Below are positions 1-41,067 of a stretch of DNA of 41,067 nucleotides, in pieces (within the stretch, counting starts at the first letter, position 1; each line of letters starts with the position of its first letter). Location: IMG/VR virus record IMGVR_UViG_3300024346_000171, positions 1-41,067 of that record. One strand, 5' to 3'. The position numbers and the translations under genes are program-made. Under the pieces are notes generated by a model that did no database searches, was not told the origin of the DNA, and saw nothing but the letters and a program-made list of their open reading frames with translations. This stretch comes from a virus.

Positions 1-1
1 C

Positions 2-1225
2 TATGCTCGTGACTTCGCTGGTGACTATGTTGGTAACTATGCTCGTGGTTTCGTAGGAGAGTATGCTGGTGATTTCGTAGGTGAGTACGCAAGAACGTCT
101 ACTAGAACACGCAACTCTGCTTATGCAAGAACTCGTGTTTCTGCTTATGCAAGAACTCGTAATAGTGCTTATGCTCGTGACCGTATCACTAACTTTGCTG
201 GAGACTTCGTAGGTAACTATGCTAGAACCTTCGCAGGTGAATATTCACGCAACTACGCAGGAAACTTTGTCGGCGATTACGTAGGTGACTTCGCTGGTAA
301 CTATGTTGGTAATTACGCTCGTGATTTCGCAGGTAATTACGCAGGTACTTACACTCGTGCTTTCGCAGGAGAATATACCGGTACTTACTCTCGTGGTTTC
401 TCTGGTCAATATACTGGTGTATATGCTAACGCTTACGTTGGAAACTATAGTCGTGATTTCGCAAGAACTCGTGTATCGACTTACGGCCGTACTCGCACTT
501 CTGCTTATGCTGGCAATTACTCGCGTAACTTTGCTGGAGAATACACCGGAACTTATGCTAACGCTTACGTTGGAAACTATACTCGCGACTTCACTAGAAA
601 TCGTGTAGAAACTTACGCACGTACCCGCGCTTCAACATTCGCTGGTAACTATTCACGCGCTTTCGCGGGTGAGTACACTGGAACTTACAGTCGTGGTTTC
701 GTAGGTGAGTATACTGGCACATACACAAATAACTTTGTGGGAGAGTATACCGGTACTTATGCAACAACATTTACTGGTAATTATGCTCGTGCATTCACTG
801 GCAACTATGCAAGAAACTATGCTGGTGATTTCGTAGGTGAGTACGCAAGAACCTTCGCTGGCGAATATACTGGCGTCTATACAAGTGAATTCACTGGTGA
901 CTTTACTGGCAACTATGCAAGAACATTTGCGGGTAACTATATCCGTAACCGTGTATCTGCATACGCAGGTAACTTCATTGGGGACTACACTCGTGGGTTC
1001 TTAGGTGAGTACACTCGCAATAGTACTAACACCTTTACTCAGATCCGCGTATCTGCTTACGCTAGACTACGTACATCAACGTATTCAGCTGATTACGCTC
1101 GCACCAGAAACTCTACCTATGCTGGTAACTACACGGGCAATTATGCACGTGACTTTACCGGTAATTACTCAAGAGACTTTACTGGCAATTACTCTCGCGC
1201 ATTTACTGGCAACTATGTTGGTGCA
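2..1225 (+). repeat. 12-bp period coding repeat (about 102 units)
   Basis: The DNA has a 12-base period that matches the four-residue protein repeat. Copies are degenerate: Gly codons alternate GGT, GGA and GGC, and Tyr codons TAT and TAC. This is not a tandem array of identical units and is explained by the coding sequence. Confidence 0.85.
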
Positions 1226-1285
1226 ACTATCCAACCTACTTTCCAGACTGTAGAGAGTTACACATTATACGTAAGAACCGCATAA
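2..1285 (+). CDS. Tetrapeptide-repeat protein, probably virion or fibre related (5' end outside window)
   Basis: The frame is open from the first complete codon to a TAA at 1283-1285, so the gene begins upstream of the window. About 102 consecutive four-residue units can be read (codons 2-1225). The unit is Y or F, a small residue (A, T, V or S), G or R, then N, D, E or T; FAGN, YTGN, FVGE and YARD are typical. Some units start with R instead (RVSA, RNSA, RTST) and cluster in blocks. The last 17 residues break the pattern. No signal peptide, catalytic motif or membrane segment is visible in this part. Neighbouring units use different synonymous codons, so the repeat looks maintained at the protein level. 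A repetitive beta-rich fibre or solenoid is an inference from the regularity and from the fibre genes downstream. Function is unknown. Confidence 0.85.
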   Translation, partial: YARDFAGDYVGNYARGFVGEYAGDFVGEYARTSTRTRNSAYARTRVSAYARTRNSAYARDRITNFAGDFVGNYARTFAGEYSRNYAGNFVGDYVGDFAGNYVGNYARDFAGNYAGTYTRAFAGEYTGTYSRGFSGQYTGVYANAYVGNYSRDFARTRVSTYGRTRTSAYAGNYSRNFAGEYTGTYANAYVGNYTRDFTRNRVETYARTRASTFAGNYSRAFAGEYTGTYSRGFVGEYTGTYTNNFVGEYTGTYATTFTGNYARAFTGNYARNYAGDFVGEYARTFAGEYTGVYTSEFTGDFTGNYARTFAGNYIRNRVSAYAGNFIGDYTRGFLGEYTRNSTNTFTQIRVSAYARLRTSTYSADYARTRNSTYAGNYTGNYARDFTGNYSRDFTGNYSRAFTGNYVGATIQPTFQTVESYTLYVRTA

Positions 1286-1288
1286 TAT

Positions 1289-1317
1289 TTGACACACGAT
1301 GAATATTAGTGTATAAT
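1289..1317 (+). promoter_or_regulatory. Consensus sigma70-type promoter
   Basis: TTGACA at 1289-1294 and TATAAT at 1312-1317 are separated by 17 bases, a perfect match to the bacterial housekeeping consensus. It lies just after the stop of the repeat protein and would drive the 1409-3290 cassette. Transcription should start near 1324. Confidence 0.9.
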
Positions 1318-1330
1318 GGTAAATAAATTG

Positions 1331-1354
1331 AAGTGGGTCAGAAATGGCCCACTT
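1331..1354 (+). other. Hairpin with GAAA loop near the 5' end of a transcript
   Basis: Ten base pairs (1331-1340 with 1345-1354, one G-U pair) close a GAAA tetraloop. It starts about seven bases after the predicted start of the 1289 promoter. No U-run follows, so it looks more like a 5'-end stabilising hairpin than a terminator, although it could also end transcripts of the upstream gene. Confidence 0.7.
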
Positions 1355-1408
1355 ACAATTATGATATATAATACTGAATTGATATAACCCCCTTTGGAGA
1401 ATGAATAG

Positions 1409-1858
1409 ATGAGTTACAGAAAGTGGATGGACAATGCTTTTTGGGAAACCGACCAAAAAGATAAGTTAAATTGTATCCTAGAAATGGAAGATGATGTTGG
1501 TCGAGTTACTCGGCAGGTTATGTTATTAAACCGTTTGGATAAAGATGGTAATGAAAACGAACTATTCAATGAAGTTGTACTCGCTGTAGGCGAAGAAACC
1601 ATTGATCATGAAACTACCGACCGAGACATCCGAAAGACGGCAAAGAAAGAAGAGGAAAAACAACGCGAACTTGAACATCAAAAAGCGCGTAAGTTAGAAA
1701 AACTCTTCAATTATAAATTGGAAGCCTTTGAGGTTGAGGAGATTAAAAACTCCAAAAACCGAAAATTGAAAGCAAAGTTGCGCCGTGCGAAATCTCGCAT
1801 TGAAGTTGACTTGTACTCTATTCTCATTTTACAGGAATCTCTAGAAGGGACTGAGTAA
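1409..1858 (+). CDS. Conserved-looking protein of unknown function, charged helical C-terminal half
   Basis: This is a 149-residue protein of no family I recognise. Residues 1-65 look like a small mixed fold. From about residue 70 onward the sequence is very rich in K, E and R (for example KKEEEKQRELEHQKARKLEKL), typical of a long helix or coiled coil. No catalytic motif is seen. The ATG at 1409 has GGAG nine bases upstream; the ATG at 1401 is in another frame and stops after three codons. It is the first gene after the 1289 sigma70-type promoter, and its stop overlaps the start of the glycosyltransferase gene by one base, so the two are probably translated together. Confidence 0.75.
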   Translation: MSYRKWMDNAFWETDQKDKLNCILEMEDDVGRVTRQVMLLNRLDKDGNENELFNEVVLAVGEETIDHETTDRDIRKTAKKEEEKQRELEHQKARKLEKLFNYKLEAFEVEEIKNSKNRKLKAKLRRAKSRIEVDLYSILILQESLEGTE

Positions 1859-2586
1859 TGGAGAAGACCAAAGGGTTTCTTATTGTAGCGTCAAATAAAC
1901 ACAACTTTTATTTGTACGCCATTAACCTCGCAGAAAGTCTAAGAGACTACTATGAGGACTGTAAAATTTGTCTAGTAACTGAAGAAAGGTTCCTAGATGA
2001 CCGTGGTCGCGATGTCGCTGACGATATTATTTTCTGTGATGACCACTATCGTGCTAAACTGTATGGTATGTCGAAATCGCCTTATGACATAACTATGTAC
2101 ATTGATGCTGATATGGAATGTGAGCATGAAGACATCATCACTGTTTGGGATGAGATGAAAGACCATGATCTGGTATTCTCAGCTCTTACGGATGACCGCG
2201 ATTACATTTACGCGGAACGTGACTTCGATACTCCCGAAGGTAAGTCTAAATTTACTCTTTGTGGTGGTGTCTGTTTATATGATATGTCCAAACCAATTGT
2301 TCGTCAATTCATGGACGACTGGTGGGACTTAACGTTCAGACAAATGAACGATTCTTGGTGGCCAAAAGGGTATGCAGAAAGTCTCAAGTCTTGGGATCAA
2401 TTCTCTCTTTGGTGGCTTACCGAGAAAGAAGAAAAATATAAGGATCTCAAAGTCGGTATCTTCGAAGACGATTTGAGATGGAATTATTACAATGCCTTTA
2501 ATTGGGCAAGAACCCAACCTTCTAGTGGGCCAGTTATTTTACGGCACTTCTCTGCGGGGTTGAATAAGGATACGCCAATCGTATGA
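1858..2586 (+). CDS. GT-A-fold glycosyltransferase-like protein
   Basis: The 242-residue product resembles small nucleotide-sugar-dependent glycosyltransferases. The N-terminus (FLIVASNKHNFYLYAINLAESL) looks like the first strand and helix of the GT-A fold. YIDADME at residues 81-87 supplies a DxD-type metal and nucleotide-sugar site in the usual place. A later GGVCLYD stretch resembles the acceptor-side loop of family 8-like enzymes, and ILRHFSAG near the end could supply the late histidine some of these enzymes use. The donor and acceptor are unknown. The gene overlaps its neighbours by 1 base upstream and 4 bases downstream (ATGA), tying it to the oxygenase-like gene. No transmembrane segment is seen, so it should act in the cytoplasm. 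Confidence 0.75.
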   Translation: MEKTKGFLIVASNKHNFYLYAINLAESLRDYYEDCKICLVTEERFLDDRGRDVADDIIFCDDHYRAKLYGMSKSPYDITMYIDADMECEHEDIITVWDEMKDHDLVFSALTDDRDYIYAERDFDTPEGKSKFTLCGGVCLYDMSKPIVRQFMDDWWDLTFRQMNDSWWPKGYAESLKSWDQFSLWWLTEKEEKYKDLKVGIFEDDLRWNYYNAFNWARTQPSSGPVILRHFSAGLNKDTPIV

Positions 2587-3290
2587 CACAGGTAAATGAC
2601 CAATATCTCAAACACGTCGAGGTTAATAACCCAGAGTTGTTAGAGATTTTAAACGAATACGCTAAATTGCATACGTGGACGGGTTTCGAAAAGAACGTCC
2701 ATATGACTGCACGTGAGCATAAACGTCAACGAGACTATTACGTCGGTGCTGGATATAGAGACTCTATTGTCGCACAAGGAAACCGTCACGATGGTTTTCC
2801 CGAACATCTTGTCGGCTATAACTTGAAAATCGCGGAAAAGGCTCATCAAATATTCGAACACGATGCTGATCCGATTTTCCGTCGTGATTTTACTCATCAT
2901 ATTGCGGACTTGAATGCCCGAATGATGAATTTCTTGTCGGTAAAGCACAATGCATTATGTGCAATCTACCCACCCGGCGGTTATATTTCCTGGCATCACA
3001 ATGCCAATGCTCCTGGCTATAATCTGATCTTCTCCTATTCTAAGGATGGTTCTGGTTATTTCGATTACATTCATCCGGAGACTAAAGAAGTTATTCGTTG
3101 TCAAGATACGCCAGGGACTTGGACGTGTAAGGCTGCATACTTCGGTCACTATGATGAACCCGAGAAGATTCTATATCACGCGGCATCAACTGATGACTGG
3201 AGATGTACGGTGTCTTATGTATTTGATTGGACTGCTGGTTCTGATCCTTTACGAGAAATGGTTCTAGAGGATATCTCCTCTCCAGAATAA
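2583..3290 (+). CDS. 2-oxoglutarate/Fe(II) oxygenase-like protein with HxN in place of HxD
   Basis: The 235-residue protein has the C-terminal layout of a double-stranded beta-helix oxygenase. YPPGGYISWHHNAN (residues 129-142) would carry the first metal histidine. YHAA holds the distal His199, and Arg207 (WRCTVSYVF) sits eight residues later, where 2-oxoglutarate is usually bound. The expected acidic ligand two residues after His138 is Asn140. A paralogue at 30307 has the same change. The first 110 residues are helical and unassigned. The start overlaps the glycosyltransferase stop by four bases. Activity as a hydroxylase is inferred from the fold and not certain, because Asn replaces the usual Asp or Glu. 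The substrate is unknown. Confidence 0.7.
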   Translation: MTQVNDQYLKHVEVNNPELLEILNEYAKLHTWTGFEKNVHMTAREHKRQRDYYVGAGYRDSIVAQGNRHDGFPEHLVGYNLKIAEKAHQIFEHDADPIFRRDFTHHIADLNARMMNFLSVKHNALCAIYPPGGYISWHHNANAPGYNLIFSYSKDGSGYFDYIHPETKEVIRCQDTPGTWTCKAAYFGHYDEPEKILYHAASTDDWRCTVSYVFDWTAGSDPLREMVLEDISSPE

Positions 3291-3313
3291 ATTTAAAGAT
3301 ATGTTAAAAATTG

Positions 3314-3372
3314 AAACCTCAAGATGTTATAAATAGAAGAAGATAACTTTTATAACATCTTGGGGTTTTTTT
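3314..3372 (+). terminator. Long-stem rho-independent terminator
   Basis: Bases 3314-3332 pair with 3350-3368 in a stem of about 19 base pairs with one G-U pair and a 17-base loop. T residues run from 3366 to 3372. It ends the 1409-3290 cassette. The left arm and loop also contain the late promoter box at 3328-3335. Confidence 0.85.
3328..3335 (+). promoter_or_regulatory. T4-type late promoter (TATAAATA)
   Basis: This is an exact TATAAATA box followed by GAAG, the same extension seen at 16300 and 29807. Initiation near 3341 would fall in the loop of the overlapping terminator, so late transcripts carry only its right arm. It would drive the structural genes from 3377. Confidence 0.85.
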
Positions 3373-3376
3373 CTAC

Positions 3377-3733
3377 ATGGCAACTTACGAAGACTTTACT
3401 ATAGATCAGGGAACTGATGTCGCTCTTCAGTTAGAACTGATAAATGCTGACGGTTCTACAAAAGATTTGACTGGCCATACGGTCGAGGCCAAGATGAAGA
3501 AGAACTTCAATAGTGAAGTAGACGACACAGTAGAGTTTACAGCAATTGTCGCATCTCCTGCCGCTGAGGGTATAGTGACCCTGTCTTTAACTAACACCCA
3601 GACCGATCTGTTGTCGACTCGTGGTAGATATGTGTATGATGTAGAGTTGAAGTATAATGACAGCGACGGCAACGCCATTGTGGAAAGAATACTTGAAGGC
3701 AAAATCAAAGTATCACCTTCGGTAACAAGGTAA
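3377..3733 (+). CDS. Small beta-sandwich virion protein (BppU N-terminal-like)
   Basis: The 118-residue protein has alternating beta-strand patterns. They include DQGTDVALQLELINADGS, the DLTGHTVEAKMKK stretch, VTLSLTNTQTDLL, RYVYDVEL and a C-terminal strand ending VSPSVTR. This arrangement resembles the immunoglobulin-like baseplate domain found at the start of BppU-type proteins and in many small phage structural proteins; the comparison is from pattern memory, not a search. It is the first gene behind the late promoter at 3328 and heads the fibre gene block, so a baseplate or fibre-connector role is likely. The ATG lies 11 bases after GGGG, the only Shine-Dalgarno-like sequence. Confidence 0.7.
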   Translation: MATYEDFTIDQGTDVALQLELINADGSTKDLTGHTVEAKMKKNFNSEVDDTVEFTAIVASPAAEGIVTLSLTNTQTDLLSTRGRYVYDVELKYNDSDGNAIVERILEGKIKVSPSVTR

Positions 3734-3737
3734 TGAA

Positions 3738-4013
3738 ATGCCTATAAGAAAAATATCAAAATCTAACGGAGGAACTACTCACTTAGTCAGTGATGTTTCT
3801 GCGGGAGATAAGACCCAGATAAAAAGAATTACTTTGGGTCGTCCTGTGCGCCGAGTTGTGCCCAACACGGGTTCTCTCAGTACTTTGGGCGATGTTAACA
3901 TACAAGCTCCACATCCCGAAGAAGGTGACGTTCTGGTATACCATGAAAGTGACTCGAAGTGGCACGCTCAAAAATTACTAGATAAACAAATTATTAATGG
4001 AGGTCAATACTAA
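3738..4013 (+). CDS. Small structural or fibre-associated protein, function unknown
   Basis: The 91-residue product is basic at the start and carries LGDVNIQAPHPEEGDVLVYHESDSKWHAQKLL near its end. This resembles the short module (DV, GDVLVY, then a strand with W) often seen in phage fibre and adhesin proteins just before a fibre domain. Here it exists as a separate gene. It follows the 3377 gene by four bases, with AAGG seven bases before its ATG, and overlaps the next gene by one base (TAATG). Co-translation with the fibre protein at 4013 is likely. Its role is inferred from position. Confidence 0.65.
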   Translation: MPIRKISKSNGGTTHLVSDVSAGDKTQIKRITLGRPVRRVVPNTGSLSTLGDVNIQAPHPEEGDVLVYHESDSKWHAQKLLDKQIINGGQY

Positions 4014-5407
4014 TGGCATCGATAATTAGAATAAAACGATCCGGTGTCGCTGGTAACCCGAACGTACTTGCTCAAGGTGAACTAGCATACTCTTATCTTC
4101 CCGATAATGGGGCCAATGGTGGTGATCGATTATATATCGGTACTGGCCCAGAAGTAAATGGTGATGCTGCAAACCATACCGTCATCGGTGGTGCTCACTA
4201 CGTAGACTTATTGCACGGTGAAGCTGATGCTTCATACGGTATCAATCTTCCTAATAAAGCACTTATTGTTGATGTTAACGGAGCGATTGACCAATTAACC
4301 ATCGGTGATATAAATTTTACTAGTGGTGGTATTGGTGGTGATCCACTCGCGACATTCAATTTCAATGGCGCCAGACTAACAAACCTTTCCGAACCGGTCG
4401 ACAACTCAGACGCTGCGACTAAGTTCTATGTAGATAATTTAATAACAAGTCAGGAACTCGGTTCTAGTTTTTCATTCAACGGAGACACTGGTTCTGGTGA
4501 CGTATTTCTAAACACCGAAGTATTTAATCTTCTCGGTGGACGTGGTATTCAGACCACAGCTGACTCGGATACAAACTCTCTTACCGTTGGTCTAGTACCT
4601 ACTGGCGTTACAGCGGGGTCATACGGTTCTCAGACATCCATACCGACATTCAGTGTCGATTCCGATGGAAGGTTAACTGCTGCTGGCGAAGTCGACGTAG
4701 GCACCAATCTAACCGTCAATGGCGACTCCATATCTTTATTAGATTCAGACTTAACCTTTACCGGTTCTGAAAATATAGATGTGACATATGATTCGTTGAC
4801 AAACACGGTCACGACTTCTCTTAAACCAATAGTACAGAATCTAACCTCGGTCAGTGTTGGAAATTTACGTCTAGAAGGCAATACGTTATTTTCTACGGAT
4901 AGTTCTAACACCCTGTACATTGATCCGGCTCCAACGGATTCGGACGGTGGTACATTAGTAATCCGTGGTGACCTTGTTGTCCAAGGTACACAAACAATAA
5001 TTAACTCGACAGTAATGTCGATTAATGACCTCACACTTACCCTTGCAGATGAAGCGACTACTCCAGCGGAAGCTGATGGTGCGGGTATCTTTATCGCAGG
5101 CGCTGACGTATCAATAGTATACAACGCAGCAAAAGACCAAATAGATATTGACAGGGGACTTAATGTTCTTGCTCCACTATCTATTAATGATGTTGAGATT
5201 GGCGAATTCGTTGATGATCGCGTAGCTAGTCTTCTTACTGCCGGTACAGGAATTGATCTAACTTATGTAGATTCCTCTGACGAACTTTTGATTAGTGCAA
5301 ATGTAGCATCTAATACCATTCTAGGTGTTGCTAGTTTTGATTCTGATCAATTTATTGTAACTAATGGAGCAGTTAACATATATTCTTTGGATGGCGGAAG
5401 CTACTAA
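4013..5407 (+). CDS. Modular tail-fibre or baseplate-fibre protein
   Basis: This 464-residue protein starts with a basic attachment-like segment (MASIIRIKRSGVAGNP, then a GELAYSYLP stretch) similar to the start of the 5530 product. It continues with beta-rich fibre modules. SDAATKFYVDN (about 135-145) is a fibre motif common in T4-like phages. GDLVVQGTQTIINSTVMS followed by DLTLTLAD (about 318-346) is a module also present in the 13300 fibre. The composition is rich in D, S, T, G and N with little Cys or Trp, as expected of trimeric fibre shafts. GGAGG stands upstream of the ATG. It probably forms part of the host-recognition apparatus; which fibre it belongs to cannot be told. Confidence 0.75.
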   Translation: MASIIRIKRSGVAGNPNVLAQGELAYSYLPDNGANGGDRLYIGTGPEVNGDAANHTVIGGAHYVDLLHGEADASYGINLPNKALIVDVNGAIDQLTIGDINFTSGGIGGDPLATFNFNGARLTNLSEPVDNSDAATKFYVDNLITSQELGSSFSFNGDTGSGDVFLNTEVFNLLGGRGIQTTADSDTNSLTVGLVPTGVTAGSYGSQTSIPTFSVDSDGRLTAAGEVDVGTNLTVNGDSISLLDSDLTFTGSENIDVTYDSLTNTVTTSLKPIVQNLTSVSVGNLRLEGNTLFSTDSSNTLYIDPAPTDSDGGTLVIRGDLVVQGTQTIINSTVMSINDLTLTLADEATTPAEADGAGIFIAGADVSIVYNAAKDQIDIDRGLNVLAPLSINDVEIGEFVDDRVASLLTAGTGIDLTYVDSSDELLISANVASNTILGVASFDSDQFIVTNGAVNIYSLDGGSY

Positions 5408-5426
5408 ATCCAACATTTTAAATCGA

Positions 5427-5434
5427 CATAAATA
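5427..5434 (+). promoter_or_regulatory. Late-promoter-like box (CATAAATA)
   Basis: It differs by one base from TATAAATA and lies in the 122-base gap before the 5530 gene, where a late promoter is expected. Confidence 0.55.
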
Positions 5435-5447
5435 GTTTATATAAACT
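5434..5447. repeat. 14-base perfect palindrome
   Basis: AGTTTATATAAACT reads the same on both strands and abuts the late-promoter-like box at 5427. It could be a protein-binding site or a small cruciform; no function can be assigned. Confidence 0.6.
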
Positions 5448-5494
5448 TAGTCGGTTTAGTTTAATTAATCATAGTTATGATTATTATAAGATAT

Positions 5495-5508
5495 TCCCTA
5501 TATAGGGA
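5495..5508. repeat. 14-base perfect palindrome upstream of the start codon
   Basis: TCCCTATATAGGGA is a perfect palindrome that ends seven bases before the Shine-Dalgarno sequence of the 5530 gene. Its placement would suit an operator or translational control site, but this is inference. Confidence 0.6.
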
Positions 5509-5529
5509 CTGAATGGAAGGGTGCCAAAA

Positions 5530-7281
5530 TTGGCGAATAATATAGATATCCGTTTACGAAGAAGTGCCGTACCTGGCAATGTTCCAACGGTAGAACAGTT
5601 ACAACTCGGCGAGTTAGCAATAAACACCGCTGATGGTAAACTATTTCTAAAAAAAGAGTATGATGGTGGGATCGAACAGATCATCGAAGTCGGTGCGAAG
5701 TCTGGTGCCGGTCTATCCTCTACTTACAATAACTATATTTACACGTCTGACGGCGGCCTCCAAACAGTCACTGGTGCAGATGACGCAGGTAACGTACTAA
5801 AGTATGACCTATCCACACCAACCCGTATACAAGTACATCTTAACGGTGTATTGCTCCATCAAGGAATCGACTTCGTAGCAAACGATGGGACTTCAATTAT
5901 ATTCGCATTCCCAATAGATGCGGGTCAAGTTGTACAGGTTTCAGCCTACAATTCTGAAGGCGCTTCTTTTGATAACGACTTCATCTTAGATGATGGATAT
6001 TCATTTACCGTAGGTACTGACGAAGAAACCAGATTCTACCATAACGGCACCAACACGATTTTAAAACATCTCGGTTATAATGGGGGTGATTTAAAAATTC
6101 AATATCGTGACAGTGATCGTATTGATATTGACAGTGCTGGCGTAAACATATTCGGAAGCTTCCGTCTTAATGGCGACCCTGTCGTTACTTTAACGGATGT
6201 TATCTCCGCAATCAATACCGAAGTAGATACTGGATTTGTTGAAGCATTGAATATAAGTGCTTCATTCGTCTCATATGTTCCGGATAGTGATCACTTTTCA
6301 ACCAACGTTCAAGAAGCGATTGATCACCTCTATAACAGTAAACTGGATATTAGTGCGCTTACCGCCTCTATTGTATTGTATCCAACGACTGCTACTATTG
6401 TTGTCGATGGTACGTACACGAAGATGGTCACTTCTATTGATGACCCCGATTTCGATGACATTGCTGTAGATATTAACACAGGGCCTTTGGTAGGTTCCAA
6501 TGTATTAATTGCGGAACTTTCTACGGTGCAGGGTGTCTTAGTCGGCAACACTGGTATTATTAACATTCATACTGTCGGTAACGTAAGAGTTAATCCCGAT
6601 GGTGCTAATGGTTCGGCAACATTCTATTACGAAGTATACAAAAGAAGTGATGTTGGTGTAGAGACGTTGTTAACTACTTCGTCTAATACGGCAGAAATTT
6701 CTCTAGATACTTATGGTGAGTTTTATGCGGATGCGTTATTACCTGCGACTACTTTTATCGCATCTGATCGTGTAGTAATAAAATACTACGGTAATGAAAT
6801 TACTGGTAATGTTAACACTACATATGATTTTCAGTTTGGCGGCGAATCTCCAGTACGGTCTAATTTTCCAGTACCGGTATCCGTAGTACCGCAAGATGTC
6901 ACTTCGGGAATTATCAGTACTGATACAACCAATTTTGATGGAATTCTTTCGGTTGCAGATGATACTGTTCAGAAAGCATTAGATACCATAGACGGTATCA
7001 CAACAACGGATATCCCACAAGGGGATAACCTATACTTCACTACCGAAGCGTCACGTAGTGTAATCTCAGCTGGTAATGGGTTGATATATGATCCCGTAAC
7101 CGGTCAATTCGACATAGACACTACCAGTTCAGTGCAGTTTGGTCAAGTGTCAGCTTCAACATTCGTGGGAAGTCTTCTAGGTAATGCATCAACTGCCACT
7201 GATGCAGACCTACTTGATGGAAATCACGGCAGTCATTATAGAATAGATATTTACGATATTAATGGTGTTATAGTCAACTAA
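5530..7281 (+). CDS. Modular tail-fibre protein with RIDIYDING C-terminus
   Basis: The product is about 583 residues. I prefer the TTG at 5530 over the in-frame GTG at 5521. GGAAGG (5515-5520) is nine bases from the TTG but directly abuts the GTG, and MANNIDIRLRRSAVPGN then aligns with the start of the 4013 protein. Modules in order are an attachment-like N-terminus, a beta domain with VHLNGVLLHQGIDF (about 96-140), fibre shaft, a TDIPQGDNLYFTTEASR motif near residue 493, and the tail DADLLDGNHGSHYRIDIYDING. The 976-residue fibre at 13300 ends in nearly the same way. The protein lacks a visible catalytic site. It is likely a fibre subunit; the partner is unknown. Confidence 0.75.
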   Translation: MANNIDIRLRRSAVPGNVPTVEQLQLGELAINTADGKLFLKKEYDGGIEQIIEVGAKSGAGLSSTYNNYIYTSDGGLQTVTGADDAGNVLKYDLSTPTRIQVHLNGVLLHQGIDFVANDGTSIIFAFPIDAGQVVQVSAYNSEGASFDNDFILDDGYSFTVGTDEETRFYHNGTNTILKHLGYNGGDLKIQYRDSDRIDIDSAGVNIFGSFRLNGDPVVTLTDVISAINTEVDTGFVEALNISASFVSYVPDSDHFSTNVQEAIDHLYNSKLDISALTASIVLYPTTATIVVDGTYTKMVTSIDDPDFDDIAVDINTGPLVGSNVLIAELSTVQGVLVGNTGIINIHTVGNVRVNPDGANGSATFYYEVYKRSDVGVETLLTTSSNTAEISLDTYGEFYADALLPATTFIASDRVVIKYYGNEITGNVNTTYDFQFGGESPVRSNFPVPVSVVPQDVTSGIISTDTTNFDGILSVADDTVQKALDTIDGITTTDIPQGDNLYFTTEASRSVISAGNGLIYDPVTGQFDIDTTSSVQFGQVSASTFVGSLLGNASTATDADLLDGNHGSHYRIDIYDINGVIVN

Positions 7282-7306
7282 GACCGAACACTAAGATTAT
7301 TTCTTA

Positions 7307-7314
7307 TATAAATA
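7307..7314 (+). promoter_or_regulatory. T4-type late promoter (TATAAATA)
   Basis: An exact TATAAATA lies 38 bases before the ATG of the 7352 gene. It probably serves the 7352 and 7767 genes. Confidence 0.8.
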
Positions 7315-7351
7315 AACTTCGTATATTAACTCTTTTAAATGACGGCGTCCA

Positions 7352-7711
7352 ATGATAAATGGAAAATCCTTTAATCGGGTACTTGCCGAGAGTCTGTACA
7401 ACCTAGCGAAGCAAAAACAAACGCAGGTTGAACAAACCCCCGGCCAAGAAACCGAACTGTTCGATCTCATCGAGGGAACCTCCTCATCAACTAATCAAGG
7501 ATCAGTAATCCCTCTGGCCCAGTCGATTACATCCGACGGTACTACAGCTATATTCCAGTTGAATGGGGCTCCCGCGAGATCAGACTTAATAGATGTTTGG
7601 GTAAATGATGTATTGCAACACCCCGAAGAAATCTATGAAACCATAAACGATGTCATTTCATTTTTTGAAATCCCTCCGGTAGGAGCGGACATATACATTA
7701 AATTTCGTTAG
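7352..7711 (+). CDS. Small virion protein with one fibre beta module
   Basis: The 119-residue product has a helical N-terminal third (SFNRVLAESLYNLAKQKQTQ) and a low-complexity linker. A beta module at about 58-119 then reads SDGTTAIFQLNGA, then DVWVNDVLQHPEEIYE, then FFEIPPVGADIYIKFR. The same module layout (ATxF, VxVNGVLQ, IxF, PPxGxxIxV) occurs inside the 5530 protein and near the C-terminus of the 1812-residue fibre. That points to a shared fold used as a connector or cap. The sequence before the ATG has no strong Shine-Dalgarno site. It is likely structural, placed between two fibre genes; its exact role is unknown. Confidence 0.65.
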   Translation: MINGKSFNRVLAESLYNLAKQKQTQVEQTPGQETELFDLIEGTSSSTNQGSVIPLAQSITSDGTTAIFQLNGAPARSDLIDVWVNDVLQHPEEIYETINDVISFFEIPPVGADIYIKFR

Positions 7712-7717
7712 TATATC

Positions 7718-7731
7718 ATTAAACGTTTAAT
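7718..7731. repeat. 14-base perfect palindrome before the giant fibre gene
   Basis: ATTAAACGTTTAAT is a perfect palindrome in the 55-base gap. TTAGTA and TACTAA (7708-7713 and 7731-7736) add an outer inverted repeat. It has no U-run and is not a standard terminator. Confidence 0.55.
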
Positions 7732-7766
7732 ACTAATCCTAACTAAACCCATATGGAGATTACTCA

Positions 7767-10700
7767 ATGTCATTTAGACAAATTAAATCACCAGCTTTAG
7801 CCGACCGGTCTATTGTAAGTTCCAAACTAGACCAAAGTGCAGTCAAAGGTCAAAGTGCCCTAACGGGCATGTTAAACCCCGCAGATTGTTTCACACTACT
7901 TTACGATGTGGGTTCCGACTCATTGAAGAAAATTGGTGCTGATCAGTTCTTCGGAAGTTTCTCGACCAGCGATTTGCCTGAAGGCGACAAGTTGTATTTT
8001 ACTGATGCAAAAGCTCAAGCAGCTGTTGCTCAGGACATCTCTGATGCCGTAGCGACGGAAACTACTCGCGCATCAGCAGCAGAACAATTACTAACCACAT
8101 CACTTGCGGCAGAAGTCACACGTGCTACCGCTGCTGAAGGCGTTAATGCTTCCGGTCTTGCTTCTGAAATAACTCGTGCCACCACACGTGAAAATGCAAT
8201 TGAATCTGCATACCAAAGTGCTGATGCTGCTCTTTCTGTACGTATCGATAGTATCCTCACCAACGTAGATTCTGATGCACTTAACTCTCTTGCGGAAATC
8301 GTTACAGCGTTCCGTGATGCTGATGATATCCTTTCTGCATCGGTAATTGCTAACTCTTCTGCGATTTCTAATGAAATCACTCGTGCTACTGGCGCAGAAA
8401 GTACAAATGCTACTGCAATCGCAAACGAAACTACACGTGCTACTAATGCTGAAGTTGTTATTCAGTCTGCACTTACTTCGGAAATTGCTCGCGCAACAGC
8501 CGCTGAAGGTGTTAACGCAGCTGCAATCCTTGTAAATTCAGGAGACATTGATACTTTAGAGACTGGTCTTGCTGCTGAAATCACTCGTGCAAAAGCTGCT
8601 GAAAATCTTAATGCTACTGGTCTTGCTGCTGAAATCACTCGTGCTACTGGCGCAGAAGCTGCAAACGCCGCATCGATCCAATCTGAAATCGCTGCACGTA
8701 CTGCTGCTGATACTCAAGTTCGATCAGACCTTACTACTGCATACATTGCTGCTGACGCTGTTGTTCAATCTAACATTGTTGCGGAAGCTGGTTTACGTGC
8801 TGCTGCTGACTCAGATTTGTCTAGTGGTTTGGCGCAAGAAATTATCGATCGCGCAGCTGCTGTTAGCGCAGAAGCTGGACTACGTGTTTCTGGTGATGCT
8901 GCGAATGCTACTGCAATCAGTAACGAAGTAATTCGTGCGACTGCTGCGGAAGGCGTAAATGCTACTGCAATCAGCAATGAAGTAATTCGTGCTACTGCTG
9001 AAGAATCTCGAATCGAAGCAAAAGTTGACTTTATCACTGCCAACGTCGATGATGCAGCTCTAGACTCACTATCAGAAATCGTCGCTGCATTCCAGAATGC
9101 TGACTCGGATCTTTCTGCTCTCGTTTCGTCTAACACTGTTGCAATCTCTACCGAAGCTGGTACTCGTGCATCTGCTGATGCGGTGTTACAGTCTAACATC
9201 ACTGCTGAAGCTGGTACTCGTGCCACTGCTGATGGTACCCTCCAGTCTAACATCACTGCTGAAGCTGGACTACGTGTATCTGGTGATGCAGCAACTCTTG
9301 CATCTGCACAAGCAGACGCGACTTCTAAAGCGAACACTGCTGAAGGTAATGCAATCGCTCACGCTGACGCGCAAGACACTGCACTTATCGGCGACGCATC
9401 TGTTGATGGTACTGTCGGTAATACTATTACTGCTCGTATCGCAACTGCTAAATCTCAAGCATCTACGTACACTGACACACAGGTTTCTGCTGAAGCAGCA
9501 ACACGTCTTGCTGCTGACAATTCATTGTCTCTACGTGCAACCAACCTCGAAGGCCGCGCTTCCGACCTAGAAACAGATATGGGTATCGTCCAATCTGATA
9601 TCTTAACTGAAGTTGCTGCTCGTGTTGCTGGCGATGGTACGTTACAATCAGCAATCACTGCTGAGACTGCACGTGCTACTGCTGCTGAAGGCGTTAATGC
9701 TGCTGCAATCACTGCTGAGACTACACGCGCTACTAATGCTGAAGGCGTAAATGCTACTGCAATCGCAACCGAAACTACACGTGCTACTGGTGTTGAAACA
9801 GGTCTACGTACAGACGTTAACGCGAACACTTCTGGTGTTGCTGCAAATGCTGCCGCGATTCAAGTAGAAGTAACCCGCGCTAAAGCAGCAGAAACTGTTA
9901 ATGCGAACGCAATCGCCGCAGAAACAACTGCTCGCACATCGGGCGACGCTGCGAATGCTACTGCAATCAGTAACGAAATTACTGCTCGCGTTGCTGGCGA
10001 CCTTGCGTTACGTACTGATGTTGATGCAAACGCACTAGATATCATTGGTCTTGATTCGGATCTATCCTCAGAAATCGCTCGTGCGACTGCTGCGGAAGGT
10101 GTTAATGCCGCTGCCATCGCTTCTGAGATTACACGTGCTACTGCTGCTGAAGGTCTTAACGCAACTGCCATCGCTACCGAAACCACTCGTGCTACTGGCA
10201 TCGAAGCTGGTCTACGTACAGATGTCGACCTAAACACTTCTGGTGTTGCTGCTAACTCTACTGCAATTGCCTCAGAAATAGTACGTGCAAAAGCTGCTGA
10301 AGTAGTAAATGCCAATGCAATCTCTGCCGAAGTTATTCGCGCAACCTCTATTGAAGGTGGTTTACGTACTGATGTTGACACTGTAACTTCACGTGTTGAT
10401 GCAATCGTTGGTACTTCACCACAAACTCTAGACACTTTACAAGAAATCGTTGCTGCATTCGAAGACGCTGACTCAGACATTCAGAATATCATTTCTGCCA
10501 ACTCTGGTCGTTTGACTGTTAACGAAGGCGACATCGACGCTCTTGAAACACGCGCATCTTCACTTGAAGTACGTGCTACTTCAGTAGAAGGTCGTGCAAC
10601 TACTCTAGAAGCTTCACAAGCTGTTCAAGACGGACGTTTGGTTGCAAACGAATCTGATATTCTAGGATTGCAGACTAAGCAAGGTTCTGCTACTCTAGTT

Positions 10701-13205
10701 ACTGTTGCTTCAGATCTATCTGGTGCGGTTAACGAACTTCACACCGAAATGGGTCTAGAATCTGCTAAGGTTGCGATCTTAGAAACAGAAATGGACACTG
10801 TTGAAGGTCGCGCATCTATCCTAGAAAATCGTGCTGATTCTCTAGATTCAGATGTACTTGTTCACGCAGGTCGTCTAACAGTTAACGAAGGCGACATTGA
10901 CGGTCTAGAATCTAAAGTTGGCGTTGCCACTCTAGGTACTACTGCTACTAACCTATCTGCTGCTATCAATGAAATCCACTCTGAACTAGATGTTGAAGCT
11001 GGTAAAGTTTCTACACTACAAGGTGAGATGACTGCTGTTGAAGGTCAAGTCACAGTTCTAGAAGGCGAAATGAATGCTGTTGAAGCTGCGCAAGCTCTTC
11101 ATGCAGGTCGTCTAACAGTTAACGAAGGTGATATCGACTCACTAGAATCCAAGATGGGTTCTGGTTCATTCGACACAACCGCACAAACTGTCATCGGTTC
11201 TTCTAACGAACTTCACGGCGAAATTAATGCTATAGAAGCTCGTGTTGACTCTGCTGAAGCAGACATCCTCACAAACGCTGCTGCCATCTCTGCTGAATCA
11301 ACTCGTGCACTTGGACAAGAAGCATTGATTCGTGGTGAGTTCGCTGCTGCTGACGCTGTTGTAACTACTGCATACATCGCTGCTGACGCGGTCGTTCTTG
11401 CATCTGCTAAATCAGACGCAACTACTAAAGCAAATAACGCAGAAGCTGCTGCGAAAATATATGCTGACGGTCTTGTTACTGATGAAGCGGTAGATCGTGC
11501 AAACGCTGACGCGGTTCTACAATCTGCAATCACTGCTGAACAAACTGCTCGTCAAAATGCTGACGCTACTCTAAGTTCACGTGCAACTGCACTAGAAACC
11601 GAGATGACTGCAACTCAGGCAGGAGCTGGTCTTGCTGTTGACGGTTCTTATGCTGCGCCGACTGGTACTTCTTACCTAAACGCTTCATCATCTTTGAAAG
11701 ATGCTTCCATTAAACTGGATGCAGCAATTGATGCTGAGAAGACTCGTGCATTAGGTATCGAAGGTTCGTTACAGACTCAGATCACTTCTGAAGCTGCATC
11801 ACGAGTTTCTGGCGATTCTGCATTGCAATCAAGTCTTGCTGCTGAAGTTGCTCGTGCTGTTGCTGCTGAAGGTGTATTGTCTACTAACGTTACTGCTAAC
11901 GCTACTGCAATCTCTAACGAAGCTACTGCACGTCAAAATGCTGACCAATCACTTCAGTCGCAAATTGACTTCATCACCGCTAACACTGATTCTGCTGCTC
12001 TAGACTCACTAACAGAAATCGTTGCCGCATTCCAAGCTGCGGACGGTACTATAACTGGTCTAATCACTCAGAACCAAACTGATATCGCAACTAACGCTAC
12101 TGCAATCTCTAACGAAGCTACTACTCGTTCTGCTACTGATACTGCGATTCGTGGTGAGTTCGCTGCTGCTGACACTCTTCTTCAGACAAACATTGACGGT
12201 AAGGTTTCTAAGTCTGGCGATGCGATGTCTGGTGACCTCGACATGTCCGGTAACAAGGTCGGTGGTCTTGCAGACGGTACGGTTTATGCTGATGCAGTTA
12301 ACAAAGGTCAGTTGGACGCGGGTCTTGCTGCACAACACATCTCAGTATTCGACACTAGCGACCTTCTAGAAGATCCGAATGGTACTAACCTTTACTTCAC
12401 TGAACAGCGTGTTCACGATGCAGTATCTGTCACTGATGTTTCTGGTGAAGGTAAAGTATCGGTAACTAACGGCGTATTCTCGATCGACACGTCTAAGTCT
12501 GTACTAGAACTATCTGATGTTACTGACACTACACTTGTTGACAAGGAAGGTTATGTACTGCGCTTGAAGACTGACGGTTCTGGTTTCGAATTAGTCGACC
12601 CAGATCTACTATCGTTCTCACGTTCTAAGCGTCAAGTATTCAACGGTGATGGTGTACAAACCGTCTTCGCCATCGAATTTGACGTAACCGAACAGAATGC
12701 TATGGTATTCGTTGGTGGTGTTATTCAAGATCCATCGGTTCACTACTTCATTGACGTAGAAAACCGTTTGATCACGTTTAACGGTGCGATTCCTGTTGGT
12801 ACTCAGGCAGTATTGGTTGCTCAGTCTATTACTTCTGTTGGTGTACTAGATCCTGGCTCTGTAACTCTAGAAACTCTTGCTTCGAATGTTAAAGTGTTCC
12901 AGCAAGGTGCGGATATTGTAGTCGGTACTACACCTACTACCGTTTCTTCATTCCCAACTAATGTCTACCGTTCAGCGAAATATGTTGTATCTGTAGAGTT
13001 GAATGGCGAATTTGAGACTCGCGAGTGTCTAGTGGTACATAATGGTACTAACGCATATATCACTGAATATGGTATTATCTACACAGGTAATGACATACTA
13101 GGTGACACTGATGTTCGTGTGGTATCTGGTGTCGTAGAACTAACGTATCAGGCAGTCTCTGCTGGTGCGGTTGTTACTGCTTCAGTTTCTTATATTGATG
13201 TATAA
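7767..13205 (+). CDS. Giant (1812-residue) coiled-coil tail-fibre protein
   Basis: This is the longest gene of the window. After an attachment region and an LPEGDKLYFTDAKA motif (70-84) comes a long Ala/Thr/Glu-rich shaft (about 98-870). It is built from 18-residue units of the type E-hydrophobic-TRATAAEG-x-NA-x-AIA. Four DSLxEIVAAFxxAD-type segments interrupt the shaft. Residues 900-1150 hold three longer repeats with GRLTVNEGDIDxLES and NELHxE. Near the C-terminus come GDLDMSGNKVGGLADGT, LYFTEQRVHDAV, and a beta module (about 1622-1690) shared with other fibre proteins here. The helical repeats suit a trimeric, very long, thin fibre, probably for host recognition. GGAG precedes the ATG. A T4 gene name is not assigned because sequence of this type does not align across fibres. 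Confidence 0.85.
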   Translation: MSFRQIKSPALADRSIVSSKLDQSAVKGQSALTGMLNPADCFTLLYDVGSDSLKKIGADQFFGSFSTSDLPEGDKLYFTDAKAQAAVAQDISDAVATETTRASAAEQLLTTSLAAEVTRATAAEGVNASGLASEITRATTRENAIESAYQSADAALSVRIDSILTNVDSDALNSLAEIVTAFRDADDILSASVIANSSAISNEITRATGAESTNATAIANETTRATNAEVVIQSALTSEIARATAAEGVNAAAILVNSGDIDTLETGLAAEITRAKAAENLNATGLAAEITRATGAEAANAASIQSEIAARTAADTQVRSDLTTAYIAADAVVQSNIVAEAGLRAAADSDLSSGLAQEIIDRAAAVSAEAGLRVSGDAANATAISNEVIRATAAEGVNATAISNEVIRATAEESRIEAKVDFITANVDDAALDSLSEIVAAFQNADSDLSALVSSNTVAISTEAGTRASADAVLQSNITAEAGTRATADGTLQSNITAEAGLRVSGDAATLASAQADATSKANTAEGNAIAHADAQDTALIGDASVDGTVGNTITARIATAKSQASTYTDTQVSAEAATRLAADNSLSLRATNLEGRASDLETDMGIVQSDILTEVAARVAGDGTLQSAITAETARATAAEGVNAAAITAETTRATNAEGVNATAIATETTRATGVETGLRTDVNANTSGVAANAAAIQVEVTRAKAAETVNANAIAAETTARTSGDAANATAISNEITARVAGDLALRTDVDANALDIIGLDSDLSSEIARATAAEGVNAAAIASEITRATAAEGLNATAIATETTRATGIEAGLRTDVDLNTSGVAANSTAIASEIVRAKAAEVVNANAISAEVIRATSIEGGLRTDVDTVTSRVDAIVGTSPQTLDTLQEIVAAFEDADSDIQNIISANSGRLTVNEGDIDALETRASSLEVRATSVEGRATTLEASQAVQDGRLVANESDILGLQTKQGSATLVTVASDLSGAVNELHTEMGLESAKVAILETEMDTVEGRASILENRADSLDSDVLVHAGRLTVNEGDIDGLESKVGVATLGTTATNLSAAINEIHSELDVEAGKVSTLQGEMTAVEGQVTVLEGEMNAVEAAQALHAGRLTVNEGDIDSLESKMGSGSFDTTAQTVIGSSNELHGEINAIEARVDSAEADILTNAAAISAESTRALGQEALIRGEFAAADAVVTTAYIAADAVVLASAKSDATTKANNAEAAAKIYADGLVTDEAVDRANADAVLQSAITAEQTARQNADATLSSRATALETEMTATQAGAGLAVDGSYAAPTGTSYLNASSSLKDASIKLDAAIDAEKTRALGIEGSLQTQITSEAASRVSGDSALQSSLAAEVARAVAAEGVLSTNVTANATAISNEATARQNADQSLQSQIDFITANTDSAALDSLTEIVAAFQAADGTITGLITQNQTDIATNATAISNEATTRSATDTAIRGEFAAADTLLQTNIDGKVSKSGDAMSGDLDMSGNKVGGLADGTVYADAVNKGQLDAGLAAQHISVFDTSDLLEDPNGTNLYFTEQRVHDAVSVTDVSGEGKVSVTNGVFSIDTSKSVLELSDVTDTTLVDKEGYVLRLKTDGSGFELVDPDLLSFSRSKRQVFNGDGVQTVFAIEFDVTEQNAMVFVGGVIQDPSVHYFIDVENRLITFNGAIPVGTQAVLVAQSITSVGVLDPGSVTLETLASNVKVFQQGADIVVGTTPTTVSSFPTNVYRSAKYVVSVELNGEFETRECLVVHNGTNAYITEYGIIYTGNDILGDTDVRVVSGVVELTYQAVSAGAVVTASVSYIDV
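8058..10375 (+). repeat. 54-base coding repeats (18-residue fibre units)
   Basis: Direct degenerate repeats of 54 bases encode units such as EVTRATAAEGVNASGLAS and EAGTRASADAVLQSNITA. Runs of two to four units are separated by non-repeat segments. They belong to the shaft of the giant fibre. Eighteen residues equal five turns of an alpha helix, or one heptad plus one hendecad of a coiled coil. Confidence 0.75.
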
Positions 13206-13219
13206 TGTACATTGAGAAC

Positions 13220-13250
13220 GTAGGGGGGGTTCGCCCCTCCTACACTTTGT
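13220..13250 (+). terminator. UUCG-loop hairpin after the giant fibre gene
   Basis: Bases 13220-13229 pair with 13234-13243 (ten pairs, one G-U) around a TTCG tetraloop. Only a weak T-rich tail (CTTTGTTT) follows. It lies 15 bases after the fibre stop codon. Confidence 0.75.
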
Positions 13251-13299
13251 TTAGTTATATAAAACTAATCTCAAATGTCAAATAAAAGGTAAAAAAAAC

Positions 13300-16230
13300 A
13301 TGTCAACGAATAAAAAATTTAGGATTCAGAATGGTGTTGATATTAAAGGCGAAATGTCTTTTAATAACACAGCCGTCATCGATGAATTTGGTAATGTCGT
13401 TGCTGCTTCCCTACAAACCGGTGTCTACGAAATAGTGGATCAGGCGTTCGTTAACGGATTGAACATCACCGCAACTGTTGCACAAACTGCGGAATCTGTT
13501 ACAAGCGTATCTGGTTTCACCACTTCGGATATTCCGCAAGGGTCTAACTTGTACTTCACTACTGAAGCAGCACGTGGTGCGGTTCAGGGTGGCGACGGTA
13601 TCGATTACAACCAGCTGAGCGGTGAGTTCTCACTGAACTTAACAGCAGGCAATGGTTTAAGCGTAAACGGTAGTACAGTATCTCTCGACGGAAGCGCAAT
13701 CTCACAGAATTTGGTTCCTTCTCTAGATGACACGTATAGTCTTGGTTCTCCGGACAAAGTATGGCGTGATGTGTATATCGGCCCTGGCTCATTATACATC
13801 AACGGTACTAAAATCCTTGAGGACAACAGCGGTACAATCACAATGTACGCTGATTCTGGTCAAAACCTATCCTTCGGTACTTCCGGTGGTGGTGTAATTG
13901 ACCTAAACGCTGGTGCTGAAAGTATTCAGGTTAAATCTAATTTTATCCTGTCTTCTGGCAAAACAATCACAACTGTTGGTGGTGCACCTACTCAGTTTGG
14001 TGGCGACGTTGAATTAAACGGAAACTGTATCTTTGGCGTGGCTAGTCCTCAGACCGACGGAGAAGCAGCGAACAAAGGATATGTTGATAGTAAGATTGCT
14101 GCTGATCACGTAGGTAATAAGTCTTTCTTAGGCAACGTTGATGTTCAAGGTAATTTATCTGTTCAAGGTACTGTAACTACAGTTAACTCTGAGACTATCT
14201 CTCTTGCAGATAATATCATTGATTTGAACAGTAACGTAACTTCAGGTGATCCAACAGAAAACGGTGGTATCCGTGTTCTTCGTGGTGATGAAGCTGCTGC
14301 TCAAATTCGTTGGAACGAAGCATTAGACCAGTGGGAAGTCTTTAACGGTTCGGTCTTCACTAAGATCGCATTGTCCACTACTGACCTAGTACAAGGCACT
14401 AATGAATATTATACTGACGCCAAAGTTAATGCACTTCTGAATCCCGCCAAGGCGGTATTGGAAGCGGCTGACCTTGCAGAATCAACTGCACGTGCTGCAG
14501 CGGATGTTGCACTTCAGGGACAGATTGATGCGAATGATTCGGATCAGTCGGTTGCATTAGGTTTAGAGACAACACGCGCAACTGCTGTTGAACTGACTCT
14601 TGAACAGTTAATCTCAGCTGAAGTAGTTAATCGTATTGATGGTGACGCCGCACTTCAAATAGAAGTCGACGCTAACGAAAGCAAGATCGGTGTTGCTGAA
14701 GGAAAGATTTCTACTCTAGAATCTCAAATGGCGACTAGTATCTCTAATCGCGCTGAACTTCAGGGTGATATTGCTACGGAAGCTTCTGTTCGCGCTTCTG
14801 CGGATAGTGATCTTTTGGATAGTATCACTGGTGAATCGTCTACTCGTGCCACAGCTGATGCGCAACTTCAGTCAGCTTTAGACTCCTTGACGGGTTCAGT
14901 AAGTTCTATCGATGCTGCTTATAAGGGTGCCGATAGTGACCTAGGTGTCTCTATTGCTTTGGTTGATGCTAAAGTTGATACGATTCTAGGATCTTCTCCG
15001 GAAGCTCTTGATACACTTCAGGAAATTGTCAGCGCGTTCCAAGCTGCTGATGGTTCATTGAATAGCGTTATCACCAACAACAGTTCACGACTAACTTCAG
15101 TAGAAAATGGCGTAACTAGTTTGCAGAGTGGCGTACAAGCCAATGACGCAGACATACTTTCACTTCAAACTTCAGTAAGCGATTTGCAATCAGATTTGTC
15201 TGACGAAGTTGGTTTCCGTACTAGTAAGGACAGTGATCTACAATCTAGTATCGATAGTGAAGTACAATCTCGTCAATCTGCGGATGCGACTCTACAATCT
15301 AACATCACTGCCGAAGCAACATCTCGTAGTAATGCGATAACTGCTGTTAACACCGCTATTTCCAACGAAGCGACTACTCGCGGTACTGCGGTTGCTCAGT
15401 TGCAGAGTGATATCAGTACCGAAACTTCTCGCGCTCTTGGCGTAGAAGGTACACTAAACAATGCTATCGTATCTGAAGCATCTACTCGTGCTTCTGCTGA
15501 TACTGCATTGTCTGGTCGAGTCACTACTCTAGAAAGTGCTAACTTTGGTGGTCAAATTACTACTGAATCTACCACACGTGAATCTGCTGACAATCTATTG
15601 TCTGGACGCATATCTACACTAGAGTCGGAAATGGATACGGTCGAAGGTCTTGTCGACTCAGATCGTAGTGTTGTGTCTTCTCTAGACTCGACTCTCCGTG
15701 GACTTATCACTGCTGAATCGTCTGCTCGTGCAGCCGCTGATGTGTCACTTCAGGGACAGATTGACTTCATCAAGACTAACACCGACTCAGCTGCATTGGA
15801 TTCCCTTGCAGAGATCGTTGCTGCATTCCAGAATGCAGACGCTGATCTAGTAGGAAGTGTTGCGTCGAATGGTGCTAGTATCGCTTCACTTGAAGCTGAT
15901 ATGAATTCCGCTCAGTCTAGTATCGCAAATCACGGAAGTCGTATTGGTGTAGTTGAAGGGAAAGTCACTTCAATCGAATCGTGGAACACAGACAATCTAC
16001 CACAAGGTACTACTAACAAGTACTGGACGGCAGAACTCACTAAGTCGGTATTGACTGGTGGTCTATGTATCACTTACAATTCGACAACTGGTGAAATCAA
16101 GATTGACGAAGCTGAGGTAGCATCATCATTGCATACCGCATCATCGTCTGATGCAAATGCATTAGGTGGACAATCACCTACCTACTACCGCATCGACATC
16201 TATGATATCAATGGTACAATTGTAAACTAA
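13300..16230 (+). CDS. Large (976-residue) modular tail-fibre protein
   Basis: Modules in order: an N-terminal attachment-like region, SDIPQGSNLYFTTEAARGAV (76-95), and a beta region with DDTYSLGSPDKVWRDVYIG. GNVDVQGNLSVQGTVTTVNS (about 281-300) follows, a module also in the 4013 protein. Then come TDLVQGTNEYYTDAKVNALL, a helical shaft from about 385 to 890, DNLPQGTTNKYWTAEL, and the end YYRIDIYDINGTIVN. The shaft includes two TLQEIV/SLAEIV-type segments also present in the giant fibre. The end matches that of the 5530 product, hinting at a common tip, chaperone or trimer-locking element. AAAGG precedes the ATG. It is followed by a strong terminator, so it closes the fibre block. Receptor binding is inferred from architecture. 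Confidence 0.8.
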   Translation: MSTNKKFRIQNGVDIKGEMSFNNTAVIDEFGNVVAASLQTGVYEIVDQAFVNGLNITATVAQTAESVTSVSGFTTSDIPQGSNLYFTTEAARGAVQGGDGIDYNQLSGEFSLNLTAGNGLSVNGSTVSLDGSAISQNLVPSLDDTYSLGSPDKVWRDVYIGPGSLYINGTKILEDNSGTITMYADSGQNLSFGTSGGGVIDLNAGAESIQVKSNFILSSGKTITTVGGAPTQFGGDVELNGNCIFGVASPQTDGEAANKGYVDSKIAADHVGNKSFLGNVDVQGNLSVQGTVTTVNSETISLADNIIDLNSNVTSGDPTENGGIRVLRGDEAAAQIRWNEALDQWEVFNGSVFTKIALSTTDLVQGTNEYYTDAKVNALLNPAKAVLEAADLAESTARAAADVALQGQIDANDSDQSVALGLETTRATAVELTLEQLISAEVVNRIDGDAALQIEVDANESKIGVAEGKISTLESQMATSISNRAELQGDIATEASVRASADSDLLDSITGESSTRATADAQLQSALDSLTGSVSSIDAAYKGADSDLGVSIALVDAKVDTILGSSPEALDTLQEIVSAFQAADGSLNSVITNNSSRLTSVENGVTSLQSGVQANDADILSLQTSVSDLQSDLSDEVGFRTSKDSDLQSSIDSEVQSRQSADATLQSNITAEATSRSNAITAVNTAISNEATTRGTAVAQLQSDISTETSRALGVEGTLNNAIVSEASTRASADTALSGRVTTLESANFGGQITTESTTRESADNLLSGRISTLESEMDTVEGLVDSDRSVVSSLDSTLRGLITAESSARAAADVSLQGQIDFIKTNTDSAALDSLAEIVAAFQNADADLVGSVASNGASIASLEADMNSAQSSIANHGSRIGVVEGKVTSIESWNTDNLPQGTTNKYWTAELTKSVLTGGLCITYNSTTGEIKIDEAEVASSLHTASSSDANALGGQSPTYYRIDIYDINGTIVN

Positions 16231-16252
16231 TATTACTAATAAGTAGTATGGG

Positions 16253-16282
16253 AAAGGGGACTCTTCGGAGTCCCTTTTTTTT
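16253..16282 (+). terminator. Strong UUCG-loop rho-independent terminator
   Basis: GGGACTC (16257-16263) pairs with GAGTCCC (16268-16274) around TTCG and is followed by eight T residues. A 27-base core is identical to the terminator at 29761. Confidence 0.95.
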
Positions 16283-16299
16283 ATGTGCGATATAAAACG

Positions 16300-16307
16300 T
16301 ATAAATA
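16300..16307 (+). promoter_or_regulatory. T4-type late promoter (TATAAATA)
   Basis: An exact box followed by GAAG sits 29 bases before gene 13. It should drive the neck, terminase and possibly downstream tail genes. Confidence 0.85.
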
Positions 16308-16335
16308 GAAGTAGAATAATCTCGGGACAAATTTA

Positions 16336-17106
16336 ATGTATTCAACTAGTAGAGAAGAACTGATCGATTACTGTTTGCGTGCTCTAGGGCATCCGGTAGT
16401 AGATATCAACATCGACGAAGAACAATTGGACGACCGCATTGATGAGGCCGTACAGTGGTTCCGTGAATTTCATCCGGACGGTTCTAAGAGATATTACCTT
16501 AAACACCAACTAACCCAGACAGATGTTGATAATCAGTTTATCGATTTTGAAGATAACACTAATCTGTTGAGCGTGGTGCGTATGATTCCCATGACCCTAT
16601 CTTCTTCTCAATCGGGTTGGGCCAGTGATGCTTGGCAGTTCATGAAGTTTACCATAAGTGACTTTACTAGTGGCAATGGCGTCTTGGGAGACCTTGCGCA
16701 TTATGAACAAATGCAACAACACCTTTCTCTTCTAGATTCTATGTTAGGAGTTGCTCCTACCGTAACATTTGATCGACAATATAATAGAATTAATATCCAT
16801 ATTAGTAAGGACAAGTTGACAGTCGGAGACTTCGTCGTCTTTGAAGTATACGGCATTCGTTCTCCGGATGACTCCATATCAGACTACAATTCATTATGGA
16901 ACCATCGGTTCATCAAGTCTTATGCGACTGCATTGATTAAACGCCAATGGGGCATCAATTTAATTAAGTTTGATGGCATGGTATTGCCCGGCGGCATAAC
17001 GGTGAATGCTCGTCAAATCTATGAAGATGCCTTACAGGATATCGATAAAATCATGGATAAGTTCCGTGAAGAGGAAGATGAAGGCCCAATCTTCTTTGTG
17101 GGGTAA
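16336..17106 (+). CDS. gp13: Neck protein gp13
   Basis: The 256-residue product matches the T4 gp13 neck family in its N-terminus (SREELIDYCLRALGHPVVDINIDEEQLDDRIDEAV), which occurs in T4-like phages just before gp14, and in its position. T4 gp13 is longer, about 309 residues. In T4, gp13 and gp14 form the collar that closes the packaged head and joins it to the tail. The gene opens the order 13-14-15-16-17 and ends three bases before gene 14. The Shine-Dalgarno sequence is weak (GGGAC). A late promoter and a terminator separate it from the fibre genes, so it starts a new late transcription unit. Confidence 0.9.
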   Translation: MYSTSREELIDYCLRALGHPVVDINIDEEQLDDRIDEAVQWFREFHPDGSKRYYLKHQLTQTDVDNQFIDFEDNTNLLSVVRMIPMTLSSSQSGWASDAWQFMKFTISDFTSGNGVLGDLAHYEQMQQHLSLLDSMLGVAPTVTFDRQYNRINIHISKDKLTVGDFVVFEVYGIRSPDDSISDYNSLWNHRFIKSYATALIKRQWGINLIKFDGMVLPGGITVNARQIYEDALQDIDKIMDKFREEEDEGPIFFVG

Positions 17107-17109
17107 GAA

Positions 17110-18825
17110 ATGGCAACTAATCCATATATAAGTCGCGGTCATAGACCGGAACAGAATCTATACGAAGATTTGATTGTCGAATCTATCAAGTTCTATGGTG
17201 AGGATATTTACTATCTCCCGAGAGAACTTGTCAATAGAGATAATGTCTTTTTAGATGATGTCCCATCTCATTTTTCGGATGCTTATAAAGTAGAAGTTTA
17301 TATTGAGAACACCGACGGGTTCGACGGTGAGGGAGACTTATTCACTAAGTTCGGTATCGAACTCCGAGACCAAGCCACATTTGTTATTGCGCGTCGCAGG
17401 TGGCGCGAACTAGTGGGCGACCGTCTAGAACAACAACAGTTCAGACCAAGAGAGGGTGATGTAATTTACCTTCCTTTATCACAGTCATTGTTCCAGATTA
17501 TGAAAGTTGAGACCGAGTCTCCTTTCTATCAATTGAACCAGTTACCTCTATTCCGTATGCAATGCGAGTTGTTTGAATATAACGACGAAGACTTTGATAC
17601 TGGCATTGATGAAATTGATGTGGTTGAGGCTGAACACGCATACCAATATGAAATTCAAATGATTTCCCCAGAGACCATTGACGCTGAATTGACAGCGAGT
17701 ATTAATGTTCAAGGTGAAGTAGTCCAAGTGGATATTATCGACGGTGGTTCTGGTTATACTAGAATTCCTACAATAACCGTCAACCGGCCTTCACTCGGTG
17801 ATGGATACTTCGGTGACAACTCCCTCAATTCAACTGTAGGTCATGGTTATGAAGGCGTATATTCCCAAACATCCGATCACGGTAGTATAGAATTTTTCAT
17901 TCACCCAGTAGATGCTCCTTCGCTCGGTGAATATACTGCCATGTTCGTGGGCGGTGGAGATGAAGTATCGGAACTATCCAAGAGGTATATTATCGGTTAT
18001 GATAGTCTAGGCGCAATTGTTTTCGGAACATATTCCGACGGATTCGTCTACACGACCAATGCGAATTTGCAGATAGGTGATTGGAATCATATTGGCGTAT
18101 TCGTTGAAGACCAAGTAATGAGAATTTATGTCGACGGAGTACTATCCGACACATTGACTTTCCCAGAAACACAGAACTTTATTTCATCATCAACTTTCCG
18201 TATAGGCGCATTAGCTGCTGGATTAGTAAATGGAGTCGACTGGAAACCCGTGGATGGTAAGATAGATGAGTTCCTCGCACAGGCCGGTATATACTCACAG
18301 ATACTAGATCCTCGTATAGAATCGGACGGGACTTTACATATACCCGATCATGCATTTGTCGAAGATGGTTATACAGCGCACCTCAATCATTTTGATGGTG
18401 AGAGCGCAGTACTAGAAGCTGTTATTACCGATGGTGTAGTGACTGGCGTTACGATAGTTAATTCTGGCCACCTTTACACTCTACCCCCCTCATTAGAAGT
18501 GGAAGATCCTGGCACATTAGGATTCTATGCGACCGGTAGTACAGTTCGTCAAGAGTTTGATGGATATGATATGGAAGGCGAGGTCACATCATGGAATAGT
18601 GAAACTCTTGTCTTGAAGATTGCTCACATGGGAGCAACGGATGGAAAGTATCATGACTTCACTACCGACCGTGCCATTATCGGAGATGAGGCAGTATTCT
18701 ATCCACAATCGATAAATAAAGATTATAATGAAATTCAACCTCTGAGCCAGAATAAAATCTTTGACGATTTCGAAAATGACTTCGTAGATTTTTCTGAGTC
18801 TAACCCATTCGGGGATATATCATAA
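17110..18825 (+). CDS. gp14: Neck protein gp14 with an inserted lectin-like (LamG/ConA) domain
   Basis: The N-terminal 185 residues (HRPEQNLYEDLIVESIKFYG, then DIYYLPRELVNRDNVFLDD) and the C-terminal end (NDFVDFSESNPFG) are typical of T4 gp14, a neck protein of about 256 residues. This protein has 571. The extra part (about 190-480) contains a likely concanavalin-like/LamG jelly roll at 225-400. HGSIEFFIHP, GDWNHIGVFVEDQVMRIYVDG and KIDEFLAQAGIYS are the hallmark strands. On both sides lie GxGYTxxP-like strands (205-224 and 443-464). No frameshift is seen. The core should still bind gp13 and the head, while the insertion could display a glycan-binding domain at the neck. GGGGTAAG precedes the ATG. 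Confidence 0.88.
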   Translation: MATNPYISRGHRPEQNLYEDLIVESIKFYGEDIYYLPRELVNRDNVFLDDVPSHFSDAYKVEVYIENTDGFDGEGDLFTKFGIELRDQATFVIARRRWRELVGDRLEQQQFRPREGDVIYLPLSQSLFQIMKVETESPFYQLNQLPLFRMQCELFEYNDEDFDTGIDEIDVVEAEHAYQYEIQMISPETIDAELTASINVQGEVVQVDIIDGGSGYTRIPTITVNRPSLGDGYFGDNSLNSTVGHGYEGVYSQTSDHGSIEFFIHPVDAPSLGEYTAMFVGGGDEVSELSKRYIIGYDSLGAIVFGTYSDGFVYTTNANLQIGDWNHIGVFVEDQVMRIYVDGVLSDTLTFPETQNFISSSTFRIGALAAGLVNGVDWKPVDGKIDEFLAQAGIYSQILDPRIESDGTLHIPDHAFVEDGYTAHLNHFDGESAVLEAVITDGVVTGVTIVNSGHLYTLPPSLEVEDPGTLGFYATGSTVRQEFDGYDMEGEVTSWNSETLVLKIAHMGATDGKYHDFTTDRAIIGDEAVFYPQSINKDYNEIQPLSQNKIFDDFENDFVDFSESNPFGDIS

Positions 18826-19598
18826 TGTTTGGTAATTATTTTTACAACAAACGAGTTAGAACAAGTGTGTCGATATTCGGATCGCTGTTTAATGATATAC
18901 ATGTTTTGAGAACAAAGGCAGATGGTTCGGTATTATCTCAAGTTAAGGTTCCGCTTTCATATGCTCCAAAGAGAAGTTTCATTGAACGTCTAGAAGAGAT
19001 GACTCAAGGCGAAGAATCCGAACGCCGAGTAGCCGTCAAACTTCCCCGTATGTCGTTTGAAATTGTCAGTATCACATATGACTCACAACGACAATTACCG
19101 AAGATAAACAGTTTCGAACACATGGTCGAGACGGATACGGGCACTCAGAAGAGAAAGATATACACGGGCGTCCCATATATAATGGGGTTTCAACTCAGTG
19201 TGTACGCAAAGTCTCAAGATGACGCTTTACAGATCGTCGAACAGATCATACCATACTTTGCTCCACAATACACCTTATCGGTTAAACCTTTTATAGATCA
19301 TCCAGAAATTACAGAAGATGTACCCATTACGTTAGCGGGAGTAGATTTCCAAGATGACTATGAGGGAACTATCGATCAAAGAAGAACTATTATATACAAC
19401 TTGAACTTCGATATGAAGATCAACTTCTATGGCCCCGTTCGTGAAGGTAAATTGATTCGTGAGGTAAATCTCAATCTACATACGCTTGATCCCAACGAGT
19501 TTATTACTAATATAAATATTACGCCGACTCCTCTTAATGTGAGTCCTGATAGTGATTATGGTTTTGGTATAGAGTATAACAATGAGAGATTCGATTAA
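18825..19598 (+). CDS. gp15: Tail sheath stabiliser and completion protein gp15
   Basis: The 257-residue protein starts MFGNYFYNKRVRTSVSIFGSLFNDI and contains PLSYAPKRSFIERLEEM, both characteristic of the T4 gp15 family (about 272 residues in T4). In T4, gp15 forms a hexameric ring on the end of the sheath and tube and is the tail surface that meets the neck. Its start overlaps the gp14 stop by one base (TAATG). Its end overlaps gene 16 by 17 bases, so translation is probably coupled through this set. No unusual feature is seen. Confidence 0.92.
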   Translation: MFGNYFYNKRVRTSVSIFGSLFNDIHVLRTKADGSVLSQVKVPLSYAPKRSFIERLEEMTQGEESERRVAVKLPRMSFEIVSITYDSQRQLPKINSFEHMVETDTGTQKRKIYTGVPYIMGFQLSVYAKSQDDALQIVEQIIPYFAPQYTLSVKPFIDHPEITEDVPITLAGVDFQDDYEGTIDQRRTIIYNLNFDMKINFYGPVREGKLIREVNLNLHTLDPNEFITNINITPTPLNVSPDSDYGFGIEYNNERFD

Positions 19599-19971
19599 GG
19601 CTCCAACGGTATTAAATAAAGAAGAGAAACGCAATTTTGTTCACGAACAAGATTATGAATACTCTCGTGAAACCTACTATGACCTTATAGAAAAAGGTCG
19701 AGAATCCCTAGAACTTATGATCGAGGTTGCTCGCGAAAGCGAACACCCCCGTGCGTTTGAAGTTCTGTCTAATATGATTAAAGGCATCGCAGATGTCAAT
19801 GATAAGTTGATGGATCTTAACAAGAAGCAGAAAGAGCTTACTCGTGACGAAACTCCGGCGAATTCCCCTGTCGTTACTAACAATAATCTATTTGTAGGTT
19901 CTACTACAGATCTTCAGCGCATGTTGTTAGGTGCATCTGATGAGAAAGTAATCGATCAAGACGAAGACTAA
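19582..19971 (+). CDS. gp16: Small terminase subunit gp16
   Basis: A 129-residue, mostly helical protein lies in the canonical place between gp15 and gp17. The central segment (YYDLIEKGRESLELMIEVARESEHPRAFEVLSNMIKGIADVNDKLMDLNKKQKEL) is the long helical hairpin used for ring formation in gp16 homologues. T4 gp16 is slightly longer (164). It recognises the genome concatemer and regulates the gp17 motor. The acidic C-terminus (SDEKVIDQDED) fits the tail that contacts the large subunit. The start lies within gene 15 and the stop overlaps the gene 17 start by one base. Confidence 0.9.
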   Translation: MRDSIKAPTVLNKEEKRNFVHEQDYEYSRETYYDLIEKGRESLELMIEVARESEHPRAFEVLSNMIKGIADVNDKLMDLNKKQKELTRDETPANSPVVTNNNLFVGSTTDLQRMLLGASDEKVIDQDED

Positions 19972-21593
19972 TGTCATCATATACTAAGAATTCCTATTTG
20001 GGAAACCCTCAAGTCAAACGTGACGGCGTGGACGAAGAGTGGGACAAAACAAAACTTCGCGAATATCGCAAGTGTATGAATGATCCAGCATATTTCTGTA
20101 GGAAGTATGTCAAGGTTGTGCATCTGGATAAGGGATTGGTTCCATTCAAACTATATGATTATCAAGAAGAGATGTTCAATCATTTCAATGATAATCGATT
20201 CTCTATTGTCCTTGCGTGTAGGCAGTCCGGTAAGTCCATCTCCTCGGTAGGTTACCTTTTGTGGTATGCCGTGTTCCACCCAGAGAAAACAATTGCAATC
20301 CTTGCGAACAAAGGTGCGACTGCCCGTGAGATGTTGTCTCGTGTCACACTCATGTTGGAGAACCTCCCGTTCTTTCTACAGCCGGGCTGTAAGGCACTCA
20401 ACAAAGGATCGATAGAGTTCTCTAATAACTCTCGTATCATCGCTGCAGCAACCTCCGGTTCTTCTATTCGTGGTATGTCGGTCAACCTTCTATTCCTAGA
20501 TGAGTTCGCGTTCGTAGAGAATGCATCAGAGTTCTATACATCAACCTATCCTGTAATTTCGTCCGGTAAGGACACCAAAGTAATTATCACCTCTACCGCA
20601 AACGGTATTGGTAACACCTTCCAGAAGATATGGGAAGGTGCTGTACAGGGTATCAATGCTTATAAACCATTCCGCGTGGACTGGTGGGATGTGCCCGGCA
20701 GAGATGAGAAGTGGAAAGCGCAAACTATCGCGAATACTTCTCAGTTACAGTTTGACCAAGAATTTGGTAATACTTTCTTTGGTACGGGCAATACCCTTAT
20801 CGAGGGCAGAGTTCTTCTAGACTTACGGGCTAGAGAACCGGCGAGAAGACTTGAGGGCGGAGACCTATTGGTCTACGAAGACCCTAAGACTGATCATCAG
20901 TATATCATGATTGTTGACGTTTGTCAAGGCCGTGGCCAAGATTATTCCACATTTAATATTATCGACGTATCCGTACAACCATTTCAACAGGTTTGTGTAT
21001 ATCGTAATAATAGAATATCCCCCATACTATACCCCAACATCTTATACAAGTACGGCACATTATACAATGAAGCGTATGTTGTTATTGAGAACAATGACCA
21101 AGGCATGCTTGTGTGTGTTGGACTATATCAAGACTTAGAGTATGAGAACATCCACCTAGAGTCGGCAATCAAAGCAGATTCGATCGGTATTCGTATGGAT
21201 AAGAAAGTCAAACGAATGGGATGTTCTGCAATCAAAGATTTGATCGAGGCCCACAAGATCAATATTGTCGATGAAAATACTATCATGGAAATTTCGACAT
21301 TCGTGGGAAGAGGTATATCTTACGAGGCCTCGGACGGTAACCACGATGACTTAATGATGAACTTGGTGTTGTTTGGGTACTTTATAGGGACTCAATCATT
21401 CGGTGATGTCAGCGATGTCAACATTAAAGAAATGTTATTCGAACAAAGAATGCGAGAGATAGAAGATGATGTTCCTCCGTTTGGCATTATAGACGACGGT
21501 ATAGCGTATAATGAAGCCGTTGATATGTCAGACCCTTTGAATGCTGGTTGGCACGACATCTCAGTAGAACGACTAGTCAATGAAGATTGGTGA
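19971..21593 (+). CDS. gp17: Large terminase subunit gp17 (packaging ATPase and nuclease)
   Basis: The 540-residue protein has an N-terminal ATPase with Walker A ACRQSGKS (82-89), Walker B LLFLDEF (173-179, catalytic Glu next to Asp) and a coupling motif TSTA (207-210). The C-terminal RNase H-like nuclease shows Asp316 in MIVDVCQG, Glu373 in VVIENND, and the Asp pair 459-460 in DGNHDDLM, matching the T4 gp17 triad. T4 gp17 has 610 residues, so both termini are a little shorter here. It pumps DNA into the prohead through the portal (gp20) and cuts the concatemer. The start overlaps gene 16 by one base, as usual for this pair. Confidence 0.97.
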   Translation: MSSYTKNSYLGNPQVKRDGVDEEWDKTKLREYRKCMNDPAYFCRKYVKVVHLDKGLVPFKLYDYQEEMFNHFNDNRFSIVLACRQSGKSISSVGYLLWYAVFHPEKTIAILANKGATAREMLSRVTLMLENLPFFLQPGCKALNKGSIEFSNNSRIIAAATSGSSIRGMSVNLLFLDEFAFVENASEFYTSTYPVISSGKDTKVIITSTANGIGNTFQKIWEGAVQGINAYKPFRVDWWDVPGRDEKWKAQTIANTSQLQFDQEFGNTFFGTGNTLIEGRVLLDLRAREPARRLEGGDLLVYEDPKTDHQYIMIVDVCQGRGQDYSTFNIIDVSVQPFQQVCVYRNNRISPILYPNILYKYGTLYNEAYVVIENNDQGMLVCVGLYQDLEYENIHLESAIKADSIGIRMDKKVKRMGCSAIKDLIEAHKINIVDENTIMEISTFVGRGISYEASDGNHDDLMMNLVLFGYFIGTQSFGDVSDVNIKEMLFEQRMREIEDDVPPFGIIDDGIAYNEAVDMSDPLNAGWHDISVERLVNEDW

Positions 21594-21605
21594 AATTAAT
21601 ATTCT

Positions 21606-21613
21606 TATAAATA
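21606..21613 (+). promoter_or_regulatory. T4-type late promoter (TATAAATA)
   Basis: An exact box lies in the 88-base gap between genes 17 and 18. It should drive the sheath and tube genes, which need high expression. Confidence 0.85.
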
Positions 21614-21681
21614 GTTACATTGAAGAAATTATACGTATTATGTTTAACTTATCATTCGCAACCGATTAAAAGGAAAGAGTT

Positions 21682-23460
21682 ATGGCACTCACAAACCCAT
21701 CTGCTTCTCCTGCTGTAACTGTACGTGAGATTGATCTGTCTGGTGTTGTACCAAACGTTCAAACTTCTACAGGCGCAGTAGTAGGAAACTTCCGTTGGGG
21801 CCCAATAGAACAACGAACTCTTGTTTCAAATGAGACAAGTCTCGTATCCACTTTTGGTTCACCTTCAGAAGAGACTGCCGTGGACTTCATGTCCGCAGCA
21901 TATTTTTTAAAATATTCAAGTTCACTCTATGCAGTTCGGGCTCACGTTGGTGCTAAAAACGCATCTACTGATCCGGAAATGGTTTCGCTGCCTGACGGCT
22001 CACCATCTGACGTAGTCGATACTTCTAAGCAACCACTAGTTAAGAATTCCGATCATTGGGAAACAAGTGTTAAAGGAACTTTCACCGAAGAAGGTGAGAC
22101 TCCAACTAGTCGCGGTTCATTCATTGCAAAATACGCTGGCGCTCTTGGTAGTGCACTAACAGTTTCAGTTTGCAGCACAAACGATTTTGACAATTGGGGA
22201 TACAGTCAATACTTCGACGGAGCTCCAGGCACATCTGGTTGGGCCTCAGACCGCAATGCAACTAACGACGAACTTCATATTGTCGTAGTAGACCGTACTG
22301 GTGAAATCGCAGGTACTCCAAATGGCGTTCTAGAAACATTCTCATTCGTATCAGTCGCTAAAGGCGCATTGACCGACGAAGGTGCTAAGAACTACATCGG
22401 TGATGTACTAGACAACCAATCACCATATGTTTGGTTCGCCGGTTTCATGGCTGACGCTACTTGGTCTTTAAATGCAGGCAGAGTACCTCCAGTAGACGGA
22501 TCTGTATACGATTATGTACAATCTTTCACGACTGCAACATTACCGATGAGCGGTGGTAAAGATTCTTCTGCGTTATCTACATCTAGTGTCACAAATGCAT
22601 TTGACTTGTTCCTGAATGCCGAAACTGTCGTAGTCGATTTCCTAATCGCGCCTAAGTCAGAAACATTAGAACTTGCTGATACTGTTATCAGTCACTTAGT
22701 TGGTATTGCCGAACAACGCAAAGATTGCGTAGTAGTCGCATCTCCACACGCTGCAGCAATGACCGACATTACTCCGGTAGGCAAAATCGTCGAACTTGCA
22801 AATGCGCTACCTTCTTCTTCATACCTAGTTATGGACAATAACTTTGTCAAGATTTTTGACAAGTACAATAACAAGTATATCAAGATTCCAGCATGTTCAT
22901 CTACTGCCGGTGTTATGGCTGCGTCTGATATTTCTTCAGCTCCGTGGTTCTCTCCAGCTGGTTCGCGTCGTGGCATTTACTTGGGTATTACTGATATTGT
23001 CCTTAACCCTAGCAAATCGGATCGCGATACACTATACAAAGTAGGTGTCAACCCTATTGCAAATATCCCTGGCCAAGGCGTAATTCTTTTTGGTGATAAA
23101 ACCTTCTTGAAACGTCCAAGCGCATTCGACCGTATTAACGTACGTCGTCTATTCCTTGCATTAGAACGCGCTATCACGGTAGCTGGTAAGAACGTTATGT
23201 TCGAATTCAACGATGAGTTTACTCGTGCTGAATTTGTTAACATCGTCGAACCTCTGCTCCGCGAAGTCCAAGGTCGTCGTGGAATTACAGACTTTAAAGT
23301 AGTTTGTGACGAAACCAACAACACATCTGCTGTTGTCGACCGTAACGAATTTGTCGCTTCGATTTTCATCAAACCCGCACGTTCAATCAACTACGTAACT
23401 TTAAACTTCGTAGCTGTCAGAACTGGTGTTGAGTTTGAAGAAGTCGTCGGCACAGTATAA
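21682..23460 (+). CDS. gp18: Tail sheath protein gp18
   Basis: The 592-residue product starts with the sheath N-terminus (SPAVTVREIDLSGVVPNVQTSTGAVVGNFRWGP) seen across T4-like gp18. Its C-terminal domain contains GINPIANIPG-like VGVNPIANIPGQGVILFG and NVRRLFLALERAI, the conserved handshake and core region of contractile sheaths. T4 gp18 has 659 residues, so a protruding domain is probably smaller here. The protein polymerises around the gp19 tube and contracts on infection. AAGGAAAG gives a strong ribosome site. Codon choice (many GGT, CGT, GAA) looks tuned for high expression. Gene 19 follows 11 bases later. Confidence 0.96.
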   Translation: MALTNPSASPAVTVREIDLSGVVPNVQTSTGAVVGNFRWGPIEQRTLVSNETSLVSTFGSPSEETAVDFMSAAYFLKYSSSLYAVRAHVGAKNASTDPEMVSLPDGSPSDVVDTSKQPLVKNSDHWETSVKGTFTEEGETPTSRGSFIAKYAGALGSALTVSVCSTNDFDNWGYSQYFDGAPGTSGWASDRNATNDELHIVVVDRTGEIAGTPNGVLETFSFVSVAKGALTDEGAKNYIGDVLDNQSPYVWFAGFMADATWSLNAGRVPPVDGSVYDYVQSFTTATLPMSGGKDSSALSTSSVTNAFDLFLNAETVVVDFLIAPKSETLELADTVISHLVGIAEQRKDCVVVASPHAAAMTDITPVGKIVELANALPSSSYLVMDNNFVKIFDKYNNKYIKIPACSSTAGVMAASDISSAPWFSPAGSRRGIYLGITDIVLNPSKSDRDTLYKVGVNPIANIPGQGVILFGDKTFLKRPSAFDRINVRRLFLALERAITVAGKNVMFEFNDEFTRAEFVNIVEPLLREVQGRRGITDFKVVCDETNNTSAVVDRNEFVASIFIKPARSINYVTLNFVAVRTGVEFEEVVGTV

Positions 23461-23471
23461 GGAGATATATA

Positions 23472-23993
23472 ATGTCACTAAGAGTCGATGATTTTAAAGC
23501 CAAACTAAAGGGTGGCGGTGCGCGTAGTAATCTATTCCGCGCTACTCTTAACTTTCCATTCTATGCGGGTGGTAACGTAGAACTAACATCATTCATGTGT
23601 AAGACAGCTGCGCTTCCCGCATCAGTCATTGCACCGATTGAAGTACCATTCCGTGGTCGTATTTTGAAACTTGCTGGAGACCGTACGTTCGAACCTTGGA
23701 CAGTCACTGTTTTGAATGACACAGGTTTCGAAGTTCGAGACGCAATGGAAAAATGGATGAATGGTATTAGCGCACATAGCGCAAACACCGGACTTACCAA
23801 TCCAGTAACATATCAATCTGATCTAATCGTAGAACAGTTGGATAAAGACGGTTCTGTACTAAAGACCTATAACTTCCGTGGTTGTTTCCCAACTAACATG
23901 TCAGAAATTGCTGTTAGTTACGACACTGAAACTATCGAAGAGTTTACAGTAGAGTTCCAAGTACAGTATTGGGAATCCAATACAACAAGTTAA
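23472..23993 (+). CDS. gp19: Tail tube protein gp19
   Basis: A 173-residue protein (T4: 163) follows the sheath gene directly. Features of the tube fold include NLFRATLNFPF at the start, a SFMCKTAALPASVIAPIEVPFRGRILKLAGDR stretch forming the inner strands, and TFEPWTVTVLNDTGFEVRDAMEKWM, the conserved strand and helix. Hexamer rings of this protein stack into the DNA conduit. It shares a late transcript with gp18, with GGAG before the ATG. The gene at 29840 encodes a shorter protein of the same layout. Confidence 0.94.
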   Translation: MSLRVDDFKAKLKGGGARSNLFRATLNFPFYAGGNVELTSFMCKTAALPASVIAPIEVPFRGRILKLAGDRTFEPWTVTVLNDTGFEVRDAMEKWMNGISAHSANTGLTNPVTYQSDLIVEQLDKDGSVLKTYNFRGCFPTNMSEIAVSYDTETIEEFTVEFQVQYWESNTTS

Positions 23994-23999
23994 TCATGA

Positions 24000-24007
24000 T
24001 ATAAATA
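24000..24007 (+). promoter_or_regulatory. T4-type late promoter (TATAAATA)
   Basis: An exact box lies seven bases after the gp19 stop codon. The predicted start near 24013 coincides with the first base of the hairpin at 24014. Confidence 0.85.
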
Positions 24008-24013
24008 AGGTAT

Positions 24014-24036
24014 GACGGGGAGACTTACTCCCCGTC
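24014..24036 (+). other. GC-rich hairpin at the 5' end of the portal transcript
   Basis: GACGGGGA (24014-24021) pairs perfectly with TCCCCGTC (24029-24036) around a seven-base loop. It can act as the 3' hairpin of sheath/tube transcripts and as a 5'-terminal stabilising hairpin for portal transcripts. The tail (TATCTTAATG) is poor in U for a terminator. Confidence 0.75.
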
Positions 24037-24055
24037 TATCTTAATGTGAGGATAT

Positions 24056-25558
24056 ATGGCAGATAATAACAATGTTTTTCAAGCATTTGGTTTTGAGTTA
24101 AAACGACTCAAAACAACGGAAGTTGAAAAGACCCCATCTATTGTACCAAAAGTAGACGAAGACGGAGCTGGTTATGTCAGTGCTTCAGGTTCTTACTTTG
24201 GTCAATATGTTGACATGGAAGGAACTGCTGCAAAAGACAACCAAGAACTTATTAAGAAGTATCGCGGTATTGCCGAACACCCCGAGTGTGACGCTGCTAT
24301 TGAAGATATTATTAATGAGGGTATTGTTGCCGGTGAACTCGAAGCTGCGATATCTATCAACTTAGATAAAGTAGAGGCTCCGGAAAAGATCAAGAAAACC
24401 ATCACCGAAGAATTTGACAACATCACCTCGATGTTGAACTTCGAAGAATATGGTCATGACATATTCAAGGCATGGTACATAGATGGTCGTTTGTACCATC
24501 ATCTAGTGGTAAACGAGTCCAATTTAAAAGCGGGTATTATAGAAATTCGACCTATCGATGCGACAAAGATTCGCAAAGTAAAAGAGATCGAGTATAAGAA
24601 AGATGCAAAGACAGGCGCAAAGATAGTTGATAAGACCAAAGACTTCTACATCTTTCAAGAAACTGCCGGTGCTAACAATGGCGTTAAACTTACCCCAGAT
24701 TCTATTTCATATGTTACTTCGGGACTATTAGACCCCTCGAAGAGACGCGTATTATCATATCTACACAAAGCAATAAAACCAGTCAATCAGTTGCGTATGA
24801 TGGAAGACTCTCTAGTTATCTATCGTATGTCACGTGCGCCTGAACGTCGTATCTTCTATATTGACGTGGGCAACTTACCGAAGGGTAAAGCTGAACAACA
24901 CATTAAAGACATCATGGCTCGGTATCGCAATAAGATCGTGTATGATGCTAATAGTGGTGAGGTTAAAGACAGTAACAAACACATGTCTATGTTAGAAGAC
25001 TTCTGGTTGCCTCGACGCGAAGGTGGTCGTGGTACAGAGATCAGTACATTGCCCGGCGGAGAGAACCTTGGTCAGATAGATGACATCATCTACTTCCAGA
25101 AGAAACTGTACCGGTCACTTAACGTACCTCTAAATAGACTAGAACAGGAATCGCAGTTTAGTCTAGGTCGCACCACAGAGATTGGTCGCGACGAAGTAAA
25201 ATTCCAGAAGTTCATTGACAGGCTACGTCAAAAGTTTTCACAATTGTTCTTGGGTATTCTGAAAAAACAGTTACTCCTGAAAGGTGTATGTACCGAACAA
25301 GATTGGGAAGATTGGAAGAATCAGATCCATGTGGACTATACTCGCGACAATCATTTCTCTGAGTTGAAGGACGCAGAGTTATTGCGGGAACGTTTACAAA
25401 CTATGGATCAGATCTCACAGTATGTGGGCGAATATTTCTCACGCGAGTGGGTTATGAAAAATGTAATGATGTTTAATGATGACGACATCGAAACTATGCG
25501 TAAACAGGTTGAAGCGGAAAACGCCAAATCTGGTGGCGATGATGATTTAGGAGTATAA
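24056..25558 (+). CDS. gp20: Portal vertex protein gp20
   Basis: The 500-residue protein (T4: 524) carries conserved gp20 stretches. They include YRGIAEHPECDAAIEDIINEGIV, IEIRPIDATKIRKVKEIEYKK, YLHKAIKPVNQLRMMEDSLVIYRMSRAPERRIFYIDVGNLPKGKAEQ, and ETSRFSLGRTTEIGRDE-like SQFSLGRTTEIGRDEVKFQKF near the crown. Twelve copies form the DNA gate at one capsid vertex, nucleate head assembly and dock gp17. GAGGAT precedes the ATG. Gene 67 follows after two bases, so the head cluster 20-67 is one transcript from the 24000 late promoter. Confidence 0.96.
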   Translation: MADNNNVFQAFGFELKRLKTTEVEKTPSIVPKVDEDGAGYVSASGSYFGQYVDMEGTAAKDNQELIKKYRGIAEHPECDAAIEDIINEGIVAGELEAAISINLDKVEAPEKIKKTITEEFDNITSMLNFEEYGHDIFKAWYIDGRLYHHLVVNESNLKAGIIEIRPIDATKIRKVKEIEYKKDAKTGAKIVDKTKDFYIFQETAGANNGVKLTPDSISYVTSGLLDPSKRRVLSYLHKAIKPVNQLRMMEDSLVIYRMSRAPERRIFYIDVGNLPKGKAEQHIKDIMARYRNKIVYDANSGEVKDSNKHMSMLEDFWLPRREGGRGTEISTLPGGENLGQIDDIIYFQKKLYRSLNVPLNRLEQESQFSLGRTTEIGRDEVKFQKFIDRLRQKFSQLFLGILKKQLLLKGVCTEQDWEDWKNQIHVDYTRDNHFSELKDAELLRERLQTMDQISQYVGEYFSREWVMKNVMMFNDDDIETMRKQVEAENAKSGGDDDLGV

Positions 25559-25559
25559 C

Positions 25560-25823
25560 ATGAGTGAATTAGATAATACAACAGATATGGGTTTAGACTT
25601 CGTCAATGCTCTACAAACCGGAAACTTCACAGCGGCAGAACAACTATTTAATGATATGTTGTCGGATAAAGTGCAATCCACTTTGGACGCAGAAAAAATA
25701 GCCGTCGCGGGTCAAATCTTTAATGGTGAAACACCGTATGAAGACGATGAAGATGATGTGTCGGATTCTGAAGAAACCGCCGGGGCCGCCTGGGCCGACG
25801 ATGAAGAAGAAGACTTCGACTAA
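25560..25823 (+). CDS. gp67: Prohead core protein gp67
   Basis: The 87-residue protein has a helical first half (GLDFVNALQTGNFTAAEQLFNDMLSDKVQSTLDAEKIAVAGQIF) and an extremely acidic C-terminal half (DEDDVSDSEE to DDEEEDFD). This layout is that of gp67, an internal core (scaffold) protein of T4-like proheads that is degraded by gp21 during maturation. Position right after gp20 agrees. GGAG lies just before the ATG. The stop overlaps the next gene by one base, which is unusual because gene 68 would normally follow; here a glycosyltransferase gene is inserted. Confidence 0.88.
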   Translation: MSELDNTTDMGLDFVNALQTGNFTAAEQLFNDMLSDKVQSTLDAEKIAVAGQIFNGETPYEDDEDDVSDSEETAGAAWADDEEEDFD

Positions 25824-26464
25824 TGAACTTGACTAAGAAGATGGTTCATATATGGATTGGCCCATATGAACCACCTACTCAGTGGATGCCTAGTTGGAAA
25901 GAAAAACATCCGGATTGGGATTATAGTATATTTACAGATGAGATGTTAAAGTCACGCACGTGGCACAATCAACATCTTATCGACAAGTATTATGTTGAGA
26001 AGGTTTGGGCAGGAGTTGCCGATCTTATACGATACGAACTGTTGTATGAAGACGGCGGATTTCTACCTCCAGCGGATGCGATATGCTATCACAATATGGA
26101 CGAGGTATTCACAAGTCCTCCAGATTATGCATACTCAATATACGAAAATGATAGGGACGAACATCTTGCACCGAATTGGATATCTCCGGTGCAAGCTTGT
26201 AATGCGGGAAATACCTTCGTTAAATTATTGATAGATACATTACATGAATTAACTCCGGATCAACTCAGTTTGAAACCGTGGCAATCCACGGGAAATGAAT
26301 TCCTTTCTCAGTTTGTACCTGATAAAGAGAAACATAAGTTGACTATCTGGCCTTCTTACTACACTATCCCCCGTCATTATTCTGTAAGATCTACGCCATA
26401 TGTAGGTAATGGCAAGATATATGCCGAACAAAAATGGGGTAGTACGAAGAGTTTATACTCTTAA
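25823..26464 (+). CDS. Glycosyltransferase-like protein (DXD sugar-binding, OCH1 type) inserted in the head gene cluster
   Basis: The 213-residue product opens KKMVHIWIGPYEPPTQWMPSWKEKHPDW, typical of the Gly_transf_sug/OCH1-like family. WAGVADLIRYELLYEDGGFLPPADAICY (63-89) matches the family core, where the sequence normally runs ADxxRYxxLYxxGGxYxDxD. The first Asp of the DxD is replaced here by a Pro-Ala pair, leaving Asp85 only. The gene starts in the stop of gene 67 (one-base overlap) and ends before a late promoter for gene 68. It acts on an unknown sugar acceptor, perhaps a virion protein or host glycan; activity is uncertain because of the altered motif. It is probably an inserted accessory gene. 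Confidence 0.78.
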   Translation: MNLTKKMVHIWIGPYEPPTQWMPSWKEKHPDWDYSIFTDEMLKSRTWHNQHLIDKYYVEKVWAGVADLIRYELLYEDGGFLPPADAICYHNMDEVFTSPPDYAYSIYENDRDEHLAPNWISPVQACNAGNTFVKLLIDTLHELTPDQLSLKPWQSTGNEFLSQFVPDKEKHKLTIWPSYYTIPRHYSVRSTPYVGNGKIYAEQKWGSTKSLYS

Positions 26465-26476
26465 AACATTTTTTTG

Positions 26477-26484
26477 TATAAATA
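26477..26484 (+). promoter_or_regulatory. T4-type late promoter (TATAAATA)
   Basis: An exact box sits 13 bases after the inserted glycosyltransferase gene and 18 bases before gene 68. It restores late expression of the 68-21-22-23 genes downstream of the insertion. Confidence 0.85.
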
Positions 26485-26501
26485 ATACGAAAGAGGTCAC
26501 A

Positions 26502-26696
26502 ATGAAAACATTTAATCAATTAAGAGAAAATAAAGTCTTCGCTATGAAGATGGGTGGTTATCCGGTAACTATCACCAAAAATTCGAAAGGATTCGAGCTT
26601 GTAATTGATGGTGACCGAGTGGATGTTTTCAAAACGCAAAAGGAAGCAGAGTCAACTGCTAAACAGGTCTTAAAGGCCTTAGGAAAAATGAAATGA
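26502..26696 (+). CDS. gp68: Prohead core protein gp68
   Basis: A 64-residue protein begins at the ATG at 26502, which has GAGGT upstream. A longer open frame starting at 26409 would lie inside the glycosyltransferase gene and is not used. The sequence MKTFNQLRENKVFAMKMGG, then a beta stretch FELVIDGDRVDVFKTQKEAE and a basic C-terminal helix, suit the small gp68 core protein that precedes the protease gene in T4-like phages. Assignment rests on size and position more than on motif. The stop overlaps the gp21 start by four bases (ATGA). Confidence 0.75.
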   Translation: MKTFNQLRENKVFAMKMGGYPVTITKNSKGFELVIDGDRVDVFKTQKEAESTAKQVLKALGKMK

Positions 26697-27352
26697 AGCT
26701 GATAAGCGAATTTACAGAAACGGATCTGGAATGCATTGTTGAAGCCAAAGAAAATGGCGAGAAGAACTATGTTATTGAAGGTGTATTCGCACAGGCTGAT
26801 CAAAAGAATAGAAACGGACGTGTCTACCCGAAAGCCATTATGGAACGAGCGGTAAACAAGTACGTTACGGAACAAGTTAGTAAGAAGCGCGCTGTAGGTG
26901 AGTTAAATCATCCTGAAGGCCCAACTGTTAACTTGGACAAAGTTTCACACCTTATTACTGATCTTAAATTAGAAGGTAATAATGTGATTGGAAGGGCACA
27001 AATATTGGATACTCCGATGGGAAAGATTGTAAAAGGTCTTCTCGCAGGTGGTGTTCAACTAGGCGTGTCAACTCGTGGTATGGGAAGTCTTGAGACAAGA
27101 AATGGCGTGAACTACGTCAAAGACGACTTTATTCTTAGTACTATCGATATAGTACAAGACCCAAGTGCGCCTGATGCTTTCGTTAATGGTATAATGGAAG
27201 GCGTAGATTGGATCTGGAATAATGGTGTTCTTACACCTCAAGCAATTGAAGAGATAGAGACTGAAATCAAAAAAGCACCCGCTGCAATTCGTCCAGAAGT
27301 GCAGATTCGTGAGTTTAAGAATTTCCTCTCGTTAATCAAATCTAAACTATAA
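26693..27352 (+). CDS. gp21: Prohead protease and scaffold gp21
   Basis: The 219-residue protein (T4: 212) is the serine protease that matures the prohead. GELNHPEGP supplies the catalytic His73, and LGVSTRGMG the nucleophile Ser126, as in the herpesvirus-like and HK97-like protease fold of gp21. The start ENGEKNYVIEGVFAQADQKNRNGRVYP is strongly conserved in this family. T4 gp21 cuts after Leu or Ile, any residue, Glu. It overlaps gene 68 by four bases and is followed by gene 22 after ten bases. It should process gp22, gp67, gp68 and gp23. Confidence 0.95.
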   Translation: MKLISEFTETDLECIVEAKENGEKNYVIEGVFAQADQKNRNGRVYPKAIMERAVNKYVTEQVSKKRAVGELNHPEGPTVNLDKVSHLITDLKLEGNNVIGRAQILDTPMGKIVKGLLAGGVQLGVSTRGMGSLETRNGVNYVKDDFILSTIDIVQDPSAPDAFVNGIMEGVDWIWNNGVLTPQAIEEIETEIKKAPAAIRPEVQIREFKNFLSLIKSKL

Positions 27353-27362
27353 GGAGTCATCT

Positions 27363-28406
27363 ATGACTAATCTTAAACAAGAAGTCGAAGTTGAAATCCG
27401 CGATACTGATGTTGATACTAACGAAATCGTGGAGGAAACTCTCGGTGAAGTAACAGAGCCTAAAGGTTCTGCGGCCTCAAAAACCAAACTACCTTCAGAA
27501 GACGACTCAATCGCTTCTGTAGATAAGGCGGCAGATGCGACCACCAAAGCTTCTTCACCAAAAACCAAAGCGGGAATGTTGAATGCAATGTATCAGGCTG
27601 CTTCAAAAATGAAGAAGACTGACTTGCAAGCAGCTTACGCCAAGGTATGTGAAGGTGTTGACCTAGAAGACCTAGTAGCAGAAGAGACTAACACTAAGTC
27701 TGCTCTTGCGGCTATCGTCGAAGGCGAAGCAACTCTATCCGAAGAGTTCAAAGAGAAAACTGCAATCATTTTCGAAGCTGCTGTTAAAAGCAAGTTGTCC
27801 GAAGAAGTTGCACGTCTCGAAGAACAATATCAAGAAGAACTATCTGAAGAAGTTGAGTCTATCAAGACTGACCTCGTAGGAAAAGTGGACTCTTACCTAA
27901 ACTATGTAGTTGAAACTTGGATGGAAGATAACAAGTTAGCGATTCAAAACGGTCTACGTACCGAGATCGCAGAAAACTTTATGTCATCAATGAGAGATCT
28001 ATTCGTAGAATCTTATGTTGACGTTCCAGACTCCAAGGTTGACCTAGTTGACGAATTAGCATCACAAGTTGAAGAGTTAGAAGAAAAACTAAACTCTACT
28101 ACTGGCGACGCAATTCAACTTGCAGAAGAACTTGAAACTTACAAGCGTAATACTATTATTGCTGAAGCTTCACGTGGTCTTGCAGACACCCAAGCGGAAA
28201 AGTTAAAAGAACTCGTTGAAAAAGTAGATTTTGATTGCGAAGAATCTTTCGCTAAGAAAATCGCTACTATCAAGGAATCATACTTTTCTAAAGAAATCCC
28301 AGAGCAAATCGAAGAATCAGCATCAACGGATGCTGACGAAGAAGTAGAAGTTTCATCTATGATGGAAGGCTACATCAATGCTCTACGTAAAACTTCTAAA
28401 AAATAA
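27363..28406 (+). CDS. gp22: Major prohead scaffold protein gp22
   Basis: The 347-residue protein is acidic and almost entirely helical, with coiled-coil stretches such as EEVARLEEQYQEELSEEVES and VEELEEKLNSTTGDAIQLAEELETYKR, as expected of gp22 (T4: 269). Position between gp21 and gp23 is canonical. An extra 60 to 80 residues at the N-terminus are low-complexity (ETLGEVTEPKGSAASKTKLPS) and explain the greater length. The C-terminal end (SSMMEGYINALRKTSKK) is basic and could bind the inner shell surface. It would be destroyed by gp21 after shell assembly. AAGGAG gives a strong ribosome site. Confidence 0.93.
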   Translation: MTNLKQEVEVEIRDTDVDTNEIVEETLGEVTEPKGSAASKTKLPSEDDSIASVDKAADATTKASSPKTKAGMLNAMYQAASKMKKTDLQAAYAKVCEGVDLEDLVAEETNTKSALAAIVEGEATLSEEFKEKTAIIFEAAVKSKLSEEVARLEEQYQEELSEEVESIKTDLVGKVDSYLNYVVETWMEDNKLAIQNGLRTEIAENFMSSMRDLFVESYVDVPDSKVDLVDELASQVEELEEKLNSTTGDAIQLAEELETYKRNTIIAEASRGLADTQAEKLKELVEKVDFDCEESFAKKIATIKESYFSKEIPEQIEESASTDADEEVEVSSMMEGYINALRKTSKK

Positions 28407-28417
28407 GGAATAAAACA

Positions 28418-29728
28418 ATGCAATCTTTCGATCGTTTAATTGAAAAATGGGCTCCAGTTCTTAACGAAGAATCTGCGGGCAAAATCGTTGATCATCAACG
28501 CCGTGCAGTAACTGCTGCAATCTTGGAAAACCAAGAAAAAGCAATGATGGAAGAACGTGCTCAACACGCTGGTTTCGGTTCACTAACTGAAACTGCCGGT
28601 AACAGCACTGGTTCTATCGGTACTTGGGATCCAGTTTTGATCTCTCTAGTACGTCGTGCAATGCCTAACCTAATGGCATATGACGTATGTGGCGTTCAGC
28701 CAATGTCAGGCCCAACTGGTCTCATCTTCGCGATGAAATCACGTTACGAAGGCGGTTCTACTGCTAAACCAGAAGCATTCTTCGACGAAGCTAAAACTGG
28801 TTTCTCTGGCGACGGTTCTGTTAAGGACGCTGACGGTTCTGGTCTTTCTGGTTGGGATGGTGTTCTTGCATCAACTCGCGACACTGACCTTGCTGGTAAG
28901 GCAATCGACACTAACCTGGCTGAAGCACTTGGCAACACTGGTGGTGCATTCGCAGAGATGGGTTTCACTATTGAGAAGGCTACAGTAACTGCGCAATCAC
29001 GTGCATTGAAAGCAGAATACTCTCTAGAACTAGCACAAGACTTGAAAGCAATTCACGGTCTTGACGCAGAAACAGAACTAGCGAACATTCTTTCAACTGA
29101 AATCCTAGCGGAAATCAACCGTGAAGTAATTCGTACAATCAACTCACAAGCCAAACTTGGTGCACAACAGTCTAACGTTGCTCTTCCTGGCATCTTCGAC
29201 CTTTCTTCTGACGCTGACGGACGTTGGTCTGCTGAGAAGTTCAAGGGTCTAGTTGTTCAGTTGGATCGTGAAGCTAACGTAATTGCTAAAGAAACACGTC
29301 GTGGTAAGGGTAACGTAGTTATCTGTTCTTCTGACGTTGCTACTGCTCTTGCTGCTTCTGGTATGCTTGATTACACTCCAGCAATGTCTACAAACCTTCA
29401 GGTTGATGACACTGGTAACACTTTTGCTGGTACTATCAATGGTCGTATGAAAGTTTACATCGATCCATATGCTGCTGTTGACTACATCACTGTAGGTTAC
29501 AAGGGCACTAACGCATATGACGCAGGTGTATTCTACTGCCCATACGTTCCATTACAGATGGTTAAAGCTGTTGGTGAGAATGACTTCCAACCACGTATCG
29601 GGTTCAAGACTCGTTATGGTATGGCGTCTAACCCATTCGTAGGTGCTTCACCTGCTTCCAATGGTCTTGCTGCTGCCGGTACTAACCAGTACTACCGTAT
29701 CTTCCGCGTCGACAACATCCTCGCATAA
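28418..29728 (+). CDS. gp23: Major capsid protein gp23
   Basis: The 436-residue protein carries the gp23 hallmark ISLVRRAMPNLMAYDVCGVQPMSGPTGLIFAMKSRY. Further conserved segments are AEYSLELAQDLKAIHGLDAETELANILSTEI and YKGTNAYDAGVFYCPYVPLQ. T4 gp23 has 521 residues, so the surface insertion domain is probably reduced. A likely gp21 cut site is LTE, with cleavage after Glu58, just before the mature start TAGNSTGSIG. Codon use is strongly biased to GGT, CGT, GAA and AAC, as for an abundant protein. A strong terminator follows 33 bases after the stop. No separate vertex gene (24) is seen nearby. Confidence 0.97.
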   Translation: MQSFDRLIEKWAPVLNEESAGKIVDHQRRAVTAAILENQEKAMMEERAQHAGFGSLTETAGNSTGSIGTWDPVLISLVRRAMPNLMAYDVCGVQPMSGPTGLIFAMKSRYEGGSTAKPEAFFDEAKTGFSGDGSVKDADGSGLSGWDGVLASTRDTDLAGKAIDTNLAEALGNTGGAFAEMGFTIEKATVTAQSRALKAEYSLELAQDLKAIHGLDAETELANILSTEILAEINREVIRTINSQAKLGAQQSNVALPGIFDLSSDADGRWSAEKFKGLVVQLDREANVIAKETRRGKGNVVICSSDVATALAASGMLDYTPAMSTNLQVDDTGNTFAGTINGRMKVYIDPYAAVDYITVGYKGTNAYDAGVFYCPYVPLQMVKAVGENDFQPRIGFKTRYGMASNPFVGASPASNGLAAAGTNQYYRIFRVDNILA

Positions 29729-29760
29729 GATATAAAAAGAATCGTTTTAACGATCATTTT

Positions 29761-29787
29761 GGGGACTCTTCGGAGTCCCTTTTTTTT
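29761..29787 (+). terminator. Strong UUCG-loop rho-independent terminator after gene 23
   Basis: The stem is GGGACTC (29762-29768) with GAGTCCC (29773-29779), the loop TTCG, and eight T residues follow. The 27-base core is identical to the one at 16256-16282, 13.5 kb away. Confidence 0.95.
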
Positions 29788-29806
29788 GGCCTTCATTTAT
29801 GGCACA

Positions 29807-29814
29807 TATAAATA
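29807..29814 (+). promoter_or_regulatory. T4-type late promoter (TATAAATA)
   Basis: An exact box followed by GAAG lies 25 bases before the ATG at 29840 and after the gene 23 terminator. It should drive the tube-like gene and the second oxygenase-like gene. Confidence 0.85.
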
Positions 29815-29839
29815 GAAGGGTCTTAATAGAGGATAGATC

Positions 29840-30310
29840 ATGAGTCTGACACCAAATAAAAACTTCTTGCAGCCTAGTGGGTTCCGAGTCGTTATCAACA
29901 AAGATAACTACGCTAACTTAGAGTTCTTTGCACAAAGCGTGGCACATCCCGGCGCAAATGTTGATGCATTAGACTTACCCCTGCCTAAACTTATGTCGTT
30001 TCCGCTTATAGGTTCTAAAATATCATACTCAGAATTAACAATTAATCTGATTGTTGATGAAGACATGACCGCATACAAAGAAATGCAATCTTGGATGGAA
30101 AGAACAATATCTGAAACTGACAGTTCCAAACTATATAATGATATAACATTGATTATACTGTCCAGTCATAACAATCCCAATAAGAGTATTCGATATAGAA
30201 ATTGCATACCTACACAGATTGGCGGGATAGAGTTCACCTCAACATCGGGGGATACCTCCTTTATTACTTTTGATGCGACATTTAGGTTTAGTGAATTCGA
30301 TATTCTATGA
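29840..30310 (+). CDS. Tail-tube-like virion protein (gp19 paralogue)
   Basis: The 156-residue protein shows the same layout as gp19. Its short start NFLQPSGFRVVINKDNYANLEFFAQSVAHPG is followed by a strand pair in DLPLPKLMSFPLIG. ELTINLIVDEDMTAYKEMQSWM corresponds to the TFEPWTVTVLNDTGFEVRDAMEKWM stretch of gp19. The end is a beta strand (FITFDATFRFSEFDIL). It could be a baseplate tube initiator or a tail terminator of tube-like fold; which of these is not resolved. It is expressed from a dedicated late promoter, separate from the gp18-gp19 unit. GAGGAT precedes the ATG. Its stop overlaps the next gene by four bases. Confidence 0.75.
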   Translation: MSLTPNKNFLQPSGFRVVINKDNYANLEFFAQSVAHPGANVDALDLPLPKLMSFPLIGSKISYSELTINLIVDEDMTAYKEMQSWMERTISETDSSKLYNDITLIILSSHNNPNKSIRYRNCIPTQIGGIEFTSTSGDTSFITFDATFRFSEFDIL

Positions 30311-30954
30311 GTCTAGAAAAATTTGAAATAAAGAATCCCAGAGTGCTTGAGATTCTAGAAAGATTTCGTTATACATACAGAGAGATGTACCGTCCCGAGG
30401 AATCCAACAGGATGCTCGTACGAGAACAACTAGGCATGGCAGATCATTACACTGGTGAAAATGAGATGCGCCGAATCGTTGACATGGGTACGAAACACGG
30501 CGGTGCTGCTGAGAACTCGGTCTGTCATCCAATCAAACCAGAATTCTATGATGGCCCAGACATAAATACCTATGCTCGGAGATATTCGGAACTAGACCGA
30601 GACCTTAAAACTGAACTCGGTTTAGGTAGTAGTGCATTGTCTACCCTGTATCCGCCCGGCGGGTTTATTGGTTGGCACAATAATGCTAACGCTTCACAAC
30701 ACAACCTTATACTGACTTGGTCGGAAACCGGAGATGGATGGTTCCGGTTCATTGACCCCAAGACTAAAGAACTGGTCACTATACAAGACCAAAAAGGTTG
30801 GAACATGAAGGCTGGACACTTTGGCGCGTATGGTTCTGGCGACGTAGTGTACCATGCGGCTAGAACAAATTGTTATAGAATGACACTGTCCTATGTCCTA
30901 GGACATGATTTGGAGTACTGGAAAGATTGTATTGACTATATCACCGACCCGTGA
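30307..30954 (+). CDS. Second 2-oxoglutarate/Fe(II) oxygenase-like protein with HxN
   Basis: The 215-residue protein is a paralogue of the 2583 product. YPPGGFIGWHNNANA (115-129) again has His124 followed by Asn126 where Asp or Glu is expected. VYHAA contains the distal His183, and Arg191 (YRMTLSYVL) lies eight residues later. Shared blocks also include WSETGDGWFRFIDPKTKE and WNMKAGHFGAYG. The N-terminal 100 residues are helical and differ from the paralogue. The start overlaps the tube-like gene stop (ATGA), so it rides on a late transcript. The last 23 bases of the gene hold the uvsY promoter. It may hydroxylate a virion or host protein, or be a non-catalytic relative; neither is shown. Confidence 0.7.
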   Translation: MSLEKFEIKNPRVLEILERFRYTYREMYRPEESNRMLVREQLGMADHYTGENEMRRIVDMGTKHGGAAENSVCHPIKPEFYDGPDINTYARRYSELDRDLKTELGLGSSALSTLYPPGGFIGWHNNANASQHNLILTWSETGDGWFRFIDPKTKELVTIQDQKGWNMKAGHFGAYGSGDVVYHAARTNCYRMTLSYVLGHDLEYWKDCIDYITDP

Positions 30955-30960
30955 TATAAT
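30932..30960 (+). promoter_or_regulatory. uvsY: Sigma70-type promoter for uvsY
   Basis: TTGACT (30932-30937) and TATAAT (30955-30960) are 17 bases apart. The -35 box and spacer lie inside the end of the oxygenase-like gene, and the -10 box directly follows its TGA stop (30952-30954). It marks the switch from late to early-type transcription units. Confidence 0.88.
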
Positions 30961-30991
30961 AGAATAATTTCCATTAATAAGGCACTATATT

Positions 30992-31438
30992 ATGATCACA
31001 TTAGATACTGTTCTCAAAGAATGGTCGGAAGACTGCACCATACCCCAACACCAACTAGACGAAGTGTCTAGAGGCACGCCAACGTTACATGCAAAGTATT
31101 TACAGTACTATTCTCTAGCGAAGCTACAACTCATACGTTGTGAAAACAAACAAAAGATTATACTCAAACAAAAATGGTTATACTACAACGGCAAGATGGA
31201 CGAAGAGGAATTGCGAGCCACTGGTTGGGACTTAGATCCATTTAATGGACTCAAGGTACTCAAGGGTGATATGGACTTATACTACGACGCAGACCCAGAA
31301 ATTCAACAGTCTGAAGAGAAGATCGCATATTATAAAACTTTGGTGGAGACACTGAAAGAGATCGTGGATAGTCTGAAATGGCGCCACCAAACAATCGGTA
31401 ACATGATCCGATGGAGAGCCTTCGAGGCAGGTAATTGA
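30992..31438 (+). CDS. uvsY: Recombination mediator UvsY
   Basis: The 148-residue protein is close to T4 UvsY in size (137). It has the conserved end VDSLKWRHQTIGNMIRWRAFEAG and the central YYNGKMDEEELRATGWDLDPFNGLKVLKGDMDLYYDADPEIQ. UvsY loads the UvsX recombinase on single-stranded DNA covered by gp32, which drives recombination-dependent replication and repair. It acts in the cytoplasm as a hexamer or heptamer. It has its own sigma70-type promoter, as expected of a gene needed before late expression. AAGG stands upstream of the ATG. uvsW follows on the same transcript. Confidence 0.93.
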   Translation: MITLDTVLKEWSEDCTIPQHQLDEVSRGTPTLHAKYLQYYSLAKLQLIRCENKQKIILKQKWLYYNGKMDEEELRATGWDLDPFNGLKVLKGDMDLYYDADPEIQQSEEKIAYYKTLVETLKEIVDSLKWRHQTIGNMIRWRAFEAGN

Positions 31439-31460
31439 TAGTTATTTGGGAGATAAATAG

Positions 31461-31613
31461 ATGTTTGAAGATGAAGATATTAGTAAAGCAAATTACTTAA
31501 AGACTATGGGACATTATCCCGATGTCGATATTATTGAACTGGCGCAGATGATTTATGAACGTAGACAACAAGATACGAATACGGATGGTCAACCACAGCT
31601 TCTTCGCGGTTGA
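31461..31613 (+). CDS. Small protein of 50 residues overlapping the start of uvsW
   Basis: An ATG at 31461 with GGGAG nine bases upstream opens a frame to TGA 31611-31613. The product MFEDEDISKANYLKTMGHYP continues VDIIELAQMIYERRQQD, then a polar tail. The first part is acidic and the middle amphipathic helical. It overlaps the first 59 bases of uvsW in another frame, so uvsW may be translated by coupling to it. The nearby uvsW ATG has no good ribosome site of its own, which supports this. Function is not recognised. It fills the gap between uvsY and uvsW. Confidence 0.6.
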   Translation: MFEDEDISKANYLKTMGHYPDVDIIELAQMIYERRQQDTNTDGQPQLLRG

Positions 31614-33090
31614 GTCTCATCCTGCTCAGGAATCAGAACTTCGTGAGTATTTCGCATTTATGGTTCCTGGCGCCAAGTTCATGCCAGCGTTCAAACGTAA
31701 GGTTTGGGACGGTAAAGTTCGTCTATACAACATGGTAACCAAACAAATGCACGTGGGGTTATACACTCACCTACGTCGTTTTTGCGCAGACCGTTTCTAT
31801 CAGTTAGAGATACTTGAACACGAAGTCTATGGTATCCCTAGCGCAAAGGATGACATCGACCACCCAACTCTAGTCAAGTTCCTATCGTCACTCGATAGTC
31901 CATACGAACCAAGGGATTATCAATACAAAGCAATTGCACACGGTATTGAGAACTACCGTTGTCTTCTCCTGTCGCCTACAGGAAGCGGTAAATCGTTCAT
32001 CATCTATAACCTAATGCGTTATGCGTTAGAGGCTACAGAAGGTAACATACTAATAATTGTACCTACTACCTCTCTTGTGGAACAGATGTACAAAGACTTC
32101 GATGATTATGGATATGATGTGGAACAGTACTGCCACCGTATCTACTCGGGTAAAGAGAAAGTCACTCACAAACGAATCATTATTTCTACGTGGCAGTCAA
32201 TCTATAAGTTTGACGGCGAATGGTTCGAACAGTTCGATACCGTCTTCGGTGATGAAGTACATCTTTTTAAAGCAAAGTCGTTAAGCACTATGATGGACAA
32301 GTGCGTTAATGCAAGGTACCGTTTCGGTCTGACCGGAACTTTGGATGGTACGGAAACGAACAAACTAGTACTAGAAGGTTTATTCGGCCCCGTTTTTACG
32401 GTGACTAGCACCGTGAAATTGCAGAAAAGTAAACAACTTGCCGAATTAGACATCTCTATCCTATTGATGCGTTATCATAATGACGTGTGCAATCTTACAA
32501 AGGATAAGAATTATCAAGAAGAACTAGACTTTATCGTTCAGTATGAACCACGCAATAAATTTATAAGTAAGTTAGCAGTAGATCAAAAAGGGAATACTTT
32601 GGTTATGTTTCAGTTTGTTGAGAAACACGGCAAAGTGTTATATGAAATGATTCGCGAGTTGTCCACAGAAGGTCGTAAGATATTCTATGTCTCTGGAGAG
32701 GTGGATGCCAGTGATCGTGAACAAATACGAGGAATTGTAGAAACTCAGAATGACTCTATTATTGTTGCTTCTCTTGGGACTTTTAGCACTGGTATCAACA
32801 TCCGTAACTTGCATAACATTATATTTGCAACGCCCAGCAAATCTCAAGTTAAAGTCTTACAATCAATTGGTAGGGGTTTGCGTCAGTCTGACGATGGTAG
32901 GACTACTAGACTTTATGATATTGCTGACGATCTTCATGTGGGAAGTCATAAGAATTTTACACTGAAACATAGCGCTGAAAGAATAAAGATATATACTAAG
33001 GAAGGGTTTAGTTACAAGATATATCCCATAGATTTAAAACCATTGAAAGGAATTGATAGTGAAGATACCACAAGAAACACATTCTCTTAG
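31555..33090 (+). CDS. uvsW: RNA-DNA and DNA helicase UvsW
   Basis: The 511-residue protein (T4: 503) is a superfamily 2 helicase. It has Walker A SPTGSGKS (140-147), motif Ia IIVPTTSLVEQM, motif II DEVH (233-236), motif III FGLTGTL, motif V STGINIRNL and motif VI QSIGRGLRQSDD. The N-terminal domain (IRIRMVNHSFFAVESHPAQESEL and VWDGKVRLYNM) matches the T4 UvsW domain that binds DNA. UvsW unwinds R-loops and stalled forks and drives branch migration, shutting off origin-dependent replication. In T4 it is late; here it follows uvsY and could be read from the same early-type promoter, with no late box close by. Confidence 0.96.
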   Translation: MNVDNKIRIRMVNHSFFAVESHPAQESELREYFAFMVPGAKFMPAFKRKVWDGKVRLYNMVTKQMHVGLYTHLRRFCADRFYQLEILEHEVYGIPSAKDDIDHPTLVKFLSSLDSPYEPRDYQYKAIAHGIENYRCLLLSPTGSGKSFIIYNLMRYALEATEGNILIIVPTTSLVEQMYKDFDDYGYDVEQYCHRIYSGKEKVTHKRIIISTWQSIYKFDGEWFEQFDTVFGDEVHLFKAKSLSTMMDKCVNARYRFGLTGTLDGTETNKLVLEGLFGPVFTVTSTVKLQKSKQLAELDISILLMRYHNDVCNLTKDKNYQEELDFIVQYEPRNKFISKLAVDQKGNTLVMFQFVEKHGKVLYEMIRELSTEGRKIFYVSGEVDASDREQIRGIVETQNDSIIVASLGTFSTGINIRNLHNIIFATPSKSQVKVLQSIGRGLRQSDDGRTTRLYDIADDLHVGSHKNFTLKHSAERIKIYTKEGFSYKIYPIDLKPLKGIDSEDTTRNTFS

Positions 33091-33481
33091 ACAGTTGAAA
33101 CTAGTTACCGGTGAAGAGATGTTGTGCCAGATACTCGACGAAGAAGAGTCGACTATCACTCTGCATAACGCACTAACCTTAGCTGAACATGTTAGACCTG
33201 ATGGTTCTGTGTATTTCACCTTCAGAAATTTTATGGTGTATCAAGACAATCCCATGAATGTGATGTTATTGATGAGTGATAAGATAGTATCTGTTGCCAT
33301 TCCTAGTCCAGATATGATTGCTCAATATGCTTCGGCTATTCAGTTAATGCAGAAACAGATATCCGATTGGGAAGATAAAAAATATTCAACAGATCTGGAA
33401 TCGGCTGTTGATGATATGCTACGTGATGTGGATGATAGATTCCTTATGGACTCGGACACTAAAGGACATACCATCCAATAA
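33059..33481 (+). CDS. Sm-like (LSm fold) small protein of unknown role
   Basis: I prefer the GTG at 33059 because AAAGG lies eight bases upstream; a TTG at 33053 is possible. The 140-residue product has LRQLKLVTGEEMLCQILDEEESTITLHNALTLAEH, a pattern like the strand order of Sm/LSm domains (K-L-x-T-G-E-E, then a negatively charged turn and a second strand). It is followed by a helical, acidic C-terminal half (SDWEDKKYSTDLESAVDDMLRDVDDRF). It overlaps uvsW by 32 bases and precedes the cytidylyltransferase gene. RNA or polymerase binding is suggested by the fold only. Identification is by pattern, not by search. Confidence 0.6.
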   Translation: MKIPQETHSLRQLKLVTGEEMLCQILDEEESTITLHNALTLAEHVRPDGSVYFTFRNFMVYQDNPMNVMLLMSDKIVSVAIPSPDMIAQYASAIQLMQKQISDWEDKKYSTDLESAVDDMLRDVDDRFLMDSDTKGHTIQ

Positions 33482-33491
33482 AATTTTTATA

Positions 33492-33520
33492 TTCACCCCT
33501 GCGGCGACAAGCTAGATTAT
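33492..33520 (+). promoter_or_regulatory. Weak sigma70-like promoter candidate for the cytidylyltransferase gene
   Basis: TTCACC (33492-33497) and GATTAT (33515-33520) each match the consensus at four of six bases with a 17-base spacer. It is the only candidate in the 73-base gap. Confidence 0.3.
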
Positions 33521-33554
33521 ACACTACAAATGACCTTTTGTCAAGGACTATTTT

Positions 33555-34028
33555 ATGAAAGTTGGTTTTACTGCTTCAACCTTTGATTTGTTACACGCTG
33601 GGCATATCTCTATGTTGCGTGAGGCAAAGACTCAATGCGATTATCTCATATGCGCTCTACAGGTAGATCCCTCTACTGATCGAAGCGACAAGAACTCCCC
33701 CGTACAGACATTAGTGGAAAGATGGACACAACTTTCTGCCGTCAAGTACGTCGACGAAATCATTCCTTATCAGTCAGAGACAGACCTAGAAGACATTCTC
33801 AAGATGGTTGACATTGATGTGAGAATCATTGGCAGCGAATATAAGGATAAGACCTTTACCGGACGTGCAACTTGCGCAGCCCGAGGTATAGAGATTTATT
33901 TCAATCGTAGAGACCATAGGTTCTCGACTAGTGGACTCCGTAAACGAGTTGCGATGCAAGACCCTTTGATGGCTATAAAGGAAAACTTTATAAAACAAAA
34001 AGCGATTGATTGGTTAGACAAAAACTAA
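33555..34028 (+). CDS. Cytidylyltransferase-family nucleotidyltransferase
   Basis: The 157-residue protein starts KVGFTASTFDLLHAGHISMLREAKTQCDYLI, carrying the HxGH signature as HAGH (14-17) of the nucleotidyltransferase superfamily. Near the end, RFSTSGLRKR supplies the second nucleotide-binding motif (S-T-S-x-x-x-x-R). Length and layout fit glycerol-3-phosphate or related cytidylyltransferases that make CDP-activated alcohols. The closest family match might also be a sugar-heptose type enzyme. It should make an activated precursor, which fits with the glycosyltransferase-like genes in this genome, but no kinase or transferase partner is encoded next to it. AAGGA precedes the ATG. The gene sits just before the promoter of gene 55. 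Confidence 0.85.
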   Translation: MKVGFTASTFDLLHAGHISMLREAKTQCDYLICALQVDPSTDRSDKNSPVQTLVERWTQLSAVKYVDEIIPYQSETDLEDILKMVDIDVRIIGSEYKDKTFTGRATCAARGIEIYFNRRDHRFSTSGLRKRVAMQDPLMAIKENFIKQKAIDWLDKN

Positions 34029-34032
34029 TCCT

Positions 34033-34061
34033 TGACGCCCGACCCTAAATGATGTATAATA
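34033..34061 (+). promoter_or_regulatory. gp55: Sigma70-type promoter for gene 55
   Basis: TTGACG (34033-34038) and TATAAT (34056-34061) are 17 bases apart, just after the cytidylyltransferase stop codon. Confidence 0.9.
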
Positions 34062-34084
34062 CGCACTAATGTATAGGAATACCA

Positions 34085-34681
34085 ATGAAACCTAAGATAA
34101 AAGAAAAGCCGCACTACGTTAATAATCGAGAATTCTCGGAAGCTGTAGTAGAGTACTGTGTCACGGTACTAGAGGCTAAAAGTAAAGGACTCCCGATCCC
34201 GATAGTCCCTAATTATATTGCCGAATGTTTCTTACGAATTTCCGAAGGACTTTCTCATAAAGCAAACTTTGTTCGTTACACGTATCGAGAAGAGATGGTA
34301 ATGGATGCGGTCGAGAACTGTCTTAAAGCAATTGAAAACTATGATATCGAAGCGGCTACACGGTCAGGGAAACCTAACGCGTTCGCCTATTTCACTCAGA
34401 TATCGTGGTATGCATTCCTACGTCGCATCCAGAAGGAGAAGAAACAACAAGATATTAAGTTGAAGTTCATCTCTGAAGCTGGTATAGAACATTTCATCGA
34501 CACTAATAGTTCTGATGACTATGATACCAGTCCCTCTAGTACAATGGAATCTTTGCGAATTCGCATGGATCATGTCAAGTCATCTGACATGCAATTCAAA
34601 GAGTATGTTAAGGAAGAGAAAAAACTACGCAGACGCCGTGCTGTGAATGTCGATTCCGACCTATCAGATTATCTCGAATAA
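34085..34681 (+). CDS. gp55: Late-transcription sigma factor gp55
   Basis: The 198-residue protein (T4: 185) fits gp55, the small sigma-family factor that directs host RNA polymerase to TATAAATA late promoters. AFAYFTQISWYAFLRRIQKEKKQQ is the highly conserved core that resembles sigma70 region 2 and contacts the beta-prime coiled coil. The acidic end (DVDSDLSDYLE) agrees with the known C-terminal clamp-binding tail, which meets gp45. The many exact TATAAATA boxes in the window match its activity. Its own promoter is of host type, as needed for a regulator that acts before the late genes. Confidence 0.94.
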   Translation: MKPKIKEKPHYVNNREFSEAVVEYCVTVLEAKSKGLPIPIVPNYIAECFLRISEGLSHKANFVRYTYREEMVMDAVENCLKAIENYDIEAATRSGKPNAFAYFTQISWYAFLRRIQKEKKQQDIKLKFISEAGIEHFIDTNSSDDYDTSPSSTMESLRIRMDHVKSSDMQFKEYVKEEKKLRRRRAVNVDSDLSDYLE

Positions 34682-34685
34682 GTTC

Positions 34686-34714
34686 TTGACACCCGTCCAT
34701 AAATTTGTTATAAT
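34686..34714 (+). promoter_or_regulatory. Consensus sigma70-type promoter for the 47-46 operon
   Basis: TTGACA (34686-34691) and TATAAT (34709-34714) are 17 bases apart, a perfect consensus. It starts five bases after the gene 55 stop. The predicted start is near 34721. Confidence 0.92.
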
Positions 34715-34721
34715 GTCCGGT

Positions 34722-34784
34722 ATGTAGTGCATCTGTACTATGTATTGGACATTACACTGTCCAATTGTATCATATACTATACAA
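34722..34784 (+). ncRNA. Structured 5' leader with three tandem hairpins
   Basis: Three adjoining hairpins fill the leader. The first is 34722-34743 (about nine pairs including G-U, loop ATCT). The second is 34744-34765 (ATTGGACA with TGTCCAAT, six-base loop). The third is 34765-34784 (TTGTAT with ATACAA, eight-base loop); it shares base 34765 with the second, so the two cannot both form completely. The first begins at the predicted transcript start. No U-run terminator and no open frame is seen. It is probably a leader that protects or regulates the 47-46 mRNA. Confidence 0.55.
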
Positions 34785-34819
34785 TGTATATTTAATGAAA
34801 CAAAACTGAGAGTTTTCTA

Positions 34820-35035
34820 ATGAGAAAGTCCGACACACCTTTTTATCAATTTATTAACTATCCGTATGAATCTGACCTCCATTACCGTCACGTCAAGAAT
34901 AAGGTGACCTTTGATATCATGGAACAAGATTTGTCTCGAACGGAGATGTTAGAGCAGTTCGAGTTATTCCTGAAAGCTTGTGGGTACTTCTTCCATCCCA
35001 ATGAAAGCATTGAAATCGTTGAGAACGAGGAATAA
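34820..35035 (+). CDS. Small conserved-position protein upstream of gp47
   Basis: The 71-residue acidic protein reads MRKSDTPFYQFINYPYESDL, then TFDIMEQDLSRTEMLEQFELFLKACGYFF and an acidic tail. A helical segment carries most of the hydrophobic residues. I do not recognise a characterised family. It is the first gene of the 47-46 operon, with GAGAG upstream, and ends three bases before the gp47 start. Small genes in this place occur in other T4-like phages by my recollection, but no function follows from that. Confidence 0.65.
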   Translation: MRKSDTPFYQFINYPYESDLHYRHVKNKVTFDIMEQDLSRTEMLEQFELFLKACGYFFHPNESIEIVENEE

Positions 35036-35038
35036 TCA

Positions 35039-36097
35039 ATGCGCATTGCTATACTGAATGATACTCATTGTGGATTGCGCAATTCATCGGATATCTTCAT
35101 GGAATATCAGGAAAGGTTTTATACTGATGTATTCTTTCCGTACCTGATAGAGAATAAAATTACTCAGATACTGCATCTGGGCGACTACTATGATAACCGA
35201 AAGACTATCAATTTAAAAGCTCTGAATCATAATCGACGGGTATTCCTTGACAGATTGCGTGAACTTGGTATCACTATGGATATCATTCCTGGCAATCATG
35301 ATACATATTTCAAAAACACCAATCATCTCAATTCGTTAAAAGAGTTGATGGGTCACTATATGAATGAAGTGAACATCGTCGAAGAACCGACTGACATGAA
35401 ATATGGCAAGTCGACTATCGCTCTCGTTCCTTGGATCAACCCCGAGAATGAGAAAGGGATTATCGAGTTCCTCGGGAGTACCAAGTCTCGTATCTGCGCC
35501 GGTCACTTTGAGTTGGCTGGGTTTGAGATGGACAAGGGTCTTATGTGTAAGGAAGGTATGAACCCTGCTCCGTTAGAACGTTTCGATTTAGTGATGTCGG
35601 GTCACTTCCATACAAAATCCCACAATCGTCATATTCATTATCTAGGCGCTCAGATGGAGTTCTTTTGGAATGATGCGCATGACCCGAAGTACTTCCACAT
35701 ATTCGATACGGTTACTAATGAACTGACTCCCGTACAGAATCCCTTGACGATCTACCATAAAATATATTATAATGAAGATACGATAAACCACTTCGAAGAC
35801 CTGTCTTATTTAGAAAACAAGTTCGTGAAAGTGATCGTCAGCAATCGATCTGATATGGTAAAGTTCGAGAGATTCATTGACCGCATCAACAACCAGAAGA
35901 TTCATGAACTGAAGATTGCCGAGGATTTTCGTGAGTTTCGCGGAGAGAACGTCAATGATTCCGATTTAACAATTGACGACACCGAGACTTTAATATACAA
36001 TTACATTCAAGAAGTGGATACTGACTTAGATAAAGATCGCATCAAACAGTTAGTATCCGAATTGATGGTTGAAGCTCAATCTGTGGAGATTGCTTAG
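35039..36097 (+). CDS. gp47: Recombination nuclease gp47 (Mre11-like)
   Basis: The 352-residue protein (T4: 339) contains the calcineurin-like phosphoesterase motifs in order: LNDTHCG (6-12, Asp8 and His10), HLGDYYDNR (46-54), PGNHDTY (84-90), CAGHFEL and SGHFHTKSH. These bind two metals as in Mre11. With gp46 it makes the nuclease that resects DNA ends and starts recombination-dependent replication, and in T4 also degrades host DNA. GAGGA precedes the ATG. Gene 46 would normally follow directly, but a methyltransferase-like gene is inserted between, overlapping gene 47 by one base. Confidence 0.96.
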   Translation: MRIAILNDTHCGLRNSSDIFMEYQERFYTDVFFPYLIENKITQILHLGDYYDNRKTINLKALNHNRRVFLDRLRELGITMDIIPGNHDTYFKNTNHLNSLKELMGHYMNEVNIVEEPTDMKYGKSTIALVPWINPENEKGIIEFLGSTKSRICAGHFELAGFEMDKGLMCKEGMNPAPLERFDLVMSGHFHTKSHNRHIHYLGAQMEFFWNDAHDPKYFHIFDTVTNELTPVQNPLTIYHKIYYNEDTINHFEDLSYLENKFVKVIVSNRSDMVKFERFIDRINNQKIHELKIAEDFREFRGENVNDSDLTIDDTETLIYNYIQEVDTDLDKDRIKQLVSELMVEAQSVEIA

Positions 36098-36735
36098 TGG
36101 CCACTTTGTTGGAATTGTTTGATGAGTATGGGTGTGACAAGGGTAGTTTGAAACATCGGTATGATAGAATATATCAACCGCAGTTTATTGCTATCAAAGA
36201 TGAACCTTTGAATATATTAGAGATTGGTGTATTCAAAGGCGCTTCCGTCTCAGTTTGGTTAAAATACTTTCCGAATGCCACCATATATTGTATCGACATC
36301 TTCGATAGAGTTGCTGCCGAAGATATAGAGGTGTTACGTGATGAACGTGTCAACTGGATCAATCATGATACGACCGCATCTTCACTTGCCGGGGCTATTC
36401 GAACGGCCTGGGCGGACATAAAGTTCGATATTATTGTCGACGATGGTGCACATTGGCACCCCGCTATAAAAGATACCTTCGTCAACTGTTTTCCGTTCTT
36501 GAGTGAGTCGGGCAGTTATTATATTGAAGATGTCTACAATATGGATTTGCCTCATGTCGCGGAACGTATGCAGACAGATTCTTGGTTAAAGAAACAATCA
36601 CACAGATTTAGTGTTGCCTTGTGGAATGAAATGATGTATAATATAACCCAACACACGGTCGAACACTTCGATCTGACGTTAAGTGATCCATACGATATTA
36701 TTTACGATTCCTACATTATAAAAGTGACCCAATGA
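36097..36735 (+). CDS. Class I SAM-dependent methyltransferase-like protein inserted between genes 47 and 46
   Basis: The 212-residue product starts at GTG 36097 (TAGTG overlap with gene 47; GGAG eight bases upstream). Residues 38-68 (LNILEIGVFKGASVSVWLKYFPNATIYCIDI) form a clear Rossmann glycine loop and the second strand with its terminal acidic residue. FDIIVDDGAHWHPAIKDTF and YYIEDVY follow in the place of motifs III and IV. The combination, with Glu/Asp-rich start, resembles small O-methyltransferases of the antibiotic or sugar-modifying type. The target is unknown. Its stop overlaps the gene 46 start by four bases, so it is locked into the operon. Presence between two partner genes suggests insertion of an accessory gene. 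Confidence 0.8.
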   Translation: MATLLELFDEYGCDKGSLKHRYDRIYQPQFIAIKDEPLNILEIGVFKGASVSVWLKYFPNATIYCIDIFDRVAAEDIEVLRDERVNWINHDTTASSLAGAIRTAWADIKFDIIVDDGAHWHPAIKDTFVNCFPFLSESGSYYIEDVYNMDLPHVAERMQTDSWLKKQSHRFSVALWNEMMYNITQHTVEHFDLTLSDPYDIIYDSYIIKVTQ

Positions 36736-38456
36736 TAAAATTTTCTAAACTCAAGTGGCGTAATTTCCTTTCTACTGGAAACTACTTCAATGAAATAGAT
36801 TTTCTGGCAGCTCCCACCAATCTGGTTGTTGGTCAGAATGGTGCGGGTAAGTCCACTATGCTTGACGCACTGTCTTTTGCATTGTTCGGCAAACCCCATC
36901 GAAAGATTACTAAAGCGCAGTTGGTTAATACCATCAATAATAAGGACTGTATTGTTGAAGTATATTTTACTGTGAATGGTATGAATTATCGTATCGTCCG
37001 TGGTATCAAGCCAGCTCGGTTTGAAATCTGGAAGGGTGATGTGATGATTAATCAGAATTCCCACTCCAAAGAGTATCAGGAAATTCTGGAAAAGAATCTT
37101 CTGCAAATGTCCCATAAGTCTTTTCACCAGATTGTGGTACTCGGATCATCTTCGTTTGTTCCTTTCATGCAACTCAACTCGACCAGTCGTCGAGATGTTA
37201 TCGAAGATCTGTTGGATATCAATATCTTCTCTAAGATGAATATTATTCTGAAGGAAAAGGTATCTCACCTCAAAACTGAGATTGAGACCAATTCTCACCA
37301 GATAGAAGTTGTCAAAACAAAGATTGCATCTCAGAAGAAATATATCCGTGATCTGACGGCCATCAATACTGCACATCGTAAGGAGAAGGAATCTCAAATT
37401 ACTGAGTTGCAGGAAGAGATACGAACTATCAACGACACTAACATCGAATTGTCACATAATGTTAATGTGTTGTTGCCTGTCGTAACTTCACAACTTAATA
37501 CTCTACGTGCGAACAGACAGGAGTTGGATAAGTACTACGCTCAGTTTAACGTCCAAGTCAAATCTGTTGTGAAGGACGCTAAGTTCTTTGATGAAAATGA
37601 ACACTGCCCGACATGCGATCAAGATATCGCCGAAGACTTGCGTATGTCCAAACTGGCGGCCGCGACAACTAAAGCTAAGACGTTGAAGTCTGCTATGGAC
37701 AAGGCGCAAGAGAAACTTGATGAGTATAGGAATGAGATTGAAACACTAGAAGTACAAATGCAGTCGGGACTTGACAGTCAGAACCAACTGCATAACAATC
37801 AACAAACTATCCAGCGGCTCAATCGCAATGTGGATCGTCTCCGTATGGATATGGATGATATGGCAGATAGTGATGGTGATATGGGACAGGCCAATAGAGA
37901 TCTGGAATCACTTGACATGGAGGTTCACGAGTTAACTGATACTAAGTACCGGTTGAGTGAGAAGTCTTCTTACAATAGAATTGCGGGGGAACTGTTGCGC
38001 GATTCTGGCATTAAGACTAAGATCATTAAACAGTATGTTCCTGTTATAAATGAACTCACTAATAAGTATTTACAAATTCTTGATTTCTTTGTTCACTTCG
38101 AACTAGATGAAAGTTTTAACGAGACTATTCGGTCACGTTATCGTGATGCGTTCTCTTACGACTCATTCTCTGAGGGTGAGAAACAACGCATCGATTTATC
38201 TCTGTTGTTCACTTGGCGTCAGATTGCTAAGATGAAGAACTCGGTATCGACTAACTTGTTGATACTGGATGAGACGTTTGATTCGTCACTTGACGGCGAG
38301 GGCGTAGATAACCTAATGAAGATTATCGAAACTCTTAAAGAGGACACTAACGTGTTCGTTATATCACACAAGGCTGAACTTGAGGATGCCCACTTCGAAA
38401 GAAAGTTGACATTCTATAAGGATAAAAATTTCAGCAAATTAAAAGAAATTACTTGA
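36732..38456 (+). CDS. gp46: Recombination ATPase gp46 (Rad50-like)
   Basis: The 574-residue protein (T4: 560) is an SMC/Rad50-type ATPase. It has Walker A GQNGAGKS (34-41), two coiled-coil arms (about 165-280 and 305-420) with a zinc hook CPTC (292-295) at their tip, the ABC signature FSEGEKQR (479-486) and Walker B NLLILDE (508-514). It forms the gp46-gp47 complex for end resection. The hook spacing CxxC is normal. Its start overlaps the methyltransferase gene by four bases. Its stop lies inside the -35 box of the gp45 promoter. Confidence 0.96.
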   Translation: MIKFSKLKWRNFLSTGNYFNEIDFLAAPTNLVVGQNGAGKSTMLDALSFALFGKPHRKITKAQLVNTINNKDCIVEVYFTVNGMNYRIVRGIKPARFEIWKGDVMINQNSHSKEYQEILEKNLLQMSHKSFHQIVVLGSSSFVPFMQLNSTSRRDVIEDLLDINIFSKMNIILKEKVSHLKTEIETNSHQIEVVKTKIASQKKYIRDLTAINTAHRKEKESQITELQEEIRTINDTNIELSHNVNVLLPVVTSQLNTLRANRQELDKYYAQFNVQVKSVVKDAKFFDENEHCPTCDQDIAEDLRMSKLAAATTKAKTLKSAMDKAQEKLDEYRNEIETLEVQMQSGLDSQNQLHNNQQTIQRLNRNVDRLRMDMDDMADSDGDMGQANRDLESLDMEVHELTDTKYRLSEKSSYNRIAGELLRDSGIKTKIIKQYVPVINELTNKYLQILDFFVHFELDESFNETIRSRYRDAFSYDSFSEGEKQRIDLSLLFTWRQIAKMKNSVSTNLLILDETFDSSLDGEGVDNLMKIIETLKEDTNVFVISHKAELEDAHFERKLTFYKDKNFSKLKEIT

Positions 38457-38481
38457 CACAAACCATCATTTATTATATAAT
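38453..38481 (+). promoter_or_regulatory. gp45: Consensus sigma70-type promoter for gene 45
   Basis: TTGACA (38453-38458) and TATAAT (38476-38481) are 17 bases apart, a perfect consensus. The -35 box overlaps the TGA of gene 46. It should also serve the downstream genes 39187-40945. Confidence 0.93.
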
Positions 38482-38510
38482 GACTACTAACTTGAACGAG
38501 GACAACCCCA

Positions 38511-39185
38511 ATGGAATTATCTACTAGAACGCTTGAAATCTTGCGCAACTTTGCAAGTATTAACCCTAACATCGTAGTATCGCAAGGCAATAAATTGACC
38601 ACCATGTCAATCCAAAAGAATTTAGTTGCTAAGGCAATTATCGAAGAGACGTTTCCGACTACCTTCGGTATCTATGACTTATCAGAGTTTTTGTCTGTTA
38701 TCAATCTCGTAGATAACCCTACAATCGATTTCGGTAAGAACAACGTATCTGTTCGTGATGGAAGTGGACTATCTTCTGTCAAGTACTTTTACTCTGACCC
38801 CGAGATGTTATCTTCGCCTAAGAAGGATATTGTAATGCCTTCTAGCGATGTACAGTTCTTACTTACCAATGAAACGTTGAGTAAGATCAAACGTGCGGCC
38901 TCTGCTCTTCGACATGATGAGATTAGTATCCGTCCTTCTAATGGCGCAATTGAGATTGCTGTCGTGGATAGTTCGAATTCTACATCTAATTCATTCTCGA
39001 TTACTGTAGAGGGCACTTACCCCGAAGGTTCTGACTTCAACTTTGTGTTGGGTGTCAACAATCTTAAATTAATAGGTGAAGATTATGAAGTTTCGGTAAG
39101 TAACAAACTTATCTCTAACCTAAAATCTACACAATCACAAACCGAATATTTTATCGCATTAGAAAAAACATCACGAGGAGCATAA
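38511..39185 (+). CDS. gp45: Sliding clamp gp45
   Basis: The 224-residue protein (T4: 228) matches gp45 in layout: MELSTRTLEILRNFASINPNIVV at the start, FGIYDLSEFLSVINLVDNPTIDFG, and LTNETLSKIKRAASALRHDEI in the second domain. As a trimer ring it tethers the DNA polymerase. It also activates late transcription with gp55 and the co-activator gp33, linking replication to late gene expression. GAGGA lies before the ATG. No clamp-loader genes (44, 62) follow in this window; instead there is a run of small accessory genes. Confidence 0.93.
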   Translation: MELSTRTLEILRNFASINPNIVVSQGNKLTTMSIQKNLVAKAIIEETFPTTFGIYDLSEFLSVINLVDNPTIDFGKNNVSVRDGSGLSSVKYFYSDPEMLSSPKKDIVMPSSDVQFLLTNETLSKIKRAASALRHDEISIRPSNGAIEIAVVDSSNSTSNSFSITVEGTYPEGSDFNFVLGVNNLKLIGEDYEVSVSNKLISNLKSTQSQTEYFIALEKTSRGA

Positions 39186-39186
39186 T

Positions 39187-39411
39187 ATGAGTCCAGAACA
39201 AGCCAAATTAAATGACCTAGCAAACCGAGTATCACGTTCATGTGTTGCTGTTATCGATACTATCGTTACACGCGGCGCGTTTAAAGGTGAAGAATTGACC
39301 ACTGTTGGTCAACTACGAGACCAAGCAGTTCAACTTGTTGCATTGTACGAGACAATTGCACAAGAAGTAGCAGTCGCAGCTGCAGCTGCAAAAACTAAAG
39401 ATTCAAAGTAA
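39187..39411 (+). CDS. Small helical protein of unknown function after gp45
   Basis: The 74-residue product is predicted to be all helix: QAKLNDLANRVSRSCVAVID, then GQLRDQAVQLVALYETIAQEVAVAAAAAK and a short Lys-rich end. No family is recognised. It begins one base after the gp45 stop, with GAGGAG as ribosome site, so it is surely made with the clamp. A role beside the clamp or replisome is only a positional guess. Confidence 0.65.
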   Translation: MSPEQAKLNDLANRVSRSCVAVIDTIVTRGAFKGEELTTVGQLRDQAVQLVALYETIAQEVAVAAAAAKTKDSK

Positions 39412-39414
39412 TAA

Positions 39415-40089
39415 ATGATTATAACTGATGTCAAGGGGTCGTATAAAGATGGAATTACTTTTTCGTCTGACCCTCTGATTCACGTTATAGATGGGATGGT
39501 CAATCAGGAAGAATCTGATTATATCATCAATCTTGCGAAGACCCGAATGACACCAGCTGCGGTAATTACTACAGATGGAATTTCGGTTCTTTCTGACACT
39601 AGGTCGGCGACACATTGTTGGTTAAACTACAATGATGATGTTATAAAAACTATAGGAGAAAGGATTTCTCGATATGTTGGTATACCGCTCTCTAACGCTG
39701 AAGATATGCAAGTTATATATTATGGCGTAGGCGATCAGTATAAACCACATCATGATGCATTTGATATGTTTACGACACAGGGGCAAAAGTCTTGTGTAGA
39801 TGGCGGCCAACGATTAGTGACGGCTCTAATTTATCTGAATGCGGTGACTGCTGGTGGAGAAACGGAATTTCCTGTTGTGGGCATTAAAGTCAATCCTTCT
39901 CGCGGAAGGATGGTAGTATTTAACAACACTTCGGAAGACGTACATTCGTATTACTTCCCTAGTTTACATGCAGCCCTTCCTGTCATAGAAGGCGAAAAGT
40001 GGGCAATTAATATATGGTTTCGAATGATGCCTCGATCCGAGAAGTTTTCGCCACCATATACGGAATTTCCTAAAGTAAAATTTATTTAA
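39415..40089 (+). CDS. Prolyl-4-hydroxylase-like 2-oxoglutarate/Fe(II) oxygenase
   Basis: The 224-residue protein has a complete P4H-type core. It shows YKPHHDAFDMF (109-119) with His112 and Asp114, the GGETEFP loop (148-153), and LHAALPVIEGEKWAINIWFR with distal His185 and Lys195 for 2-oxoglutarate. The HxD is intact, unlike the other two oxygenase-like proteins of this window. N-terminal FSSDPLIHVIDGMVNQEESDYII is the usual lead-in. Small P4H-like enzymes are known from marine T4-like phages, where the target is unknown (host or virion protein proline, or another residue). The gene starts three bases after the 39187 gene, with no clear ribosome site of its own. Confidence 0.88.
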   Translation: MIITDVKGSYKDGITFSSDPLIHVIDGMVNQEESDYIINLAKTRMTPAAVITTDGISVLSDTRSATHCWLNYNDDVIKTIGERISRYVGIPLSNAEDMQVIYYGVGDQYKPHHDAFDMFTTQGQKSCVDGGQRLVTALIYLNAVTAGGETEFPVVGIKVNPSRGRMVVFNNTSEDVHSYYFPSLHAALPVIEGEKWAINIWFRMMPRSEKFSPPYTEFPKVKFI

Positions 40090-40095
40090 AAGTTT

Positions 40096-40170
40096 TGGTG
40101 GCGAGGGCAATATTTCTGTGTATGCCTTTGAGTTGATTGAACTGTTTATTATGGTCACCCCCCGCCGCCA
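40096..40170 (+). other. Intergenic long-range inverted repeat
   Basis: TGGTGGCG (40096-40103) can pair with CGCCGCCA (40163-40170), with one G-U. GGG (40105-40107) can add pairs to CCC (40159-40161) across one mismatch. A small inner AGTT/AACT hairpin lies between. This is the whole 99-base gap between the P4H-like and peroxiredoxin genes. I see no tRNA cloverleaf. Confidence 0.4.
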
Positions 40171-40188
40171 TCCTAATTGGAGTATATA

Positions 40189-40722
40189 ATGATAGATGTG
40201 TTATTGGATGATGTGCCGTTTCACCTAAGAGAACGTGACCCGTTCTTGCAAGAACCTAATCCATTTAGGTGGGCTCGTAAGAATTTGTCCGATCTGATTG
40301 GTGGCAAACGTGTGGTAATCTTTGGACTGCCTGGCGCTTTTACGCCTACTTGTTCTAACGAGCAGTTACCCTCCTATGACCATATGTACCAAGAATTCAT
40401 GGACTTGGGTATTGATGAAGTATACTGTACGTCGGTCAATGACGCGTTCAGTATGTTCCAATGGGCAAAGAATCTCGGTATCGAGAATGTTAAGATGTTG
40501 CCTGATGGTAATGGCACCTTCGCAAGGTCTTTGGGCATGTTGGTCGAAAAGTCGAATCTAGGATTCGGTCTCCGTTCTTGGCGATATGCAATGGTAGTTG
40601 ATAATATGCGAGTCGTCGAATTCTTGCCCGAAGATGATTGTATGGATAACTGTCCTACTGACCCATATGGAATATCTTCTCCCGAGAATTTACTGGATGT
40701 TTTGAGAAGTAAAGTTGTTTAA
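40189..40722 (+). CDS. Peroxiredoxin (Prx5-like)
   Basis: The ATG at 40189 has GGAG seven bases upstream, a better start than the in-frame TTG at 40177. The 177-residue protein carries PGAFTPTCSNEQLPSY (48-63), the signature of Prx5-type thiol peroxidases, with Cys55 the peroxidatic cysteine and Thr52 in place. VNDAFSMFQWAKNLG and LPDGNGTFARSLGML are the next family blocks, and RSWRYAMVVDN holds the conserved arginine. The end (DDCMDNCPTDPYG) has two extra cysteines that could serve as resolving thiols. It would reduce hydrogen peroxide or organic peroxides in the infected cell. It is an accessory gene in the gp45 transcript. Confidence 0.9.
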   Translation: MIDVLLDDVPFHLRERDPFLQEPNPFRWARKNLSDLIGGKRVVIFGLPGAFTPTCSNEQLPSYDHMYQEFMDLGIDEVYCTSVNDAFSMFQWAKNLGIENVKMLPDGNGTFARSLGMLVEKSNLGFGLRSWRYAMVVDNMRVVEFLPEDDCMDNCPTDPYGISSPENLLDVLRSKVV

Positions 40723-40945
40723 ACTAAACCCATATATAGCTAAGGAAGCTGGGTTACATGTGTTGATGGGGACGTTGGTAAACTATCCCCTCAATATATT
40801 ATTTATGTGGCTAATAGTGGGCGAATGGGGTATAACCGACCCGTTCTGGATTTCGAGTATAGTTACGTGTTGGTTTTCAATTGTAGCTTTTATTAGAATA
40901 TATATCGTACGATCTTATAGTGAGAGAAGAAGACAAATTGAGTGA
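40715..40945 (+). CDS. Small two-helix membrane protein
   Basis: The frame opens at TTG 40715, overlapping the peroxiredoxin stop by eight bases, with GAG eight bases before it. The 76-residue product has two hydrophobic segments (about 15-36 and 44-64) and a positively charged end YIVRSYSERRRQ. The layout (EA near the start, a helix with N, a second helix, RSYxxRR at the end) resembles small phage membrane proteins whose function is unknown. It probably sits in the host inner membrane with its charged C-terminus inside. A GTG or ATG later in the frame would remove part of the first helix, so TTG is preferred. Confidence 0.65.
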   Translation: MFKLNPYIAKEAGLHVLMGTLVNYPLNILFMWLIVGEWGITDPFWISSIVTCWFSIVAFIRIYIVRSYSERRRQIE

Positions 40946-41022
40946 CTCTACTAAAACGTAATGACATTTAAGTAGATTTATCGGAAATATATATACTAAG
41001 ATCTATATTAGAAAACAGTATA

Positions 41023-41067
41023 GCTCGGATAGCTCAGTTGGTAGAGCAGCTGACTTGTAATCAGCCG
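41023..41067 (+). tRNA. tRNA-Thr (anticodon TGT), cut by the window end
   Basis: From GCTCGGA (5' acceptor strand) the sequence continues TA, the D-arm GCTC-AGTTGGTA-GAGC, and an anticodon arm GCTGA-CTTGTAA-TCAGC, with anticodon TGT for threonine. The variable loop, T-arm and 3' acceptor lie beyond the window. The stem pairing and U8/A9 are normal. It probably heads a phage tRNA cluster. Confidence 0.93.

Follow-up and report, generated by a model that had tools for sequence, protein, structure and literature searches.

A tetrapeptide-repeat gene of a T4-like phage and its probable product, a giant antiparallel hairpin fibre

What kind of protein is built from a hundred consecutive four-residue units, and how would such a chain fold? 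The question is raised by the first gene of IMG/VR virus record IMGVR_UViG_3300024346_000171, which runs in across the 5' edge of the stretch analysed here (41,067 nucleotides, positions 1 to 41,067 of the record, hereafter the window). The initial annotation, made from the letters of the window alone, described the repeat and missed the two-arm architecture proposed below, in which the window would hold the return arm only.

The tetrapeptide array and its reading frame

An uninterrupted frame, +2, runs from base 2 to the stop codon at 1283-1285 and gives 427 codons with an open 5' edge; the reverse strand is crowded with stops. Compared with its nearest relative (locus L004), the gene shows a dN of 0.118 and a dS of 1.58, and the fibre gene in the window is under strong purifying selection. 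The coding frame claimed by the initial annotation is therefore well founded. Its further claim that the order of the units is held by selection on the protein also stands, because dN is far below dS, synonymous codons are mixed in the array (Tyr TAT 32 and TAC 27; four Gly codons; three Arg codons) and no exact DNA repeat of 36 bases or more was found there.

The phase of the array is unbroken across 100 tetrapeptide units (residues 1-400; about 102 units by the earlier count), and the gene is still open at the window edge, as had been stated. Position 1 holds Y 56, F 30, R 12 and S 2 times, and position 3 holds G 47, R 33, S 11, N 4 and other residues 5 times, so that Y or F occupies position 1 in 86 of 100 units and G or R position 3 in 80. 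The aromatic residue, which had been placed almost always at position 1, is there in a clear majority, and about one tenth of the units in the window belong to a second type, R-x-S-x, that mostly follows Y-x-R-T. Residue identity in the array is 0.197 at lag 4, compared with a mean of 0.10 and a maximum of 0.154 in 1000 shuffles, and reaches 0.362 at lag 8 and 0.340 at lag 12. A unit of eight or twelve residues was considered and rejected: autocorrelation is higher at 8 and 12, yet indels come in fours without preference for eights, lengths of 4 modulo 8 and 0 modulo 8 being equally frequent.

Relatives, whole-gene anatomy and neighbourhood

The rest of the window is T4-like, with genes for the portal, major head protein, sheath, terminase, a UvsW-type helicase and the 46/47 recombination subunits. 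The head protein shares 73% identity with that of phage C48C1, 61% with Methylophilales phage Melnitz and 60% with pelagiphage HTVC008M. C48C1, a complete phage genome, carries a full-length homologue of the fibre gene with 3348 codons (CDS0201, WJE88074.1, 'hypothetical protein'). Among annotated phages, C48C1 is the only one to match most of the window array, and the N-terminal domain is matched by C48C1 only. A tail assembly chaperone gene (Phage_tail_APC, Pfam, E=2e-17) lies just upstream of CDS0201, and the downstream gene order is that of the window up to the 'L-shaped tail fiber assembly' protein and the tail fibre.

Relatives were confirmed on 107 IMG/VR stretches, from which 74 distinct loci were kept; a C-terminal motif scan of IMG/VR gave at least 120 matches, and tandem pairs of fibre paralogues are common among the loci. 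The suggestion in the initial annotation that similar stretches may exist in other marine phages proved right, the relatives being T4-like phages of marine type. The annotation had also proposed recovering the full gene upstream; the window being the entire record, its own 5' part lay out of reach, and whole genes were obtained from relatives instead. A match in Enterococcus phage Riverwalk has no annotated gene beneath the matched stretch, and a scan of bacterial genomes matched one MAG contig, which is probably viral. A second protein type, in which the array is joined to different N- and C-termini, is encoded upstream of the main gene (L071:251-4597; upstream ORF of L066), and the array protein of L071 has a Pro/Glu/Asp-rich tail. 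The tetrapeptide array looks like a movable module.

Searches of Pfam, NCBIfam and PDB sequences with the array returned no usable match. The window protein had no match in Pfam, including the pentapeptide, hexapeptide, leucine-rich and RTX solenoid profiles, and no sequence match in the PDB, where profile A1 reached only titin at E 0.1. The proteins of L004 and C48C1 gave only sub-cut-off Pfam matches to unrelated families, and PHROG matches of the array were weak and unnamed (PHROG 22039). The profile searches that the initial annotation had advised therefore matched no described repeat family, in agreement with its view that this is not a standard solenoid. Our literature search found no description of the repeat or of phage C48C1.

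Full-length relatives have 650-3700 aa. Their N-terminal domain measures about 270 residues, and more in some of them; the array that follows has 375-3080 residues, and the chain ends in a short strand of the type VETYTLYVRxA. This cap is the best conserved part, with 92% identity. N-terminal subdomains 2 and 3 are homologous (profile probability 95.8%, E 7e-9), and the first subdomain weakly resembles both. When subdomain 3 is joined to the C-terminal strand and compared with subdomain 2, the match runs to the end (96.6%, E 5e-10), with YNIYRR of subdomain 2 aligned to YTLYVR of the cap; by these profile statistics, the C-terminal strand is shown to be homologous to the last strand of subdomain 2. 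Because the cap strand extends the match between the two subdomains, the array would be inserted between the last strands of subdomain 3, with both of its ends meeting. The features at and downstream of the fibre gene are as follows.

2..1285, + strand: 3' part of the fibre gene, 427 codons plus stop; open frame with its 5' end upstream of the record edge.
2..1222, + strand: tetrapeptide array, putatively the basal part of the returning (C-terminal) arm; the partner outgoing arm lies outside the window.
1208..1282, + strand: C-terminal closing strand GNYVGATIQPTFQTVESYTLYVRTA; subdomain profile match, AlphaFold strand in the short relative P0002, conservation.
1409..1858, + strand: 149-aa protein, no Pfam or PHROG match; CDS in the same place in C48C1.
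1858..2586, + strand: 242-aa protein, glycosyltransferase-like; weak Pfam Glycos_transf_2 match, E=0.015, below cut-off.
2583..3290, + strand: 235-aa hypothetical protein; CDS in the same place in C48C1.
3377..3733, + strand: LtfC-like / L-shaped tail fibre assembly protein; phrog_1084 4e-22, phrog_3304 'L-shaped tail fiber protein assembly' 5e-16.
4013..5407, + strand: virion or tail fibre protein candidate; phrog_15769 4e-30, phrog_26630 tail fiber 1e-5.
5521..7281, + strand: tail fibre protein candidate; phrog_17885 tail fiber 1e-11.

The closing strand at 1208..1282 is predicted to complete the third N-terminal subdomain and so to clamp both array ends together. The LtfC-like gene at 3377..3733, whose product matches Pfam LtfC below cut-off (E=4e-4) and which has the same place in the gene order of C48C1, marks the tail-fibre region. 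The 242-aa glycosyltransferase-like protein possibly modifies the fibre. A DXD-type glycosyltransferase (25823-26464; Pfam Gly_transf_sug 4e-6) is encoded between the portal and prohead protease genes, and given the two glycosyltransferase-like genes the fibre may be glycosylated. Elsewhere in the window, a 1812-aa protein of the fibre/baseplate region (7767-13205) has partial PHROG matches and no Pfam match; a Redoxin/AhpC-TSA family protein (40177-40722; Pfam 6e-24) is an unusual auxiliary gene in a T4-like phage; and a methyltransferase (36097-36735, between the gene 47 and gene 46 homologues), a cytidylyltransferase-like protein (33555-34028) and a 2OG-Fe(II) oxygenase (39415-40089) stand among core T4-like genes.

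Mirror register and facing-residue code

We scanned for a mirror relation between the two halves of the array by the mutual information of residue classes at i and j = S+E+d-i over offsets d. In most proteins the peak lies at d = -8. A subfamily with one additional residue in the C-terminal cap loop peaks at -9, and L005, whose return arm lacks 24 residues, at +16; in L076 and L077, which are distant and use another residue alphabet, a peak is still found at -6 to -10. A facing-pair score trained on dissimilar proteins only ranked -8/-9 first among 601 offsets in 35 of 42 proteins, and within single proteins the signal is strong, with leave-out z values of about 6 to 10 for most large arrays. 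In 30 further remote members, found by the cap motif, the arm base was scored at 121 offsets, of which -8 came out best in 19 members; scored over the whole array at 601 offsets, -8 came out best in 10. All these counts come from mutually homologous proteins, which are not fully independent, and should not be read as plain probabilities. The antiparallel register (i+j constant) spans up to about 1000 residues per arm.

The two halves also change length together. Arm length differences, summed by hand from alignment gap lists, are +176/+176 for the first and second halves of L011 compared with L010, +64/+64 for L010 compared with L004, and +240/+240 for L011 compared with L004. A return arm moreover fits its own partner: the best-scoring partner is the outgoing arm of the same protein in 20 of 24 proteins, and in the other four it is narrowly beaten by arms of close relatives. 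Set against L004's outgoing arm, the return arm in the window scores best at -8 over aa 196-419 and at +16 over aa 1-220, as expected if the arms of the window protein are 24 residues shorter than those of L004. Against the outgoing arms of L010 and L011 it gives -8 when the whole stretch is scored, with a shift to +80 in L010 over the first ~130 window residues. Judged by this register, the window array is the basal part of the returning arm, slightly over half of it in L004 terms.

Departures from a constant register occur in several paralogues with large inserts, where it is absent; large mid-array inserts often abolish the global register. In L040/L042 it is about -8 near the base and then -20, a 12-residue mismatch, and a clear mirror register was found neither in P0004, with the same array type and other ends, nor in the array protein of L071. 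The 24-residue deletion in one arm of L005 is uncompensated, the longer form being found in L006-L009 and L038. Apart from this deletion the L005 and L006 proteins are near-identical (99.9%), and it may stem from a collapse of the assembly or from slippage in an almost perfect repeat.

At the register, facing pairs are of the kinds 1-1, 3-3 and 2-4 or 4-2 in about 98.6% of cases. Expected pair counts were taken from registers displaced by a multiple of four residues, so that the phase is preserved. At position 1, Y:Y, F:R and F:S are favoured, with observed/expected counts of 1175/768 for Y:Y, 560/182 for R:F and 359/120 for F:R, compared with 0/108 for R:R. At position 3, G:R, S:R and G:T are favoured (R:G 845/503, S:R 393/154), and R:R (37/417), S:G (3/216) and T:R (0/77) are avoided. 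Changes on both sides of a facing pair occur at 2.44 times expectation at the register and at 1.5-1.7 times at shifted registers. The period of four would follow from position 1 facing 1 (Y:Y, F:R, F:S), 3 facing 3 (G:R, S:R, G:T) and 2 facing 4.

The arithmetic midpoint of the array falls within the longest irregular, phase-broken stretch in most members, and turn-like sequences such as GWGGDPG, GPPMGPDPG and IGGEPTP are found there in several proteins. Identity between relatives is 0.78 in the arms and 0.40 within 50 residues of the midpoint, and the fraction of indels that are multiples of four is 76% in the arms and 25% near the tip. Inserted domains are skipped by the register: in one subfamily with globular domains of about 221-229 aa in the return arm, it is -8 before the domain and -229/-237/-230 beyond it. 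In CDS0201 of C48C1 (L003), the array of 3080 residues contains several inserted globular domains, and the register is -9 at the base and shifted by the inserts. Large globular inserts at residues of about 1660-1900 of this protein have no Pfam match; the sequence QQFFEPRVDD, which ends one insert, recurs as QQFWEPRVDD in L018, L045, L049 and L051. The C48C1 inserts are possible carbohydrate-binding modules. Arm lengths range from 187 to 1009 residues; assuming extended beta structure, with 0.33 nm per residue, we estimate that the arms would measure about 62 to 333 nm. Register, pairing code, length compensation and midpoint tip are all shown by sequence statistics, at which level they should be read.

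Proposed architecture, its alternatives and known systems

We infer from these statistics the beta structure of the arms, their pairing within the chain, the oligomeric state, the fibre role and receptor binding. The window protein is quite probably a tail or side fibre of a T4-like myovirus that forms a giant antiparallel beta-hairpin. The N-terminal domain, with its three related subdomains, would be the base of the fibre, and the array would be a giant insert that separates the last two strands of the third subdomain and has both of its ends anchored at one place. The chain would run out in one arm, turn at a hypervariable tip and come back as a second arm, paired antiparallel and in exact register with the outgoing one; a beta-ribbon is the simplest form of such pairing. 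The tip at the far end would be presented to the host. Because the gene lies in a tail-fibre/baseplate region with an assembly chaperone, its context points to a fibre role. More generally, it is likely that the family represents a single-chain architecture class in which arms of hundreds of residues recognise each other by a simple facing code, comparable to an RNA hairpin, with Y:Y, F:R, G:R and S:R favoured and R:R hardly ever used. If so, these fibres would measure some 60 to 300 nm or more, their length would evolve by matched insertions in both arms, and the tip would be free to vary for host recognition.

Structure prediction bears on the ends of the protein. In the short relative P0002, AlphaFold was confident on the N-terminal domain and the last residues, with long strands at 252-274 and 619-643 (read from the strand limits in the monomer; block pLDDT 74-96 for the latter strand), and the register derived from sequence maps 252-274 exactly onto 641-619. 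The array of P0002 stayed at pLDDT 25-30, with no confident structure, and fold searches with the P0002 model gave no match. The monomer prediction suggested by the initial annotation thus succeeded for the ends of this relative and failed for the array, the window alone, in which the partner arm is absent, giving a mean pLDDT of 28.

If the pairing were between two chains, in a homodimer or higher rod without any turn, each array would lie against the reversed array of its neighbour; mirror register and length compensation would be identical, and the statistics do not separate cis from trans. We nevertheless consider such a rod unlikely: the midpoint is irregular, hypervariable, turn-like in several proteins and sometimes the site of a globular insert; the C-terminal strand completes the type of subdomain that starts the array and is folded there confidently by AlphaFold in a monomer; and a rod of this kind would carry attachment domains at either end. 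Three out-and-back chains could instead form a swapped trimer, a six-stranded needle in which the code is satisfied between arms of neighbouring subunits. All register, code and co-change data fit this arrangement, for which T4 gp37 is a precedent; it is a real possibility, if somewhat short of an even chance, and is a sub-case of the hairpin explanation, not its opposite.

The function list of the initial annotation had included, besides a fibre, a sticky surface coat and a phase-separating protein. A disordered Tyr/Arg sticker polymer or sticky coat would suit the composition (13% Tyr, 13% Arg, 15% Thr, 12% Gly) and the array without confident AlphaFold structure. Without a fixed structure one would not expect a register that is exact over 500-2000 residues, nor facing pairs that are strongly avoided, indels that are compensated or arms that fit their own partners, and we regard such a polymer as very improbable; of that list, the fibre is the most likely entry, phase separation is disfavoured, and stickiness is retained as a property of the fibre surface at most. 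A trimeric beta-helix with parallel chains as in T4 gp5/VgrG, built on a Gly-containing octapeptide and with termini at opposite ends, is hardly credible: the array does share a hydrophobic-x-Gly-x pattern, and V/L-T-G-N repeats of cyanophage S-RIM2 match Gp5_trimer_C weakly (E=0.001), but the register is antiparallel, the indels show no octapeptide unit and the window array has no Gp5 match.

The long tail fibre of T4 contains trimeric proteins, gp34, gp36 and gp37 (PMC3004832). The distal tip of gp37 consists of a collar, a needle and a head; the needle is six-stranded and antiparallel (PMC7291167, PMC9659904), with a size of about 150 by 25 A (PMC3004832). Like the gp37 tip, the array would run out and back as an antiparallel needle that stands on a basal domain and carries the receptor-binding part at its distal end. 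Unlike it, the window array shows no sequence relation in the PDB and is set in another domain type, and the arms of its family have about 190-1000 residues or more and a tetrapeptide pairing code. The gp37 needle contains histidine iron-binding motifs; because His accounts for about 0.1% of the residues in the arrays and does not occur in that of the window, motifs of this type are absent from the arrays.

The T4 gp5 C-terminal beta-helix and the VgrG spike share with the array a short Gly-containing repeat, there an octapeptide, in a phage tail component (PMC3004832). They consist of three chains wound together, in contrast to the antiparallel halves and four-residue unit of the array family. 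The 'structural protein' of cyanophage S-RIM2 (HQ317292, SWTG_00067), also from a T4-like marine phage, has a [V/L]-T-G-[N/D] four-residue repeat, hydrophobic at position 1 and Gly at position 3, and its gene adjoins neck genes; it differs in its short arrays, the lack of Arg units and its other N-terminus. The V/L-T-G-N arrays of S-RIM2 (L080:3990-9728) also match the Bactofilin profile weakly, as they do Gp5_trimer_C. Low-complexity polymers of the FUS/FG type resemble the array in Tyr, Gly, Arg and Ser composition, whereas the array has a residue-exact register with a distant partner segment.

We know of no protein strands with a readable complementarity code over hundreds of residues and, to our knowledge, no repeat protein is built as a residue-by-residue self-pairing hairpin. 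Here the facing code can be read from the sequence by itself, and register, length and partner are predicted from it. If confirmed, the structure would account for an unannotated gene family that is widespread in T4-like marine-type phages, would add a type of fibre whose length, tip and inserted domains can change independently, and would provide a model for a self-zipping protein ribbon. As far as we have found, the facing code and the scale are without precedent, and the out-and-back topology has its precedent in the gp37 needle of T4.
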